A stretch of 64,000 nt of DNA. It comes from Acidobacteriota bacterium (GTDB lineage: Bacteria; Acidobacteriota; Vicinamibacteria; Vicinamibacterales; UBA2999). The stretch lies in NCBI GenBank assembly GCA_947482665.1, contig CANKJK010000002.1, forward strand, positions 62,001-126,000. Direction: 5' to 3'. Position 1 is the stretch's first letter; each line of letters begins with the position of its first letter. The position numbers were made by a program, and so were the translations under genes. Shown in pieces: positions 1 through 64,000 of the stretch. The notes under the pieces are model-generated. The model searched no databases, was not told the DNA's origin, and saw only the letters and a program-made list of their open reading frames with translations.

Positions 1-1913
1 CAGGTGGGCTTGAGACGCGGCAGCGTCGCCATCTGCGCCCGCGACTCCACCTGGAAGACGCCGATCGTGTCTGCCTTCTGGAGCATCTCGTAGACGGCCG
101 GGTCGTCCGGCGGGATGCGCGCTAGTTCGAAGGCTGGCTCGCCTGGCTGGCGCGGGCTGGTGTTGATGAGCGCGATGGCCTCCTGCAGCACCGCCATCAT
201 CCCCAGGCCGAGCAGGTCCACCTTCACGATGCCCATGTCGGCGCAGTCGTCCTTGTCCCACTGCACCACCACGCGCCCCGGCATGCTGGCCGGTTCCAGC
301 GGCACCACCGCATCGAGCGCGCCCTGACAGATCACCATGCCGCCCGAGTGCTGCCCGAGATGACGCGGCAGATCCTGAATGGAGCGCCACAGCCCCGCGA
401 AGGTCCTGAGACGTGGCGCCTCCGGGGAGAGCCCCACCGAGGCCATGTCGCGCGCCAGCGTCTCCTCCGGGTCTTTGAACTCGAACCGGTGCATCACCGT
501 GGCGAGCCGGTCGATCTGATTCGTGTCGAGCGCGAGCGCCTTCCCCACTTCACGCGCGGCGCTCTTGCCGCGATAGGTGATCACGTTGGCGGTCATGGCG
601 GCGCCCAGCCGGCCGTATTTTCCGTAGACGTACTGAATCACCCGCTCGCGGCGCTCACCGCTCGGCAGGTCCAGATCGATGTCCGGCCACTCGCCGCGCT
701 CCTCGGAGAGAAACCTCTCGAAGAGCAGGTTCATCGCAATCGGATCGACGGCCGTGATGCCGAGGCTGTAGCAGACGGCGCTGTTGGCGGCCGAGCCGCG
801 CCCCTGGACGAGGATGGACTCGCGCCGGCAGAAGTTGACGATGTCCCACACGATGAGGAAGTAGCCCGCCAGCTTCAGCTTCTCGATGAGCGCCAGCTCG
901 CGCTCGATCTGCGCACGGGCGCGGTCGTGGTACGGCCGGTACCGGTCACGGGCGCCCACTTCGGTCATGTGGCGGAGGAAGGACGCCTCCGTCTCCCCCT
1001 CCGGCACGGGATAGGCCGGGAACCGGTACCCGAGGTCCGCCATCGTGAACTCGAGCCGCTCGGCCAGGGCTTCAGTCGCCATGAGCGCGTCACGCCGATC
1101 CGCAAAGAGCGCCGCCATCGCCTGCGGAGACTTGAGATAGCGCTCGGCGTTCCGCGCCAGCTGCCGGCCCGCCGCATCCACCGTCGTGTGATGCCGCACG
1201 CAGGTCAGCACATCGAAGAGCGGCCGGTCAGGAGGCGCGGCGAACCGCGCCCCGTTGGTCGCAATCATCGGCACGCCGTAGGCACGCGCCATCGCGGAGA
1301 GCGCGGCGTTGTCGGCTTCTTCGTCGCGCAGACAGTGCCGCTGCAACTCCACGCAGACGTGGCCACGACCAAAGAGCCCCACCAGCCGATCGAGCAACCC
1401 GCCGACGCCGTAGTAGCGGGTTTCCAGCAGCGGACGCCCCCCAATAGCCACGAGCCCGCGCGTCGAGCCGTCGAGTTCATCGAGGTGCAGCGCGCCCTCC
1501 CCCTTGGCCGCGCGCAGCTTCATCCGGGTGATGAGGCGGCACAGATGCTGATACCCCTCCTGGCTCTCCACCAGCACCGGCAGACGCCAGAGCGCCAGGG
1601 GATCGGGGGCCGACCGTGCCGCGCGCAGCGGGGGACGCCGGCCAGACCCACGCCCGGCAGACGCGGCACCCTCGCCGGACCCGTCGACATGCGCGGGTGG
1701 GCGTGGGTCGATCGTCAGCTCCGCGCCGATGATGGCGCGCAGGCCCGCCTGCTTCGCGGCCTTATGAAAGCGCGGCGCGCCGTAGAGCCCGTCGGCATCC
1801 AGCAGCGCGAGCGCCGGATAGCCGAGTGTGGCCGCACGCGCGATGAGCGCTTCGGGCAGGGATGCGCCCTGTAAAAAGCTGAACGCGGATGCGGCATGAA
1901 GCTCGATGTACAC
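1..1913 (-). CDS. dnaE2: Error-prone DNA polymerase DnaE2/ImuC, partial (C-terminus outside window)
   Basis: This is the alpha-type polymerase of the ImuA-ImuB-DnaE2 mutasome, which carries out translesion synthesis in bacteria lacking Pol V. About 637 codons are visible. The N-terminus, YIELHAASAFSFLQGAS, is the start of the PHP domain, and the last visible codons, VFQVESRAQMATLPRLKPT, are the polymerase-core signature of DnaE2. The family is usually about 1,050 residues, so roughly 40% lies beyond the left edge. I chose the GTG at 1913 because homologues begin one residue before YIELH; its ribosome binding site is poor. It is the third gene of the operon, 69 bp after imuB. Confidence 0.92.
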   Translation of the reverse strand, partial: MYIELHAASAFSFLQGASLPEALIARAATLGYPALALLDADGLYGAPRFHKAAKQAGLRAIIGAELTIDPRPPAHVDGSGEGAASAGRGSGRRPPLRAARSAPDPLALWRLPVLVESQEGYQHLCRLITRMKLRAAKGEGALHLDELDGSTRGLVAIGGRPLLETRYYGVGGLLDRLVGLFGRGHVCVELQRHCLRDEEADNAALSAMARAYGVPMIATNGARFAAPPDRPLFDVLTCVRHHTTVDAAGRQLARNAERYLKSPQAMAALFADRRDALMATEALAERLEFTMADLGYRFPAYPVPEGETEASFLRHMTEVGARDRYRPYHDRARAQIERELALIEKLKLAGYFLIVWDIVNFCRRESILVQGRGSAANSAVCYSLGITAVDPIAMNLLFERFLSEERGEWPDIDLDLPSGERRERVIQYVYGKYGRLGAAMTANVITYRGKSAAREVGKALALDTNQIDRLATVMHRFEFKDPEETLARDMASVGLSPEAPRLRTFAGLWRSIQDLPRHLGQHSGGMVICQGALDAVVPLEPASMPGRVVVQWDKDDCADMGIVKVDLLGLGMMAVLQEAIALINTSPRQPGEPAFELARIPPDDPAVYEMLQKADTIGVFQVESRAQMATLPRLKPT

Positions 1914-1982
1914 GAGACGGCCCAGGCAAGACGAAGCTCGAAAGACGGCGGCGGTCGAGAGCGGTGCGCGTTGAAAGCGGTG

Positions 1983-3413
1983 CTAATCAAGCACCGCGTC
2001 GATGAACCAGGTCTGAGCGAGGCGGTCCTGGAACAGGAGGCACGTGGTGCCGTCCGCGAAGGTCACATCCCATTCGTCGCGATCCCACGGCGCGGACGCC
2101 CCGCCGGCACGACGCTCAAGCGGCGACGACTCCTGCCACCAGCCGCCCGACGTCCGCCAGGGACCCGCGCACTGCGTCACATGGCCAGCCGCCACGCCGC
2201 GACGGTCCACGAGCACGAGCCGGGGCTCGCCCTCCTCCACCTTCACGCGGGCCGGCACGGGACGGCGGAACCGCCGCACCGCCATCGCGGCGCGCGGCTG
2301 GGCTGACGCCAGCCAGTCATCCCGATCCGCGCGCACCGTCGCCAGCGGGCTGTCCTGCGCGTGGGCCATCTCGCGCGGCGCAAAGGGCTGGAGCGCACAG
2401 GCATCCGGCTGCCAGGAATCCACCAGCACGGGAGACCCGGCGCGGCCCTCCCCCATCAGCGCCCCCAGGCGGGCCATGAGCGTGGAGAGTTGCTCGGGCG
2501 CCGGAATGGGACGCGTGAGCAGCGAGTGCTGCAGCACGCGGCCGGGTGTCGGGTCCACGGCCACTTCCACGCGGTCGATGCCGGCCGTGGGCGGATGCGA
2601 TTCCAGATCGAGCTGCACCAGCGTGCGCAGCGTCCGTGCATCACGGATCGGCGTCGGCAGTTGCAGCGTCCGCGTGTAGACCTCGCGGGTCACCAGATGC
2701 AGGCGCACGTGGAGGACGGCGGCCCCGCGACCCCGCCGTTCGAGATGCTCGGCCAGCGGATCAATCAGCCGGGCCAGCACAAACGCGAGCGGCTCGAGGC
2801 CTTCGATGGGCCATTCCAGTTCCATCGCCTGCTCGAAACGCTCCTCGGGCACTGACGGCACCAGCGGCGCCAGGTCTTCGCCACGGGCCAGGCGCTGCCA
2901 CGCCGCCCCTTCCTGCCCGAGCCGTGCCGCGATACCCGCCGGCGGGAGGGCCGCGAAATCGTGGAGCGTCTGCACGCCCCAGCGCTTGAGCGTCACGATG
3001 TCTGGTTCGGTCGCGGCCACCGCGGGACCATCAGCCGCGCTCGAGGCCACCGCCACCGGGAGCAAATCGATGGGGAGGGCGCCCACGATCTGGCGGACGT
3101 CCTCCCCTTCCGCCACCGAGATCCCCGGTCGCGCATGCGCGAGCAGGCGTGCCGCCGTCCGCGTGGACGCCACCGCCACCCGCACGCGCACGCCGCGGTC
3201 CGCGGCGAGCCGCCGGAGTTCATGCGCGATGGCGCGCGCGTCACCGAAGAGCGCGGTCAGCCCACTGGCATCGAGCGTCACCGCCCGAGGGCCATCCACG
3301 GCAATGCGGGGTGAGCCCAGCCGCGCGACATCCACCAGTGCGGCGGTCGGCGTCCCCTCTGCCGCGACGAGAGCCGCATAGAGCGGAGCCTCCGCGGCGC
3401 CCTTAGCTGGCAT
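1983..3413 (-). CDS. imuB: ImuB, Y-family polymerase-like mutasome adaptor
   Basis: ImuB resembles a Y-family polymerase but is normally catalytically inactive; it links DnaE2 to the sliding clamp and ImuA. The 476-residue product has the Y-family little-finger and thumb features: ALFGDARAIAHELRRLAAD, RLARGEDLAPLVP and FEQAMELEWPIEGLEPLAF. The N-terminus is compact and I see none of the acidic palm residues of active polymerases. The ATG at 3413 is preferred to the upstream GTG at 3428. Either start overlaps the end of imuA, so translation is probably coupled. Confidence 0.88.
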   Translation of the reverse strand: MPAKGAAEAPLYAALVAAEGTPTAALVDVARLGSPRIAVDGPRAVTLDASGLTALFGDARAIAHELRRLAADRGVRVRVAVASTRTAARLLAHARPGISVAEGEDVRQIVGALPIDLLPVAVASSAADGPAVAATEPDIVTLKRWGVQTLHDFAALPPAGIAARLGQEGAAWQRLARGEDLAPLVPSVPEERFEQAMELEWPIEGLEPLAFVLARLIDPLAEHLERRGRGAAVLHVRLHLVTREVYTRTLQLPTPIRDARTLRTLVQLDLESHPPTAGIDRVEVAVDPTPGRVLQHSLLTRPIPAPEQLSTLMARLGALMGEGRAGSPVLVDSWQPDACALQPFAPREMAHAQDSPLATVRADRDDWLASAQPRAAMAVRRFRRPVPARVKVEEGEPRLVLVDRRGVAAGHVTQCAGPWRTSGGWWQESSPLERRAGGASAPWDRDEWDVTFADGTTCLLFQDRLAQTWFIDAVLD

Positions 3414-4191
3414 GGACCGCTCGCGCACTGGCCCGCCAGTCCATCACCGTGTCGGCGCAGGCAAAGGCCCCTTCGGCCGCCCGCCTGGGAGAGAGCACCC
3501 GCCCCGTCACATCCAGACCGGAGAGACGATGACTCCGGCCCGAGTCACCCGCCCACCGGGCCCGGGCCAGCGCCCCGTCCAGCAGCACCGTCAGGCCGCC
3601 CGCACTCCGCGCCAGCGGGCGGTCCACGAGCAGCACGCAGGCGGTCTCGCGTCCCTCGATGGCACGCTGCACCCGCAGCCAGGTCGTGCGCGGCACCACG
3701 GCCAGCGAGGGCGCCGGCACATCGCCGAGATCCATGGCCACCACGCCGAAGCCGCCCGCCTGCAGGATCAGGTTGATCGCTTTCAGCCCGCGCTCAAGCG
3801 CCCGCTCCGTCAGCGCGCGGCCCGCCGCGCCATGGAGGGCACAGCCATCCCCCCGCACCCACAGCAGCCGCGAGAGGTCCACGCCCGCCGCCACGGCCGA
3901 TGCCACATCCAGCCGGTCAAACGGATCCACCAGCGCGACGATCTCGCCCCGGCGCGTGGCCGCCGCGAACGTGCTCAGCAGGAGCGTGGTCCGGCCCGAG
4001 GACGCCGGGCCGGCAATCTCGGAGAGCTGCCCCTTCGGCAGCCCGCCCTGGAGCACGGCATCGATCGGCGGCAGCGCCGAGGGCACCCGCTCCACCGGAT
4101 CCGCCTGCGCGGGGCGCGCGGATGTCAGGGTGACGTCAAGCTGCCGGGCACGAAGGGCGGATTCCAGAAGGGCCAGTGATGTTTTCGCCAT
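3403..4191 (-). CDS. imuA: ImuA, RecA-like mutasome accessory protein
   Basis: This 262-residue RecA/SulA-related protein is first in the imuA-imuB-dnaE2 operon. The core starts with LPPIDAVLQGGLPKGQLSEI and a Walker-A-like loop, GPASSGRTT (residues 61-69), in which the usual lysine is arginine. A Walker B-like stretch, GGFGVVAMDLGD, follows. ImuA homologues act with ImuB and DnaE2 in damage-induced mutagenesis, and recent work links them to RecA binding. The ATG at 4191 fits the promoter just upstream. The altered Walker A suggests weak or absent ATP hydrolysis; this is inference. Confidence 0.85.
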   Translation of the reverse strand: MAKTSLALLESALRARQLDVTLTSARPAQADPVERVPSALPPIDAVLQGGLPKGQLSEIAGPASSGRTTLLLSTFAAATRRGEIVALVDPFDRLDVASAVAAGVDLSRLLWVRGDGCALHGAAGRALTERALERGLKAINLILQAGGFGVVAMDLGDVPAPSLAVVPRTTWLRVQRAIEGRETACVLLVDRPLARSAGGLTVLLDGALARARWAGDSGRSHRLSGLDVTGRVLSPRRAAEGAFACADTVMDWRASARAVHAS

Positions 4192-4194
4192 ATG

Positions 4195-4246
4195 TTCGCC
4201 TCACGCGTGAAGGCGAAAATGTAGCGAAAACCCGATCCGATATCAA
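4195..4246 (-). promoter_or_regulatory. Promoter and probable SOS operator of the imu operon
   Basis: Read on the minus strand, TTGATA (4246-4241), a 17 bp spacer and TACATT (4223-4218) form a near-consensus sigma-70 promoter. The -10 element sits between two direct copies of TTTTCGC (4230-4224 and 4219-4213, 11 bp apart). A further inverted repeat, TTCGCCT-N9-AGGCGAA (4195-4217), lies between the expected transcription start and the imuA ATG. imu cassettes are usually LexA-repressed, so these repeats are the natural operator candidates. The LexA motif of this lineage is not known to me, so the assignment is an inference. Confidence 0.55.
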
Positions 4247-4312
4247 CAGAAATCCAGAGGCGCCCTTGAAGGGGCGAAAGACAACCTGACTCCCGTTGAC
4301 GGAAACTTCTTC

Positions 4313-4332
4313 ATAAGTGCACGATAAGTGCA
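4313..4332 (+). promoter_or_regulatory. Probable autoregulatory operator of vapBC
   Basis: ATAAGTGCA occurs twice as a direct repeat 11 bp apart (4313-4321 and 4324-4332), with TGCAC and GTGCA forming an inverted repeat inside it. The second copy runs into the vapB start codon. VapB-VapC complexes usually repress their own promoter through short repeats next to the start, so this is a plausible binding site. A possible -35 element, TTGACG, lies at 4296-4301; no convincing -10 was seen. Confidence 0.45.
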
Positions 4333-4565
4333 TGGCTGTTAAAACCATCACGATCGACATGGCCGCCTACAACCTGCTCTCGCGGCACAAGGGCGCAGGC
4401 CAATCGTTTTCCCAGGTCATCAAGGCGCACTTCGGCCGGCAGCCGACCGCCGCCAGCTTCCGGACGCTGGCACGCGCCATCCGCATCAGCGAGGGAGCGC
4501 TCGACGCGATGGACGCGCAGGTGCGGACGCGCTCGAAGCATCCCGCCCGGGCGGTCACGCGATGA
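4332..4565 (+). CDS. vapB: VapB-type antitoxin
   Basis: A 77-residue antitoxin beginning MAVKTITIDMAAYNLLSRHK, a pattern typical of VapB proteins paired with PIN toxins: a beta strand, then AYNLL and a FSQVI helix, giving a ribbon-helix-helix-like DNA-binding head. The basic C-terminal half would wrap the toxin. The ATG at 4332 is preferred to the in-frame ATG at 4317 because the family starts at MAVKTI and the repeat operator overlaps it. Its stop overlaps the toxin start (ATGA), the usual coupling in such pairs. Confidence 0.8.
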   Translation: MAVKTITIDMAAYNLLSRHKGAGQSFSQVIKAHFGRQPTAASFRTLARAIRISEGALDAMDAQVRTRSKHPARAVTR

Positions 4566-4969
4566 TTCACCTGGATAGCTGCCTGCTCATCGACCTGCTC
4601 CGGGAGTCCGCCAGCGACCGCCCAGGCCCGGCATTCGAGCTGCTGGAAACACTGGACGACGGTGAGATCCTGGCCACGTCCGTCCACGTCGTCTCGGAGC
4701 TGCGCGCCGGAGCTGAACTGGCACGCCAGCCCCTCAAGGAACACGAAGCGCTGGATCAACTGCTGAGTGGGCTCCTCATTGCGTATCCCGACGCGCGGTT
4801 TCCCCTGCTCTACGGACGCCTGCTCGCTGCCACCGGGCGGACCGGCAGGCCGATCGCGACCATGGACCTGCTGATTGCAACGGCCGCGCTCATCGATGAC
4901 GCGCCGCTCGTGACGCGAAACCTGAAGGACTTCTCACGCGTGCCAGGGCTCCGCGTCCTCGGCTATTAA
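4562..4969 (+). CDS. vapC: VapC toxin, PIN-domain ribonuclease
   Basis: A 135-residue PIN-domain protein. Acidic metal-binding residues are in the expected places: D5 in MIHLDSCLLIDLL, E46 in VVSELRAG, D102 in TMDLLIATAAL, and N120/D123 in TRNLKDFSRV. VapC toxins are Mg-dependent RNases that cleave tRNA or rRNA and are held inactive by VapB. The ATG overlaps the antitoxin stop by 4 bp. The gene appears intact and active. Confidence 0.88.
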   Translation: MIHLDSCLLIDLLRESASDRPGPAFELLETLDDGEILATSVHVVSELRAGAELARQPLKEHEALDQLLSGLLIAYPDARFPLLYGRLLAATGRTGRPIATMDLLIATAALIDDAPLVTRNLKDFSRVPGLRVLGY

Positions 4970-5013
4970 GAGTCCCTCGGCCTCGTCATCACCGTGCCAG
5001 CCGCCGGCACCAC

Positions 5014-5053
5014 GTAACAGCCGTGTAACGAATATGTAAATTCAGGCTAGGAT
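5014..5053 (+). promoter_or_regulatory. Pho-box-like promoter of the DUF47-pit operon
   Basis: Three units lie exactly 11 bp apart: GTAAC (5014), GTAAC (5025) and GTAAA (5036). A TAGGAT -10 element is at 5048-5053. The units match those upstream of pstS and the PhoB-type gene later in the window, but here the -10 begins 12 bp after the last unit starts, not 15, and there is no fourth unit. PhoB sites in other bacteria are also 11 bp direct repeats replacing the -35 element. Confidence 0.6.
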
Positions 5054-5079
5054 CCAGACCGCTCCCATCCCGAGGACAC

Positions 5080-5697
5080 ATGCGATTCAGTCTGATTCCC
5101 AAGGAAGAACAGTTCTTCAAGGATTTCGCGGTGCTGGCCGCCCACGTCCGCGAGGGCGCCGAAGCCCTCCGGGTCATGCTGGCCACCAACCAGATCACCC
5201 CCGAGGCCGTGACGGCCATCAAGGATCTGGAACACACCTGCGACAAATACACGAAGGGCATCATCGACCGCCTGAACCGGACGTTTGTCACCCCGCTCGA
5301 CCGGGAAGACATCCACACCCTGGCCATCTCACTTGACGATGTGATGGACGCCGTGGACTCGGCCGCAGCCATCATCAAGCTCTACCGCATTTCCGCCATC
5401 CGGCCAGGCGCCCTTCGCCTCACCGAGATCATCGAGGACTCCGCGAAGCTCCTGCACGAAGCCTTCACCATCATGGAGAAGAAGGATGGCGTGCGGGAAC
5501 TCTGCGCCCGGGTGAACCAGCTCGAGCACGAAGCCGACCGTGTGCACCAGGACGCCATCGTGTCGCTCTTCGACGAAGAGAAGGACCCGATCGCCGTCAT
5601 CAAGTGGAAGGAAATCCTCGACGTGCTCGAGGCCGCCACTGACCGGTGCGAAGACGTGGCCGACGCGCTCGAAGGCGTCGTCGTCAAGCACGGCTAG
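5080..5697 (+). CDS. DUF47 (PhoU-like) Pit accessory protein
   Basis: A 205-residue all-helical protein of the DUF47/PhoU-like family, which is almost always encoded beside Pit transporters and is thought to modulate them. Signature stretches are LIPKEEQFFKDFAVLA near the N-terminus, LDREDIHTLAISLDDVMDAV around residues 72-91 and the final EATDRCEDVADALEGVVVKH. The start is ATG 5080 behind GAGGA (5072-5076). It lies 17 bp before pit in the same direction, behind a Pho-box-like promoter. It is cytoplasmic, with no membrane segment. Confidence 0.9.
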   Translation: MRFSLIPKEEQFFKDFAVLAAHVREGAEALRVMLATNQITPEAVTAIKDLEHTCDKYTKGIIDRLNRTFVTPLDREDIHTLAISLDDVMDAVDSAAAIIKLYRISAIRPGALRLTEIIEDSAKLLHEAFTIMEKKDGVRELCARVNQLEHEADRVHQDAIVSLFDEEKDPIAVIKWKEILDVLEAATDRCEDVADALEGVVVKHG

Positions 5698-5714
5698 CGC
5701 GTCCCCGCTCCGCC

Positions 5715-6731
5715 ATGGATTCCACCCTGCTGGCCGTCATCGCCATCATTGCCGTCGCGCTCGTCTTCGACTACATCAACGGCTTCCACGACGCGGCCAA
5801 CTCGATCGCCACCGTCGTCTCGACGCGCGTGCTCACGCCAGGCCAGGCCGTGCTCTGGGCCGCCTTCTTCAACTTCGCCGCGGCCTTCCTCTTCGGCACC
5901 GCCGTCGCCAAGACGGTCGGCGCCGGCATGGTGGATCTGAAAGTCGTCACGTTCACAGTGATCTTCTCGGGCCTCATCGGCGCCATCGTCTGGGATCTGA
6001 TCACCTGGTACTTCGGCCTCCCGACCAGCTCATCGCACGCGCTCTTCGGCGGCTATGCGGGCGCCGCGGTGGTCAAGGCCGGCTTTGGCGCGATCATCGT
6101 GTCGGGGTGGACCAAGACGCTCATCTTCATCGTCGTGGCCCCCATCGTCGGCCTGGTCGTCGGCTGGCTCCTGATGTCGCTCAGCCTCAACATCTTCCGC
6201 AACTCCACGCCCCGCCGGGTCGATGGCTTCTTCCGCCGGATGCAACTGGTGTCCGCCGCCGCGTTCAGCCTGATGCATGGCGCCAATGACGCGCAGAAGA
6301 CCATGGGCATCATCTCGGGCGCGCTGGTCACTGGCGGATTCCTGCACATGGGCCCCAAAGGCCTGCCCATCCCCTTCTGGGTGGAACTGGCCGCCTACAC
6401 GGCCATCGGCCTCGGCACACTCTCGGGCGGGTGGCGCATCATCCACACGATGGGATCCAAGATCACGCGGCTCCAGCCGATTGGCGGCTTTGCGGCGGAA
6501 ACCGGCGCGGCGCTCGCCATCTTCATTGCCACGCACTTCGGTGTGGGAATCAGCACCACGCACACCATCACCGGCGCCATCGTGGGCGTCGGCTCCACCC
6601 GGCGCCTCTCGGCCGTCCGCTGGGGGGTCGCCGGCCAGATCGTGTGGGCGTGGGTCCTCACCATCCCCGCGGCGGCCCTCATCGGCGCGCTCTGCTACGA
6701 GCTGGCATCGTTCATCACCGGCGCAGCATAA
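5715..6731 (+). CDS. pit: Inorganic phosphate transporter, Pit family
   Basis: A 338-residue integral membrane protein with both Pit signature repeats: FDYINGFHDAANSIATV near residue 18 and LMHGANDAQKTMGII in the second half. Pit carriers move metal-phosphate complexes with protons or cations and are the low-affinity counterpart of Pst. The ATG at 5715 starts directly at the first membrane helix; the upstream in-frame ATG at 5646 would add an arginine-rich run from the end of the previous gene. Arsenate enters through the same carrier, which is relevant to the ars genes 17 kb away. Confidence 0.93.
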   Translation: MDSTLLAVIAIIAVALVFDYINGFHDAANSIATVVSTRVLTPGQAVLWAAFFNFAAAFLFGTAVAKTVGAGMVDLKVVTFTVIFSGLIGAIVWDLITWYFGLPTSSSHALFGGYAGAAVVKAGFGAIIVSGWTKTLIFIVVAPIVGLVVGWLLMSLSLNIFRNSTPRRVDGFFRRMQLVSAAAFSLMHGANDAQKTMGIISGALVTGGFLHMGPKGLPIPFWVELAAYTAIGLGTLSGGWRIIHTMGSKITRLQPIGGFAAETGAALAIFIATHFGVGISTTHTITGAIVGVGSTRRLSAVRWGVAGQIVWAWVLTIPAAALIGALCYELASFITGAA

Positions 6732-6870
6732 GCCCCCCCAACCGCCGCCGTCAGGCTCGGCCGTCAGACGGGACCTACCGGGCGCCAGCCCGCGCCCGCG
6801 CCGCCGCGCCACCGCTGGCAGGGCCATCTTGCGACAGGCACTTTTCCGGCTTCCGCACCTCAGTCCCCTG

Positions 6871-6916
6871 TAATATTCTCCGCCTCTCGCGCCGTGTCGC
6901 GCGAGGCACAAGGAGG
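6871..6916 (+). promoter_or_regulatory. Possible -10 and strong ribosome binding site of the first TonB receptor gene
   Basis: The 187 bp between pit and the TonB receptor gene contains TAATAT (6871-6876), a good -10 hexamer with no clear -35, and AAGGAGG (6910-6916) five bases before the ATG at 6922. No Pho-type 11 bp repeat is visible, unlike the second receptor gene. The rest of the gap holds no reading frame I can support. Confidence 0.4.
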
Positions 6917-6921
6917 TCTTG

Positions 6922-9912
6922 ATGACGGAACGGATATGCAGACTGATGGGCGTGGCCTGTCTACTGCTCGGGCTCAGCCACTCGGCATTCGCGCAATCGG
7001 CCACCAGCGGCGCCATCGCTGGCGTGGTGAAGGACACCACCGGCGCGGTACTGCCTGGTGTCACGGTCGAGGCCTCCAGCCCGGCACTGATTGAGAAAGT
7101 CCGCAGCGCCGTCACCGACGACCAGGGCAACTACAAGATCGTGGACCTCCGCCCCGGCACCTATGCCGTCACCTTCACCCTGGCGGGCTTCTCCACCTAC
7201 AAGCGCGAAGGGATCGCGCTCTCCACTGGATTCACGGCGCAGGCCAATGCGGACCTGAAGGTGGGATCCCTGGAGGAGACCGTGACGGTGACCGGCGCCA
7301 GCCCGGTCGTCGACATTCAGAACGTCCGCACGCAGCAGGTCCTGACCAACGAGACACTGGAAGCGATTCCGACCTCGCGAGGCGTCTCCGGCTTTGCCGC
7401 GATGACCGTCGGCGCGGCCGTCGGCACCGGCCTTCAGGATGTGGGCGGGAATCGAAACGACCAGTACGGCTTCATGCGCATCCACGGCAGCCGCGACACC
7501 GACGGCCGGCAGAACTTCGACGGCATGGTCATGAACAACATGATTGGTGACGGCGGCGGCAGCAGCCGGCAGTTCCTGGTCAATCAGGCGGCCATCCAGG
7601 AGACCGTCGTCCAGACCAGCGGCATGTCAGCCGAAGCGGAAAACGGCGGCGTCCACGTGAATGTGGTGCCGAAGGACGGCGGCAACAGCTTCAAGTTCTA
7701 CTTCCTCGGCACGGCCACCAACGGCGCGTTTCAGGCCACGAACGTCAGCGACTTCCTGCGCACGCGCGGCGTGACGGCAGCAGCCGAAGCCAAGAAGATC
7801 TATGACTGGGGCGGCGGCGTCGGTGGCCCGGTCGCCAAGGACAAGATCTGGTTCTACACGGCGCACCGGTGGTGGGGGTCGCAGGAGTACATCCCGCGCT
7901 CGTTCTACAACAAGACGCCGAACACCATGTTCTACACGCCGGACCCGGCCAAGCGCGGGTTCTCGGACTACTACCAGCGCGACAACAGCGTGCGGTTCAC
8001 CTGGCAGCTGACGGCCAAGAACAAGCTGAACATCTACAACGGCTTCCAGCGCAACTGCCAGTGCAACTACTACCTCGAGCAGGGCACGGTGACACCCGAG
8101 GCGGCGGTGGACTACCCCTATTACCCGATGAACCTGACGCAGGTGACCTGGAACTATCCACGGACGAACCGGATGCTGTTTGAGGCCGGCTTCTCGCGCC
8201 TCTACAACAAGACCGATCCACGGGCGGCCTGGGAAGGCGTCAAGTCGACCGACATCTCCATCACGGAGCTGACCACGAACCTCATGTACAACTCGTACGC
8301 TGCAGCCGGACTCGGCGCGGCGTCGTATGGCACGAAGGAGGACATGGGTCAGTACAACGGCAAGGGCGCCGTGTCCTACGTGACCGGCTCACACGCCTTC
8401 AAGACCGGCGTCCAGATGCTGCACGGCGTGCAGTACTACCCCAACGTCTACGTGAATCAGGACCTCAGCTATCAGTTCCGGAGCGGCGTGCCGGTCTCGC
8501 TGACGCAGTGGGCCTCACCGGGCGCCATCCTCAACGAGATCAACATGAACATGGGGATCTTTGCGCAGGACCAGTGGACCATGCACCGCCTGACGTTGAA
8601 CCTGGGCGCACGCTATGACCAGGTGCGTGGCGGCTTTCCCGACCAGACACGACCCGGCGGACAGTTCGTGGGGCCCCTGCCGATCACGGCGCGAACCAAC
8701 CTGCCGAACTTCAAGGATCTGACGACACGGTTGGGCGCCGCCTACGACGTGTTCGGCAATGGCCGAACGGCCGTCAAGGCCTCGATCGGGAAGTACCTCT
8801 CGCCCGTTGGACCAGGCACGGCCTTCGCGGTCAACCCGGCCAATGCCATGGTGACCAACGCCACGCGCACCTGGGCGGACGCCAACGGCAACTATGTGCC
8901 CGACTGCGACCTCAAGACCTTCACGGCCAACGGCGAATGCGGCGCGCTCAACAACAGCCGGTTCGGCACGCTGAATGTCGTCACGACCTACGCCGACGAC
9001 GTGCTGACGGGCTTCGGTAACCGTGGGTTCAACTGGCACACGACGGCATCCATCCAGCAGGAAATCAAGCCTGGACTGGCCTTTGAGGTGGCCTACTACC
9101 GCCGGACGTTCGGCAACTTCACCGTCACGCAGAACACCGCGGTTGCCGCGTCGGACTTCACCAGCTTCTGCGTGACCGCGCCGACCAACGCGGACCTTCC
9201 GACGAGCGGGAAGCAGGTCTGCGGAAACTATGACGTCAATCTCAACAGGTTCGGACAGGTCAGCAACGTGGTGACGCAAGCGTCGAACTTCGGAGACCAG
9301 ACCGAGGTCTTCACCGGTGTCGACTTCACGATGAACGCCAAGTTCGGCAAGGGCGGCATCTTCCAGGGCGGCATGGCGACCGGGCGTACCACGACGAACA
9401 ACTGCTACGCGAATACCCGTCCGGACCTGACGCCAGCCGGGTACGCTGCCGGCACGCCGAGAAACGCGGACTTCTGCAAGATTGCGCCGCCGCTCTCCGC
9501 GCAGACGCAGGTGAAGTTCTCGGCGTCGTATCCACTGCCCGGCAAGATTTCCGTGGCGGCGGTGTATCAGCATCTGCCCGGCTTCAATCCGACGGCGCAG
9601 GTGGTCTACACGAACGCGCAGATCGCGCCGGCCCTCGGCCGCAATCTGGCGGCAGGCGCCGCCGGCACGGCCCTGATCAATACGTTGCCCGCCGGGCAGC
9701 TCTATGAGCAGCGGCTGAACCAGGTGGACCTGCGCTTCACCAAGGCCCTCACCTTCGGTCGCGCCAAGGTGCAGGCCAAGTTCGACGCCTACAACCTGCT
9801 CAACGACTCGACCATCCTGCTGGGCGTGAGCCGCTTTGGTCCCACCTGGCGGAATCCCTCGCAGTTCCTCGCGCCCCGCATCTTCAAGCTCGGCGCGCAG
9901 CTCGACTTCTAG
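6922..9912 (+). CDS. TonB-dependent receptor with N-terminal carboxypeptidase-regulatory domain
   Basis: A 996-residue outer-membrane transporter. The signal peptide ends in HSAFAQ. A CarboxypepD_reg-like domain follows (SGAIAGVVKDTTGAVLPGVT), then the plug (SLEETVTVTGASPVVDIQN) and a beta barrel closing with FKLGAQLDF, which ends in the expected aromatic residue. This Oar-like architecture is heavily expanded in Acidobacteria. The substrate cannot be read from sequence. The gene is monocistronic, followed by a hairpin terminator and then a two-component pair. ATG 6922 is chosen because AAGGAGG precedes it. Confidence 0.9.
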   Translation: MTERICRLMGVACLLLGLSHSAFAQSATSGAIAGVVKDTTGAVLPGVTVEASSPALIEKVRSAVTDDQGNYKIVDLRPGTYAVTFTLAGFSTYKREGIALSTGFTAQANADLKVGSLEETVTVTGASPVVDIQNVRTQQVLTNETLEAIPTSRGVSGFAAMTVGAAVGTGLQDVGGNRNDQYGFMRIHGSRDTDGRQNFDGMVMNNMIGDGGGSSRQFLVNQAAIQETVVQTSGMSAEAENGGVHVNVVPKDGGNSFKFYFLGTATNGAFQATNVSDFLRTRGVTAAAEAKKIYDWGGGVGGPVAKDKIWFYTAHRWWGSQEYIPRSFYNKTPNTMFYTPDPAKRGFSDYYQRDNSVRFTWQLTAKNKLNIYNGFQRNCQCNYYLEQGTVTPEAAVDYPYYPMNLTQVTWNYPRTNRMLFEAGFSRLYNKTDPRAAWEGVKSTDISITELTTNLMYNSYAAAGLGAASYGTKEDMGQYNGKGAVSYVTGSHAFKTGVQMLHGVQYYPNVYVNQDLSYQFRSGVPVSLTQWASPGAILNEINMNMGIFAQDQWTMHRLTLNLGARYDQVRGGFPDQTRPGGQFVGPLPITARTNLPNFKDLTTRLGAAYDVFGNGRTAVKASIGKYLSPVGPGTAFAVNPANAMVTNATRTWADANGNYVPDCDLKTFTANGECGALNNSRFGTLNVVTTYADDVLTGFGNRGFNWHTTASIQQEIKPGLAFEVAYYRRTFGNFTVTQNTAVAASDFTSFCVTAPTNADLPTSGKQVCGNYDVNLNRFGQVSNVVTQASNFGDQTEVFTGVDFTMNAKFGKGGIFQGGMATGRTTTNNCYANTRPDLTPAGYAAGTPRNADFCKIAPPLSAQTQVKFSASYPLPGKISVAAVYQHLPGFNPTAQVVYTNAQIAPALGRNLAAGAAGTALINTLPAGQLYEQRLNQVDLRFTKALTFGRAKVQAKFDAYNLLNDSTILLGVSRFGPTWRNPSQFLAPRIFKLGAQLDF

Positions 9913-9937
9913 TCGACTCCGGCAGTGGCTGTCAGAC

Positions 9938-9963
9938 GGGCGTGGCTCCTCGGGGCCACGCCC
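9938..9963 (+). terminator. Hairpin terminator after the first TonB receptor gene
   Basis: GGGCGTGGC (9938-9946) pairs perfectly with GCCACGCCC (9955-9963) around an 8-base loop and is followed by the T-rich stretch GTTTCTGCGTTT. It lies 26 bp after the stop codon and before the response-regulator gene. Confidence 0.6.
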
Positions 9964-10004
9964 GTTTCTGCGTTTGGGCGCCTTCGGCACGATAATGGCC
10001 AGAC

Positions 10005-10685
10005 ATGACGCGCATCTTCGTGGTCGAGGACGACCGCGACATCGCCAGCCTCGTCAGCCTCTATCTGACGAAATCCGGCTGGCAGCCCGAGATCTTCGAC
10101 TCGGGCACCGAGGCGCTGGCCGCGATCAAGCAGACGCCGCCAGACCTCGTCATCCTTGACCTGATGCTGCCGGGCATGGACGGCCTGGCCGTCTGCCTGG
10201 CGCTCCGGTCCGACTCGGCCACGGCCCGCATCCCCGTCATCATGGTGACGGCACGCGGGGATGAAACCGACCGCATCGTCGGCCTCGAACTCGGCGCCGA
10301 CGACTACCTGCCGAAGCCCTTCAGCCCGAATGAGCTGGTCGCCCGCGTGAAGGCCCTGCTCCGGCGCGCGCAACCGGCGGCGCTCCCCGACGAGATGCGT
10401 CGATTCAGGTCCATCACGATGGACCTGACGCGGCACACCGTCTCCGATGCCGGCGCGGACATCAAACTGACCGCCAAGGAATTCCTGCTGCTGCAGTACC
10501 TGCTTGAGCACCGCGGCCGGGTCCTCTCGAGGGATCTCCTGCTGGGCGACGTCTGGGGATATCGCTACACCGGCGGCACGCGCACGGTCGACGTGCACAT
10601 CCGCCGGTTGCGCGAGAAGCTGCCGCTGCTGGTCGACGCGCTGGTCACCGTCAAGCAGTTCGGCTACAAGCTGGACGAGCAGTAG
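10005..10685 (+). CDS. OmpR/PhoB-family response regulator
   Basis: A 226-residue regulator with an N-terminal receiver ([13 protein letters not shown]; phospho-acceptor D52 in [13 protein letters not shown]; conserved lysine in [11 protein letters not shown]) and a C-terminal winged helix ([20 protein letters not shown] through [13 protein letters not shown]). The gene sits 4 bp before a histidine kinase gene and the two form a classic operon. The kinase has PhoR-like organisation, so a phosphate role is possible, but the second PhoB-type regulator (54.7 kb) carries the Pho-type promoter. No clear operator was found upstream. Confidence 0.88.
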
Positions 10686-10689
10686 CCGG

Positions 10690-12438
10690 ATGACCACCAG
10701 CGTCCGCACCAAGGTCTTCGTCGCGGCGCTGAGCGCCGCCGCGCTCTCCCTTGTCGTCGTGGCCATCCTCGTGGCCTGGGATGGCCGCAGTCGCGAGCGC
10801 ACGCAGATACAGGGGCGGCTCACCACGGAAGCCACGCTCATCGCGGACTTGCTGGCCCAGGCCGACCATCTGACGACAGTGGCGCAACTCGATGCCGAGG
10901 CTGACCGGCTTGCCCGCACCATCGAGGGCCGCGTCACCTTCGTCGCGGCCGATGGCACCGTCCTGGGCGACTCCGAACAGACGCCCGCCGAGCTCCGCCA
11001 GCTCGACAACCACGGCACGCGCCCCGAGATCGTCGCCGCTCGCGAGACCGGTCTCGGGGTCAGCCAGCGGTTCAGCACGACCGTGGACACCGAGATGATC
11101 TACGTCGCGGTCCGGGCGAAGCACCCCACGGTCGCCTTCGCGCGCCTGGCCCTGCCGCTGTCGAGCGTCACCAGTCAACTCGCCTCGGCCAGCACGGCCT
11201 CCGTCGCGGCGCTGGCCGCTGCCGTCCCCGTCGCCCTCATCGTCGCCTGGCTTCTCTCGGCCCCGCTCGCAAGGCGCGCGGAACGCATCGCGCGGATTGC
11301 CGAACGGTACGCGGCCGGCGACGTCAGCAAGCCGGCCTACGACTATGGCGAGGACGAGCTCGGCACCGTGGCGCGCGTGCTGGATACGTCGGTCCAGCAA
11401 CTGGGACAGCGCATCGAAGAGCTGACACGGGACCGGGCACGCACCGAAGCGGTGCTCTCAGGCATGGTGGAAGGCGTCCTCGTCGTGGATCGCCAGGGCC
11501 GGCTGCAACTGGTCAATGGCGCCGCGCGGACGATGCTCGCCGTCGAGTCCACCGCGATTGGCCGTCCTTATCTGGAGGTGGTGCGCGACCCTGACGTGGC
11601 CGCCCAGCTCAGCGCCGCGCTCAGCGGCGCGACACCGGAGAGCCGTGAGCTCTCGCTCATCCGCGACCCGGGCCGCACCTTCGTGGCCCGCGCGACCCCG
11701 GTCGCCACCACGGGAGGGGCCGGCGCCGTGCTCGTGCTCCACGACGTCAGCGATCTGAAGCGCGCGGACCAGGTGCGGCGCGACTTCGTGGCCAACGTGT
11801 CACACGAACTCCGCACGCCGCTCACCGTGATCCGCGGCTACGTGGAGGCGCTGCAGGATGACCCAGGCGGCAGCTCCGCGCCACAATTTCTCGACACCAT
11901 CGCACGGCAGAGCACGCGCATGGAGCGCCTCGTGGCCGATCTGCTCCGGCTCGCCCGTCTGGATGCGCGCCAGGAGCCGCTGGACACCAGTCGCTGCGAC
12001 CTCGACGCGCTGTGCGCGGCCGTGGTCGCCGATCTCCAGCGGGCATTCGACGCCAAGCAACAACGCGTCACCGTGACCGTGGCCCCGGATGCACACACGG
12101 TCATCGCTGATCAGGCGAAGCTCCACGACGTCCTGCGGAACCTTCTGGAGAACGCCAACAACTACACCCCGGAGGGCGCCTCGATCAGCATCACGACCAC
12201 CGCAGCCGGTGGGCAGGTGCATCTCGAAGTGAGCGACTCGGGTCCCGGCATCCCACCCGAGGATCTGTCTCGTGTCTTCGAACGGTTCTACCGCGTGGAT
12301 AAATCGCGGTCGCGGCCGGGCGGCACTGGCCTTGGACTCGCCATCGTCAGGCATCTGGTCGAGCTGCATGGCGGAACCGTGCGCGCCGAGAATCGGCCCG
12401 AGGGCGGTGCCCGATTCATCATCACGCTCCCAGCCTGA
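10690..12438 (+). CDS. PhoR-like membrane sensor histidine kinase (HAMP-PAS-HisKA-HATPase)
   Basis: A 582-residue kinase. One membrane helix lies near residues 7-27 and a second near 165-190, enclosing a periplasmic sensor region of about 135 residues. A HAMP segment ([20 protein letters not shown]), a PAS domain ([14 protein letters not shown]) and the kinase core follow, with H372 in [19 protein letters not shown]. The ATPase has its N box ([13 protein letters not shown]) and G boxes ([17 protein letters not shown]). The layout matches PhoR, but this kinase has a large periplasmic domain, so it may sense something else. The ATG at 10690 lies 4 bp after the regulator stop. Confidence 0.87.
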
Positions 12439-12474
12439 CCTCGGGCGATGCGCCTGCCCAGGTAGGCGCCGGGC

Positions 12475-14832
12475 TTACGTGAGTACCGCTCTGAGTTTGC
12501 GCGCCAGCACGTCGGCGGTGAAGGGTTTCGCGAGGAAGGCGACGCCCTCGCCCAGGACGAAGTCCTCGACCAGGGCTCCGTCCGTATAGCCGGACATGTA
12601 GAGCACGCGCATATCAGGCCGCTCAAGGGTCAGTGCCTCCGCGAGCCGCCGGCCGTCCGACTTCGGCATCACCACATCCGTCAGGAGCAAGTGAATGGCG
12701 CCGGTATGGGCGCGACTTCGCACGAGTGCCTCGTCGGCACCGCCAGCCTCCAGCACCACATAGCCCTGCCGCTTCAGCATCCCAAGGACTGCGACTCGCG
12801 TCCACGGCTCATCCTCGACAAGCAGCACGGTCTCCGTGCCCCTTATCGCGCCAGCCACCGGCTGTCCCTCGGCCGCCTCGGCCACGCTCGCGGGATCGAC
12901 GGGCAGATACACCGTGAACAGCGAGCCCTTCCCGTGCGCGCTCTTGACCTCGATAGTGCCCTGGCTTTGCTCGACGATGCCGTACACCGTCGCCAGGCCC
13001 AGGCCGCTCCCTTTCCCTGTCGCCTTCGTCGTGAAGAACGGTTCGAACATTCGGCGCTGAGTGTCAGCATCCATCCCGACACCCGTATCGCGCACGGCGA
13101 GCATCACGTGCGTGCCCCTCGTCCCGTCGGGGAGCTCGGTGGCCAATCTGTCTGGCCCAATCAGGGCATTCGCGGTGCGGATGGTGAGTTCCCCGCCGTC
13201 AGGCATCGCGTCACGGGCATTGACCGCCAGATTCATCACGACCTGTTCGATCTGCCCGGGGTCGATATAGATGCGCGCCAGCCCCGAGGCCAGCGCCAGG
13301 TGGAACGCAATATGTTCCCCGAGCGTGCGCCGGAGGAGCTGCCCCAGCCGGGCCACGGTCTCGTTGAGATCGACATGCTGAAACTGGACCAGCTGACGCC
13401 GGCTGAAGGTCAGCAACTGGCGTGTCAACATCGCGGCGCTCTGTGCAGCCGCCAGCAGTTGGCTCACGTCTTCCCTGGATTGATGGCCAGGGCCGAGGTC
13501 CTCCAACAGGAACTCGCCACAGCCGATGATCGCCGTCAGCAGGTTGTTGAAGTCGTGCGCGATGCCGGCGGCCAACTGGCCCACCGCTTCCATCTTCTGT
13601 GCCTGGCGCAGCTGCTCTTCCGTATGGCGAACGGCGGTGATGTCCTCCAGAAGGGTGACAGTCCGGTACACATCGCCGTCCGCATTTCTGATTGGAAACA
13701 AGCGGGAGCGCACCCAGATCAGCGCACCATCCAGACGGGTGAGGCGGTATGTAATATCCGAGGTCTCACCGAGGACGGCCCGCTCGGACTGATCCCACGC
13801 ACGGGCCCTGTCGTCCGGATGAATCCGCTCCGAGAGGAACTTGGGGCCCGGAAACGGCTCACCAGCGGCCGCGCCGAGGAACGTCTGCCAGTTCGGGCTG
13901 ACATAGCTCGGACGCCGGCTTGGACGCTCCAGCACCACGAACACTTGGATGTTCTCGACCAGCTGACGGAAGCGGTCTTCGCTCTCCCGCAGGCTGTGAT
14001 GCGCCTGACGTTGTTCGGTGATGTCGGTCAGAGACGACAGGATCGCGGTCTCGCCATTCCACTCGATCCACTTGGAGTGGGCCGCCAGCCAGCGCACGGA
14101 ACCGTCGCGCCGCAGAACGGGGTTCTGGGTTCCATGGGAGCTGAAGGAGTATCCCTGCCCAAATCCTGAAGACAAGGGCCCAATGAGCGCGGAGATGGCC
14201 GCCCGCTCCTCCGGCGGAGTCAGGTCGAGAATCGAGAGGCCAACGATCTCCTCCGGGCGCTCGAACCCGAGCAGCGCGACACACGCCTGGTTGGCCATCA
14301 CGACCGAATTGCGGACGTGAATGATGACGCCGTGCGGAAAATCCTCAATGAGCGTCCGATACCGACGCTCACTGGCCCGCAGCGCCGCAGCCGACGCCTG
14401 TCGTTCTTCGTCAGCCTTCTTGCGCTCGCTGATGTCGATGACAATGGCCAGCACGAAGATACCGTCTTCGGCGTGGACCGGATTGAGCGCGATCTCGACC
14501 GGGATCTCCGAACCGTCACGGCGGCGACCGCTGAGGTCTCGACCCGTGGCCACCGGGCGTGGACGTGGGTTATCGAGGAAGCTCGCTCGCAGATCCGGAT
14601 GACCGGCACGCAGGGCGGTGGGGACGAGCAGGTCTATCGGTTGGCCGAGCAGTTCGGCTCTGGGATAGCCGAACAACCGCTCAATCTCGCGGTTCACCAA
14701 CCGAATCGTCCCGTGCTGGTCGACCAGCATCACGCCATTTGGAGAGGACTCCACGATGGCCTGGAATAGCCGTTCACTGGGAACACCCCCAGCACCGCCG
14801 GACAGTGAAGCAACCGTCGGTAACTCAGCCAC
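12475..14832 (-). CDS. Hybrid histidine kinase with three PAS domains and a C-terminal receiver
   Basis: A 785-residue cytoplasmic protein with no membrane segment. Three PAS/PAC units come first: VESSPNGVMLVDQHGTIRLV, IEDFPHGVIIHVRNSVVMAN, and a PAS-3-like unit ending in ITYRLTRLDGALIWVRSRL. The kinase core has H426 in GIAHDFNNLLTAIIG, NLAVNARDAMPDGG and GKGSGLGLATV. The receiver has D719 in LLLTDVVMPKS and ends ERPDMRVLYMSGYTDGAL. This NtrB-like kinase plus receiver type usually passes phosphate to a separate histidine phosphotransfer protein or regulator, and none is adjacent. It is convergent with the PhoR-like kinase gene, 36 bp apart. Confidence 0.88.
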   Translation of the reverse strand: MAELPTVASLSGGAGGVPSERLFQAIVESSPNGVMLVDQHGTIRLVNREIERLFGYPRAELLGQPIDLLVPTALRAGHPDLRASFLDNPRPRPVATGRDLSGRRRDGSEIPVEIALNPVHAEDGIFVLAIVIDISERKKADEERQASAAALRASERRYRTLIEDFPHGVIIHVRNSVVMANQACVALLGFERPEEIVGLSILDLTPPEERAAISALIGPLSSGFGQGYSFSSHGTQNPVLRRDGSVRWLAAHSKWIEWNGETAILSSLTDITEQRQAHHSLRESEDRFRQLVENIQVFVVLERPSRRPSYVSPNWQTFLGAAAGEPFPGPKFLSERIHPDDRARAWDQSERAVLGETSDITYRLTRLDGALIWVRSRLFPIRNADGDVYRTVTLLEDITAVRHTEEQLRQAQKMEAVGQLAAGIAHDFNNLLTAIIGCGEFLLEDLGPGHQSREDVSQLLAAAQSAAMLTRQLLTFSRRQLVQFQHVDLNETVARLGQLLRRTLGEHIAFHLALASGLARIYIDPGQIEQVVMNLAVNARDAMPDGGELTIRTANALIGPDRLATELPDGTRGTHVMLAVRDTGVGMDADTQRRMFEPFFTTKATGKGSGLGLATVYGIVEQSQGTIEVKSAHGKGSLFTVYLPVDPASVAEAAEGQPVAGAIRGTETVLLVEDEPWTRVAVLGMLKRQGYVVLEAGGADEALVRSRAHTGAIHLLLTDVVMPKSDGRRLAEALTLERPDMRVLYMSGYTDGALVEDFVLGEGVAFLAKPFTADVLARKLRAVLT

Positions 14833-14883
14833 AGTCCACTGTAACTTACGCGCCCTCGTCAGGTCGGGAGAGTCTGTCCTGCG

Positions 14884-15163
14884 CTACCCCTGCGCGAGAA
14901 GGGTCACCGGCGCGAGGACGGGCGGCAGGTTCGTCGCCACGCGGGCGAGGTCGGACCAGATTCGGTGACCGGGATAGCGCGCCGCGCTCCGCCAGATCGC
15001 CACGCCGTCCAGCACGTCGGCCGCGGCGATAACGCTCTGCAGCCACAGCCCCAGCTGCGGCACGGCCGGCATGAGACCGCCCAGTTGAGCGAAACCCCAG
15101 TAGGTCATCCCGAGCCGGAAGTCGCCCCGCCAGAGGTGGGCGATGACCTGCGCCGGTGGCCAG
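14884..15163 (-). pseudogene. Partial duplicate of the small membrane-protein gene at 15873-16439
   Basis: On the minus strand this encodes AHLWRGDFRLGMTYWGFAQL and AIWRSAARYPGHRIWSDLAR, clearly the C-terminal half of the protein encoded at 15873-16439. The copies align from the stop codon to a sharp break after GGTGGCCAG (15163 here, 16182 there). The only length change is a 30 bp deletion (280 versus 310 bp) between short repeats GTGGCG on the coding strand. It removes the hydrophobic residues LVYSFIVIVA. The frame stays open but the N-terminal half is absent, so it is probably not functional. Confidence 0.7.
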
Positions 15164-15997
15164 CAATTCGGCGACGAGCTCGGCGCCACGGCACATCTCC
15201 CTCACGTTGCGGGATTCCTCGCCGATTACAGGTCCGTGAAGCTGCACACCCTGGCGGCGAACGGGGCCACACCCGAACAACTGCTCGACCTTGCCAGCTT
15301 GGTCACGCAAGACACCTGCCGGGAACGCCGTGTGTGCCCACTCTGCACGCTCCGCTGTACATGCTCAGGCTCGACCTCCTGCACATGCCAGTGCAATGCC
15401 GCCTGCCCGGAGGCCCCGTCACAGCTCTCATCCGATGGACAACGCTACCCGATCGAACCGAAGGTCGTGCCACTGGTCTTTGGCCTTCATGAACTGCGGC
15501 TCTGCACGCCCTACTGGTCGTGCGAAGGTCACCTGCGAACTGACGGCGAGATCTTCCGCCTGCCCCAGGTGTGGTTCTATTCCCGGTCGCTCATCTATCC
15601 ACGCCTGATCAGTGACTGGCTGGCCCTGCTTCGCGGTGCGCATCGCCTGGAGAATCCGTGGCACATCGCCGTGTCCTACTCGGAGAGCGGGTTGGATACC
15701 GGATTCAGCATCGAACCGGACGTCAAGCTCATTCCCACCGTAGACCTCGCCTCTCTGCAACGGGACCTCACCGTGCTCGCCGAGGGCCTCGTTCCCGAGG
15801 TCCGCGCCCTGGCCCGTGACTACATCACGCGGTTTGGAGCGACCGCTGAACGCCGAGACCGGCTGGACAGGCCTAACGCTGGACGAGGGCGAGGATCGCC
15901 GCGAGCACCATCGGCAGGATCGTCGCCGCCCGTGCCAGATCGGCCCAGACGCGGTGCCCGGGATAGCGCGCCGCACTCCGCCAGATCGCCACGATGA
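15143..15997 (+). CDS. Cysteine-rich protein of unknown function
   Basis: A 284-codon frame; I do not recognise the family. Residues around 68-90 hold nine cysteines in two dozen positions (CPLCTLRCTC, then CTCQCNAAC), suggesting a metal or Fe-S site. The middle is folded-protein-like (PLVFGLHELRLCTPYWSCEG, LPQVWFYSRSLIYPRLISDW). The first 7 codons lie in the duplicated segment at 14884-15163. The last 40 or so are arginine/proline-rich and antisense to the membrane-protein gene at 15873, so both native ends may be lost. A GTG start at 15237 is an alternative. Confidence 0.5.
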   Translation: MTCAGGQQFGDELGATAHLPHVAGFLADYRSVKLHTLAANGATPEQLLDLASLVTQDTCRERRVCPLCTLRCTCSGSTSCTCQCNAACPEAPSQLSSDGQRYPIEPKVVPLVFGLHELRLCTPYWSCEGHLRTDGEIFRLPQVWFYSRSLIYPRLISDWLALLRGAHRLENPWHIAVSYSESGLDTGFSIEPDVKLIPTVDLASLQRDLTVLAEGLVPEVRALARDYITRFGATAERRDRLDRPNAGRGRGSPRAPSAGSSPPVPDRPRRGARDSAPHSARSPR

Positions 15998-16439
15998 CGA
16001 TGAAGGAATAGACGAGCGCCACACCGTCCAGCACTTCGGCCGCGGCGATGAAGCCCTTCAGCCGCAGCCCCAGCTGCGGCACCGCCAGCACGAGACCGCC
16101 CAGTTGGGCGAAACCCCAGTAGGTGATCCCGAGCGGAAAGTCGCCCCGCCAGAGGTGGGCGATCACCGGCGCCGGTGGCCAGAGGGGCGGGCGTGAAGCA
16201 GCTACGCGTTCAGCCGTGTGACGGGCCGTCTCCGGCGTGGCTGTCGGCACGCTGACCACGGGCGCGGATACGGGCCGCGCAGGCACGGTGGGCAGTTCCC
16301 CATTCGGCAGCCGCAGACCGCGTCGGGCCATCTCGGTGAGGATTTCCCACTGGCCTTCCTCGTAGTAATCCTGGAGACGGCTGGCGGCGTCCAGCAACTC
16401 GGCGTCGCGCCGACCGCGCCAGACCTCTTCCGGCGTCAT
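15873..16439 (-). CDS. Small membrane protein of unknown function
   Basis: A 188-residue protein. The N-terminal 40 residues (MTPEEVWRGRRDAELLDAAS, then a helix ending in EMARRGLRLP) resemble a short helical module common in Acidobacteria. A proline/alanine-rich linker follows, then about three membrane helices: YWGFAQLGGLVLAVPQLGL, VLDGVALVYSFIVIVAIW and TILPMVLAAILALVQ. It is predicted to sit in the inner membrane; function is unknown. The ATG at 16439 is preferred to a GTG two codons upstream. Its C-terminal 310 bp is duplicated at 14884-15163. Confidence 0.65.
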   Translation of the reverse strand: MTPEEVWRGRRDAELLDAASRLQDYYEEGQWEILTEMARRGLRLPNGELPTVPARPVSAPVVSVPTATPETARHTAERVAASRPPLWPPAPVIAHLWRGDFPLGITYWGFAQLGGLVLAVPQLGLRLKGFIAAAEVLDGVALVYSFIVIVAIWRSAARYPGHRVWADLARAATILPMVLAAILALVQR

Positions 16440-16509
16440 CGCCACGGCGTTCCCATGTGTGTCACACCCTTAGTGTCCTCGCCCGGGGCGGTGTAGAGCA
16501 ATGGGGCGG

Positions 16510-17355
16510 CTAGCGACGATCGTGCTTCTGCAGAAAGGCGGCCACCTCGAGATTGCCTGGGAAGTCCACGAGCAGCGCCCGGGCCGGGACCGCCGCCTCG
16601 GCAACGCGCTTGTCGCGATTGAGCATCTCCCACAGCGCAAAGCGCGCCTCGGTGCGGACCATGAATGGCGCCTCCGCCTCGGCGGCCTTCCGCATCTCGG
16701 CCAGCGACTTCTTCTTGTCGCCGCCGCCCATCGCCCACTTGAAGAGGAAGGGCACGCGGGTATCGACGATGTACTCAATCCAGGCGTGGGCCACGCGCGC
16801 CCGCACGTGGCCAGGTTCGCGCTTCAGCACGGTTTCCACCAACCGCCGTGCCTCGCGGTATTCGCTCCACGCGGTGCGCCGGCCCAGCGTGCCGATCTGG
16901 AGCCACACGTGATTGAGGTTGAGCTTGCCCAGCAGGAAGGTGGCCTCCAGGTCCTGCGGCGCCTCCACGAGGTGCGCCCGTGCCGCGGCGACCCCGCGCG
17001 TGGTCTCCTCGGCGAAGGAGGCAAGGAGCGCGGGACATGGCGTGCAGGCCTTGAGCGCCTTGACGCGATCCTTCCCGTCCCCCATTAACCGCTTGATCTG
17101 GAAATGGATGGCCGAGGTGCCCAGTTCGTAGGCCCCGAGGTTGGTCGGGTCGGCCGTGCGGAGCGCGAGCGCCATCGCGGCGGCAGCGACGTACTCGCCG
17201 TTGAAGTAGAGATGCTCAGCCGCCGCGAGCGATGCCGGCGCAGAAGCGTCCGGCGCCTGCGCAGCCCAGGCGACGTGGCCTCCGGCGCCGCACAGGACGG
17301 CACACACGAGAACCAAGGGGCGCAGAGCGGGCACAGCGACTGGGAGACGAGGCAT
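16510..17355 (-). CDS. Exported helical-repeat (TPR-like) protein
   Basis: A 281-residue protein with a signal peptide (LVLVCAVLCGAGGHVAWAAQ) and helical repeats: LAAAEHLYFNGEYVAAAAMA, LGAYELGTSAIHFQIKRL, FLLGKLNLNHVWLQIGTLG and ARVAHAWIEYIVDTRVPFLF. It broadly resembles TatT/TPR-type exported proteins, but I cannot assign a function. CTPCP in the middle is a possible disulphide pair. The ATG at 17355 starts the signal peptide. It lies 89 bp downstream of the TPR-CHAT gene in the same direction, so the two may share a transcript and act in the same compartment. Confidence 0.65.
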   Translation of the reverse strand: MPRLPVAVPALRPLVLVCAVLCGAGGHVAWAAQAPDASAPASLAAAEHLYFNGEYVAAAAMALALRTADPTNLGAYELGTSAIHFQIKRLMGDGKDRVKALKACTPCPALLASFAEETTRGVAAARAHLVEAPQDLEATFLLGKLNLNHVWLQIGTLGRRTAWSEYREARRLVETVLKREPGHVRARVAHAWIEYIVDTRVPFLFKWAMGGGDKKKSLAEMRKAAEAEAPFMVRTEARFALWEMLNRDKRVAEAAVPARALLVDFPGNLEVAAFLQKHDRR

Positions 17356-17444
17356 CACCCTGCCATCATGACAGCCCTGTCCAGACCTGCCTATGCTGAA
17401 TGGGATGGTCTCAGGACTGCGGCCTTCGGGACCGGTGAGGCCCG

Positions 17445-20177
17445 CTAGTAGCCGTTGCCAATCATTGTGAAGGCCGCCCAGTAGAAGGGGTGGCCCACGG
17501 CCGAGTGCGCCATGGTCCGGGCAGCGCGCTGCAGGGCCCTCGCGCGACCCGCCAGATTCGCATCGCCTGACGCGAGCAGTGCCCGATGAAAGGCGAGCAT
17601 GAGCCGGCCGGTGCTGACCTCGTCCACCTTCCACTGGCTCACCACGATGGTGGGCACGCCGGCGACCAGAAACGCCCAGCTCATCCCGATCTGTCCCTCA
17701 CCGTAGCGAAACCGCCCACTGGCTGTCTCGCACGCCGAGAGCACGGCCAGGTCCGCGTGCAGTTCCAGGTCCAGGACCTCGCGCGCCTCCAGCAGGCCGT
17801 CGTCCGGTGAGTCCGGCGCCGCCGCCATCACGAGATAGGAATAGAGAGGATTGGCGCTGTTCAGGACACCGTGAGTGGCGAAGTGCAGGACACGATACGC
17901 GCCGGCCTCCCGCTTCCAGACGTCCTCACGGGCCTCCGTCCCCGCCAGCACGCGGCTGGAGGAGGCGCCATACAGCCGGGCCAGCTCCCGAGCATCGACC
18001 GCAGTACGGGGCAAGGCCGCGGACGGTACCGCGGCTGTCTCCGGCGTCGGCGCCGCAAGCGCAAAGAGCCTCCGGGAACCTGCCTGCCGCGTCGCCCCCA
18101 TTGTCGAGGCGAGCGCGGTCAGCGACGGCGCGGAGAAGACGGCCGCGTCATCCACCACGTAGCGTCCTGAAGGCGCCATCAGCGCTTGCACGGGGAGGCT
18201 CCAGAGCGGCCCATCCGGCACGATCGCCAGCAGGCTCTTCCCCTGCAGCCTGGTGGCACATGGCCCGAGCAGCACGCGATAGAGCCGCTGCGCCGTGCGC
18301 CGGACGCCGAGATCGCGCGATCCCAGCTGGCGCTGGAAGCCCTCGACTTCCCGCTGCAGGTCAGCCCGCCCCATCGCAATCCGGAAGGAGGACACGGTCG
18401 GCGCCCCACCGGCCCGTCGGGTGATCACAAACCCAAACGTGTCGCGCTCGGTCACGACGTACTCCACGACGGCCGTCGTCGCGTCTGGCACCAGCCGCGC
18501 CAGATCGGCGTTGGTCAGCAGCGGGAGGTCGCCTCGCTGCAGACGCAACTCGGGATGCGCGCGGTAGAGCGTCGCCCGGAACGCCTCGATCCGCTGGACC
18601 CCCTCCGTCAACGCCTGCCCGGCGGAGGCAACCGCGGCATTGCCCTCAGCTGCGGTCAGCGCCACCTGCAGGTGCGAGACCTCTCCCGCCAGGAGACGCT
18701 CCTCGGCCCGCTCCTCCGGGGTCATGGCCCGGGTGATCTCGACCGGACCTGGATGCACCAGATCAAAGAGTTGGCGCCCCTTCGTGCGCTCGGCGACGGC
18801 CAGCGCCTCGCGCGTGCGGCCCTCCCCCACCTCAAGTGCAATCAGGGCGTGGTACGGCGCGATGTAATCCTCTAGAAAGCCCTGACCTTGCCCGCCCCCA
18901 GCGAGATTCCGCCGCGTGGACTCCACGAGCTCCACGGCCCGCTCAAGCACTCGCCGAGCCTCGCGCACCTCGCCGCGCTGCCGCCGGATCTCGCCAAGCG
19001 GTGTCAACGCCTTGATCAGCAGAGCGGGCGTATGGCTCTCTTCCGCCAGGGCTACGGCGATCAACGCCGTCTCCAGTGCCGCCTCGCTCTGACCACGGCC
19101 AAGCAGGCTCCAGGCCAGATGCACGCGAGCCTCCACGCGCCCTTCCGTCACATCGTTGGTGTCATGCAGGCGCACGGCCTGCGTCAAGTGGCCCTCGGCC
19201 TCGGCAAACCGGCTCTGCAGCCGAAGCAACTCACCCAGATTTGTGTGCACAATCGCCATGCTGCGCTCATCGCCAGCCTGCGTGAACGGCTCGAGGGCGC
19301 GTTCGTAATTCGCCTGCGCCTCAGCAAACTGACCGAGCCGCAGCTGCGCCGTGCCCATGTTGACCAGCAGGTTGGCCGTGAAGGCCGGCCCGGCGTTCAG
19401 GCCCGCATCGATGGTCAGGCTCTTCTGCAGGTAACCCAACCCCGCCTCCAGATCACCCTGCGCCACATACGCCGCTCCGAGGTTGTTGTAGATGTTCCGC
19501 GCCTGCACATCGAGGTGATGGTCCTCGGCCACGCGCAGCGCCTCCTGCAGCAACGTGTCCCGGCGGCGAAGGTCACCGAGGTCCTGATGCAGGAGACCCA
19601 GGTCGCTCAGCACCGAGGCCACGAGGCGCATGTTTCCAGCCTCACGTGCGAGCTGTAGCGATCGCTCGGTCGGCGTCACAGCGCCTTGCACATCGCCCGT
19701 CAATCGCTGACAGAGACCGACCCCCCTGAGCAGCTCCGCCAGCGTACCGCCGTCGTGCGCCCGCTCTGCGGCCGATGCGCCGCGACGAAACGTCTCGAGC
19801 GCGTCGGGGAGATGGCCCTGCCGGAACTGCGCGAATCCCAGGCCATTGAGAGCCAGGCCGATGCCGCGGTCGTCGCCGAGGCGTTGCGCGACGGATTCGG
19901 CCACGAGAAACCCCCGACGGCCGAGTGCGAAGTCCTGCCCCACATCGCGGCCGGCCGCCTCCAGCAGCCCGTCAAACACGGCTGGCGTCACCCACGAGGG
20001 GTTGGCGTTCAGGAGCGACGTCGCCGCCTCTGGCGTCGACGCCGTGCGAAGCCGCTCGATGGCCGACGCCACCAGCGGGACCACCGGCTTCGCCGGTTCG
20101 GTCTGGGCGTGTGCGGCCGTCGCGAGCCAGCACAGCGCGCCCAACGCGGCGGTCAGATACCGGCGGCAGGTTCGCAC
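17445..20177 (-). CDS. Exported TPR-CHAT domain protein (caspase-like protease)
   Basis: A 910-residue protein. A signal peptide (YLTAALGALCWLATAAHAQ) is followed by about ten TPR motifs across residues 90-420, for example NIYNNLGAAYVAQGDLEAGL. A C-terminal CHAT domain follows, with the catalytic pair H769 (HFATHGVLN) and C816 (LSACETASG) and the usual ending VAGVPTIVVSQWKVDE. CHAT domains are caspase/separase-like cysteine peptidases, and both catalytic residues are present. Secreted TPR-CHAT proteins are common but mostly uncharacterised. I chose the GTG at 20177, just after the preceding stop at 20180; a start at 20222 would overlap that gene. Confidence 0.85.
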   Translation of the reverse strand: MRTCRRYLTAALGALCWLATAAHAQTEPAKPVVPLVASAIERLRTASTPEAATSLLNANPSWVTPAVFDGLLEAAGRDVGQDFALGRRGFLVAESVAQRLGDDRGIGLALNGLGFAQFRQGHLPDALETFRRGASAAERAHDGGTLAELLRGVGLCQRLTGDVQGAVTPTERSLQLAREAGNMRLVASVLSDLGLLHQDLGDLRRRDTLLQEALRVAEDHHLDVQARNIYNNLGAAYVAQGDLEAGLGYLQKSLTIDAGLNAGPAFTANLLVNMGTAQLRLGQFAEAQANYERALEPFTQAGDERSMAIVHTNLGELLRLQSRFAEAEGHLTQAVRLHDTNDVTEGRVEARVHLAWSLLGRGQSEAALETALIAVALAEESHTPALLIKALTPLGEIRRQRGEVREARRVLERAVELVESTRRNLAGGGQGQGFLEDYIAPYHALIALEVGEGRTREALAVAERTKGRQLFDLVHPGPVEITRAMTPEERAEERLLAGEVSHLQVALTAAEGNAAVASAGQALTEGVQRIEAFRATLYRAHPELRLQRGDLPLLTNADLARLVPDATTAVVEYVVTERDTFGFVITRRAGGAPTVSSFRIAMGRADLQREVEGFQRQLGSRDLGVRRTAQRLYRVLLGPCATRLQGKSLLAIVPDGPLWSLPVQALMAPSGRYVVDDAAVFSAPSLTALASTMGATRQAGSRRLFALAAPTPETAAVPSAALPRTAVDARELARLYGASSSRVLAGTEAREDVWKREAGAYRVLHFATHGVLNSANPLYSYLVMAAAPDSPDDGLLEAREVLDLELHADLAVLSACETASGRFRYGEGQIGMSWAFLVAGVPTIVVSQWKVDEVSTGRLMLAFHRALLASGDANLAGRARALQRAARTMAHSAVGHPFYWAAFTMIGNGY

Positions 20178-20179
20178 GG

Positions 20180-20692
20180 CTACCGGTAGTACTGCTTGTA
20201 CATGCCGCGGCGGAACAGCCACCCGCCCAGCGGGCCGAGCCAGCCCAGCACGTAGTGCATGTAGCCGAGGTCCATCAGCTCGATGAGGTTGCCGTCGCAG
20301 TCCTTTGCGAAGAAGAAGCTGTGGCCCCGCGGTGAGCGTTCGGGCCGGCTCACGACCTCGACGCCCTTACTGACCAGGAAGTCGTACCACTTCTGGAGGT
20401 TCCGCACGTTCAGCGAGAAGTGCGTCAGGCCGACACGGTTCCACGGAATCTCCACGGCCGGCTGTTGCGGGTCGAAGGCAAAGATCTCGAGGACACCTCC
20501 CCCGGGCACCCGGATCCAGCCGATCTTGAGGGAGGGCGCCGGTGCATCCACGCCGAAGAAGCTCTGCACGCGGTCGGGCGGTGTGTCGGAGACGCCCACC
20601 AGCGGGCAGCCGAAGACCTCCCAGTAGAACTTCACCGTGCGGTTGAAATCGCGGACGGTCAGGCCGACGTGACTGAAGGATCGGGCGCGCAC
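20180..20692 (-). CDS. VOC superfamily (glyoxalase/bleomycin-resistance fold) protein
   Basis: A 170-residue metal-dependent VOC protein. It contains SHVGLTVRDFNRTVKFYWEV (first beta-alpha-beta unit, possible ligand H), a second histidine in VGLTHFSLNVRNLQKWYDFL, and the acidic ligand in DCDGNLIELMDLG, as in glyoxalase I or extradiol dioxygenases. The reaction is unknown. The GTG at 20692 is chosen because AAGGAG lies 8 bases upstream and it clears the GMC gene stop at 20712. Placement after two oxidoreductase genes suggests one sugar- or alcohol-oxidation pathway; this is inference. Confidence 0.78.
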   Translation of the reverse strand: MRARSFSHVGLTVRDFNRTVKFYWEVFGCPLVGVSDTPPDRVQSFFGVDAPAPSLKIGWIRVPGGGVLEIFAFDPQQPAVEIPWNRVGLTHFSLNVRNLQKWYDFLVSKGVEVVSRPERSPRGHSFFFAKDCDGNLIELMDLGYMHYVLGWLGPLGGWLFRRGMYKQYYR

Positions 20693-20711
20693 AGGTGGGC
20701 TCCTTGCCGGG

Positions 20712-22256
20712 TCAGAGGGAATGACGGGCTTTGAGGTGGTCCGCCACCCGCAGCGCCTGTGCCGCAATGGTCAGGCCGGGATTGACGGCGGCCGAGGACG
20801 GAAAGAACGAGGCGTCCACGACGTAGAGATTCTCCACCTCGTGCGCCTTGCAGTACGGGTCGAGCACGGACGCGGCCGGATCCTCGCCGAAGACGACCGT
20901 GCCGCACTGGTGCGTCGTATTGCCGACGCCGAGCGAGACCGGCTTGATGAAGTGATGCCCGAGGCCCTTGAGCATGCGGTCCACTTCGTCGAGCAGCTTC
21001 TGGTGTGCCACCTGATTGCTCTGGTGATACGTGAGACGGATGTGCCCCTTCTCGGTGAGCGTCACGCGGTTCTCATCGTGCGGCAGGTCCTCGGTCATCG
21101 CCAACCACTCCGTACTCCATGACGTCCATGCCAGCCGGTAGAACCACTGCGGGATGCTGATGGCGAGCGGCTGATACTCGGCCGGGGCCGCCATCTGGAT
21201 CATGATCGGGTGGATGTGTCCCTGCGACTGGATCTGCCCCAGTGGGTAATCGACATCGCGGCCCTTGAGGTAAAAGTCGTTGATGGCGACGGTCTTCTGG
21301 AACGAGACGTTGTTGTATTCGCCCAGCTTGACCGCGCTGATCATCGTCGCGATGTGCGCCATGTAGCGCGTGCCCACGAGGCCGGAGCCATTCGCCAGCC
21401 CGTCCGGGTGGCGGCCGTTGCCGGAGCGCAGCAGGAGGGCCGCGGAGTTCACGGCGCCACAGGAGACGACAAACGTCGTGGCCGTGAGCCGCCGCTCCTG
21501 GCCATCCTTTTCCACCACCACGGCGACGATCTGCCTACCCGTGCTGTCTGTTTCCAGGCGGCGGGCATAGGCCTCGGTCCAGAGCTCCACATTGCTCGCT
21601 CCGTCCGTGGCCGGGCCGACGCAGCAGATGTCGGCGTCACTCTTCGACCGGACCTTGCACGGGAAGGAATTGCACGTCTGACAGAGCTCACACCCACCGG
21701 GCTCGCCGGGGCGCAGGAGGCCCAGCGGGAGCGGCGTCGGGTGCAGGCCCTGCTGCCGAAGACCCTCCACCAGCCCCGCCGTCTTTCCCTGGTGCGGCAC
21801 GGGCGGATGCGGAAACGGTCCGCGCGGCGGCTCGGTGGCGTCGTCGCCGGAGTCGCCCCGCACCTGGTAGATGCGCTCGGCGCGCTCGTAGTACGGCGCG
21901 AGGTCGGTGTAGCTGATCGGCCAGGCTGGCGAGACGCCGTCCACGTGTGTCAGCGCACCGAAGTCTTCTTCGCGGAAGCGGTAGAGCACCGCGCCCCAGA
22001 ACTTCGTATTCCCGCCAACGCAGTAGTGGGTGTACGGCCGGAACACCTTGTCGTGCCCGTCGAGCCAGCGTTCATCCGCCCGGTAGCGGAGATCCCGCCA
22101 CACGGCGTCAGGGTCGGCGTTCTCCGGCTCCTGCGGGACAAAGTCGCCCCGCTCCAGGAGCAGCACGCGCGCGGAGGTCCCCCGCAGGGCCTGCGCCAGC
22201 GTGCCTCCGCCGGCCCCGCTGCCGATGATGATGATGTCGTAGGAATCGGTCTGCAT
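20712..22256 (-). CDS. GMC-family FAD-dependent oxidoreductase
   Basis: A 514-residue flavoprotein. The N-terminal dinucleotide-binding motif is YDIIIIGSGAGGGTLAQAL. The middle has a cysteine cluster (GGCELCQTCNSFPCKVRSKS) and the C-terminus has the catalytic-region pattern NTTHQCGTVVFGEDPAASVL and VNPGLTIAAQALRVADHL. GMC proteins of this subtype oxidise sugars or alcohols and donate electrons to a cytochrome or quinone. ATG 22256 is chosen over a GTG at 22268 that overlaps the upstream gene. It lies between Gfo/Idh/MocA and VOC genes in one operon. No twin-arginine signal is visible. Confidence 0.85.
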   Translation of the reverse strand: MQTDSYDIIIIGSGAGGGTLAQALRGTSARVLLLERGDFVPQEPENADPDAVWRDLRYRADERWLDGHDKVFRPYTHYCVGGNTKFWGAVLYRFREEDFGALTHVDGVSPAWPISYTDLAPYYERAERIYQVRGDSGDDATEPPRGPFPHPPVPHQGKTAGLVEGLRQQGLHPTPLPLGLLRPGEPGGCELCQTCNSFPCKVRSKSDADICCVGPATDGASNVELWTEAYARRLETDSTGRQIVAVVVEKDGQERRLTATTFVVSCGAVNSAALLLRSGNGRHPDGLANGSGLVGTRYMAHIATMISAVKLGEYNNVSFQKTVAINDFYLKGRDVDYPLGQIQSQGHIHPIMIQMAAPAEYQPLAISIPQWFYRLAWTSWSTEWLAMTEDLPHDENRVTLTEKGHIRLTYHQSNQVAHQKLLDEVDRMLKGLGHHFIKPVSLGVGNTTHQCGTVVFGEDPAASVLDPYCKAHEVENLYVVDASFFPSSAAVNPGLTIAAQALRVADHLKARHSL

Positions 22257-22264
22257 CCGCAGGG

Positions 22265-23233
22265 TCACCGTCGGTAGATCTGGTCCATGAGGCGCTGGTC
22301 GTCGAGCGCCCGTTCAAGGCTCATCTCGGGCTGCCGGCCCGCCGTGATGGCCGCGATGAAGTCCTGATGCATGGCCGCATAGCCGCGGATATCGCGGATG
22401 CCCGGGAGCAGCAGCCGCGGCATGCCCTTGCCCCGCGCCAGCACGAACGCACCATTCGACTCGAACGTGATGACGCCGTCGCGGCCGAAGATCGAGGAGA
22501 GGCGCAGCCCCTTCAGCGCGGAGGGCACCTCGCGGGAATAGTAGAGGGCACCGGTGGCGCCGTTGTCATAGTGGAACGCCGCGAGCATGCTCTTGGCCCG
22601 CCGGTCGGGGCCTTCCCGCGACGCCTCGGGCTGAAAGCCCTGCGCTGAGACAATCCGCGGCCCGAGACTCCCCGCCAGGTGCAGCCAGTGGATGCCCTCT
22701 TCGAAGAAGGCGTCACCGCCGGCCATCGCTTCATCATTCCGCCAGTCGTCCGCGCCCTTGAGGCGCCGCGCAATCGTCGTGAAGTGCGCGAAGACCATCG
22801 GGCCAATCACGTCGTCCGAGAGGAGTCGTCGGAGTGTCCGGGCCTGGGGCTTGTAGTGGTCGTTCTCGCCGATGAGCACCACGCGCCCGGCACGGTCGCG
22901 GGCCTCGATCACGTCGAGGAAGTCGGCCGTCGTGGGAAACGCGGGCTTCTCGACGATGACGTGCTTCCCTGCCGCGAGGGCGGCGAGCGTGAGCGCACGA
23001 TGAAAGGCGGTCGGGACGGCGACCAGCACCGCGTCGATGGCCGGATCGGCAATGGCGGACTCGTAGTCCCCATAGGCGGCGACGCCGCCGAATTCCCGGC
23101 GGAACGCGTCAGCCCTGGCGCGGTCGCGGCTGGCGAACGCCAGCGACACGTCGCCGCGCTTCGCGAGCGTGCGACTGTGGAGACGCGTGATGAAGCCGCA
23201 GCCCAGGCAGGCCAGGCGGAGACGGTCGGGCAT
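22265..23233 (-). CDS. Gfo/Idh/MocA-family NAD(P)-dependent oxidoreductase
   Basis: A 322-residue protein. The Rossmann fold starts at LRLACLGCGFITRLHSRTL, and the family motif KHVIVEKPAFP carries the catalytic EKP lysine. The C-terminal substrate domain contains GGDAFFEEGIHWLHLAGSLG, with the conserved histidine. Members oxidise or epimerise sugars, inositols and similar compounds; the substrate here is unknown. It heads a three-gene minus-strand run (oxidoreductase, GMC, VOC) and lies 16 bp downstream of arsR on the same strand, so read-through from the ars promoter region is possible. Confidence 0.87.
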   Translation of the reverse strand: MPDRLRLACLGCGFITRLHSRTLAKRGDVSLAFASRDRARADAFRREFGGVAAYGDYESAIADPAIDAVLVAVPTAFHRALTLAALAAGKHVIVEKPAFPTTADFLDVIEARDRAGRVVLIGENDHYKPQARTLRRLLSDDVIGPMVFAHFTTIARRLKGADDWRNDEAMAGGDAFFEEGIHWLHLAGSLGPRIVSAQGFQPEASREGPDRRAKSMLAAFHYDNGATGALYYSREVPSALKGLRLSSIFGRDGVITFESNGAFVLARGKGMPRLLLPGIRDIRGYAAMHQDFIAAITAGRQPEMSLERALDDQRLMDQIYRR

Positions 23234-23248
23234 CGGGTCGGCGCACCA

Positions 23249-23656
23249 TCATACCGGGCGCGCGCGCCCGGCCGGGGCGCAGCAGGCCAGCCCGTCGGGA
23301 CCGCACGTCCCCAGCACCGCGCACCCGGTCTTCTTCTCGAGCCGCTTCCGGTCCTTCTTCGGGGCCTCGAGGTGCCCGAGCGCGTGCACGACGGCATCCC
23401 GGAGCGTGCGCACCACCGGGTCCGGGCCTTCGGCCAGCCGGTAGTACACCCAGAGTCCTGTCCGTCGCGTCTCGACCAGCCCGGCCTTCCGCAGATAGGC
23501 CAGATGCCGCGAGACCTTCGGTTGCGGCAGCCGCAGGCTGTCATGCAGGTCGCAGACGCAGACCTCCCCCGCCGCGAGCAACCCCAGCAACCGGAGCCTC
23601 GTGGCATCGGCCAGCGCTTTCAGCACGGTTTCCACGGCCGTCACGTCCTGCTTCAT
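23249..23656 (-). CDS. arsR: ArsR/SmtB-family arsenic-responsive repressor
   Basis: A 135-residue winged-helix regulator. KALADATRLRLLGLLAAGEV and VCVCDLHDSLRLPQPKVSRH give the classic ArsR sensor-recognition region, with a CVCD As(III)-binding motif in the recognition helix. The C-terminal tail has further cysteines (KKTGCAVLGTCGPDGLACCA) and could be a second metal site. It is divergent from arsM; the 118 bp between them would hold the operator. ATG 23656 is chosen at MKQDVTAVETVLKAL; longer frames lack a family-like N-terminus. Confidence 0.9.
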   Translation of the reverse strand: MKQDVTAVETVLKALADATRLRLLGLLAAGEVCVCDLHDSLRLPQPKVSRHLAYLRKAGLVETRRTGLWVYYRLAEGPDPVVRTLRDAVVHALGHLEAPKKDRKRLEKKTGCAVLGTCGPDGLACCAPAGRARPV

Positions 23657-23774
23657 ATATCCGCCTTGACAAATATAGCACGGCGGCCTATCGTTCTTAT
23701 ATTCGCGTATACGCATACAAGGCACCGCCGACGGCCCGCGAAGCCGGACGGCTCTCTGGACGAAGGACCGCATC
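23657..23774 (+). promoter_or_regulatory. Divergent arsR/arsM promoter and operator region
   Basis: On the plus strand TTGACA (23666-23671), a 17 bp spacer and TATCGT (23689-23694) form a good sigma-70 promoter for arsM. A perfect 10 bp palindrome, GCGTATACGC (23705-23714), lies just downstream of the expected start and is the likely core of an ArsR operator. The region is noticeably more AT-rich than its surroundings. Confidence 0.5.
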
Positions 23775-24635
23775 ATGACCACGACCACTCCCACGCAGCC
23801 GACCGCCACGCGCGAGGCCATCCGCGAGCACTACGGCGCCATCGCCCGATCTGGCTCCACGTCCTGTTGCACGCCCGGCGGCGCGACCGCCAGTTGCTGC
23901 GACCCGATCACGACCGGGCTCTATTCACCCGAGCAGACGGCAGGCCTGCCAGACGAAGCCGTCGCCGTCTCCCTGGGCTGCGGCAACCCTACGGCCCTGG
24001 CCACGCTCGAACCCGGCCAGACCGTGCTGGACCTCGGCTCGGGCGGCGGCATCGATGTGCTGCTCTCGGCCAGGCGCGTGGGCCCCACGGGCCAGGTCTA
24101 CGGGCTCGACATGACCGACGACATGCTCGCCCTGGCCCGCGAGAATCAGCGGCGCGCCGGGGTGACCAATGTCGAGTTTCTGAAGGGCACGATCGAATCG
24201 ATTCCCCTGCCGGACAACTCCGTGGACGTCATCATCTCGAACTGCGTCATCAACCTCTCGACGGACAAGGACGCCGTCTTCCGCGAGGCCTTCCGCGTGC
24301 TGAAGCCCGGGGGCCGCTTCGCCGTGTCGGATGTGGTGGTGCGTGGCGAGGTGGACGAGGCTATCCGCCGAAACATCGAGCTGTGGGTCGGCTGTGTGGC
24401 GGGCGCGCTGGACGAATCCGACTATGCCCGAAGGCTCGCGGCAGCCGGCTTCGGCGAGGTCGGCATCGAACCGTGGCGCGTCTACCACGTCGAGGAGGCG
24501 CGGACCTTCCTGACCAGTGCCGGCATCGACGTGGACGCCATCGCGGACACAGCGGACGGCACGTTCGCCAGCGCCTTCATCCGGGCCACCAAGCCGACGG
24601 CCAAGGCGTGCTGCGGGTCCAACTGCTGCGCGTGA
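23775..24635 (+). CDS. arsM: Arsenite S-adenosylmethionine methyltransferase ArsM
   Basis: A 286-residue class I methyltransferase that methylates As(III) to volatile or less retained species. The SAM-binding motif is [20 protein letters not shown]. The three conserved As(III)-binding cysteines are present: C69 (SLGCGNP), C157 (IISNCVINL) and C207 ([11 protein letters not shown]). Two N-terminal CC pairs (residues 31-32 and 41-42) and a C-terminal CCGSNCCA tail are additional thiols typical of ArsM. It is the first gene of the plus-strand ars operon, with ATG 23775 after the promoter facing arsR. Confidence 0.95.
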
Positions 24636-24671
24636 CAGGAACGTCGCGGCACCGTGAGAGGATCTAACCCC

Positions 24672-25340
24672 ATGCAGACCTCGCGTGCCCGGCGGCTGAC
24701 GGCCGAAGGGGTGGGCACGGCCCTCCTCCTTGCCGCCGTCGTCGGTTCCGGCATCATGGGCGACCGGCTCGCGGGCGGCAACGTCGCCGTGGCGCTGCTC
24801 GCCAACACGGTGGCCACCGCCGCCACGCTCATCACCCTCATCACGGTGCTCGGCCCGGTCTCCGGCGCGCAGTTCAACCCGGTGGTCTCGCTCTGGGCCG
24901 CAGCCACCGGCCGGCTCGCCTGGCGGGAGGTGCCCGGGTACGTGCTCGTGCAGGTGGCCGGTGCGTTGGCAGGCGTGGCCCTCGCACACGCGATGTTCGA
25001 ACTCCCGCTGGTGCAGACCTCGACGCATGTGCGTGCGGGATCCGCGCAGTTCCTCAGCGAAGTCGTCGCGACCTTCGGCCTGTTACTGACCATTGCCGGT
25101 GGCGTCCGTCACCGCCCGACGGCCGTGGCCGGCATCGTCGGCGCCTACATCGCCGGGGCCTACTGGTTCACGGCCTCCACCTCGTTTGCCAATCCGGCGG
25201 TCACCCTCGCACGCAGCTTCACGGACACCTTCGCCGGCATCCGGCCAGCGGACGTGGCCACTTTCGCCGGTGCCCAGGTCGTCGGCCTCGTGCTGGCCAC
25301 GCCCCTGACCACCTGGCTGTTTCCGCCTGTCGAGCCCTAG
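24672..25340 (+). CDS. Aquaporin-family (MIP) channel in the ars operon
   Basis: A 222-residue channel with about six membrane helices and two NPA-type loops: FNPVVSLWAA (NPV variant) and FANPAVTLARSF (canonical NPA). MIP channels of this type in ars operons, such as AqpS, conduct arsenite or methylarsenite. In operons lacking arsB they can be the exit path. Here no ArsB or Acr3 pump is encoded between arsR and arsC, so this channel is the only visible membrane protein of the cluster. ATG 24672 is 36 bp after arsM. Confidence 0.88.
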   Translation: MQTSRARRLTAEGVGTALLLAAVVGSGIMGDRLAGGNVAVALLANTVATAATLITLITVLGPVSGAQFNPVVSLWAAATGRLAWREVPGYVLVQVAGALAGVALAHAMFELPLVQTSTHVRAGSAQFLSEVVATFGLLLTIAGGVRHRPTAVAGIVGAYIAGAYWFTASTSFANPAVTLARSFTDTFAGIRPADVATFAGAQVVGLVLATPLTTWLFPPVEP

Positions 25341-25402
25341 CGGGGCTGCTATGCGAAACGACACAGCCACGAGCAACGCACCCACCAAAGATAAGGACTG
25401 CC

Positions 25403-26089
25403 ATGACGACTCTGCGCGTATTTGACCCTGCCATGTGCTGTTCGACAGGCGTGTGCGGGCCCGCAATCGATCCGGCGCTGCCCCGCTTCGCGGCGGACCT
25501 GGAGTGGCTGGCGGCCCAGGGCGTGACGGTGGAACGGTTCAACCTGGCCCAGCAGCCCGCGGCGTTTGCCGCGGACGCGGCCGTGCGTGCGGCGCTGGAC
25601 GCCAAGGGAGAAGCGAGCCTTCCGCTGATTCAAGTGAACGGTTCGGTCACGAGTGTCGGCGTCTACCCGTCGCGCGAGGACCTTGCCGCGTGGGCCGGCA
25701 TCACCGGGCCCGCCCCGAGCCTCTACACGGATGCCGTAGCGGAACTGGTGGCCATCGGCGCCGCGATGGCCGCCAACTGCGAGCCGTGCTTCAAGTTTCA
25801 CTACGACGCGGCACGCAAGCTCGGTGTCTCGCGAGAGGACATGCGACGGGCCGTCGCGACCGCACAGTCGGTGAAGGAGACGCCAGGCCGGGCGATGGCC
25901 ACCCTGGCGGACCGCTTCCTGAAGCCGGGAGCGACGGAACCGGCCGTCGCGCGTACCGCGGCCGGCGCCGGCTGTTGCGCGACATCCGCAACGGCGGACC
26001 CGGCTGATGCGACGGGGTGCGGATGCGACGCGCCCGCCGTCACGCCTCGGCGACTGCCGCTCATCACCACGAGCGGGAATTGCTGCTGA
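25403..26089 (+). CDS. arsD: ArsD metallochaperone fused to a carboxymuconolactone decarboxylase/AhpD-like domain
   Basis: A 228-residue two-domain protein. Residues 1-110 are ArsD, with the As(III)-chaperone cysteines C12, C13 and C18 (CCSTGVCGP) exactly as in the plasmid R773 protein. Residues 115-175 match the AhpD/CMD fold, with a redox motif C126-x2-C129-x3-H133 (ANCEPCFKFHYDAARKLG). The tail has three more thiol groups (GCCATS, GCGCD, final GNCC). ArsD hands As(III) to ArsA; the AhpD-like thiols might reduce or relay bound arsenic, which is inference. It lies 12 bp before arsA. Confidence 0.87.
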   Translation: MTTLRVFDPAMCCSTGVCGPAIDPALPRFAADLEWLAAQGVTVERFNLAQQPAAFAADAAVRAALDAKGEASLPLIQVNGSVTSVGVYPSREDLAAWAGITGPAPSLYTDAVAELVAIGAAMAANCEPCFKFHYDAARKLGVSREDMRRAVATAQSVKETPGRAMATLADRFLKPGATEPAVARTAAGAGCCATSATADPADATGCGCDAPAVTPRRLPLITTSGNCC

Positions 26090-26100
26090 CACGCCCCCCG

Positions 26101-27840
26101 ATGCTCACACTCATCGAACAGCCGACGCGCGTCCTGTTCTTCACCGGCAAAGGTGGTGTGGGGAAGACCTCCATGGCCTGCGCGACGGCCATTCAGCTTG
26201 CCGACCACGGACAGCGCGTGTTGCTCGTGAGCACCGACCCGGCGTCGAACCTTGACGAGGTCCTGGGCGTGGCCCTCGGTCCGGAGCCGCGGCCGGTCCC
26301 TGGTGTGCCCGGGCTCTCCGCCCTGAACATCAACCCCGAACAGGCCGCCCAGGCCTACCGCGAGCGGGTCGTCGGACCGTACCGCGGCATTCTGCCGGCC
26401 TCGGCCGTCGCGAGCATCGAGGAGCAGCTCTCCGGTGCCTGCACCGTGGAGATTGCCGCCTTCGACGAGTTCTCCACACTGCTGGGAAACCCGGCCGCTA
26501 CCGCGTCGTTCGATCACGTGATCTTTGATACGGCCCCCACGGGACACACGCTCCGCCTGCTGGAGTTGCCGGCCGCGTGGTCTACCTTCATGGAGACCAA
26601 TGTCGGCGGCACCTCGTGCCTCGGGCCGCTCGCCGGTCTTCAGGCCCAGCAGACGCTCTATGCCGCGTCGAACGACGCGCTCCGCGACGGCTCGCAGACG
26701 ACCCTGGTGCTGGTCGCACGGCCGGACGCATCCGCGCTTCGCGAGGCGGAACGGACGCGCGAGGAGCTTGGCCACCTGGGTATCCGCAACGTCCGGCTCG
26801 TGATGAACGGCCTCTTCCAGGCCACCGACCGCACTGACGCGGTCGCCGTCGTACTCGAAGCCCGTGGCCGCGCGGCTCTCGACGCGATGCCAGGCGGACT
26901 CCGGGCCCTGCCCCGTGTCGACATCCGGCTCCTGCCATTTGGCCTGGTCGGCATCGACTCGCTACGCCAGCTGGGCCAACCCGCCCTGGCCGAGGCAACG
27001 ACCTCCCCCGCAGCGGCCCCTGCTGTCGTCGCGGGACCCACCCTTCGCGACCTCGTGCACGACTTCGCCGCCAGCGGACACGGCGTCGTGATGACAATGG
27101 GCAAGGGCGGCGTCGGCAAGACAACCGTCGCCGTGCACATCGCCACGGAGTTGGCACGGGCAGGTCACCAGGTCCTGCTGACCACGACCGACCCGGCCGC
27201 CCACCTGGAGGCCGCCACCACCGAGCGGCCGCCGACGCTCCGCCTCGCACGTATCGACCCTGGCGTCGAAACGCAGCGGTACGCGACGCAGGTGCTGGCG
27301 ACGGCCGGAGCGGGCCTGGACGCCCAGGGGCGAGCACTCCTTGAAGAAGACCTCCGGTCTCCTTGCACGGAGGAGATCGCGGTGTTCCGGGCCTTTGCCG
27401 ACACGGTGGCGCAGGGCGACACAGGCTTCGTCGTCATCGACACCGCGCCCACCGGCCATACGTTGCTGCTGCTCGACGCGGCTGAGGCCTATCACCGCGA
27501 AGTCCTGCGCAAGGCCAGCGGAAGCCCGGACGCCGTCAGACAGTTACTGCCCCGCCTCCGGGACCCCCAGTTCACGCGCGTGCTGCTCGTCACGCTGCCG
27601 GAGGCGACGCCGATTCACGAGGCGATGCAACTGGAGCGCGACCTCGCGAGAGCGGACATCCGGCCCTTCGCCTGGGTCGTCAATCAGTCACTGACACCGC
27701 TGCAGGTGACAGACCCGGTCCTGGTCTCGCGGCAGCAGCACGAGGCCAGCCACCTTGCCGAACTCGCCGGCCACGCGACGCGTGTGGTCCTTGAGCCATG
27801 GCACGTGAACGCCCTCACGCTGGAACCGGCGCAGGCCTGA
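26101..27840 (+). CDS. arsA: Arsenite-activated ATPase ArsA, tandem duplicated form
   Basis: A 579-residue protein with two homologous ATPase halves. Walker A motifs are TGKGGVGKTS (residues 15-24) and MGKGGVGKTT (about 334-343), and DTAPTGHTL occurs in both halves. The three As(III)-binding cysteines fall at C114 (SGACTVEIAAF), C173 (GTSCLGPLAG) and C422 (RSPCTEEIAVF), almost the same numbering as plasmid R773 ArsA. ArsA normally energises ArsB, but no arsB is present in this cluster, so its partner is unclear. ATG 26101 is chosen at MLTLIEQPTR. Confidence 0.94.
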   Translation: MLTLIEQPTRVLFFTGKGGVGKTSMACATAIQLADHGQRVLLVSTDPASNLDEVLGVALGPEPRPVPGVPGLSALNINPEQAAQAYRERVVGPYRGILPASAVASIEEQLSGACTVEIAAFDEFSTLLGNPAATASFDHVIFDTAPTGHTLRLLELPAAWSTFMETNVGGTSCLGPLAGLQAQQTLYAASNDALRDGSQTTLVLVARPDASALREAERTREELGHLGIRNVRLVMNGLFQATDRTDAVAVVLEARGRAALDAMPGGLRALPRVDIRLLPFGLVGIDSLRQLGQPALAEATTSPAAAPAVVAGPTLRDLVHDFAASGHGVVMTMGKGGVGKTTVAVHIATELARAGHQVLLTTTDPAAHLEAATTERPPTLRLARIDPGVETQRYATQVLATAGAGLDAQGRALLEEDLRSPCTEEIAVFRAFADTVAQGDTGFVVIDTAPTGHTLLLLDAAEAYHREVLRKASGSPDAVRQLLPRLRDPQFTRVLLVTLPEATPIHEAMQLERDLARADIRPFAWVVNQSLTPLQVTDPVLVSRQQHEASHLAELAGHATRVVLEPWHVNALTLEPAQA

Positions 27841-27891
27841 CCGTACGGCCGGGCCTGGTGACCTGCGCCGGCGCGGGCGTCAGAGCAACGA

Positions 27892-28057
27892 TCAGTCGCC
27901 TGCGGGGCGCGCCGGGGCGGGCAGCCGCCCGTCCACCACGATGGCCGTGGCCTCGGGGGTGACGGGCTTCGCCAGGAATTCGCCATTCCAGCCTCGTGCG
28001 CGCGCTCACGGTCATTCGCCATGGCACCGGCCGTGAGGGCGACCACCGGCAGCGGTC
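27892..28057 (-). pseudogene. Remnant of a receiver-domain C-terminus, frameshifted
   Basis: On the minus strand LPVVALTAGAMANDRERAHE is the alpha4-beta5 region of a receiver domain of the type fused to hybrid kinases. After a single-base frame change the next frame continues EFLAKPVTPEAT, the conserved lysine-proline loop, and reaches a stop (27894-27892). Everything upstream of the remnant is missing. It is a decayed fragment between arsA and arsC and marks a former gene or recombination point. Confidence 0.65.
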
Positions 28058-28123
28058 CAGTTTCACGGGACCGTTACACCGACGTGGCAGAATCGTCGAG
28101 CCTCACCACTCGGACGATCAGAC

Positions 28124-28525
28124 ATGACTCGCATCATCTTTGCCTGTGTCCACAACGCCGGACGGTCGCAGATGGCGGCCGCGTTCTTCAACCAGCTCGC
28201 CGACGCCGGGAAGGCGGTCGCCGTCTCAGCCGGGACGGCCCCTGGTGAGCGCGTGCATCCAGAGGTCGCCGAGACCATGCAGGAGATCGGCATCGACCTC
28301 TCGGCCGCGGTTCCGCAGAAGCTGACCGAAGACCTGGCGCAGGGCGCTGGCTGGCTCATCACGATGGGCTGCGGAGACCAGTGTCCGGTCGTGCCCGGGG
28401 CACGGCGCGACGACTGGCCGCTCCCGGATCCGAAAGGCCAGCCGGTCGCACGGGTCCGCGAGATTCGCGATGAGATCCGCGCTCGCGTCGGCGCCTTCGT
28501 GACCACGCACGGCTTCGGCCGCTAG
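28124..28525 (+). CDS. arsC: Arsenate reductase ArsC, low-molecular-weight phosphatase type
   Basis: A 133-residue enzyme that reduces arsenate to arsenite. The P-loop CVHNAGRS starts with nucleophile C8; C83 and C87 (ITMGCGDQCPVVPG) are the expected relay cysteines, and DDWPLPDPKG carries the conserved DP. Thioredoxin or mycothiol could be the reductant; sequence alone does not decide. It lies 283 bp after arsA behind a decayed gene remnant, so it may have its own promoter. It supplies arsenite to ArsD/ArsA/ArsM. Confidence 0.9.
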   Translation: MTRIIFACVHNAGRSQMAAAFFNQLADAGKAVAVSAGTAPGERVHPEVAETMQEIGIDLSAAVPQKLTEDLAQGAGWLITMGCGDQCPVVPGARRDDWPLPDPKGQPVARVREIRDEIRARVGAFVTTHGFGR

Positions 28526-28568
28526 TCCGTTCCGTCGGCCTCCTGCCGTCCAGAAGCCATCTCACCTC

Positions 28569-28675
28569 CCGTACAAGACAACGGGCGACCCCGCCAAGGG
28601 CCGCCCGCCGTGCCGGGCCTCAGCCCAGCTATCACCTCTCCCCCGCCACAGGCATCCTGCCCGGCGGAATCTCAG
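28569..28675 (-). repeat. 3' repeat element, copy A (after pstS)
   Basis: A 51-base core (28612-28662) is identical to copy B at 31154-31204 except for one base. It is followed, in the minus-strand transcript, by a hairpin built on CGGGCG (28602-28607, reverse strand) and CGCCCG (28582-28587). Both copies begin just after the stop codon of a minus-strand gene. The hairpin stem keeps pairing while its inner bases differ between copies, which suggests structure is conserved, perhaps as a terminator. The core includes the inverted repeat CAGG-CAT-CCTG. Confidence 0.6.
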
Positions 28676-28678
28676 TCC

Positions 28679-29707
28679 CTAGGAGTTCTTGACCTTCTGC
28701 AGGGCCGCCAGCTCGAGCTTGATCACTTCCTGCGGCAGCGGCGCGTACCCCAGCGGGCCTGCGAACTTCTGACCATCGGCGAGCATCCACTTCATGAACT
28801 CGACCATGACCTTTGAATGGGCCTTGTTCTTCGGATTCTCGTAGAGCAGCAGCCAGGTGAAGGACGACACGGGATAGACGCCCTTGCCCGGCGCGTTCGT
28901 GATCGAGACGCGGAAGTCCGCCGGCATGTTCTTGACGGCCTCAGCCGCGGCCGCCGTCACCGACGCCACCGACGCCTTCATGAATTCGCCGGCCATGTTC
29001 TGCACGGACCCGTAGCTCATCTTGCTCTGAAGCGCGTAGATCAGCTCGACGTACCCAATCGACCCGGGCGTCTGGCTGACGAGGCCGGAGACACCCTCGT
29101 TGCCCTTGCCGCCGAGACCGACGGGCCACTTGACCGCGGTCGCCACGCCAACGGTCGACTTCCACGCCGGTGACACCTTGGCGAGGTAGTCCACGAAGAT
29201 ATACGTGGTGCCGGAGCCATCGGCCCGGTGCACGACGGTGATGTCCGTCCCGGGCAGCTTCACTTCCGGGTTCAGCTTCGCAATCGCCGGGTCATTCCAC
29301 TTCACGATCTTGCCGAGATAGATGTCCGCCAGCACCACGCCCGTGAACTTCAACTCGGCCGAGACGCCCGGAATGTTGTAGACCGGGACCACCGCACCGA
29401 GAACGGTCGGGAAGTGCAGGATCTTTCCAGGAGCCGCCAAGAGCTGCTCGCTGGTCATCGGTCCGTCGCTCGCACCGAAGAACACGGTCTGATTCGTAAT
29501 CTGGCGGATGCCGGCGCCCGAACCAACCGACTGGTAGTTGATTTCGATGTTCGGGTGCGCGTTGTGGTACTCGTCGAACCACTTCGAGTAGATCGGATAG
29601 GGGAAGGTCGCCCCGGCGCCCGTAATCTGCACGGTCTGCGCGGTCACCGTCGCAATGGTCAGCGCCGCTGCGGCGAACGCCGAGAGAATCCTGAGTCTGC
29701 GTGTCAT
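28679..29707 (-). CDS. pstS: Phosphate ABC transporter substrate-binding protein PstS (periplasmic form)
   Basis: A 342-residue binding protein. A signal peptide ends in TIATVTAQ with no lipobox, so it is a soluble periplasmic form. The family signature ITGAGATFPYPIYSKWFDEY and the phosphate-contact segments SVGSGAGIRQI, FFGASDGPMT and HRADGSGTTYIFVDYL are all present. It is a close paralogue of the lipoprotein PstS encoded at 59.7 kb, but no pstCAB is adjacent here. It lies 13 bp after an outer-membrane porin gene, so the pair probably captures phosphate from outside to periplasm. ATG 29707 is chosen. Confidence 0.92.
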   Translation of the reverse strand: MTRRLRILSAFAAAALTIATVTAQTVQITGAGATFPYPIYSKWFDEYHNAHPNIEINYQSVGSGAGIRQITNQTVFFGASDGPMTSEQLLAAPGKILHFPTVLGAVVPVYNIPGVSAELKFTGVVLADIYLGKIVKWNDPAIAKLNPEVKLPGTDITVVHRADGSGTTYIFVDYLAKVSPAWKSTVGVATAVKWPVGLGGKGNEGVSGLVSQTPGSIGYVELIYALQSKMSYGSVQNMAGEFMKASVASVTAAAAEAVKNMPADFRVSITNAPGKGVYPVSSFTWLLLYENPKNKAHSKVMVEFMKWMLADGQKFAGPLGYAPLPQEVIKLELAALQKVKNS

Positions 29708-29720
29708 GGCTGCTGTGTCC

Positions 29721-30902
29721 TTAGAAAGTGATGAGGCCGTGAACGGAGAGCACCTTGGTGGGCTTCGTGGACAGGCTGACGAGCTTCTGCGCGTCCCAGT
29801 CCAGCAGCAGCGCGGTGCTGACATTGCCTTCGTGCGGGAACCAATAGGCGCCGCCGACGATGGCTCGATTTTGATGCTGGTCGCTCAGCAGCGTCGTCCC
29901 GGGAAGCGCGGCAGTCCCGGCCGGCGCCAGCGCACTGCCAGTATTCGGCGTCCAGTGGTCATACCGGATGAGGCCTTCCAGAGAGGCGCCGTTCTTCATC
30001 GGCAGTTTCGGCGTGGCCCAGAAAGCCCACCCCTGTGACTCGACGATGGCGGCACTGGCGAGCGACTGGTCCTTCGCCCTGAGGTAATCCACCTCGGCGT
30101 TCAGAAACTTGTGTTCGTAGGTCACGTTGGTCATGAATCGGGTCCGGGTCGCATTACCGACGTAGTGATCGGCGTAGTCGACCACGTGCACCCGCAGTCC
30201 ACGCAGGACAGGCGCGTTCCTGGCAAATGGCCTCAGCGTGCCCCGGAACTGGAAGCTCTTCTGGTTGTTCACTTCCACCCGGCTGTAGTTCTCGCCGTTG
30301 TAGAGCCCGACGTGGACGTCTCCGAAATTCGACGGCAGGTTGTAGTGGAACGACACACCGGCATCGGACGACGACATCGCGGTCGGCAACGGGACGCGCT
30401 CGGCGAACACGGTGCCCTGGAAGCGGTAGCGGTAGATGCCTTCGTCGTAGTCCACCCACGGCGTCTGCTGGATTCCGAGCCGGACCCACGAGCCCTTGGT
30501 CATCCAGTCATCCAGTCCGAACTGCCCGTAGGCGTACTTGATCCGGTAGACCAGACTGTCATTCGCCACGCTGTTGCCGGCCCCAAGCGAGAGCAATCCG
30601 CTCTGCCGCGTGATATCCGGCGTGAGCCGGAATGACACGAGGTGGGACACGTTTCCGGTCACGTTGATATAGGCCCGACCGACATCGAACGTATTCCTGC
30701 TGACGGCGTTGCCGTTCCCGTCGGTGACCTTCGGGTCCGACTGCAGGTTGAACATCGGGAAGAGCGTCACACCGACCTTGATTGACGGCGTATCGTCAGG
30801 CGGGGTGTATCCGGCGGCAGGCGTCACCTGCGCCGAACTCAGACTGGCCATCATCCCGACGAGCAGCACCGCCCCCGTCCATGTTCCAACTTTGACGTTC
30901 AC
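29721..30902 (-). CDS. Outer-membrane porin, probably phosphate-related
   Basis: A 393-residue protein with a signal peptide (VGMMASLSSAQ) and a beta-barrel pattern ending in the C-terminal phenylalanine (SVHGLITF). Segments such as SFRLTPDITRQSG, YRIKYAYGQFGLDDWM and GVSFHYNLPSNFGDVHVGLY resemble phosphate-selective OprP/OprO-type barrels in layout, though similarity looks distant. The GTG at 30902 follows GAGGAGGAG. Coupling to pstS and a Pho-type promoter upstream support phosphate uptake; the substrate is inferred from context. Confidence 0.8.
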   Translation of the reverse strand: MNVKVGTWTGAVLLVGMMASLSSAQVTPAAGYTPPDDTPSIKVGVTLFPMFNLQSDPKVTDGNGNAVSRNTFDVGRAYINVTGNVSHLVSFRLTPDITRQSGLLSLGAGNSVANDSLVYRIKYAYGQFGLDDWMTKGSWVRLGIQQTPWVDYDEGIYRYRFQGTVFAERVPLPTAMSSSDAGVSFHYNLPSNFGDVHVGLYNGENYSRVEVNNQKSFQFRGTLRPFARNAPVLRGLRVHVVDYADHYVGNATRTRFMTNVTYEHKFLNAEVDYLRAKDQSLASAAIVESQGWAFWATPKLPMKNGASLEGLIRYDHWTPNTGSALAPAGTAALPGTTLLSDQHQNRAIVGGAYWFPHEGNVSTALLLDWDAQKLVSLSTKPTKVLSVHGLITF

Positions 30903-30961
30903 AACTCCTCCTCACGTTGTCCCATCAGGGGACACGCGGACGCGACAGCATCCACAGAGCA

Positions 30962-31015
30962 AGGTTAGGAGTCTCAGGTTTTACGTATGATTCACACAGA
31001 TTACGGCTGTGTAAA
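30962..31015 (-). promoter_or_regulatory. Pho-box-like promoter of the porin-pstS operon
   Basis: Read on the minus strand, units TTTAC (31015), GTAAT (31004), GAATC (30993) and AAAAC (30982) start exactly 11 bp apart. TAACCT (30967-30962) begins exactly 15 bp after the last unit starts. Units are more degenerate than at pstS, but the phase and the -10 position are the same. The expected transcription start is about 53 bases before the GTG at 30902. Confidence 0.55.
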
Positions 31016-31111
31016 TTCGCGTGGCACACCTCCCCGTGGGCGCCGCCGGTCCTGCCGACAGTGCTCATCGCCCGAACCACCACGGGCGTAGCACCCGCCG
31101 GCCTCTCCTGC

Positions 31112-31250
31112 TCCCTACAACACAACGGGCGGACCTTCCGGCCCGCCCGTCGCGCCGGGCCTCAGCCCGGCTATCACCTCTCCCCCGCCACAGGCATCCT
31201 GCCCATCGGCGAAGGAGCCGCCGGCCGCATCTGCGGCCCGGCGGAATCTT
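31112..31250 (-). repeat. 3' repeat element, copy B (after the second TonB receptor gene)
   Basis: The 51-base core at 31154-31204 matches copy A (28612-28662) at 50 of 51 positions. ACGGGCGG (31125-31132) pairs with CCGCCCGT (31143-31150) as a strong hairpin around ACCTTCCGGC. Relative to copy A there is an insertion between the core and the receptor stop, holding another perfect stem, GGCCGCA-TC-TGCGGCC (31223-31238). It lies directly after the receptor stop and just before the Pho-type promoter of the porin gene. Confidence 0.6.
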
Positions 31251-31254
31251 CGAG

Positions 31255-34200
31255 TTAGAAGTTGAAGCGCAGCGCCATCTGCACCTGCCGCGGCGTGCCC
31301 AGACCGACGGACCGGCCGACCGTGCTCGTGACCAGACCGAAGGTGCCGGCCGAGGTCGCGTTGTAGGCCTGTCCCGGCTGCACGCGGTTGGCCTGCGTCG
31401 GCGTCTCGCCGTTACCGGGCAGCGCATTCGGGAGCGTCGCCGACAGCGTCGAGAAGTCGAAGTTCACCGTATTGAGGATGTTGAAGATTTCGGCGCGGAG
31501 CTCGAGATTCCGCGAGCCGCCCATCCCGACCTTCTTGCCAATCACCAGGTCCACCTGCGTGAAGTTCGGTCCCTTGATGGAGTTGCGCTCCATGTTGCCG
31601 AACGTGCCCGGCTTCGGCGTCGCGAAGGCTGCCGGATTCAGGAAGAACTTCCCGCCGGTGTGCAGGAAGAGGTCCACGCCCGGAACGATGTCGGGCCGCC
31701 GCGTGGAGCGCGAGGCGCCGCCACCCGGTGTGTTGATGACCGCCGTGCGGTCCGCCGCAGCCGTGTTCCAGACCGAGCCAGCGCCGTCCACGTAGACGAT
31801 GTCGTTGCGGGCGATGGTCACGTTGACCGGCAGACCCGTCCGGGCATTGGCGATGCCGCCGATGCTCCAGCCATTCAGGAACGCGTTCTTCGCGTGCGTC
31901 GTGTAGACCGCGCTCAGGTTGAACGTGTGCCGCACATCGAAGTTGTTGTAGCCGTCGTCGTAGTTGAAGTCGGCAATCGCGCGGGCGTTATTCCCCACTG
32001 TGCGGGCCTCGTTCGACCCGCCGCTGGTGCCCTTGCTGAAACCGTAGGTGTATTGCGCGTTGGCCACCAGGCCGTTCGCCGACCGGCGTGTGAAAGCCAG
32101 CTGCATCGCGTTATAGCTGTCGCGGCCACCGCTGGTCTTGTAGTCGATCTCGGCGAAGGGCGACTGCTTGCTGGCCACCGTCGAGCCCGAGCAGACCGAG
32201 CTGGTCAGTGGTGCCGTGCGGCCGTCGAGCACCCGGCCGTCCGCGCAGGTCGCGATGTCAAACTCACGCACCTGGATGGCGGCCGCGGCGCCGTTGGTCT
32301 GGGCAAACACTGTCCGGTTGGCGACGCTGCGGAGGAAGAGATTCCGGCCCTGCGACCCGATATAGGCCGCCGTCATGCCGTAGCCGTGGCCAAACTCCTG
32401 CTGCACCGAGGCCGTGTACTGGTAGACCTTCTCCGGCAGCGTGTAGTCATTGGAGTAGGCGCGCGGCTGGTAGGCACGATTGTTCGGGTTGTTGATGAAG
32501 TTGGCCCGAATCGCGTTCACGTCCACCGGGAACGCCAGGTTGGCGCCGCTGGTCAGGGTCGTGCTGAAGCGCTCGGCCTCGACCGGCTGAATCTGGTCTT
32601 CGGTCTGGCCCGGGCCGACGAACACACCGAACCCACCACGGATGACGGTCCCTTGGGTCGCCGACCATGTGGCCGCGAGGCGGGGCTGGAGGTTCGTCTT
32701 GCTGCTCTTGTAGAGCGGAGTCGTGTCCGGGTCCAGCGCGCCAGTCTCGATGTTGAACTTCACGATGCGGTTGTCGGTCTCCGTGAGCGGCGTGTAGTAG
32801 TCGTAACGGAGGCCGTAGCTCAGGGTCACCGTTGGCGTCGGCTTCCACTCGTCCTGCGCGAAGCCCACGTAGTAGGTCTGCTTCGTGTGCTTCTGTCCCG
32901 TGGCGCCGTTGTGGAAGAGGCTCGGTTCGCTCAGGTCGCCGAAGTACTGGATGCTGGTCGGTGTATTGGCGAGAAAGGCGGTGATGTTCGGGTAGGTGTA
33001 GGTGATACCACCCTGCTGGTCGAAGGACATCCGGATCTCGCGGACGTCCACGCCCATCTTCAGAAAGTGGGTGCTCATCGTCTTGCTGAGGGTGTCGGCA
33101 AACGTCAGCGAGTACGGAGTGTAGGGGGCGCTCCGGCCGTTGCCGGCGCTGTTGACGCGCACCAGACCACCCGGGCTCGCGAGCGCCGAGTTCCCGCCCT
33201 GGCCGGCGATGCCGGAGTTGGCGACCGTGCCGCTGAGGCTCAGCGCGATCCCCGTGAAGAGCGGCGAGGTGACGCCGAGCGACGTGGAATTCGCGGCGTT
33301 ATAGCCGAACTTGAATTCGTTGATGGTGGTGCCGCCCAGGACTCCCTGGAGGTTGTAGACCGCGTTGGACGGCTTGATGGTCGTCTGGAACCGGCGGCCC
33401 GTCACGCCCTGAGGCGCGTCGTCCGTGCCGGAGTCGTGGAACAGGCGGAAGTAGGAGGTCCAGTTGTTGCTGACCTTGAAGTCAAAGCGCCCGCTGTAGG
33501 AGTTCTCGCTGACCACTTCGGTCGCCTGGTTCTGAGCGATATCAAAGTCCGGGTTCGTGGAACCGCCAGCAATGATTTTGGCGCCCTCTGCCAGGAAGCC
33601 GGGCCGCAGCGCGGCGATGGTGGGCACCGCGCGCGCCCACGCGGCGGCGCTCGGCACAGCCTCGACGAAGTTCAGACCGGCGTCCAGGCGATAGCCTTCG
33701 TAGCTGCCGAAGAAGAACGCACGGTTCTTGAGGAGCGGACCGCCGAGCGAACCGCCGAACTGATTGAGCTTGAGGGGCGACTTCGGGCCAGCGCTGATGA
33801 TCTTGCCGTCGTTCCCGCGCAGGTCGTCGAAGTAGTTCTTGGAGTCAAACCGATCGCTCCGGCCATATTCGAAGAGCGACCCATGAAAGCCGTTGGTGCC
33901 GGACTTGGTGATGACGTTCACCTGGCCGCCCGTGCCCGAGCCTGACTCGGCCGGGTAGGAGCTGGACTCGACGCGGAACTCCTGCACGTTCTCGAGGCTC
34001 GACTGGAGCTTGAACGGCGTATTGTTTTCGCCGTTGGCCACGCCCGGAGCCGCGTCGATGATGCCGGAGCCATCCACGCCGTCGTACTTGATGACGTTCT
34101 GTTCAACGGCGCGGCCCGAGAACCGCACCTCACCCCACGTGCCGGTGCCCGAGTTCTGCGAACCGGGCGCCTGGAGCATCAACTGTGACATCTGGCGGCC

Positions 34201-34662
34201 GTTGACCGGCAGCTCCTGCACCTCGCGCTCGCTGACGTTGGCCCCCATACGAGCGGAGCTGATGTCGACCACGAGGGCCTCGGCGTTCACCGTCACGGTT
34301 TCGGACATCGCCGCCGTCTTCATCGAGAGGTCGATATTGAACTCCTGGCCGACGGCCAGCGGCAGGTTCGTGTATTCAAGAGCAGAGAACCCCTTGACCT
34401 CCGCCCGGATGGTGTAATTGGAGGGCTTCAGGTTGGAGACGACGTAGCGGCCCTGGGCCGTCGTCACCGTCGTGCGCACCTCGCCGGTCTTCTCGTTCTT
34501 GGCGGTCACGGTGGCGTTCGGCACCACGGCGCCCGAGGGGTCGATTACCGCGCCCGAGAATCGGCCGTCCACCTGCGCCATGGCGGCGACGGCGTATCCG
34601 AAGCTTCCGGCCAAGAACGCAACAAGGGCGACCAGGGCCTTCCGCGTCTGTCTGCTCATCAT
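31255..34662 (-). CDS. TonB-dependent receptor with carboxypeptidase-regulatory domain, likely Pho-controlled
   Basis: An 1135-residue outer-membrane transporter. After a signal peptide (GSFGYAVAAMAQ) come the CarboxypepD_reg domain (DGRFSGAVIDPSGAVVPNAT) and the plug (TAAMSETVTVNAEALVVDIS, ELPVNGRQMSQLMLQAPGSQ). The long barrel ends in QVQMALRFNF. ATG 34662 follows AGGAG at moderate distance. A four-unit 11 bp repeat with a correctly placed -10 lies upstream, and the next operon downstream is porin-pstS. A role in taking up a phosphorus compound is therefore a reasonable inference; the substrate is not proven. Confidence 0.88.
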   Translation of the reverse strand: MMSRQTRKALVALVAFLAGSFGYAVAAMAQVDGRFSGAVIDPSGAVVPNATVTAKNEKTGEVRTTVTTAQGRYVVSNLKPSNYTIRAEVKGFSALEYTNLPLAVGQEFNIDLSMKTAAMSETVTVNAEALVVDISSARMGANVSEREVQELPVNGRQMSQLMLQAPGSQNSGTGTWGEVRFSGRAVEQNVIKYDGVDGSGIIDAAPGVANGENNTPFKLQSSLENVQEFRVESSSYPAESGSGTGGQVNVITKSGTNGFHGSLFEYGRSDRFDSKNYFDDLRGNDGKIISAGPKSPLKLNQFGGSLGGPLLKNRAFFFGSYEGYRLDAGLNFVEAVPSAAAWARAVPTIAALRPGFLAEGAKIIAGGSTNPDFDIAQNQATEVVSENSYSGRFDFKVSNNWTSYFRLFHDSGTDDAPQGVTGRRFQTTIKPSNAVYNLQGVLGGTTINEFKFGYNAANSTSLGVTSPLFTGIALSLSGTVANSGIAGQGGNSALASPGGLVRVNSAGNGRSAPYTPYSLTFADTLSKTMSTHFLKMGVDVREIRMSFDQQGGITYTYPNITAFLANTPTSIQYFGDLSEPSLFHNGATGQKHTKQTYYVGFAQDEWKPTPTVTLSYGLRYDYYTPLTETDNRIVKFNIETGALDPDTTPLYKSSKTNLQPRLAATWSATQGTVIRGGFGVFVGPGQTEDQIQPVEAERFSTTLTSGANLAFPVDVNAIRANFINNPNNRAYQPRAYSNDYTLPEKVYQYTASVQQEFGHGYGMTAAYIGSQGRNLFLRSVANRTVFAQTNGAAAAIQVREFDIATCADGRVLDGRTAPLTSSVCSGSTVASKQSPFAEIDYKTSGGRDSYNAMQLAFTRRSANGLVANAQYTYGFSKGTSGGSNEARTVGNNARAIADFNYDDGYNNFDVRHTFNLSAVYTTHAKNAFLNGWSIGGIANARTGLPVNVTIARNDIVYVDGAGSVWNTAAADRTAVINTPGGGASRSTRRPDIVPGVDLFLHTGGKFFLNPAAFATPKPGTFGNMERNSIKGPNFTQVDLVIGKKVGMGGSRNLELRAEIFNILNTVNFDFSTLSATLPNALPGNGETPTQANRVQPGQAYNATSAGTFGLVTSTVGRSVGLGTPRQVQMALRFNF

Positions 34663-34732
34663 TTCGTTGCCTACTCCTGAGAAATCCTGGCGAGTCGGGC
34701 CTGTTGGCCGTTCCTGACCAGCGTCGTGAGTA

Positions 34733-34786
34733 AGCGTAGAAAGTTGATGTAACGACAGCGCAACGGGCACCGATCGTGCGGGTTAA
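34733..34786 (-). promoter_or_regulatory. Pho-box-like promoter of the second TonB receptor gene
   Basis: On the minus strand, units TTAAC (34786), GATCG (34775), GTTGC (34764) and GTTAC (34753) start exactly 11 bp apart. TACGCT (34738-34733) begins 15 bp after the last unit starts, the same spacing as at pstS, the PhoB-type gene and the porin gene. The first unit overlaps the stop codon of chrA. The two middle units are poor matches. Confidence 0.45.
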
Positions 34787-35934
34787 ATCAGTGCCGACAC
34801 GCCCCCCGCGAGCATGGCCCCGGCCAGGAGCCACGAGGAATTGACGCCGAATGCGCCCAGAAGCGCCGCCCCAAGGGCAAGCCCGCTCGTGACAGGCCCG
34901 GTGACGGCGGTCCGAGCCAGGACCAAGGCGGCGATGCCCACGAGCACCACGGCCGCGGCGTTCACCCCCTGGAGAAACCGTCGTGCCGCTGGCGACGCCT
35001 GCACGCGGTGCAGCACCGACACGCTCAGGGCCGAGCAGACAAATGCCGGCAGGAAGATGCCGACAGTGGAGACCGTCGCGCCCCAGGGACCGCCGAGCAG
35101 GTACCCGATGAAGGTCGCCGAGGTGAAGACCGGCCCGGGCGTGACCTGCCCGATCGCGATCGCGTCGAGCAACTGGGACTCGGTGAGCCAGTGGAGGTGC
35201 TCCACCAGGTCCGTCCGCAACACCGCGAAGAGCACATAGCCGCTGCCGAAGATCATCGAACCGGCCTTCACGAAGTAGCCGAACAGCGCCGACGCCGGCT
35301 GCAGCGCACCCGCGGTGAGAGTGGCCCCGGTGAGAGTGGCCGCGGCCAGGAGACGCACCGGCAGCACCGCAGCCACGGCTGCGAGCCCAGCCCCGCCACC
35401 GCGCATTCCGGACACGAGCAGGACCAGCCCCGCACCCAGGAGCACGGCAATCTCGGGCGCGCCGGCAAAGACTGCGGCCGCAGCCAGGGCGGCCACGAGC
35501 CTCGCCGGCCACGTCGTCAGCGCCCCCCTGGCAAGCCCCACGAGCGCCTGGAGCACGACCACCAGGGCCACCGGCTTCACGGCACGAAGGATGTGGTCAA
35601 ACGCCGGGAGGACGCCGAGCGCCACATAGGCGGCAGCCAGCACGCCAACGATGAGCGCGGCCGGGAGGATGAAGCACACGCCCGCCACCACGAGCCCCGC
35701 CCAGCCCGCTCGACGGAAGCCCACGTGCATGGCGAGTTCGGTCGAGGTGGGCCCGGGAATCAGGTTGGCCGCACCGAGCACGTCGAGGAACTGCTGACGT
35801 GTCAGCCAGCCACGCCGACGCACGCACTCCTCATCGATGAGCGCGATGTGCGCGGCCGGTCCCCCGAAGGCCGTGAATCCGAGCCGGGTGAAGAGCGTCG
35901 CGACCTCACCGAGGTGTCCGCGCGTGCGTAGCAT
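34783..35934 (-). CDS. chrA: Chromate transporter ChrA (two-domain form)
   Basis: A 383-residue membrane protein of the CHR family with two homologous halves. The first half has FGGPAAHIALIDEECVRRRG and NLIPGPTSTELAMHVG; the second has GSGYVLFAVLRTDLVEHL and AIGQVTPGPVFTSATFIGYL. These paired GGP and PGP motifs are the family hallmark. Long ChrA proteins export chromate, probably by proton antiport. It is close to the usual length of about 400 residues. It lies upstream of the TonB receptor gene on the same strand, but the receptor has its own Pho-type promoter. Confidence 0.9.
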   Translation of the reverse strand: MLRTRGHLGEVATLFTRLGFTAFGGPAAHIALIDEECVRRRGWLTRQQFLDVLGAANLIPGPTSTELAMHVGFRRAGWAGLVVAGVCFILPAALIVGVLAAAYVALGVLPAFDHILRAVKPVALVVVLQALVGLARGALTTWPARLVAALAAAAVFAGAPEIAVLLGAGLVLLVSGMRGGGAGLAAVAAVLPVRLLAAATLTGATLTAGALQPASALFGYFVKAGSMIFGSGYVLFAVLRTDLVEHLHWLTESQLLDAIAIGQVTPGPVFTSATFIGYLLGGPWGATVSTVGIFLPAFVCSALSVSVLHRVQASPAARRFLQGVNAAAVVLVGIAALVLARTAVTGPVTSGLALGAALLGAFGVNSSWLLAGAMLAGGVSALI

Positions 35935-36075
35935 CCGGAGATTCTAGCCGTGTGACGTGGTCGACACGTGCGCGTCGCACCTCGTGATCGTCAGGGTCGC
36001 GCCGTCATCGCGGCTCCGTCATGCGCGCCAGATAGCCTCGCCGGAACCATGCATTCCCCTTCCGGAGGTTCCCTG

Positions 36076-39000
36076 ATGCGACTCACGGCGCTCACCCGCC
36101 TGCTGCTTCCCCTGCTGGTCCTGTGCCTGGCTCCGCGCCTGGCGCTGGCCCAGTTCGACACGGCCACCGTGCTCGGCACGGTCCGCGATACGTCCGGCGC
36201 CGTGGTGCCTGACGCGACCGTCACGCTGACCCACACGGCCACCGGACTAACCACCAAGCGAACCACATCGGCCAGCGGCGACTACGAATTCCCGACCGTG
36301 AGGGTCGGCACCTACGTCGTGACCGCCGAGAAGGCCGGCTTCGCCGTGGCTCTCGTCGAGAACGTCGAGGCGCAGGTCGCGGCGCGACTCCGCGTCAACC
36401 TGGAGATGAAAGTCGGCTCCCTCACCGAACAGGTGCAGGTCGTCGCGTCGATTCCCCTGCTGCAGACCGACACGAGCCAGCGGAGCCAGGTCATCACGGG
36501 CGAGCAGATGCGCGAGCTGCCGCTGAACGGCCGCGAGTACTCGGCGCTGGCCCTGCTGACCACTGGCGTGCGCCAGAGTTCATTGAACAAGTCCACGAAC
36601 GGGACGCCGCGCGAAGGGGCCTTCAACGTGAACGGCCTCCGCAGCACGTTCAACAACTTCCTGATCGATGGCGTGGACAACAACGCCAACGGCACCAGCA
36701 ACCAGGGCTTCTCCAACCAGGTGATGCAGCCCCCGCCGGATGCGGTCAGCCAGTTTCAGGTGGTCACCAACAACCAGAGCGCCGAATACGGCCGCGCCGC
36801 CGGCGCCACGATCAACGTCGTCTACCGGAGCGGGACGAACCAGCTCCATGGCGACGCGTGGGAGTTCGTCCGCAACACGTCGATGAGCTCCATGCCGTTC
36901 TTCAAGCCGGTCGACGGCAAGAAGCCGCCGCTTGACCGGAACCAGTTCGGCGCCGTGCTCGGCGGGCCCCTCGTCCGCAACCGCGCCTTCTTCTTCGCCG
37001 ACTACGAAGGCTTCCGCCAGACGCGCAAGCAGCCGGTCTTCTCGACGCTGCCGCTCGCGGCGCAACGGCAGGGCATCATGGCGGTCGATATCCGCGACCC
37101 GCGGACGGGCACTGTCTATCCGGCGGGCACGGCGATCCCGATGACGAGCTTCGCGAAGTCCGTGCTCGCGGGCCTGCCGGAGACGAACGTTGCCGGAGCC
37201 AGCAACAACTACTCGCTCCTCCAGGAACTGCAGAACCACTCGAACAAGGCGGGCGCCAAGGTGGACTTTCACGTCTCGCCCACGGTCTCGATGTTCGGCC
37301 GCTTCGGCTGGCGCGAACTCAACACCGAGGACCAGCCCCCCATTCCGCTCCCCTCCGGTGGCGGCGGCAACGGCACGATCTACGCGCGCAACAAGCAGGC
37401 GGTCTTCGGCACCACCTACACGACGAGCGAGCGGTCGCTGCTTGAAGTGCGCCTCGGGTGGTCGAGCACGCAGGGCGGCAAGAACCCGCCGGCCCTCGGG
37501 TCGAGCGACTCGTTTGGCCTGACAGGCCTGCCGACGGACCCGCGGATCGCCGGCGGCCTTCCCAGCCAGACCATCACGGGCTTCTCGGCCCTGGGCCGTC
37601 AGGCGACGAACCCGCAGTGGCAGAATCCCACCGTCTGGAATCCGAAGGCGAACTACACGTGGCTCCTGGGCCGGCAGTCGCTGAAGGCCGGCTACGAGTA
37701 CCAGCACATCGGCATCGAGGTGCAGGATGTCAACCCGCTCTACGGCCTCGACACCTACAGCGGCCAGTTCACGAAGCCGGCCGGCGGTACGGGCGCCGCG
37801 GCGCTCTACAACCTCGCCGACTTCATGCTGGGGCTGCGCTCGCAGTACGCGATGTCCACGTTCTTCGTCGCCCAGATCCGCCAGCAACTGCACTTCGGCT
37901 ACGTGCAGGACGACATCCGCGTGACCGACCGGCTGACACTGAATGCCGGCCTGCGCTACGAGTACGCCACGCCCTTCTACGAGGCGAAGAACGTCCTGAC
38001 GAACTTTGACCCGACGACCAACACGGTCATCTCCGCCAAGAGCGGTTCGGTCGCAGATCGGGCGCTCGTGAAGCCGGACCGCAATAACGTCGCGCCGCGC
38101 CTCGGCTTCGCCTACACGGTCGCGCCACAGACGGTCATTCGGGGCGGGTGGGGCGTCAGCTACATCCACATCAACCGCATCGGCTCGGCCAACGAACTGC
38201 CGCTCAACGCACCGCAGGTCATCCGCGCGGCGGTCAACCAGACGGACCCGACGGCGGCCGCGTTCCGCCCCACGGAACAGGGCTACCCGGCTGGCCTCAC
38301 GGCCCCCTCGAACTTCAACCCGCTGACGGCGCTCATCTCCTACATCCCGAGCGACTACCACTCGAGTGCGGTCCAGAGCTGGCACCTCTCCCTACAGCGT
38401 GAGTTCGGCCGGGGGATGCTGCTCGACGTGGCCTACATCGGCAACAAGGCCGACGACCTGCTGATCGTCGGCAACTACAATCAGGCCACGCTGAACAATG
38501 CGGCGGGCTCGATTCCCCTGGCGGCACGGCGTCCCATCCCCGCGTTCGGCGACATCAGCTATGTCTTCAACGGCGGCAAGTCGCGCTACCGCGCCCTGCA
38601 GACGAAGTTCGAGTGGCGCATGGGCCAGAACCTGACGCTCCTCAGCTCGCTGACCCTCTCGGAGGCGAAGGACAACGCCGCAGCCTCGCTCGACAACCAG
38701 AACGGCAACTCCCCGGCGCCGCAGGACGTCCGCAACCTGGCGGCGGACTTCGGGCTTTCGGGCTACCACCAGCCGTACAACACCACGACGAGCTTCGTGT
38801 GGGCGCTGCCCTTCGGCCACGGTCAGCGGTGGGGCCACCAGTGGCCCGCGGCGCTGAACGCCATCGCGGGCGGCTGGAGCGTCTCGGGCATCAACACGGT
38901 GACGCCAGGTGAAATGGTCACGTTCACCTACACTCCCGCGGCGGCATTCGCGGTCTCCGGCATTGCCAACGACTTCTCGGGGGCAAACAGCTACCGGCCC

Positions 39001-39339
39001 AACATCACGTGCGACCCCTACACGCCGGCGGCGCAGCGCGGCATCACCAGCTGGTTCAACCCGGCGTGCGTCTCGATCCCGGCCGGCGACCAGCTCTTCG
39101 GCAACGCGCCGCGCAACAACGTCCGCGGGCCGAAGTTCTGGAGCGTCGACCTGGCGGCCGTGAAGCAGCTCGCGCTCTCGGGCCAGGCGCGGCTCGAACT
39201 GCGGCTGGAAGCCTTCAACCTGCTCAACCGGGTGAACTTCACGGCTCCGAACGGCAACCGCAGCTCGGGCGCCTTCGGCACCATCACCTCCACCTACGAC
39301 CCGAGGCAGATGCAGCTCGGCGTGAAGGTCCTGTGGTAA
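36076..39339 (+). CDS. TonB-dependent receptor with carboxypeptidase-regulatory domain
   Basis: A 1087-residue outer-membrane transporter. The signal peptide ends in CLAPRLALAQ, followed by the regulatory domain (TVLGTVRDTSGAVVPDATVT), the plug (SLTEQVQVVASIPLLQTDTS, RELPLNGREYSALALLTTGV) and a barrel ending in QMQLGVKVLW. ATG 36076 is chosen because GGAGG (36064-36068) precedes it. The downstream glycerophosphodiesterase gene starts inside its stop codon region, so the two are probably co-transcribed. That suggests import of phosphodiesters or their products; this is inference. Confidence 0.9.
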   Translation: MRLTALTRLLLPLLVLCLAPRLALAQFDTATVLGTVRDTSGAVVPDATVTLTHTATGLTTKRTTSASGDYEFPTVRVGTYVVTAEKAGFAVALVENVEAQVAARLRVNLEMKVGSLTEQVQVVASIPLLQTDTSQRSQVITGEQMRELPLNGREYSALALLTTGVRQSSLNKSTNGTPREGAFNVNGLRSTFNNFLIDGVDNNANGTSNQGFSNQVMQPPPDAVSQFQVVTNNQSAEYGRAAGATINVVYRSGTNQLHGDAWEFVRNTSMSSMPFFKPVDGKKPPLDRNQFGAVLGGPLVRNRAFFFADYEGFRQTRKQPVFSTLPLAAQRQGIMAVDIRDPRTGTVYPAGTAIPMTSFAKSVLAGLPETNVAGASNNYSLLQELQNHSNKAGAKVDFHVSPTVSMFGRFGWRELNTEDQPPIPLPSGGGGNGTIYARNKQAVFGTTYTTSERSLLEVRLGWSSTQGGKNPPALGSSDSFGLTGLPTDPRIAGGLPSQTITGFSALGRQATNPQWQNPTVWNPKANYTWLLGRQSLKAGYEYQHIGIEVQDVNPLYGLDTYSGQFTKPAGGTGAAALYNLADFMLGLRSQYAMSTFFVAQIRQQLHFGYVQDDIRVTDRLTLNAGLRYEYATPFYEAKNVLTNFDPTTNTVISAKSGSVADRALVKPDRNNVAPRLGFAYTVAPQTVIRGGWGVSYIHINRIGSANELPLNAPQVIRAAVNQTDPTAAAFRPTEQGYPAGLTAPSNFNPLTALISYIPSDYHSSAVQSWHLSLQREFGRGMLLDVAYIGNKADDLLIVGNYNQATLNNAAGSIPLAARRPIPAFGDISYVFNGGKSRYRALQTKFEWRMGQNLTLLSSLTLSEAKDNAAASLDNQNGNSPAPQDVRNLAADFGLSGYHQPYNTTTSFVWALPFGHGQRWGHQWPAALNAIAGGWSVSGINTVTPGEMVTFTYTPAAAFAVSGIANDFSGANSYRPNITCDPYTPAAQRGITSWFNPACVSIPAGDQLFGNAPRNNVRGPKFWSVDLAAVKQLALSGQARLELRLEAFNLLNRVNFTAPNGNRSSGAFGTITSTYDPRQMQLGVKVLW

Positions 39340-40340
39340 AGGCCGTGGCGCTCACCATCCTGACGTTCGCCGGTGCGGGGTTTATCCCCGCGCCGGCCGA
39401 CGCCGCGGCCGCGGGGCCCATCATCATCGGCCACCGCGGAGCGTCCGGACACCGCCCGGAACACACCCTCGAGAGCTATCGTCTGGCCGCCGAGATGGGC
39501 GCCGACTATATCGAACCCGATCTCGTCTCGACCAAAGACGGCGAGCTGGTGGCCCGCCACGAGAACGAGATCGGGGACACCACGGACGTGGAAGCCCGCT
39601 TCCCTGATCGGAAGCGGTCGAAGACCATCGATGGGCACGCCGTGATCGGCTGGTTCACGGAGGACTTCACGCTGGCCGAGCTGCGCACCCTCCACGCCCG
39701 GGAACGGCTGCCGTTCCGCTCGCACGCCTTCGACGGGCGCTTCGCGGTGCCGACCTTCGACGAGATCCTGGACCTGGCGGCCGCCCTGACGAAGGAACTG
39801 GGACGGCCCGTCGGGGTCTATCCGGAAACGAAGCACCCGGCCTATTTCGCGTCCATCGGCCTGGCACTGGAGCCGAAGCTCGTCGCGGCGCTTGAGCGTC
39901 ACGGCTGGAACACGGCGGGATCGCCCGTCTTCATTCAGTCCTTCGAAGCGGCCAGTCTCAAGACGCTCCGGCCGCTCACGCCGTTGCCGCTCGTGCTGCT
40001 TCTCGACGCGCAGGCGGCCCCACTCACGGACGCCCGGCTCACAGAGATCGCGGGCTACGCCCAGGCCGTCGGCCTCCACCAGCGGCTGATTGTGCCGGCC
40101 GGCCCCGGCAACCGGACACTCCCGCCCACAGACGTGGTGGCGCGGGCCCACACCGCGGGCCTGAAGGTCCACGTGTGGACGCTCCGCAACGAGGCGGTCT
40201 TCCTGTCGCCGAGCTACAACGGCCACCCTGAAGAGGAATTCCGGCAGTTTGCCGGCCTCGGCGTGGACGGGATCTTCACGGACTTCCCGGATATGGGTGC
40301 CGCGGCCCTCGGCCGCATGCCGGCCACACGGGCGCGCTGA
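39333..40340 (+). CDS. Glycerophosphodiester phosphodiesterase, GlpQ-like, exported
   Basis: A 335-residue enzyme with a probable signal peptide (LTILTFAGAGFIPAPADA). The catalytic pattern is IGHRGASGHRPEHTLESY, then ADYIEPDLVSTKDGELVARH with the metal-binding E and D and the second histidine. DFTLAELRTLHARERLPF and VYPETKHPAYF resemble periplasmic GlpQ. It hydrolyses glycerophosphodiesters to an alcohol and glycerol-3-phosphate. The start is GTG 39333, overlapping the receptor stop (GTGGTAA); GTG 39345 is possible. The context is phosphorus scavenging from phospholipid head groups. Confidence 0.87.
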   Translation: MVKAVALTILTFAGAGFIPAPADAAAAGPIIIGHRGASGHRPEHTLESYRLAAEMGADYIEPDLVSTKDGELVARHENEIGDTTDVEARFPDRKRSKTIDGHAVIGWFTEDFTLAELRTLHARERLPFRSHAFDGRFAVPTFDEILDLAAALTKELGRPVGVYPETKHPAYFASIGLALEPKLVAALERHGWNTAGSPVFIQSFEAASLKTLRPLTPLPLVLLLDAQAAPLTDARLTEIAGYAQAVGLHQRLIVPAGPGNRTLPPTDVVARAHTAGLKVHVWTLRNEAVFLSPSYNGHPEEEFRQFAGLGVDGIFTDFPDMGAAALGRMPATRAR

Positions 40341-40411
40341 ATGCCCACACTGTTGCCCGGCTGTCGCACCTCAGCCACGAGGACGACACGCCGGGCCACT
40401 ACAAGGACACC

Positions 40412-40651
40412 ATGCCCTCCTACACGCTGACTCTGGCCTGCGGTTGCACCGTCTACGTCGCCTGCCATCCCATGACGGGACTGGCTCACACCCGGGTCGT
40501 CGACACGCCCGCCACGGACTGCCGCCGGCGACGGCACGAACGGGGCACCCGGCTGTGGCTCTGGGAGCTCCTGCCAGACCCTGCTGCGCCGGCCCATGTC
40601 TCATTTTCGCAGTCCGATATGGAACAGGGGCGTGTTACATCGCTCTGCTAG
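40412..40651 (+). CDS. Small conserved protein of unknown function with a CGC motif
   Basis: A 79-residue protein. LTLACGCTVYVACHPMTGLA has three cysteines in a beta-hairpin-like pattern and a fourth follows in TDCRRRRHERGTRLWLWELL. Small acidobacterial proteins of this general look exist, but I cannot name a family. The cysteines suggest a structural zinc site. AAGGA precedes the ATG by a few bases. It lies between the glycerophosphodiesterase and polyphosphate kinase genes in the same direction. Confidence 0.55.
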   Translation: MPSYTLTLACGCTVYVACHPMTGLAHTRVVDTPATDCRRRRHERGTRLWLWELLPDPAAPAHVSFSQSDMEQGRVTSLC

Positions 40652-40654
40652 CAT
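40601..40654 (+). promoter_or_regulatory. Possible weak Pho-type promoter of ppk
   Basis: TAGCAT (40649-40654) starts 15 bp after GTTAC (40634), matching the spacing of the four clearer Pho-type promoters in this window. The units further upstream on the 11 bp grid (AACAG at 40623, GTCCG at 40612, TCATT at 40601) are poor matches. The site overlaps the end of the small gene before ppk. Confidence 0.3.
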
Positions 40655-40680
40655 GACAAGGCCCCGGTGAACGGGGCGGC

Positions 40681-42834
40681 ATGACTTCGAATCGCAATTC
40701 CGCCCACAAAAGCGCCCTGCACGGGGAACGGCCCAGGACGCGCCGCCGCCAGCCGGAAAAGGCCGTGCGCACCTACGCGCCAGGCGACCTCAAGAACCCC
40801 GCGCTCTATATCAACCGCGAGATGAGCTGGCTGTCGTTCAACGAACGCGTGCTGGCCCAGGCCCGCGATGCCCGCCACCCCCTGCTGGAGCGGGTGAAGT
40901 TCCTGGCGATTGTCGGCAGCAACCTGGACGAGTTCTTCATGATCCGGGTTGCGACGACGGTCAAGAAGTTGAAGGCCGGACTGGATGATGTCGGCGCCGA
41001 CGGCATGAGTACCGACCAGCAGCTAACGGCCATGCGCGAGCGCGCGTACCAGATGCTCGCCGACCAGGCCACCGTGTGGGAGGACCTGCGCCGCCAGCTC
41101 GCGGCCGAGGGGCTGCACTTTCTCGACGCCACCGCGTGGACGCCGGCGATGCGGGAGCACTTCGCCGAGCGATTCCGACGGGACCTCGGTCCCACGCTGA
41201 CGCCCCTGGCCTTCGACCCGGGGCACCCGTTTCCCTTCATGAGCAATCGCAGCCGGAACTTCGCCGTCGTGGTGAAGCACGGCGGCCGCACGCGCTTCGC
41301 GCGCGTGAAGATTCCGGATGCGCTCCCCCGATTCCTTCCGGTGCCCGAACACCTCGCCTCGCAGAGCGGCCAGACGTTCGTGTTTCTGGAAGACGTGGTC
41401 CGCGACAACCTCCGGCAGCTATTCCCCGGCATTGAGCTGAAGAGCGCGCACCTCTTCCGGCTGATCCGCGATGCGGATCTCGAAGTGGAACAGGCCGAGG
41501 CCGATGACCTGCTCGAGTCGGTGGACCGCACGCTGAAGCAGCTGCGACACGGCGCACCCTCTCTGCTTCAGGTCGAGACGGGCATGCCCGCCCGGGTGCT
41601 GCAGATTCTGGAGGAGAACTTCGAGGCCGGCGAGGGCGTGGTGCATCGCACGGACGACCGTCTTGGATTCTCGGACTGGATGCAGCTCATGGCGCTGCAC
41701 CGGCCACAGTTGAAAGACGCGCCCTTCTCACCGCGGACCCGCTGGGCCACGGACGAGGACCCCGAGGCCATCTTCGACGAGCTGCGCTATCAGGACGTGC
41801 TGCTCCATCATCCGTACGATTCCTTCAGCGCGGTCTCCGCCTTCGTGCGCGCCGCCGCAAAGGATCCGCACGTCATCGCGATCAAGATGACGCTGTACCG
41901 TATTGGCCAGCACTCACCGCTCATCGACCTGCTGGCCGAGGCCGCCGAAGCGGGCAAGCAGGTGGCCGTCCTCGTCGAGTTGAAGGCGCGCTTCGACGAG
42001 CGCAACAACATCCTCTGGGCCCGCCGGCTGGAAGAGGCGGGCGTCCACGTGGTGTACGGATGGGTCGATGTGAAGACGCACGCGAAGCTCTGTCTCGTCG
42101 TGCGTCAGGAGCCGGACGGCGTGCAGCGCTACGTGCACACCGGCACCGGCAACTACAACCCCGACACGGCCAAGGTCTACACCGACCTCGGCCTCTTCAC
42201 CGCGAACCCGGACATCGTGGCGGACGTGGCCGAGGTCTTCAACTACCTGACCGGCTACTCGGGCCAGAAGGACTACCGGCAGCTGCTGGTGGCCCCGGTC
42301 GCGCTGCGGGGCCGGCTCACGGGCCTCATCGCCCGGGAGGCCGAACACGCCGCCGCCGGACGTGGTGGACGGATGATCGTGGTCACCAACGCGGTCACCG
42401 ACGACCAGATGATCCGAGCGCTCTATCGGGCCTCGCAGGCGGGCGTGGAGATCGACATCGTGGCCCGGGGCATCTGCTGTCTGCGTCCGGGAATCGCGGG
42501 CATCAGCGACCACATCCGCGTGCGCTCCATCGTCGGGCGCTTTCTCGAGCATTGCCGGCTCTACTGGTTCGAGAACGGCGGCGAGCCGGACCTCTACATC
42601 GGCAGCGCGGATCTGATGGAGCGGAACCTCGACCGCCGGGTCGAAACGCTGTGCCCGGTGCTCGACCCCGCCCTCAAGACGCACCTGCGCGAGGTGGTCA
42701 TCGACGCCTACCTGCGGGACAACGAACGCGCGTGGGTACTCGACGCCGAGGGTGTCTACGCACCCGCGGTCGCTGGGAGTCCGGTGCTCGGCGCCCAACG
42801 TACTCTTCTCGAGCACTACCTCAAGCGCGACTGA
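40681..42834 (+). CDS. ppk1: Polyphosphate kinase 1
   Basis: A 717-residue enzyme that reversibly builds polyphosphate from ATP. It starts with a basic tail, then the N domain (LYINREMSWLSFNERVLAQA) and head domain. The catalytic region has H486 (YVHTGTGNYNPDTAKVYTDL), the autophosphorylated histidine, and the second histidine H624 (IVGRFLEHCRLYWFENGGEP). GSADLMERNLDRRVE is the conserved C-terminal motif. Length is normal for the family. It stands 20 kb from ppx and the CHAD gene, the other polyphosphate genes of the window. Confidence 0.95.
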   Translation: MTSNRNSAHKSALHGERPRTRRRQPEKAVRTYAPGDLKNPALYINREMSWLSFNERVLAQARDARHPLLERVKFLAIVGSNLDEFFMIRVATTVKKLKAGLDDVGADGMSTDQQLTAMRERAYQMLADQATVWEDLRRQLAAEGLHFLDATAWTPAMREHFAERFRRDLGPTLTPLAFDPGHPFPFMSNRSRNFAVVVKHGGRTRFARVKIPDALPRFLPVPEHLASQSGQTFVFLEDVVRDNLRQLFPGIELKSAHLFRLIRDADLEVEQAEADDLLESVDRTLKQLRHGAPSLLQVETGMPARVLQILEENFEAGEGVVHRTDDRLGFSDWMQLMALHRPQLKDAPFSPRTRWATDEDPEAIFDELRYQDVLLHHPYDSFSAVSAFVRAAAKDPHVIAIKMTLYRIGQHSPLIDLLAEAAEAGKQVAVLVELKARFDERNNILWARRLEEAGVHVVYGWVDVKTHAKLCLVVRQEPDGVQRYVHTGTGNYNPDTAKVYTDLGLFTANPDIVADVAEVFNYLTGYSGQKDYRQLLVAPVALRGRLTGLIAREAEHAAAGRGGRMIVVTNAVTDDQMIRALYRASQAGVEIDIVARGICCLRPGIAGISDHIRVRSIVGRFLEHCRLYWFENGGEPDLYIGSADLMERNLDRRVETLCPVLDPALKTHLREVVIDAYLRDNERAWVLDAEGVYAPAVAGSPVLGAQRTLLEHYLKRD

Positions 42835-42898
42835 CGACGCCAAGGCGTCGATACACACCCGTCACGCCGCTGTCGCCCCCGCCGGGCACAGTGGCCTC

Positions 42899-44602
42899 AT
42901 GATGGACAGTCGCCGGACGTTCCTGAAACTCTTCGGCGCGGGTCTGACCGGCGCCACCTGGACCGCAGCCAGCCTCGACGCCTTCGGGCGCGACCACCGG
43001 ACGTCGCCCTTCGGGCGCTTCACGCCCATCCGGGTCGGACGCGAGGACGCGCTGCGGCTGCCCCCCGAGTTCACCTATGACGTCGTCGCCCTCTGGGGCG
43101 ACCGGCTCCCGGGCACAACGGATCGATTCGGGTTCAACGCGGACTTCACCGCGTTCTTCCCCATCGGCACGAGCGGACACGAGGGCGTGCTCTGGGTCAA
43201 CCACGAGTACATCAAGGACCCGAAGCAGCCGTTCAGCCTCTACGGCCAGAGCGCACCGGCGGTCCTCGGCCACGAAGCGACGGTCGAAGACGAACTGACG
43301 GACATCGGCGGGTCGGTACTGCATCTGCGACGCACCAACGGCCGCTGGACCGTCGTCGCATCGCCCCTCACGCGCCGCTTCAACGTCCGCTCCCGGCTGA
43401 CGGCCACGGGGCCCGCGCTCAGGGACGCGGGCGATGTCGGCGGTACGCTCGCGAACTGCTCAGGCTGCCAGACGCCGTGGAATACGGTACTGAGCTGCGA
43501 AGAGAACTTTCAGGACGTCGTGCCTGAAGCGGTGGATACCGCGGGCCGCGGCACGATCGGCGGACGCTTCAACCGCAACGGCGCCCACTTCGGCTGGGTC
43601 TGCGAGTTTGATCCCTTCGACCCCGACTTCACACCGGTCAAGCACACCGCGCTCGGCCGCTTCCGCCACGAGAACGTCACCCTCCGGGTCACGCCCGGCG
43701 CGCCGGCCGTCGCCTATATGGGCGACGACCGCACGGATGGCCACGTGTATCGATTCGTCTCGTCCGCGCGGTACGAACCGGGCCGCCAGCGCAACCGCGG
43801 GAGCCTGCTGGCCGACGGCCGGCTCTACGCGGCGGTCTTCCACGCGGACGGCACCGGCACCTGGCGCGAGCTCACGGCGGCCACACCGCTCGCTCCCAAC
43901 GCCGCGAGCCCGGTCCCGACGGTGCCCGCAGGCGCCAGAACGCTCGGGGACATCTACGCGAACCAGGGCGCCATCGTGACGGACGCCTTCCGGGCCTCGA
44001 ATCTCATCGGGGCCACCGAGTGCGGGCGGCCCGAGGACCTTGAGGTCCACCCCGTGGACGGCTCCGTCTTCATCGCGTTCACGGCGGCAGCCGAACGCGG
44101 GGCGAGGCTCTTCTCGAATCTGTACGGCGAGGTGTGGCGCATCGCGGAAGACGGCGACGGCACCGGTCTCCACTTCACGTGGTCACGCTGGTGCGCCGGC
44201 GGACCGAACACAACCGCCCGTGGCGGCGCCATCTTCGCCGCCCCGGACAACATGCTCTTCGACCGGGCGGGCAATCTCTGGCTCGCCTGCGACATGTCGT
44301 CGTCGGTCCTGGCCGGGGACGACCCGCGCTACGCCGCCTTCGGCAACAACGGCCTCTTCTTCGTGCCGGTCACCGGGCCGACCTCCGGGATTCCGCAGCA
44401 GTTCGCCTCGGGCCCGTCGGAGTGCGAACTCACCGGGCCCTCCTGGTCGGCCGACGACAGCACGCTTTTTCTGTCTGTGCAGCACCCGGGGGAAGCGCAC
44501 GGCGTGCGCCAGTCACGCGCGGACTCCCGCGGCAGCAACTGGCCCCGCGGTACCGCCGGACAGACGCCACGCCCTGGCGTGGTCGCCATCCGGCGGCGCT
44601 GA
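42899..44602 (+). CDS. PhoX-family alkaline phosphatase (DUF839), Tat-exported
   Basis: A 567-residue protein. The twin-arginine signal is DSRRTFLKLFGAG. The family patterns are VLWVNHEYIKDP, NCSGCQTPWNTVLSCEENFQ, ALGRFRHENVTLRV and ATECGRPEDLEVHPVDGSVF. PhoX enzymes are calcium/iron phosphatases that release phosphate from organic esters outside the cytoplasm during phosphate starvation. Two adjacent ATGs (42899, 42902) are equally possible. It lies 64 bp after ppk. DUF839 also covers proteins of unknown activity, so phosphatase function is likely but not proven. Confidence 0.83.
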   Translation: MMDSRRTFLKLFGAGLTGATWTAASLDAFGRDHRTSPFGRFTPIRVGREDALRLPPEFTYDVVALWGDRLPGTTDRFGFNADFTAFFPIGTSGHEGVLWVNHEYIKDPKQPFSLYGQSAPAVLGHEATVEDELTDIGGSVLHLRRTNGRWTVVASPLTRRFNVRSRLTATGPALRDAGDVGGTLANCSGCQTPWNTVLSCEENFQDVVPEAVDTAGRGTIGGRFNRNGAHFGWVCEFDPFDPDFTPVKHTALGRFRHENVTLRVTPGAPAVAYMGDDRTDGHVYRFVSSARYEPGRQRNRGSLLADGRLYAAVFHADGTGTWRELTAATPLAPNAASPVPTVPAGARTLGDIYANQGAIVTDAFRASNLIGATECGRPEDLEVHPVDGSVFIAFTAAAERGARLFSNLYGEVWRIAEDGDGTGLHFTWSRWCAGGPNTTARGGAIFAAPDNMLFDRAGNLWLACDMSSSVLAGDDPRYAAFGNNGLFFVPVTGPTSGIPQQFASGPSECELTGPSWSADDSTLFLSVQHPGEAHGVRQSRADSRGSNWPRGTAGQTPRPGVVAIRRR

Positions 44603-44609
44603 CCCGCGC

Positions 44610-44705
44610 CTACATCTGACCTTCGTCGGCGGACGGCCCGTAGATCGACGGTACGGGCACGTCGTTCATCCGCAGATAGAGGGCGAGAATGTGCCCGGCC
44701 ACGCC
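44610..44705 (-). pseudogene. Remnant of a DinB-family protein C-terminus
   Basis: On the minus strand the frame reads GHILALYLRMNDVPVPSIYG, then PSADEGQM and a stop at 44612-44610. This is the C-terminal signature of DinB/YfiT-like metalloenzymes, where YLRL and VPVPSIYGPSADE are typical. The frame is open only back to about 44729, so just the last 30 or so residues remain. It fills part of the 207 bp gap between the phoX-like gene and the PHP gene. Confidence 0.5.
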
Positions 44706-44809
44706 TGACACATTCTCGCAGTTGGTTCATGTCTTCAAGCGGCGGTTGCCCTGCCGTCGCGCGGACGTCGCGATGCCCCTTTACCGTGTGGCTGTCACAG
44801 GGAGGCCAC

Positions 44810-45955
44810 ATGCCGAGCCACTCACTGCCACGCCGCACCACGCTTCGTGCCTACGCTGAGAACGCCGACTGGAGCCGTTTCACGACGGCCGTGTCACTGC
44901 ACGCTCACACGTCCTATTCGCGCGAGGTGATGTCGGACCTGCCTCGCTACATCGCCAAGATCCCCTTCGTCGCCGGGCGCTTCAAGCGGTCGGCCGCCGA
45001 CGTGGACTTCTCGAAAGGCTGGTGGCACCCGCCAATTGACGCACGGGGCGTCTTCGAATCGGAGGTCGCGCAGATCGAGCGGCGCTTCGGTCTTGACTCG
45101 ATCGTCTCGCTGACGGACCACGACGACATCAGCGCGGGACTCGACGTCCAGGCCCGCTATGCATCCCGCCGCGCCCCGATCTCCACGGAATGGACGGTGC
45201 CGTGGGAGGGAGGCTTCTTCCATTTCGGTGTCCACAACCTGCCGCCGGCCTCGGCCCGCGAGTGGTTCGCGCGGCTGAACGCCTTCACCCAGCACCCGCG
45301 GCCGGGCGAACTCGACGACATCCTCGACAACCTCCACGAGGTGCCCGGGCTGCTCCTCGTCTTCAATCACCCGATGTGGGACCTGGCCTGTGTGGGCGAC
45401 CACGCCCACGGCCTCGCGCTGCATCGCTTCATGCGTGCGCACGGCCCGATGATTGATGCACTCGAAATCAACGGCTACCGATCGCGGCACGAAAATGGGC
45501 GCGTGCGGGAGCTGGCCACTGAGCTGAACCTGCCGCTCATTTCCGGCGGCGACCGGCATGCACTGGCGCCAAACGCGGTCGTCAATCTGACGACGGCGAA
45601 GACCTTCGCGGAGTTCGCCGACCAGGTGCGCGGCGGCGAGAGCCATGTGGTCGTCATGCCGGAATACGCGCAACCCACGGAACTACGCAAGCTGGCGGCG
45701 GCGGCCGACGTGGTGCGGCACTACCGCGCCTACCCTCGCGAACGGCGTCACTGGACGGGTCGTGTCTCCTGGCACCTCGACGACGGCATCAAGCCCCTTT
45801 CGCACGTATGGCCTGACGGCGGCCCCTTCTGGATCCGGTCGGTCTTCGCCGCGTTCCGGATCGCCGCGTGTCCGGTCGCGCGAGCTGTCCTGACGCCACT
45901 CTTCCGGCGCCGGGCGGCGAATCTGGATACGCGCCTGCTGCCGACCGTGGTCTGA
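44810..45955 (+). CDS. PHP-domain (metal-dependent phosphoesterase-like) protein
   Basis: A 381-residue protein with PHP metal-binding motifs in order: SLHAHTSYSREV, SLTDHDDISAG, LLVFNHPMWD and LISGGDRHALAP. PHP domains hydrolyse phosphoesters using two or three metal ions; the substrate here is unknown. The C-terminal 100 residues extend beyond the PHP core and include IKPLSHVWPDGGPFWIRSVF. GGGAGG (44800-44804) lies 5 bases before the ATG. It is followed 11 bp later by a glycosyltransferase gene, so the two are probably one operon. Confidence 0.8.
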   Translation: MPSHSLPRRTTLRAYAENADWSRFTTAVSLHAHTSYSREVMSDLPRYIAKIPFVAGRFKRSAADVDFSKGWWHPPIDARGVFESEVAQIERRFGLDSIVSLTDHDDISAGLDVQARYASRRAPISTEWTVPWEGGFFHFGVHNLPPASAREWFARLNAFTQHPRPGELDDILDNLHEVPGLLLVFNHPMWDLACVGDHAHGLALHRFMRAHGPMIDALEINGYRSRHENGRVRELATELNLPLISGGDRHALAPNAVVNLTTAKTFAEFADQVRGGESHVVVMPEYAQPTELRKLAAAADVVRHYRAYPRERRHWTGRVSWHLDDGIKPLSHVWPDGGPFWIRSVFAAFRIAACPVARAVLTPLFRRRAANLDTRLLPTVV

Positions 45956-45966
45956 CGGCGTCCCTC

Positions 45967-47211
45967 ATGGACACACGAACCCCGCGCGTCGCGTTCTTCA
46001 CGGATTCTTACTACGAGGCCAACGGCGTGGCCAGGACGGCGCAGGCCCTGGAAGGCTACGCCGAGCAGCATCGGTACCCGATGCTGGTGGTTCATGGTGG
46101 CCCGACCACCCAACTCATCGAGACGGGTTCCGTCATCCGGCTCGAACTCAGGCGGGCGGCGGTGTCTTCCTTCCACCTTGAACACGATCTCCGGTACGAC
46201 CTCGCCCTCTGGCGCCACCTCCGCCGCGTCTCCGCGATCCTGCGGCGGTTTGAGCCCGACGTCGTGCACGTCACCGGCCCGAGCGACATCGGCCAGATCG
46301 GGGCGCTGCTCGCCAGGCGCCTGGACCTCCCTGTCACCGGTTCGTGGCACACCAACGTGCACGAGTACGCGGCGCGGCGACTCATGCCCTACCTCCAGGC
46401 TCTCCACGTGCCGGGCCGCGACCGCCTCGGTGCGTGGGTCGAGCGTTCGGCCCTGCGGGCCGTGCTGCCGTTCTATCGGATGGCGGACGTCATCCTCGCT
46501 CCGAACGCCGAGTGGCTCACCGTCGCGCGCGAACAACTGGGCACGCCCGCATTCCTGATGGCCCGCGGCGTCGACACGGAGCTCTTCACGCCGGCGCGGC
46601 GGTGCCGAGGGGACAACGTGCTCCGCATCGGCTACGTCGGCCGGCTCTCCAAAGAGAAGAGCGTCCGCGAGCTCGCTCGTCTGGAGCGGTCCCTGGTGGC
46701 GGCAGGTGCGCCCCGATTCGAGATCAGAATCGTCGGAGACGGCGCCGAGCGCGACTGGCTGAGTGCCCACCTGAGCCACGGCCGGCTCATGGGCACGCTG
46801 CGCGGGCCGGCGCTGGCCGACGCCTACGCGGGCTTCGACCTGTTCGCGTTTCCGTCCGTCACGGAAACCTTCGGCCAGGTCCTGCAGGAAGCGCTGGCCT
46901 CAGGCGTTCCCGTTGTGGCAATGGCGGCGGGCGGCCCGCGTTACATGCTGGCAGACGCCGGCGGCGCGGTCCTGGCGGCCACGCACGACGCCTGGATCCA
47001 GGAGGCCGTGTCGCTGGCACTCGATCCGGCCCGTCGGCGCGCCCTCGGCACCGCGGCACGACAGACAGCCCTGTCCCGGTCGTGGAGCGCGGTGTGCGAC
47101 GTCGTCTATCAGGCCTACGCCACCGCCATCACCCACCACCAGCGGCGGCCACGGGCCGCGGTGGCCCCCGACCTCGCGCCTGGCAAGACAGAGGAGCGGG
47201 TCGCCTCGTAG
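45967..47211 (+). CDS. GT4-family glycosyltransferase
   Basis: A 414-residue GT-B enzyme. The N-terminal acceptor domain has FFTDSYYEANGVARTAQALE, PDVVHVTGPSDIGQIG and VTGSWHTNVHEYAARRL. The donor domain has RIGYVGRLSKEKSVREL and the EX7E-type region VTETFGQVLQEALASGVPVV. The pattern resembles glycosyltransferases that work on diacylglycerol or phosphatidylinositol-type lipids (SqdX- and PimB-like), but donor and acceptor cannot be read directly. Position beside phospholipid genes makes a glycolipid product a reasonable hypothesis. Confidence 0.85.
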   Translation: MDTRTPRVAFFTDSYYEANGVARTAQALEGYAEQHRYPMLVVHGGPTTQLIETGSVIRLELRRAAVSSFHLEHDLRYDLALWRHLRRVSAILRRFEPDVVHVTGPSDIGQIGALLARRLDLPVTGSWHTNVHEYAARRLMPYLQALHVPGRDRLGAWVERSALRAVLPFYRMADVILAPNAEWLTVAREQLGTPAFLMARGVDTELFTPARRCRGDNVLRIGYVGRLSKEKSVRELARLERSLVAAGAPRFEIRIVGDGAERDWLSAHLSHGRLMGTLRGPALADAYAGFDLFAFPSVTETFGQVLQEALASGVPVVAMAAGGPRYMLADAGGAVLAATHDAWIQEAVSLALDPARRRALGTAARQTALSRSWSAVCDVVYQAYATAITHHQRRPRAAVAPDLAPGKTEERVAS

Positions 47212-47225
47212 GGTCCCGCCCGGCT

Positions 47226-47924
47226 TCAGGGCCGGACGCAGACCACCACGGCGGACACCCTGGGAATGTTGACGGGCTCAACCGATACGGCGCGAAGACC
47301 GGACGCGGCGAGGAGTGGCTCGAGCGCGAGTTGCCAGTTCACGCCAGACAGCAGTCGCGCGAGCCGGCCGATCACGCGATCCGACGCATCGCTCTCATAC
47401 GTGCGGTCAAAGTGATTCAACAGCACCACGCGCCCGCCCGGGCGGCACACACGCGCGGCTTCACGCGCCGCCCGCAGCGGGTCCGGGACCACGTTCAGCA
47501 GATAGGGCACGTAGACCGCGTCGAACGTGGCGTCGGGAAACGCCAGCCGCATCGCGTCCATCCGGCAGAGGTGCAGGTGCCCGGTCTGATGGCGGGCGCG
47601 CCGGCGCGCGGCGCGGTCGAGCATCGGCGCCGACACGTCGATCGCGGTGACGTGGCAGCCGGCCGGATAGCGGCGCACGGTCAGGCCCGTGCCCACGCCC
47701 ATCTCAAGAATCCGTTCGCCGGGTGCAGCGGCCAATCGCGTCATCGCGCGGCGGCGGCCCGGCTGCAGCAGCGCGCCGTAGACCACGTCATAGAGCGGCG
47801 CCAGCCTGGCGTAGGTGGCGTTGATCGCTGCCTGTGCGCCGGGTTCTCCGGGTGCGGCCAGGGGCCGCGCCCCGTCATGAACAGTGTGGACAACCGATTC
47901 ACAGGAGGTCAGGTCAGATGACAT
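47226..47924 (-). CDS. PmtA-like phospholipid N-methyltransferase
   Basis: A 232-residue class I SAM-dependent methyltransferase. TYARLAPLYDVVYGALLQPG followed by ILEMGVGTGLTVRRYP is the pattern of Rhodobacter-type PmtA, which methylates phosphatidylethanolamine to phosphatidylcholine. YLLNVVPDPLRAAREAARV and GGRVVLLNHF are the later motifs. The psd gene 3 kb away makes the substrate phosphatidylethanolamine. The ATG at 47924 overlaps the first 7 bases of the divergent gene; no better in-frame start was found. Other small-molecule methyltransferases share the fold, so the substrate is inferred. Confidence 0.75.
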   Translation of the reverse strand: MSSDLTSCESVVHTVHDGARPLAAPGEPGAQAAINATYARLAPLYDVVYGALLQPGRRRAMTRLAAAPGERILEMGVGTGLTVRRYPAGCHVTAIDVSAPMLDRAARRRARHQTGHLHLCRMDAMRLAFPDATFDAVYVPYLLNVVPDPLRAAREAARVCRPGGRVVLLNHFDRTYESDASDRVIGRLARLLSGVNWQLALEPLLAASGLRAVSVEPVNIPRVSAVVVCVRP

Positions 47925-48523
47925 TCGCAGAAGCCCTCAAGACGCAGCGTTGGGACGACCATCGCTACTACCACCACAGCCGAATCAATCAGGCGCTGCA
48001 TTTCGTCAGCGCGCTGAGCTTCATTGCCGCCTACATCACGATGTGGACGAGCCCGGTCACGGCCGTGGCGCTCGGCTGGCTCGTCGCCATGCCCTCCCGC
48101 CAGGCCGGTCACTTCTTCTTCGAGCCGCGCGGGTACGACGAGGCCAACCAGGCGACCCACGAGCACAAGGAGCACATCAAGGTCGGCTACAACCTGTTCC
48201 GCAAGGTCGTCCTGATGAGCGTCTGGGCACTCTCGCCCCTGCTGCTCCTCGTCAGCCCGACGCTCGGCGGCTGGCTGCCGGTCGGCGAAGGCTGGCTCGG
48301 CATTGCCAATCAGGTGTCGGTCATCTGGCTGGCCGTGGCGGCCGGCGCGCTGCTGTTCCGCACCGTGCAGCTCATGGTCATCGCCGACGTGCAAACGGGC
48401 GTCGTCTGGTGCACGAAGATCCTGACGGACCCGTTCCACGATGTGGCGCTCTACCATCGGGCGCCGCTCTACGTGCTGCGGGGCGAACGCTTCGACCCGA
48501 TCGTGACCCACGCGGCCAGGTGA
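47918..48523 (+). CDS. Histidine-rich membrane protein, Mpo1/DUF962-like in appearance
   Basis: A 201-residue membrane protein. INQALHFVSALSFIAAYITM and QAGHFFFEPRGYDEAN resemble the NxxLH and GHFxFE motifs of Mpo1-like (DUF962) dioxygenases, which act on 2-hydroxy fatty acids. A further cluster, THEHKEHIKVGYNLFRKVVL, adds histidines. About four membrane segments are visible. The resemblance is by eye and may be superficial. AGGAGG (47903-47908) precedes the ATG. Its 3' end overlaps the convergent aminotransferase gene by 55 bp. Confidence 0.7.
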   Translation: MTFAEALKTQRWDDHRYYHHSRINQALHFVSALSFIAAYITMWTSPVTAVALGWLVAMPSRQAGHFFFEPRGYDEANQATHEHKEHIKVGYNLFRKVVLMSVWALSPLLLLVSPTLGGWLPVGEGWLGIANQVSVIWLAVAAGALLFRTVQLMVIADVQTGVVWCTKILTDPFHDVALYHRAPLYVLRGERFDPIVTHAAR

Positions 48524-50175
48524 GACGCCGCACGGCCGAAGCGGGCGGCAATCATTTCGTGCAGAACGTCCCGTTGCACCGACGCATGACTGGCACCGGG
48601 TGGATGCCACCACCACCCGTCCGCCAGCATGCGTTGCGCGGCGCGGAGATACCGCTCGGCCACATCCTCGAACTCCGCGTCCGTCGTGGCGTGGCTGAAG
48701 ATGAATCGCCCCGTCCCGACCCAACTCAGCGCGAGTCCCTCGGCGCGCAGGTAGAACTGGAACATCCAGTTGTAACGGGAAGGGGCCGGGTACCACACCG
48801 TCCAGACCGACACGAGATTGGCCACGCGGACGGGCAGGCCGCGTTCGGCCAGGCGCGCGTTGAGCGATTCGGCGCGACGATTCCATGTCGCCTCGAGGTT
48901 GTCGTAGGTGGCGCGGATCTCGGGCGTCTCCAGGCGACGCAGAAACTCCCGCATGGCCGTGATCACGTACGGATGAGCGTTGAAGGTGCCGCGGGCGAAA
49001 CAGATATCCACCGGCCGCTCTTCGCGGAACCGGCGCATCAGGGTGCGCCGGCCGCAGAGGACGCCGACCGGGAGGCCCCCGCCCAGGGTCTTGCCGTATG
49101 TCACCAGGTCCGCCCGGACGCCGAAGAACTCCTGCGCACCGCCTGGCGCGAGGCGGAACCCAAGAAAGACCTCGTCGAAGATGAGCACGATGCCCCGTGC
49201 CGTGCACACGTCGCGAAGCTGTTGCAGCCACGTGGCGTATTCGGCGCGGCTGACGCCCGCGTGTCCCCGGCCCGCCACGAGCGCGCTGTCGCCGGGCGCG
49301 GCCTGATTCGGATGGAGCGCCTGGAGCGGATTCACCAGCACGCAGGCGATGTCGCGCCGGGTGCGCAGGACGTAGAGCGAGCGGGCGTGCATGTCGCGCA
49401 GCGTGTAGACGCCCTCCACGCGCCGTGGTGTGCCGACGCCGGGCTGCACGTCGTCCCACCAGCCGTGATACGACCCGCAGAAGCGTACCAGGTGACTGCG
49501 CCCCGTGTGGTACCGCGCCAGGCGGACCGCCTGCATGACGGCCTCGGTGCCCGACATGTGGAACGACACCTCGTCGAGACCGGAGACCGCGCGCAGACGG
49601 TCGACCACCTCCTGAATGGCCGGGTGATAGGCGCCCAGCACGGGACCGAGAGTGCGCGCCCCGGCGGCGGCCGCATCGATACAGTCCTTATAGAAGTCGT
49701 AGCCGAACAGGTTGACGCCGTACGACCCGCTCAGGTCGTACGACGCCTGGCCGTCCAGGTCCACGACCATCCCGCCCTCGGACCGCGCCACGAGACTCCC
49801 CAGCGAGAGATGCCGGCTGAGGTAGCGGGCGTAGGGATAGGGGACTCGGTAGGCGCCGGTGAACTGGAGGTCCGAGACGCCATCGGCAAGGGCCTGCGTA
49901 GCGGCGATGGTCTCCGGCGACCGCTGACGCAGCTGGCCCGCCACGCGTGCCAGCCCGGTCTGACGGGCCGTTACGGTCGCGGCCGGTGCGCCGTCGCTCG
50001 CGAAGAACGCGTCAGCATCGCGGTCGTCCCGAGCCACGTGCCGCGCCAACCAGCGCGCCATCCTCGCGTGTCCGGCCAGCGACGGATGCTTCGCGCGCGA
50101 GAGCGCGAGGCGCGCCCGTACCGCCGGCCAGGCGGCTACCAGCGCCGCCGCGGCGGCGCCTGCTTCAATCACCAC
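48469..50175 (-). CDS. Class III (PLP-dependent) aminotransferase with N-terminal extension
   Basis: A 568-residue protein. The PLP core resembles glutamate-1-semialdehyde aminomutase: VSFHMSGTEAVMQAVRLARY, FCGSYHGWWDDV, IVLIFDEVFLGFRLAPGG and K362 in LVTYGKTLGGGLPVGVL. About 130 residues precede the core, beginning with a hydrophobic helix (VVIEAGAAAAALVAAW), so it may be membrane-associated. The family is usually about 430 residues. The GTG at 50175 follows AGGGGGAA. It is divergent from psd with 23 bp between starts. A substrate linked to lipid head groups is speculation. Confidence 0.83.
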   Translation of the reverse strand: MVIEAGAAAAALVAAWPAVRARLALSRAKHPSLAGHARMARWLARHVARDDRDADAFFASDGAPAATVTARQTGLARVAGQLRQRSPETIAATQALADGVSDLQFTGAYRVPYPYARYLSRHLSLGSLVARSEGGMVVDLDGQASYDLSGSYGVNLFGYDFYKDCIDAAAAGARTLGPVLGAYHPAIQEVVDRLRAVSGLDEVSFHMSGTEAVMQAVRLARYHTGRSHLVRFCGSYHGWWDDVQPGVGTPRRVEGVYTLRDMHARSLYVLRTRRDIACVLVNPLQALHPNQAAPGDSALVAGRGHAGVSRAEYATWLQQLRDVCTARGIVLIFDEVFLGFRLAPGGAQEFFGVRADLVTYGKTLGGGLPVGVLCGRRTLMRRFREERPVDICFARGTFNAHPYVITAMREFLRRLETPEIRATYDNLEATWNRRAESLNARLAERGLPVRVANLVSVWTVWYPAPSRYNWMFQFYLRAEGLALSWVGTGRFIFSHATTDAEFEDVAERYLRAAQRMLADGWWWHPPGASHASVQRDVLHEMIAARFGRAASHLAAWVTIGSKRSPRST

Positions 50176-50198
50176 AGTTCCCCCTATCTGGAGTGTCG

Positions 50199-51104
50199 AT
50201 GACGACCTGGTTTGAACGCCTGCTCGCGCAGGACGCAATCAACTTCACCCTCACGAACCGCATCCCGAGGCGATGGCTGACGCGCGTCGTCGGGCGCGTC
50301 AGCCGTCTGGAGCATCCAGTCATCTGGAAGGTGTCGCTGGCGCTCTGGCAGCGATTCGGCGGCGACCTCCACCTGGAGGAAGCTGCCGTGCAGGACTTCG
50401 CCAGCGTGCATGCCTGCTTCACGCGGGCCCTGAAACCCGGCGCGCGCACGATCGACCGCGGCCCGTCCACGCTGGTCAGTCCCTGCGACGGCATCGTGGG
50501 CGCGGCAGGGCGCATCCACCAGGGTCAGCTCTTTCAGGCCAAGGGGGCCCGCTACACGCTGGAGGACCTGCTCGGGGGCGCGGAGGCCGCGCCATTCGAA
50601 GGCGGCACGTACGTCACGCTGCGGCTGACGTCGGCGATGTATCACCGCTTTCACGCCCCGGCGGACCTGCGCCTCCGGAGCACGACGTTCATTCCCGGCG
50701 AGCTCTGGAACGTGAATCCCGTCACGGTCCGGCGCATCCCACGCCTCTACTGCCGGAACGAGCGGGCCGTCCTGCGGACGACGACGGCCACGGGACTGGA
50801 ACTGCTCCTCGTCGCGGTCGGCGCCGTGCTGGTCGGTAGCATCCACGTGCACGCGGTCGGCACGCCCCTCAATCAGGAATACGGCGGGCCCTACCACCTG
50901 CCGTGCGCGGCGGAAGCCGACAAGGGTGACGAGCTCGGGTACTTCCACCACGGCTCGACCATCATCGTGATTGCGACCAGCCGGACCAGACTGTGCGAAG
51001 GCGTCACCGCCGGCGCGGCCATCCGGATGGGACAGGCCCTGCTGCGGGAGGACAGGGAAGAACGGGACCACGTGGGTGTCCCGGACTCTAGCGGTCAGGT
51101 GTAA
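50199..51104 (+). CDS. psd: Phosphatidylserine decarboxylase proenzyme
   Basis: A 301-residue proenzyme that converts phosphatidylserine to phosphatidylethanolamine at the inner membrane. The family blocks are STLVSPCDGIVGAAGRI, YVTLRLTSAMYHRFHAPADL, GELWNVNPVTVRRIPRLY and VAVGAVLVGSIHVHAVG. The self-cleavage motif is FHHGSTIIV, with S253 becoming the pyruvoyl group; the usual LGST is HGST here. GGAG (50189-50192) precedes ATG 50199. It supplies the substrate for the PmtA-like enzyme encoded upstream. Confidence 0.9.
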   Translation: MTTWFERLLAQDAINFTLTNRIPRRWLTRVVGRVSRLEHPVIWKVSLALWQRFGGDLHLEEAAVQDFASVHACFTRALKPGARTIDRGPSTLVSPCDGIVGAAGRIHQGQLFQAKGARYTLEDLLGGAEAAPFEGGTYVTLRLTSAMYHRFHAPADLRLRSTTFIPGELWNVNPVTVRRIPRLYCRNERAVLRTTTATGLELLLVAVGAVLVGSIHVHAVGTPLNQEYGGPYHLPCAAEADKGDELGYFHHGSTIIVIATSRTRLCEGVTAGAAIRMGQALLREDREERDHVGVPDSSGQV

Positions 51105-51246
51105 GCCCGCCGCAACGTCCGTGTCGCCGCGCAATGACGACGGCGATCAGTGGTTCGCGGCAACCAGGCCGCCATCGGACACGTCGTCGCGTTGAGTTTG
51201 CGCGGACGCCACGAGGGCGCCACACCGGCGGCTCACTGTCGTCGAC

Positions 51247-51789
51247 ATGGTGACGGAACCCCGCACGGTCGCTGACGTGCTCCGGGCGCTCAGATCGACG
51301 CCCTGGCTGATGCTCGGGCGACGCTGGAACTACAAGTCGGCCGTCCTCAGTTCGCTCACGCGGGCCGCCGTGTTCTTCTGCGTGAATCTGACGGCCGGCC
51401 TGGATGGCGCGGCAGGTGCCGCGGCGACGGAATTCGTGTTTCGCCTCGCAACCTCAGGCTTCTACGGCGCGCTCACACAGTCCTTCCGTCATGTGGAACC
51501 ACGCTGGCAGGGGCAGCTGGCCGCGCTCCTCATCGTCCCGGCGGCGGGGCACTCCCTGGAACTGCTCGTCCACTGGCTGCGGGGCACGCCGGAGCTGACC
51601 GCCAGTCTGGCCGCGTCCATCTCCTTCACGGCGCTCTCCACCGTGTTCCACCTGTTCGCGATGCAACGGGGCGTGCTGATCGTGGGTGAGGGCCAGCGCA
51701 CGCTGCTCGAAGATCTTCGCTCGCTGCCCTCGGTGGTCACCGCGTTTCTCCGGCAGGCCGTGCGCGCCTCGGCGGGCACGTGCCTGTAA
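51247..51789 (+). CDS. Membrane protein of unknown function
   Basis: A 180-residue protein with about three to four membrane segments: SSLTRAAVFFCVNLTAGLDG, GQLAALLIVPAAGHSLELLV and SLAASISFTALSTVFHLFAM. The C-terminal helix EGQRTLLEDLRSLPSVVTAF is amphipathic. I do not recognise a family. Its last 10 bases overlap the GTG of the glycosyltransferase-kinase fusion gene, so the two are likely translationally coupled and may work together at the membrane. Confidence 0.7.
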   Translation: MVTEPRTVADVLRALRSTPWLMLGRRWNYKSAVLSSLTRAAVFFCVNLTAGLDGAAGAAATEFVFRLATSGFYGALTQSFRHVEPRWQGQLAALLIVPAAGHSLELLVHWLRGTPELTASLAASISFTALSTVFHLFAMQRGVLIVGEGQRTLLEDLRSLPSVVTAFLRQAVRASAGTCL

Positions 51790-54677
51790 CTACGCTGCAC
51801 ATCACCAACGCCTGGCACGCGACATCTGGGGGCGTGCGTACGTTCTACCGGATGCTGATGGAAGCGGCCAATCTGGATGGCCGCCGGATGATCCTGGTGG
51901 TTCCGGCTGATCGCGCGTCTGTGGAATCGGTCGGCCGTTTCGGCCGGATCTACTTCGTCAAGGCTCCGGCCGCGCCCGCCTTCGATTCCCGATACCGGCT
52001 GCTCTACCCGCATACGTACCTGCCGCCCCTGGCCGGTCCACTCCACCGGATCCTCGCGGAAGAGCGCCCAGATGTCGTGGAGATCTGCGACAAGTACACG
52101 CTCCCCTATCTGGCAATGGTGCTGCGCAAGGGCTACCTCCGTGGCGTGCCGCGGCCGGCCCTCGTCGCGCTGACCGCGGAGCGGTTCGACAACAACATGG
52201 CCGCGTACCTCCACAGTGGCGCCGCAGCACAGCGCTTCACCCGCTGGTACCTACGGCACATCTACGGGCCACCCTTCGATCTGCACATCGCCAACTCGGA
52301 ATACACCGCCATGGAGCTGCGCCAGGCTCTGCCGGACCGTCCGGGCGGCTTCATCCGCGTGTGCCCGCCCGGCGTGGGATGCGAGGATTTCTCACCAGAG
52401 CGTCGGTCATCCGCGCTGCGGGCATCTCTGCTCTCGACGATGGGCGCGCCCGCGACCGCAACGCTCCTGCTCTACGCTGGACGACTCTCGCCGGAGAAGA
52501 ACCTGCCGCTGCTTACCGATACCCTGCGCCTACTGGCGGAGCGGGACGGCGACCACCGGCTGGTCGTCGCGGGGGACGGCCCGGAGACCTCGCGATTGCA
52601 GTCGCTCGCGGCCGGACCCCTGGCGGGCCGAATGCTCCTCTGCGGCAGCCAGACGCGGCAGCAACTCTCGACGCTCTACGCCAGCGCCGATGTCTTCGTG
52701 CATCCCAATGACCGGGAGCCGTTCGGCATCGCCCCGCTGGAGGCGATGGCCTCCGGCGTCCCGGTGGTCGTGCCCGCAGCAGGCGGCGTGCTGACCTACG
52801 CCGACAACGGCAATGCGTGGATGGCCGCGCCCACGGCGACGGCCTTTGCCGCCGCCATCCGTTCCGCGGCACGAGGGAACGAGCGCCGACAGGCTGCGGC
52901 CCTCGCCACCGTCCGGCAGTTCTCCTGGGAGACCGCGGCCCGACGGCACTTCGCGGCCTACGACGCGGTCCACGCGACACTCGGACTCTCGGCCCGTCGT
53001 CACCGCGCGGCCAAGGTCCCCGTGAGCGAGCATCTGCCCGTACCGTCGACGGCGCTCCTCTCGCTGGTCAACGGACACGTGGCCGTCGACGCGGCAGACC
53101 CGATCGAGATGGCCGACCGCCGCCTGGCGCACGCCGGGCGCGAATACGGGGCCGTGTGCCGGGGCGGCGTGGTGGTCGGCCTGTGTGCACGGGCCGAGCT
53201 CCAGGGACTCCTCAGCGGCCGATATGGGTTCGCCCTGCACAGCCGGACGCCCGTGGACGGCGTCGCGCTCCGCGAGGCCCAGGTGTTTCACCCGTCACAG
53301 CCGGTCAGAGAGGTGCTGCACGCTGCGTTGGCCAGAACTGGCGCCGCCTTCTATGAAGACGTCATCGTGGCCGGCGACGAGGGGCAGTTCCTGGGCCTGA
53401 TCTCGACGCCCAGGCTGGTCGCCGCGCAGTCCACGCTTATTCAGGAACAGTTTGCCCTCGTCGAAACCCAGCGGCGCGACCTCCTGGCCGCCAACGCCAG
53501 CCTGTCACAGAGCCTCTCCCTCCAGCGCGAACTCGAGCGCCGTGTCATTGAGAAGGAGAAGCTCGCGCTCCTCGAGACCATGGCAGGCGGCATCGCCCAC
53601 GAGATCAACAACAAACTGCACCCGATCGTGGGTTACGCCGAGCTCCTGCTGGAAGAGGCCGACCTGATGCCTGTCGAGGATCTCCGGAGCGCCTGTCAAT
53701 CCATTCTGCAGTGTGCGTTGGAATCGTCGCGCATCATCGGACAGCTCCTGCGTCTCTCCCGCCCGCCGAGATCGGAACTCAGCCCCTGTGACGTGCGGGA
53801 GATTGTCGCGCAGAGCCTGACGCTCGCCGAACTCCGGACGCGCGGGACATCCACGCAGGTCCGCACGGTCCTACCAGGCCGGCCCGCGATGGTCCTCGGC
53901 GACGCCGGCCAGTTGAAACAGGTGGTGATGAACCTCGTGGTCAACGCCATCGACGCCGTGGAGGGGCGCGCCGACGCCCGGGTCACCATCACGGTTCGGC
54001 TGACCGACGTGGTGACCGTCGAAGTGGAGGACACCGGCACAGGCATCGCACCGGAGCACGTCTCCCGGATCTTCGACCCGTTCTTCACGACCAAGGCGCC
54101 CAATCGCGGCAGCGGACTCGGCCTGGGCGTCTGCGCATCAATCCTGCGCCAGCACGGCAGCGATATCGCCGTGCAATCCACGCCCGGGCACGGCGCCCGC
54201 TTCTCATTCGCGCTCCCAGCACGGGCAGAGCTGTCCGGGGCCGCCCCCGCCTCCCCCTTCAGGGTAACGGCCAGGTCGGCTGGTCCATCCCGAGTCCTGG
54301 TGGTGGACGACGACCCGGCCATCCGGTCTGTGATCGACCATACCCTGCGACAGCTGCTCGGTTGCGACGTGCACCAGGCCAGTGACGGACACGCGGGCCG
54401 CGACGCCATCCGCCAGCGGGTCTACGACGCGGTGGTCTGCGATGTCCGCATGCCGGGGCTGAACGGTGTGGAGCTGGCCCGCTGGCTGGCCGGCCGGCCG
54501 GAGCCGAGGCCCCTGACCATCCTGATGACGGGAGAAGCCGGAGACGCCCTGCGGGACGATATGGAGGCCACGGGCCTGCCCATTCTCCGAAAGCCCTTCA
54601 CGATGCGGTGCCTGGTCGACCTGCTGACCGAGGGGCTCCCGCCGCACGGGCCAGCTCACGGCGTAACCCACATTTAA
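51780..54677 (+). CDS. Fusion protein: GT4 glycosyltransferase - CBS pair - histidine kinase - receiver
   Basis: A 965-residue single frame with no visible join defects. Residues 1-410 form a GT4 glycosyltransferase: AWHATSGGVRTFYRM, LLYAGRLSPEKNLPLLTDTL, and VHPNDREPFGIAPLEAMASG around 305-325. Residues 425-560 look like two CBS units (GHVAVDAADPIEMADRRLAH; VIVAGDEGQFLGLISTPRLV), followed by a coiled coil. The kinase core has H607 (GGIAHEINNKLHPIVGYAEL), NLVVNAIDAVEG and GSGLGLGVC. The receiver has D888 (AVVCDVRMPGLNG) and K938 (LRKPFTM). No membrane segment is seen. The GTG start overlaps the preceding gene and the PhoB-type gene follows 45 bp after. I know of no described protein with this order. 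Confidence 0.88.
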   Translation: MPVTTLHITNAWHATSGGVRTFYRMLMEAANLDGRRMILVVPADRASVESVGRFGRIYFVKAPAAPAFDSRYRLLYPHTYLPPLAGPLHRILAEERPDVVEICDKYTLPYLAMVLRKGYLRGVPRPALVALTAERFDNNMAAYLHSGAAAQRFTRWYLRHIYGPPFDLHIANSEYTAMELRQALPDRPGGFIRVCPPGVGCEDFSPERRSSALRASLLSTMGAPATATLLLYAGRLSPEKNLPLLTDTLRLLAERDGDHRLVVAGDGPETSRLQSLAAGPLAGRMLLCGSQTRQQLSTLYASADVFVHPNDREPFGIAPLEAMASGVPVVVPAAGGVLTYADNGNAWMAAPTATAFAAAIRSAARGNERRQAAALATVRQFSWETAARRHFAAYDAVHATLGLSARRHRAAKVPVSEHLPVPSTALLSLVNGHVAVDAADPIEMADRRLAHAGREYGAVCRGGVVVGLCARAELQGLLSGRYGFALHSRTPVDGVALREAQVFHPSQPVREVLHAALARTGAAFYEDVIVAGDEGQFLGLISTPRLVAAQSTLIQEQFALVETQRRDLLAANASLSQSLSLQRELERRVIEKEKLALLETMAGGIAHEINNKLHPIVGYAELLLEEADLMPVEDLRSACQSILQCALESSRIIGQLLRLSRPPRSELSPCDVREIVAQSLTLAELRTRGTSTQVRTVLPGRPAMVLGDAGQLKQVVMNLVVNAIDAVEGRADARVTITVRLTDVVTVEVEDTGTGIAPEHVSRIFDPFFTTKAPNRGSGLGLGVCASILRQHGSDIAVQSTPGHGARFSFALPARAELSGAAPASPFRVTARSAGPSRVLVVDDDPAIRSVIDHTLRQLLGCDVHQASDGHAGRDAIRQRVYDAVVCDVRMPGLNGVELARWLAGRPEPRPLTILMTGEAGDALRDDMEATGLPILRKPFTMRCLVDLLTEGLPPHGPAHGVTHI

Positions 54678-54716
54678 CGGCCGCGTCACGGCACGGAAAC
54701 GCCTGACCAGTACTGT
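54663..54716 (+). promoter_or_regulatory. Pho-box promoter of the PhoB-type gene
   Basis: Units GTAAC (54663), TTAAC (54674), GTCAC (54685) and GAAAC (54696) start exactly 11 bp apart. TACTGT (54711-54716) begins 15 bp after the last unit starts. Three of the four units are identical to those upstream of pstS in the same order. The first two overlap the stop of the fusion gene. The GTG at 54723 is where transcription should start, so autoregulation and a leaderless mRNA are both suggested. Confidence 0.7.
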
Positions 54717-54722
54717 CACCCT

Positions 54723-55439
54723 GTGACAACCACCGGACGCAACGGACGAACCTATGTCCTCATCGTCGAAGACGAGCAGGACATTGCCAGCCTCGTCAAG
54801 CACACCCTCGAACGCTCGGGGGACATGTACGTGGAGACGGTCAGCAGCGGGGACGCGGCCGTGAAGTCCGTCTCCCTCGAAACACCCGACCTCATCGTGC
54901 TGGACCTGAATCTGCCGGTCCTGAGCGGCGTGGAGGTGTGCCGGATTCTCCGTGCCCGCCCCAACACCGCGCACACGCCGATCATCATGCTCACGGCCCG
55001 CTCCAGCGAAGCCGACCGCGTGGCCGGCTTCGACGTGGGCGCGGATGACTACGTCACGAAGCCCTTCAGCCCGCGGGAGCTCGCGGCTCGCGTGCGCGCC
55101 GTCATCCGCCGGGGCCGGCAACAGGCCACGGACCGTCCACCAGCCGTCACGGTGTATGAAGGCCGACACCTCCGGGCGGACTTCGACGCGGTGCACGTCA
55201 CCGTTGACGGGGAAACCCTCCGGCTCACGCGCCGTGAATTCGAGTTGCTGAAGTATCTGGTGGACAACAAGGGCCGCGTCATCACGCGCGACCGTCTACT
55301 GGAACGCGTCTGGGGCTACGACCGTGAAATCGAGACGCGCTCGGTGGATGTGCACGTCGGGCGGCTCCGCTCCAAGTTGAAGGCGGCGGGAGGCCAGATC
55401 GAGACCGTGGTTGGCCTCGGATACCGCTTCGTGGAGTAG
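54723..55439 (+). CDS. PhoB-type response regulator (OmpR family)
   Basis: A 238-residue regulator with a receiver (YVLIVEDEQDIASLVKHTLE; D61 in LIVLDLNLPVLSGVEVCRIL; YVTKPFSPREL) and a winged helix (LRLTRREFELLKYLVDNKGR, RSVDVHVGRLRSKLKAAGGQ). Its own promoter carries the same four-unit repeat as pstS, so it is the best candidate for the PhoB of this organism. No PhoR follows; possible partners are the fusion kinase just upstream or the PhoR-like kinase at 10.7 kb. The GTG start has no ribosome binding site and coincides with the predicted transcription start. Confidence 0.9.
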   Translation: MTTTGRNGRTYVLIVEDEQDIASLVKHTLERSGDMYVETVSSGDAAVKSVSLETPDLIVLDLNLPVLSGVEVCRILRARPNTAHTPIIMLTARSSEADRVAGFDVGADDYVTKPFSPRELAARVRAVIRRGRQQATDRPPAVTVYEGRHLRADFDAVHVTVDGETLRLTRREFELLKYLVDNKGRVITRDRLLERVWGYDREIETRSVDVHVGRLRSKLKAAGGQIETVVGLGYRFVE

Positions 55440-55456
55440 GTCCGAACCCTCGGACC
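55439..55456. terminator. Hairpin between convergent PhoB-type gene and small gene
   Basis: GGTCCGA (55439-55445) pairs perfectly with TCGGACC (55450-55456) around ACCC. It begins at the last base of the PhoB-type stop codon and ends 7 bp before the stop of the convergent 69-residue gene. It may terminate transcription from both sides, although no T-run follows. Confidence 0.4.
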
Positions 55457-55463
55457 TTCGGGA

Positions 55464-55673
55464 TCAGGCTTCGATCCATCCCTGCTGGCGCAAGGTCTGC
55501 ACCGTCAGATCAAACATCGCGCGCGCACGCTCCACGCGATGCCAATCGACGTACTTCACCTGGCGGACCACTCCGCCCTCCGTCTCTTCCCGCACTTCCC
55601 ACCCATCAGCGCCCTCTTCCCGAATCGTGAACCGGCGCGACTGACCCGCGTGTGTGAGCAACAGATCGACCAT
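55464..55673 (-). CDS. Small conserved protein of unknown function
   Basis: A 69-residue protein: LLLTHAGQSRRFTIREEGAD, GWEVREE and VRQVKYVDWHRVERARAMFD, ending in LRQQGWIEA. The layout suggests a small beta sheet followed by a helix. I have no family name for it. Base composition and codon use match neighbouring genes, and the frame is not antisense to anything else. It is convergent with the PhoB-type gene and separated from it by a hairpin. Confidence 0.6.
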   Translation of the reverse strand: MVDLLLTHAGQSRRFTIREEGADGWEVREETEGGVVRQVKYVDWHRVERARAMFDLTVQTLRQQGWIEA

Positions 55674-55743
55674 GTCCGGATCCTGCCTCGGGTGGCGGGA
55701 TGATGGAGGTAAATTCTCGATGACGACCGCGTAACTCGGCCAG

Positions 55744-56628
55744 TCAGACAGGCACGCGAACAGTCACCAGCTCCGGCAACTTCGTCATCTCGAGGCGAGT
55801 ACCCCCGATATGGGGTTCCCCGTCGACGTGGTACGCCAGCGGAACCGGGCTCTCAATGGCCGCGGTCGCACTGCGAACCACGGTCACGCCGGGCACCTCA
55901 TGAATGCGTCCGGCCAGCAACCGCGGCACGCGCCACAACAGGCGGGCCACCGACATCCGGGGGATCACGACGATGTCGATCACGCCGTCATCCAGCCGCG
56001 CCTGCGGGGCGATCAGCACATCGTTGCCGTACTGCCGGCTGTTGGCCAGCGCCACGACGAGGGCGTCGGCGTCAAGCGTCCCTCCCTCCGTGCGAATGGA
56101 GCACGGCGTGCCGACTGGCGCGAGGAGCGCGCGCGCGGTCTTCCCGACATAGCTCACCAGACCGCGCCCGCCATGATTCTGGAACGCCTGCGCCACGCGG
56201 GCATCGAGGCCGATGCCGGCGACATTGAAGAACGGCCGACCGTCCAGGACCCACCCATCGATCACGCGGTCACGCCCATCCACGAGCACATCGAGTGCCG
56301 CGCGCGGGTCGAGCGGAATCCCCAGGTCGCGCGCCAGTCCGTTGCCGGATCCCCCCGGTACGATGCCGAGCCGCGCTCGGGTGCCCGCGAGGGCGGACGC
56401 CACCTCGTTCACGGTCCCGTCGCCACCCCACGCCACCACCAGTTCCGCGCCGGCCGTAACAGCCGCCAGGGCGAGCGCGTGCGCGTGACGTGGACGCTCC
56501 GTCACGATGGCCTCCACCTGCAGCCCTCGCGCGGCCAGTTGCCCCTGTGCCAGTGACGCCCGCGCCTGCGCCCGGGCGTGGTGTCCCTGGCGGCCCGACA
56601 CGGGATTGATGATGACCGTGACGTTCAT
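55744..56628 (-). CDS. Diacylglycerol kinase-family lipid kinase
   Basis: A 294-residue soluble lipid kinase of the DgkB/YegS type. The nucleotide-binding motifs are VTVIINPVSGRQGHHARAQA, VAWGGDGTVNEVASAL and GIVPGGSGNGLARDLGIPLD. The lipid-binding C-terminal lobe includes FFNVAGIGLDARVAQAF and ALVVALANSRQYGNDVLIAP. Members phosphorylate diacylglycerol or related lipids to recycle them into phospholipid. ATG 56628 overlaps the upstream gene stop by 4 bp. It is the last of a coupled three-gene operon (CHAD, SixA-like, lipid kinase). Confidence 0.88.
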   Translation of the reverse strand: MNVTVIINPVSGRQGHHARAQARASLAQGQLAARGLQVEAIVTERPRHAHALALAAVTAGAELVVAWGGDGTVNEVASALAGTRARLGIVPGGSGNGLARDLGIPLDPRAALDVLVDGRDRVIDGWVLDGRPFFNVAGIGLDARVAQAFQNHGGRGLVSYVGKTARALLAPVGTPCSIRTEGGTLDADALVVALANSRQYGNDVLIAPQARLDDGVIDIVVIPRMSVARLLWRVPRLLAGRIHEVPGVTVVRSATAAIESPVPLAYHVDGEPHIGGTRLEMTKLPELVTVRVPV

Positions 56629-57131
56629 CGAGCGGCCTCTCCGCTCGTGGGAGGCGTCGCCATCCACATGATTCGGGCCGCGCCGGCCTCCGCGCAACGC
56701 AGGCGCATGCGACACATCGCCCCTTTCGGGAACGGATGTGTGACCGGATGGCCCGTGAGGAATGCTGCCAACGCCGAGAGGTCCGGTTCGTGCCCCACGA
56801 TCGCGATGCGGGTCGCGCGGTGTCGACGAAGGGCACGTACCACGTGCGCAGGATCACCGCCAGGCTCCACGGCGCGGCACACGCGGACGTCGGCCTCGGG
56901 CGTCACCGCTCTGGCCAGAAGTCGCGCCGTGCCGGTCGCGCGGCTGAGCCCGCTGGTCAGCACGAGCGTCACGCCGGAGCGCCGCACGCGAGGCGTCCGC
57001 AGCAGGGCGGAGAATGCCGCAATCCCGGCCGGGCTCAGGGGTCGGCGGCGGTCGTCCGGCCAGCGGAGACCTCGCGCCTCCGCGCGCGCGTGCCTGACCA
57101 GATACACATGCCGCACGCGGGAACCGGTCAC
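56625..57131 (-). CDS. SixA-like histidine phosphatase
   Basis: A 168-residue protein of the histidine phosphatase superfamily. The catalytic motif is HVYLVRHARAEARGLRWPDD, with RHA in place of the classic RHG, as in SixA. LSPAGIAAFSALLRTPRVRR, LTSGLSRATGTARLLA and IAIVGHEPDLSALAAFLTG (second catalytic histidine) complete the site. SixA enzymes remove phosphate from phosphohistidine. GTG 57131 overlaps the CHAD gene stop (GTGA). SixA-like and CHAD genes are often neighbours, hinting at a shared polyphosphate or phosphohistidine role. Confidence 0.85.
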   Translation of the reverse strand: MTGSRVRHVYLVRHARAEARGLRWPDDRRRPLSPAGIAAFSALLRTPRVRRSGVTLVLTSGLSRATGTARLLARAVTPEADVRVCRAVEPGGDPAHVVRALRRHRATRIAIVGHEPDLSALAAFLTGHPVTHPFPKGAMCRMRLRCAEAGAARIMWMATPPTSGEAAR

Positions 57132-57973
57132 GCCGCCACGCCGGCTGTTTCGGCGCAGGTCCGCAGCAGGCGATCCCGCAGCGACATGTACTGCCCATGC
57201 AACCGGCGGCACTCGCCATCCAGCGTGCGCACGAAGCGATCAAGGTCCGCGCAGACACCGAGCGAGGGGGGCGCGTCGGCCCCCTGGAGCTGGCGGACGG
57301 CGGCCGCGAGCACGTCGAGGTCGTGCATCCGGCCGAGCACGTCCTGCACGCGCTTGAGAAAGCGCAGGCGGTCTCCGGGCCGGGCGCCGGTTACCGCCGT
57401 CAGCACTTCGTCGGCGTAGCGCAGCTTCTTCACGGCAATCCGCACCTCGTGCAGTCGCTCCGGCACATAGAGACCCGCGGCCTCCTCGACCGCGACGGAC
57501 AACAGACCCGCCCGCCTGGCAAGCCGCCCCTGGGCCTCCTTCAGACGCGGCGTCTTCCGCGTGGCCGTCATGACGTCCTTCTCCAGACGTGCCAGATCCA
57601 CCCGCTCCAGTTCCCGCCGCATGACCTGCCGCACCTCGGCGCGGCGCCGGACCAGCGCCTGCTTCAGCGCCACACCCGCGCGGCGCGACACGGCCTTCTC
57701 GGCCATCGACGCGGTGAGAATGGCGAGCGTCACATCCACCTCGCGCACCGGGCCCAGCGCACGGGTCAGCCGCCGCACGGCACGATTCAGCGACGCCCGT
57801 GTGCGACCCCCGACCGCAACCGGCAGCACCTCCCGGAGGCGCCGGGACGCCACACGCGCACGGTGGACAGCCCCACCGTCCCCGAGAGACGCCTGGGGCA
57901 CCGCCGACGCGAGCAGGCGCAACTGAAGCTGCAGCGGAACGGCTGTGGCGGGTGGGGTGCGAGATGTCGTCAT
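57128..57973 (-). CDS. CHAD-domain protein (polyphosphate-binding)
   Basis: A 281-residue helical protein with the two CHAD signatures, VHRARVASRRLREVLPVAV and LHEVRIAVKKLRYADEVLTA. These carry the conserved histidines and basic residues that line a positively charged channel. CHAD proteins bind inorganic polyphosphate and often locate to polyphosphate granules. Other basic helices (RRRAEVRQVMRRELERVDLA) support this. It is first in the operon with the SixA-like phosphatase and lipid kinase, and divergent from ppx. ATG 57973 is chosen because longer frames lack CHAD-like sequence. Confidence 0.88.
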   Translation of the reverse strand: MTTSRTPPATAVPLQLQLRLLASAVPQASLGDGGAVHRARVASRRLREVLPVAVGGRTRASLNRAVRRLTRALGPVREVDVTLAILTASMAEKAVSRRAGVALKQALVRRRAEVRQVMRRELERVDLARLEKDVMTATRKTPRLKEAQGRLARRAGLLSVAVEEAAGLYVPERLHEVRIAVKKLRYADEVLTAVTGARPGDRLRFLKRVQDVLGRMHDLDVLAAAVRQLQGADAPPSLGVCADLDRFVRTLDGECRRLHGQYMSLRDRLLRTCAETAGVAA

Positions 57974-58048
57974 GGGGATCGTGGGGCTGCTGGTGTACAA
58001 CTGAGCGCACCGCCACGCTGATCTTAATCTGCTGACGGGACATCGCTC

Positions 58049-59635
58049 ATGCGGATCGCCGCCATCGACATCGGCACCAACTCGCTGCACATGCTCATCG
58101 TGCAGGTGCGGGCCGATCTGTCTTTCGAGGTGATCGACCGGGAAAAAGCCATGGTGCGCCTGGGCGCCGGTGGACTCTCCGGTCGCCGGCTCACGCGCGA
58201 GTCCATGGCGGCGGCACTCGAAGCCCTGCGCCGCTTCCGGCGCCTCGCGGACGCGCACGGTGTCGACGAGATTCTGGCCGCGGCCACCAGCGCCACGCGA
58301 GAAGCCCTGAACGGCAGCGAATTCCTGGCCCAGGTCACCCGCGCAACCGGGATTCGGACGCGGGTCGTCTCCGGGGAACAGGAAGCGCGGCTGATTCATC
58401 TGGCCGCGGTCTACGGCGTCAACGTCGGACGCGGCCGCGCCGCGGTCATCGACATCGGCGGCGGCAGCATGGAGGTCACGCTCGGCACGGGGTCAGCGGT
58501 CCAGCTGGCGCGCAGCTTCAAGCTGGGCGTCATCCGGATGACCGAACGCTTCGTCCGGACCGACCCGATCACGCCGCGAGAAGAGCGCCGTCTGGAGGAG
58601 GCCGTCACCGACGCCGTCGAGGAGTACTGCGGGCAGGTGGCAGCCGCGGGCTTCGACCGCGTGATCGGCACGTCCGGCACGATCCTCAATCTCGCTGCGA
58701 TGGCCACCGCGCTCGACCGCGGACAGGCGCCGAAGGAACTCCGGAACCTGTCCGTGACGGCGCGCCAGATTCGCCGGCTGCGGAAGGAACTGACCGCGAG
58801 CACCCTCGAAGAGCGCCTCGCACTGCCCGGCATGGATGCCCGCCGGAGCGACCTGATCGTCGCCGGCGCGATCGTCCTGGATACGACGCTGCGCCTGCTC
58901 GGAGCGGCAGAGCTGACCCTCTGCGACCTCGCGCTGCGCGAAGGCCTGCTCCTCGACTACATCCGCCGGCACCGGCGAGAAATCGCCCAGGCCGACGCGA
59001 TCCCCGACGTGCGGCGCCGGAGCGCCGTCGAGTTGGCAGACCGCTGCGGCTACCAGGCGGACCACGCCACCCACGTCGCACGGCTGGCGCTGGCGATTTT
59101 CGATCAGTCGCGTTCGGTGCACGGCCTGACCGACCGCGAGCGCGAATGGCTGGAGTATGCGGCTCTGCTCCATGACATCGGCGTCCACATCAGCTACGCC
59201 CGTCACCACCGTCACTCGTACTACCTCATCACCAACGGTGACCTCCGAGGCTTCCACCCGGATGAGATCGCGGTGATCGCCCTGGTGGCGCGCTATCACC
59301 GGCGAGGCACGCCCAAGCGCACCCACCCGGAGTGGTCGGCCCTCGACGTGCCGCATCGAAAGGCGGTTCGTGTCCTTGCGGCCATCCTCAGGCTGGCCGA
59401 GAGCCTCGACCGTAGCCATGCGCAGGTCGTCACCGGCCTCACGCTCCGGCGCACGGGGAAGACGCACACACTGACCTGTGTGTCACCCACCGACGCGGAA
59501 CTGGAGGTCTGGGCCGCCCAGCGGCACTGCCAGCCCTTTGGCCGGCTCCTGGGCACGCCCCTCCAGGTGGAGGCGGCTCGACCATCGCCCCCAGGTCCGA
59601 CCGCGCCAGGTCGCGCCCGCGTAACGCGGAATTAA
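58049..59635 (+). CDS. ppx: Exopolyphosphatase/guanosine pentaphosphatase with C-terminal HD domain
   Basis: A 528-residue Ppx/GppA enzyme. The ASKHA-fold motifs are MRIAAIDIGTNSLHMLIVQV, TRVVSGEQEARLIHLAAV (catalytic glutamate) and AAVIDIGGGSMEVTLGTG. The C-terminal HD-like domain has DHATHVARLALAIF, ALLHDIGVHISYARHHRHSY and VIALVARYHRRG. It degrades polyphosphate from the chain end or hydrolyses pppGpp; sequence alone does not separate these. It is divergent from the CHAD operon with 75 bp between starts, and pst follows in the same direction. Confidence 0.92.
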   Translation: MRIAAIDIGTNSLHMLIVQVRADLSFEVIDREKAMVRLGAGGLSGRRLTRESMAAALEALRRFRRLADAHGVDEILAAATSATREALNGSEFLAQVTRATGIRTRVVSGEQEARLIHLAAVYGVNVGRGRAAVIDIGGGSMEVTLGTGSAVQLARSFKLGVIRMTERFVRTDPITPREERRLEEAVTDAVEEYCGQVAAAGFDRVIGTSGTILNLAAMATALDRGQAPKELRNLSVTARQIRRLRKELTASTLEERLALPGMDARRSDLIVAGAIVLDTTLRLLGAAELTLCDLALREGLLLDYIRRHRREIAQADAIPDVRRRSAVELADRCGYQADHATHVARLALAIFDQSRSVHGLTDREREWLEYAALLHDIGVHISYARHHRHSYYLITNGDLRGFHPDEIAVIALVARYHRRGTPKRTHPEWSALDVPHRKAVRVLAAILRLAESLDRSHAQVVTGLTLRRTGKTHTLTCVSPTDAELEVWAAQRHCQPFGRLLGTPLQVEAARPSPPGPTAPGRARVTRN

Positions 59636-59674
59636 CATGACAGTAACCGCAGGGAAACCCCTGGCCGGTAGGCT
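59621..59674 (+). promoter_or_regulatory. Pho-box promoter of the pst operon
   Basis: Units GTAAC (59621), TTAAC (59632), GTAAC (59643) and GAAAC (59654) start exactly 11 bp apart. TAGGCT (59669-59674) begins 15 bp after the last unit starts. The predicted transcription start is 59681, the A of the pstS ATG, and there is no ribosome binding site upstream, so the mRNA may be leaderless. The first units overlap the end of ppx. This is the clearest copy of the motif in the window. Confidence 0.75.
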
Positions 59675-59680
59675 CAACGC

Positions 59681-60739
59681 ATGAAGATCATGCGTGCACT
59701 GATGGTCACGGCTGCCGTGCTGACGGTGGCCTGCGGCGGCGGGACTCCCGCCGGCAACGCGACGGCACCCCAGGCGTCGAAGGAGCTCCAAATCAACGGC
59801 GCGGGAGCCACCTTCCCGTATCCCATCTATTCGAAGTGGTTCTCGGAGTACAACACGCTCCACCCCGAGGTCCGCATCAACTACCAGTCCATTGGTTCGG
59901 GCGGCGGCATTCGCCAGCTCACCAACCAGACGGTGTTCTTCGGCGCCACCGACGGCCCGATGTCTGAGGAGCAGTTGAAGGCCGCTCCCGGCCCCGTGCT
60001 GCACTTCCCCACCGTGCTGGGTGCGGTGGTCCCCATCTACAACGTGCCCGGCATTGAGGGCGACCTGCGGTTCTCGGGCGCCGTGCTGGCCGACATCTAC
60101 CTCGGCAAGATCAAGAAGTGGAATGACCCGGCACTCGCCAAGCTCAATGCCGGCGTGAAGCTGCCGGCCACGGACATCACCGTCGTGCACCGCTCGGATG
60201 GGTCGGGCACGACCTTCATCTTCGTGGACTTCCTCTCGAAGGTCTCTCCGGCGTTCAAGGAGAAGGTTGGCGTGGCGACCTCGGTCAACTGGCCGGTCGG
60301 CGTGGGCGGCAAAGGCAACGAGGGCGTCGCCGGGCTGGTGACGCAGACGCCGGGCTCCATCGGGTACGTCGAACTCATCTACGCCAAACAGACCAAGACC
60401 GCCTACGGCGCGGTGCAGAACGCCGCGGGTGAGTTCGTGAAGGCCTCCGTGGAAGCCGTGACGGCCGCCGCGGCCGAGGCCGCCGCGAACATGCCGGCGG
60501 ACTTCCGGGTGTCCATCACGAACGCCCCTGGCAAGACGGCGTATCCGATTGCCTCGTTCACGTGGATGCTGCTCTTCGAGAACCCCACGGACAAGGCCCA
60601 GAGCGCCGCCATGGTGAACTTCCTCAAGTGGGCCCTGACCGACGGCCAGAAGGGCGCCACCGAACTCGGCTACGCCCCGCTGCCGGCCTCGGTGATCTCG
60701 CTCGAGCAGGCTGCCCTCGCAAAGGTCAAGGTCTCTTAG
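59681..60739 (+). CDS. pstS: Phosphate ABC transporter substrate-binding lipoprotein PstS
   Basis: A 352-residue binding protein. The N-terminus has a lipobox (AAVLTVACGGG), so it should be lipid-anchored, unlike the paralogue at 28.7 kb. Signatures are INGAGATFPYPIYSKWFSEY, SIGSGGGIRQL, FFGATDGPMS and HRSDGSGTTFIFVDFL. It delivers phosphate to PstCA. The ATG at 59681 coincides with the predicted transcription start; internal ATGs at 59690 and 59702 would still leave a signal sequence. It is the first gene of pstSCAB-phoU. Confidence 0.94.
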   Translation: MKIMRALMVTAAVLTVACGGGTPAGNATAPQASKELQINGAGATFPYPIYSKWFSEYNTLHPEVRINYQSIGSGGGIRQLTNQTVFFGATDGPMSEEQLKAAPGPVLHFPTVLGAVVPIYNVPGIEGDLRFSGAVLADIYLGKIKKWNDPALAKLNAGVKLPATDITVVHRSDGSGTTFIFVDFLSKVSPAFKEKVGVATSVNWPVGVGGKGNEGVAGLVTQTPGSIGYVELIYAKQTKTAYGAVQNAAGEFVKASVEAVTAAAAEAAANMPADFRVSITNAPGKTAYPIASFTWMLLFENPTDKAQSAAMVNFLKWALTDGQKGATELGYAPLPASVISLEQAALAKVKVS

Positions 60740-60760
60740 CCCGGCTTCGCCGGACCGGTC

Positions 60761-61699
60761 ATGCGCGCACGTTCCCAGGACCTCGGGTTCCGCCTCACGA
60801 CGGGCGCGTTTGCGGCCGCATTGGCCGCCATCGTGATCGGCGTGGGCGTGGCACTCGTCAGCCAGTCGTGGCTGACCATCCAGAAGTTCGGGCTGGGATT
60901 CTGGAGCACGAGCACGTGGGACCCGGTCGCCGGCGACTTCGGAGCGCTCCCCTTCATCTGGGGCACGCTCTACTCCTCCATACTCGCGCTGCTCATTGCG
61001 ACACCCATCGCACTGGGCATCGCGGTGTTCATTTCCGAACTCTGCCCGGCCCGCCTCCGGACACCGCTGGTGTTCCTGACGGAATTGCTGGCCGCCATCC
61101 CGTCGATTGTCTACGGTCTGTGGGGCATCTTCGTGCTCGTCCCGGCCGTGCGCAGCCTCCAGACGCATGTGCCGGACGCCCTGCGCGCGCTGCCGATCTT
61201 TGCGGGCCCGCCGCTCGGCGTCGGCATGCTCTCGGCCGCGCTGATTCTCGCCATCATGGTCGTGCCGTTCACGTCGTCGGTGGCACGTGAAGTCCTGAAG
61301 TCCGTTCCGGTGACCCAGCGGGAGGGCGCCTACGCCCTCGGCGCGACGCGCTTTGAAGCCATCCGCGCCGCGATGTACTTCGCCCGCACGGGCATCGTCG
61401 GCGCGGTGATGCTGGGCTTCGGGCGGGCACTGGGTGAAACCATGGCCGTCACGATGGTCATCGGCAACAACCCGCAGGTGTCGGCCTCGCTCTTCGCCCC
61501 GCAGTACACGATGGCCGCGGTCATCGCGAACGAATTCACCGAGGCGGCGGACGCCCTCTACCTGAACGCACTCGTCGAGATTGGTCTCGTGCTCTTTGCC
61601 ATCACGCTCGTGGTCAATGGGCTCTCGCGCCTGCTCATCTGGTCGATGGCCCGCGGCGCGCGCGGCCCGCGCCGGAAGCCGGCTGGAGCTGCGGCATGA
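60761..61699 (+). CDS. pstC: Phosphate ABC transporter permease PstC
   Basis: A 312-residue inner-membrane permease with about six helices. IVIGVGVALVSQSWLTIQKF starts helix 1, GTLYSSILALLIATPIALGI follows, and the EAA-like loop is REGAYALGATRFEAIRAAMY. ARTGIVGAVMLGFGRALGET is the PstC signature. It forms the channel with PstA, driven by PstB. ATG 60761 is 21 bp after pstS, and the stop overlaps pstA by 4 bp (ATGA). Confidence 0.93.
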   Translation: MRARSQDLGFRLTTGAFAAALAAIVIGVGVALVSQSWLTIQKFGLGFWSTSTWDPVAGDFGALPFIWGTLYSSILALLIATPIALGIAVFISELCPARLRTPLVFLTELLAAIPSIVYGLWGIFVLVPAVRSLQTHVPDALRALPIFAGPPLGVGMLSAALILAIMVVPFTSSVAREVLKSVPVTQREGAYALGATRFEAIRAAMYFARTGIVGAVMLGFGRALGETMAVTMVIGNNPQVSASLFAPQYTMAAVIANEFTEAADALYLNALVEIGLVLFAITLVVNGLSRLLIWSMARGARGPRRKPAGAAA

Positions 61700-62544
61700 G
61701 CCACACCGCGTATCGGACGCTCCTCTCGCGCCTGTTCGTCGGGGCCTGTGGCCTCGCGGTCCTGGTGGCGCTCATCCCGCTTGCGTTCATCCTCTTCTTT
61801 GTCGTCAGCCAGGGATTCCAGGCGCTGAACCTCGACTTCTTCACGCACATGCCGAAACCGGTGGGCCAACCCGGAGGGGGCATGGCCAACGCGATCGTGG
61901 GCACGCTCATCCTGAGCGGACTCGCCGCACTCCTGGCCGTCCCGGTTGGCGTCATGAGCGGCGTCTACCTCTCGGAGTATCCGCAGACACGCCTGGCCTC
62001 CGCCGTCCGCTTCGCGTCGGACACGCTCAATGGCGTGCCGTCGATCGTCATCGGCGTCTTTGCCTACGGGCTGGCCGTGCTGCCGTTCAAGCAGTTCAGT
62101 ACGCTGGCGGGCGGTCTCGCGCTCGGGATCATGATGATTCCCATCGTCACGAAGACGACCGAGGAACTGCTGGTCCTGGTGCCGGGCTCCATGCGAGAGG
62201 GCGCGCTGGCACTGGGCGCGACGCGGGGCCGGGCGGTCTTCAGCGTCATCATTCCGGCCGCGCTCCCGGGTATCATCACCGGCATCGTGCTGGCCCTGGC
62301 CCGAATCGCCGGCGAAACGGCGCCGCTGCTGTTTACCGCCTTCAACAACCGCTTCTTCTCGACGAGCCTGACGCAACCAATCTCGTCGATCACGGTTCAG
62401 GTCTACACCTACGCGATCTCGCCCTATGAAGACTGGCACCGCCAGGCCTGGGCGGGCGCGCTGGTGCTCATCACGATCGTCCTCGTCTGCTCCATGCTCG
62501 CGCGCCTCGCCACGTCGCGGGTGTCGCGCCTGAGAACCCGATGA
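61696..62544 (+). CDS. pstA: Phosphate ABC transporter permease PstA
   Basis: A 282-residue inner-membrane permease. [60 protein letters not shown] and [20 protein letters not shown] are the PstA family segments. About six helices are predicted. It pairs with PstC. Its start overlaps the pstC stop and its stop overlaps the pstB start, each by 4 bp, so the three are tightly coupled. Confidence 0.93.
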
Positions 62545-63380
62545 CCGACGTCCCGACGCACGCCACGCATCTGCCGCCCCGTCCCACCGTCGTGCGAGCC
62601 GATCGCGACGGTGTTGCGGATGCCACCGTCAAGGTGGATGTGCAGAACCTTTCCTTCTACTACGGGGCCAAACGGGCGCTTGAAGGGATCTCGCTCCAGG
62701 CGCAGACCAACCGGGTGACGGCCTTCATCGGCCCGTCAGGCTGCGGCAAGAGCACGTTTCTGCGGACGCTGAACCGGATGAACGACATCATCCCGGGCAC
62801 GCGGGTCGAGGGCTCGGCCCGCATTGACGGTCAGGACATCTACGCGCCGAACGTCGACGTCGTCGAGCTGCGCCGCCGCGTCGGCATGGTCTTCCAGAAG
62901 TCGAACCCGTTTCCCAAGTCGATCTTCGAAAACGTCGCCTACGGACTGCGGATCAACCGGCTCGTCACCTCAAAGGCGGAGATCGCCGAGCGGGTCGAGG
63001 AAAGCCTGCGCTCCGCCGCGCTCTGGGATGAGGTCAAGGACCGGGTGCACGACTCGGCGCTCGCGCTCTCCGGCGGGCAGCAGCAGCGGCTCTGTATCGC
63101 CCGCGCCCTTGCCGTCAGGCCCGACGTACTGCTGATGGACGAACCCGCCTCGGCGCTGGACCCTATCGCGACACAGCGTATCGAGGAACTGATCTACCGG
63201 CTGAAATCGCAGTACACGATCATCATCGTCACGCACAACATGCAGCAGGCCGCCCGGGTCTCCGACCACACGGCGTTCTTCTGGATGGGCAAACTCGTCG
63301 AGTTCGACCGTACGGAGCGTATCTTCACAGCCCCGCGCGAGAAACTGACGGAAGACTACGTCACCGGTCGATTCGGGTAG
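62541..63380 (+). CDS. pstB: Phosphate ABC transporter ATP-binding protein PstB
   Basis: A 279-residue ATPase. Walker A is [20 protein letters not shown], the signature is [20 protein letters not shown], and Walker B is [13 protein letters not shown], followed by the switch histidine in [16 protein letters not shown]. The NRMND and IPGTRVEG features are specific to PstB. About 30 extra N-terminal residues precede [18 protein letters not shown]. It energises PstCA and takes part in signalling with PhoU. Confidence 0.95.
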
Positions 63381-63390
63381 GGAGAGCGCC

Positions 63391-64000
63391 GTGGAACGAC
63401 ACTTTCAGGAAGAACTGCAAACGCTGCAGGAACGGCTGCTCGAAATGGGTGGCCTGGCGGAGGAGCGCGTGCGCTCGGCTGTCGCCGGCCTCGCCGGGAG
63501 CGACATTCCCAGGCTGACCACCGTCAGCGGCGGGGACGAACCCATCAACGAGCTCCACATCGAAATCGACCGCCGGGCGTTCCAGCTCCTGGCCCTGCAC
63601 CAGCCAATGGCGGTGGACCTGCGCGCCATCGTGGCGGCGCTCAAGATCAACACCGACCTTGAGCGGGTCGGCGACCTCGCCGTCAACGTGGCCGAGGCGG
63701 CCAGGCGCTATCTGATGCACCCGCCGGTGAAGCAGCTCCTCGACATCCCCCGCATGGGCGACATCGCCCAGGCCATGCTGCGAGACGCCCTCGACGCCTT
63801 CGTGAAGCGTGATCTCGACCTGGCGCAGCACGTCCTCGACGAGGACGACTCGCTCGACGCCCTCAAGAGCCAGATCTTCCGGGAACTGCTGGCCTACATG
63901 GTCCGCGACCAGGCCACGGTCGAACCGGCCCTCGACCTGATTCTGATTTCGCGGCACCTCGAGCGCATCGGCGACCATGCCACCAACATCGCCGAGGACG
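63391..64000 (+). CDS. phoU: Phosphate signalling protein PhoU, partial (3' end outside window)
   Basis: About 203 of the usual 220-240 residues are visible. GTG 63391 follows GGGAG and starts ERHFQEELQTLQERLLEMGG. The two PhoU helical repeats contain the metal-binding motifs DLRAIVAALKINTDLERVGD and ISRHLERIGDHATNIAED. PhoU with PstSCAB keeps the PhoR-type kinase inactive when phosphate is plentiful. It begins 10 bp after pstB and is the last gene of the pst operon seen here. Confidence 0.93.
   Translation, partial: MERHFQEELQTLQERLLEMGGLAEERVRSAVAGLAGSDIPRLTTVSGGDEPINELHIEIDRRAFQLLALHQPMAVDLRAIVAALKINTDLERVGDLAVNVAEAARRYLMHPPVKQLLDIPRMGDIAQAMLRDALDAFVKRDLDLAQHVLDEDDSLDALKSQIFRELLAYMVRDQATVEPALDLILISRHLERIGDHATNIAED

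Follow-up and report, generated by a model that had tools for sequence, protein, structure and literature searches.

A single open reading frame in the genome of an Acidobacteriota bacterium encodes a GT4 glycosyltransferase (GT) joined to a CBS-type pair, a histidine kinase core and a receiver domain, and it lies just before a gene encoding a PhoB-type response regulator. The 64,000 nucleotide stretch of DNA that we analysed (the window) is a large Pho cluster, in which GDPD-PPK-PhoX and PPX-PstSCAB-PhoU genes flank the fusion. The best account, to which we give slightly better than even chances, is that a phosphate-stress lipid-type GT4 was joined in this one genome to a Pho-linked hybrid kinase, with tuning of the kinase by the GT as a possibility. 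The Pho response is usually held to listen to phosphate uptake. If real, the fusion would mean that an enzyme of the membrane-lipid-glycosylation type has been covalently tied to a phosphate-linked phosphorelay in nature, and the idea that lipid remodelling feeds back on the Pho response could be tested on it.

The fusion gene and its parts are listed here, with the evidence for each.

51780..54677, + strand: fusion protein of 965 aa, GT4 + CBS-type pair + HisKA/HATPase + receiver (open reading frame, Pfam, motif reading, codon model)
51780..52979, + strand: GT4 glycosyltransferase half, residues 1-400, with E313-x7-E321 (Pfam, stand-alone orthologs)
52980..53036, + strand: junction linker, residues 401-419 (in-frame GTG at 53022, preceded by AAGG, with a +1-frame TGA)
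53037..53435, + strand: CBS-type pair, residues 420-552 (family alignment, profile against CBS structures, relatives above the Pfam CBS cut-off)
53574..54224, + strand: histidine kinase core, HisKA 599-661 and HATPase_c 707-815, with H607 (Pfam, motif reading)
54294..54623, + strand: receiver domain, with D888 (Pfam, motif reading)

The frame starts with GTG, has 965 codons and contains no internal stops. Five Pfam matches, all of which exceed their cut-offs, cover most of its functional parts: Glyco_transf_4 (PF13439) at residues 17-200 (8.9e-8), Glycos_transf_1 (PF00534) at 225-372 (4.6e-30), HisKA at 599-661 (2.9e-8), HATPase_c at 707-815 (4.4e-26) and Response_reg at 839-948 (5.2e-18). Direct reading finds the E-x7-E motif (E313 and E321) together with the GT4-type domains in the GT half, H607, the N-box at 718, DTGTG at 751 and GSGLG at 777 in the kinase, and the acidic residues D843-D845, D888 and K938 in the receiver. 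The protein consequently has the HisKA histidine, the N, G1, F and G2 boxes of the HATPase and the receiver aspartate by which hybrid histidine kinases are recognized. An earlier note on this DNA had described these four parts in one 965-codon frame with their catalytic-looking residues complete, and the reading frame, the Pfam matches, the alignments and the motifs all agree with it. It placed the GT at residues 1-410; the GT4 domain is indeed complete, with its end nearer residue 400. The close coupling that it reported is also seen, as the fusion gene shares 10 bp with the 180-aa membrane-protein ORF upstream, and 45 bp separate its end from the PhoB-type ORF.

Do the two halves really form one protein? 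GT homology stops near residue 400 and kinase homology starts near residue 420, and the GT orthologs end about 10-80 residues past the same point (~residue 400). The in-frame GTG at 53022 (V415) has AAGG five nt upstream and overlaps a TGA at 53023 in the +1 frame; this GTGA may mark where a formerly separate, overlapping kinase gene once began. One explanation would be that the organism has two distinct, overlapping genes here, which were merged in the sequence by an indel near 52976-53022 that arose in assembly or sequencing. The fusion comes from a single genome, GTGA resembles a normal four-base overlap, and every other relative found, of either half, is separate. However, a codon model trained on the genes of the window prefers frame 0 in all of the 48-nt windows between 52836 and 53256, a region that spans the junction, and over residues 399-414 it gives frame 0 a score of +1.6 versus -5.1 and -6.2 in the other frames, with no frame switch. 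Because frame 0 is kept across the junction, a recent indel or sequencing error, that is, the frameshift between the GT and kinase halves against which the earlier note had cautioned, is not supported in this single assembly, and we consider it very unlikely.

It is also conceivable that there are two products in practice, with the GTG at 53022 serving as an internal start for a separate CBS-kinase-receiver protein, and with the fusion being read-through or partly an accident of the overlapping GTGA junction. Kinase homologs do start near V415, and the GTG has both the AAGG and the +1-frame TGA in place. However, SD-like four-mers are present before just two of the 19 gene starts in the window and by chance before 8% of the internal ATG/GTG codons, and the junction frame stays open and codon-like. 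Since such motifs are rare at gene starts and occur internally by chance, the internal start is possible but putative, and the two-product explanation seems unlikely.

Searches with the full protein covered at least 516 distinct Acidobacteriota genomes (43 from the family, 162 from the order, 193 from the class and a phylum sample of 396, these sets overlapping). No second GT-kinase fusion was found among these more than 500 genomes, and the fusion is so far known from its source genome and one assembly; the relatives found include no genome of the same genus. None of the plasmid records has a match that covers 80% of the fusion protein, and literature searches on GT-kinase fusions, CBS kinases near phoU and GlcNAc-PG synthase returned nothing relevant. 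Some GT relatives have long open frames (773, 897 and 986 aa) that might be taken for further fusions, but we regard these as open frames of high-GC DNA, because the surplus is upstream of the GT, where the neighboring MEM and GTa genes use other frames. The fusion, known from one genome, is most likely lineage-specific, and it would represent a new domain combination rather than a new kind of system.

Taken alone, the GT half looks like an ordinary member of its family. Stand-alone orthologs with 41-59% identity are present in about 25 other Acidobacteriota genomes, including seven genomes of the family and others in the order and phylum, and the GT half retains 55 of the 57 residues that are invariant in 17 relatives, as any other member does. 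The orthologs usually follow a MEM ortholog and are near a GTa gene, an arrangement that we refer to as the GTa-MEM-GT cassette. Its other two members in the window are as follows.

45868..47211, + strand: GTa, a GT4 glycosyltransferase, cassette partner gene
51247..51789, + strand: MEM, 180 aa with one clear hydrophobic segment, middle cassette gene (orthologs with 34-60% identity directly before the GT ortholog)

The earlier note had suggested looking for the same gene order in other Acidobacteria: the GT cassette and its linkage to PhoB do recur, and the fusion itself is absent from the more than 500 genomes. In five genomes (L047, L048, L051, L053 and L093) the cassette is within about 10 kb of an orphan PhoB ortholog, and in L047 a phytase gene follows the GT.

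The closest NCBIfam model to the GT half is GlcN_PG_synth, the N-acetylglucosaminyl phosphatidylglycerol synthase (NF053787), at 126 bits. No other full-length GT model fits the GT half and its orthologs better, although the matches (126-138 bits) are far below the 480-bit cut-off and, unlike the fusion, this synthase has no kinase part. From the cassette with MEM and from the phosphatidylserine decarboxylase (PSD) and diacylglycerol kinase (DGK) genes in the surroundings we infer that the GT half is of a lipid type, with diacylglycerol or another lipid as the putative acceptor. In other bacteria, glycolipids free of phosphorus are made by GTs that belong to the Pho response (PMC4796936). For example, the Agt GT4 glycolipid glycosyltransferases of Agrobacterium and SAR11 are encoded beside plcP (PMC4796936), so that, as here, a GT is located in a phosphate-stress locus with lipid genes. 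The likeness drawn here is one of locus context; the locus shows no plcP, and in contrast to Agt the fusion GT carries a histidine kinase and a receiver.

The family of the kinase half is a rare one, with the order CBS-PAS-HisKA-receiver and a length of about 680-770 aa, and is found in Acidobacteriota and Verrucomicrobiota; three genomes of another Acidobacteriota family have such kinases, and there are two more distant CBS kinases. At 551 aa, the kinase half of the fusion is shorter, and the PAS columns between the CBS pair and HisKA are missing. Besides the whole PAS, it has lost 10 further family-invariant residues, most of which are located in the CBS part or the coiled segment that follows it; the catalytic residues are all kept. 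This pattern points to an enzyme and a kinase that are both predicted to work and to an input side that has been altered. The placement of the fusion copy in the family tree is not settled and its branch is long.

The CBS assignment depends largely on the relatives. The pair in the fusion scores below the Pfam threshold when taken alone (15.3 bits), but the family alignment places it directly before the kinase with 35-40% identity to most members, the relatives L001, L076 and L077 pass the Pfam CBS cut-off, and a profile of the family matches almost exclusively CBS-domain proteins in the PDB (best 1.9e-4). An AlphaFold model of this part, made from four sequences, has a mean pLDDT of 51. CBS pairs that bind adenosyl compounds or nucleotides have the ribose-binding motif G-h-h-S/T-x-x-D. 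Its Asp is missing in both repeats of the fusion (GLCARAE at 467 and GLISTPR at 539) and throughout the kinase-half family, and therefore the nucleotide sensing that the earlier note attributed to this part is unsupported.

The locations of the stand-alone kinases display a pattern. Six of the 17 copies have a phoU, pst, DUF47 or pit gene no more than about 6 kb away, compared with none of 23 control kinase loci that lack the CBS module and were scored by the same criteria (Fisher's exact p about 0.003 by our own calculation; four of the six belong to one clade, so that the independent cases number about three plus the window). These six kinases are the following.

L131:7879-9921: directly between phoU and DUF47-pit
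L122:8937-10973: adjoining DUF47-pit-phoU-pst
L123:8655-10691: adjoining DUF47-pit-phoU-pst
L126:8898-10961: adjoining DUF47-pit-phoU-pst
L129:7327-9417: adjoining DUF47-pit-phoU-pst
L087:7969-10026: near phoU-phoB and pit

All six share with the fusion the CBS-kinase-receiver order, 36-40% identity and a Pho neighborhood; they carry a PAS and no glycosyltransferase, and the fusion is the reverse. It is possible that the CBS-PAS-HisKA-receiver proteins are an unrecognised family of phosphate-control kinases. In Verrucomicrobiota and Acidobacteriota, these little-noted cytoplasmic hybrid kinases by pst-phoU and pit genes would then be candidates for an extra input to phosphate control.

The fusion itself has the following phosphate and lipid genes around it.

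10005..12438, + strand: separate PhoB-PhoR pair, preceded by DUF47 and pit genes (5080-6731)
39009..44602, + strand: glycerophosphodiester phosphodiesterase (GDPD), polyphosphate kinase (PPK) and alkaline phosphatase PhoX
49947..51104, + strand: PSD, true start probably further in (PF02666, 6.4e-54)
54723..55439, + strand: PhoB-type response regulator, 45 bp downstream of the fusion (TIGR02154 at 228 bits, below the 296 cut-off; orthologs with 66-76% identity)
55744..56715, - strand: DGK-type lipid kinase, YegS-like (PF00781, PF19279)
58049..64000, + strand: PPX, PstS, PstC, PstA, PstB and PhoU, running past the window edge (PhoU by PF01895; PstA, PstB, PstC and PhoU aligned to pst-phoU genes elsewhere; PPX and PstS read from ORFs)

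In the relatives, where the contig reaches that far, the orthologs of the PhoB at 54723 are orphans beside DGK-SixA-CHAD-PPX genes. In the window the DGK-SixA-CHAD genes (55744-58399) are by PPX, and they are kept next to the orphan PhoB in L051 and L053. The region from 5080 to 12438 is a second phosphate locus that encodes DUF47, Pit, a TonB-type receptor, a PhoB-like regulator and a PhoR-like kinase.

As in PhoR-PhoB two-component systems, the kinase gene is part of a Pho cluster and has a PhoB-type regulator gene next to it. However, the fusion kinase has a hybrid receiver and neither a membrane sensor nor a PAS, it scores 102 bits against the PhoR model TIGR02966 (cut-off 334), and the window has a PhoR of its own. 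Because of the PhoB-PhoR pair at 10005-12438, the adjacent PhoB is not the obvious sole partner of the fusion kinase. The genome encodes HPt proteins, and therefore a phosphorelay from D888 is possible. The earlier note also described a Pho promoter before the PhoB gene. A search of the window, including the regions near 51780 and 54723, for two CTGTCAT repeats four bases apart gave no Pho-box match above chance, although the local consensus may differ from this one; the repeats of a CTGTCAC-CTGTGAC sequence near 54713-54727 are incorrectly spaced, and the sequence runs into the start codon.

These observations bear on whether the kinase half was acquired for some signal other than phosphate, with the adjacent PhoB being served by the PhoR at 10.5-12.4 kb. 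That kinase scores 293 bits against TIGR02966 (cut-off 334), and 11 of the 17 stand-alone homologs have no pst, phoU or pit gene nearby. However, the fusion is inside a Pho cluster and 45 bp before PhoB, and the other six family members adjoin Pho transport genes, which makes this explanation rather unlikely. The role that the earlier note proposed, a link between lipid glycosylation and phosphate signalling, has gained from the Pho and lipid genes, from the cassette-PhoB linkage in five genomes and from the kinase family by pst, phoU and pit; the Pho promoter and the nucleotide sensing are not supported.

How might the joined protein work? In the account that we favor, a gene boundary would have been lost between the cassette GT4 and a Pho-associated cytoplasmic hybrid kinase, just before the PhoB-type regulator. 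The GT half would glycosylate a membrane lipid acceptor under phosphate stress, and the kinase half would autophosphorylate at H607 and pass the phosphate to D888 and from there to the PhoB-type regulator, either directly or through an HPt protein. As the GT takes the place of the PAS input and would carry the kinase to the membrane, its occupancy may tune the kinase. At a minimum, enzyme and signal output would be fixed in a 1:1 amount and in place.

The simplest competitor is that the halves work independently and that the join is neutral and fixes co-expression only. Both parts are already in Pho loci separately, so that co-expression would suffice; the fusion occurs once, and its GT half has no sign of altered constraint. 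Yet it is the sensory side of the kinase that was reshaped, with the PAS lost and the CBS pair diverged, and this suggests a new input. We give such a passive join a substantial chance, though short of even. A stronger form of tuning, in which the GT acts as the kinase's sensory domain, can also be imagined: autophosphorylation would be gated by a lipid or sugar nucleotide bound in the GT4 active site, and the cell would read the replacement of phospholipid by glycolipid and adjust its Pho response through PhoB. This is quite unlikely.

Some minor features of the cassette deserve mention. MEM has no match in Pfam or NCBIfam searches, and it is kept across the phylum as the middle gene of the GT-MEM-GT cassette without belonging to a known family. 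GTa and MEM are adjacent in several relatives, unlike in the source genome, where methyltransferase-like, weak Mpo1-like, class-III aminotransferase and PSD genes (47226-51104) are between them. The 408-aa protein encoded before GTa (44729-45955) has a weak PHP_C match (E 0.15), and PHP-type genes are also upstream of GTa in L047.
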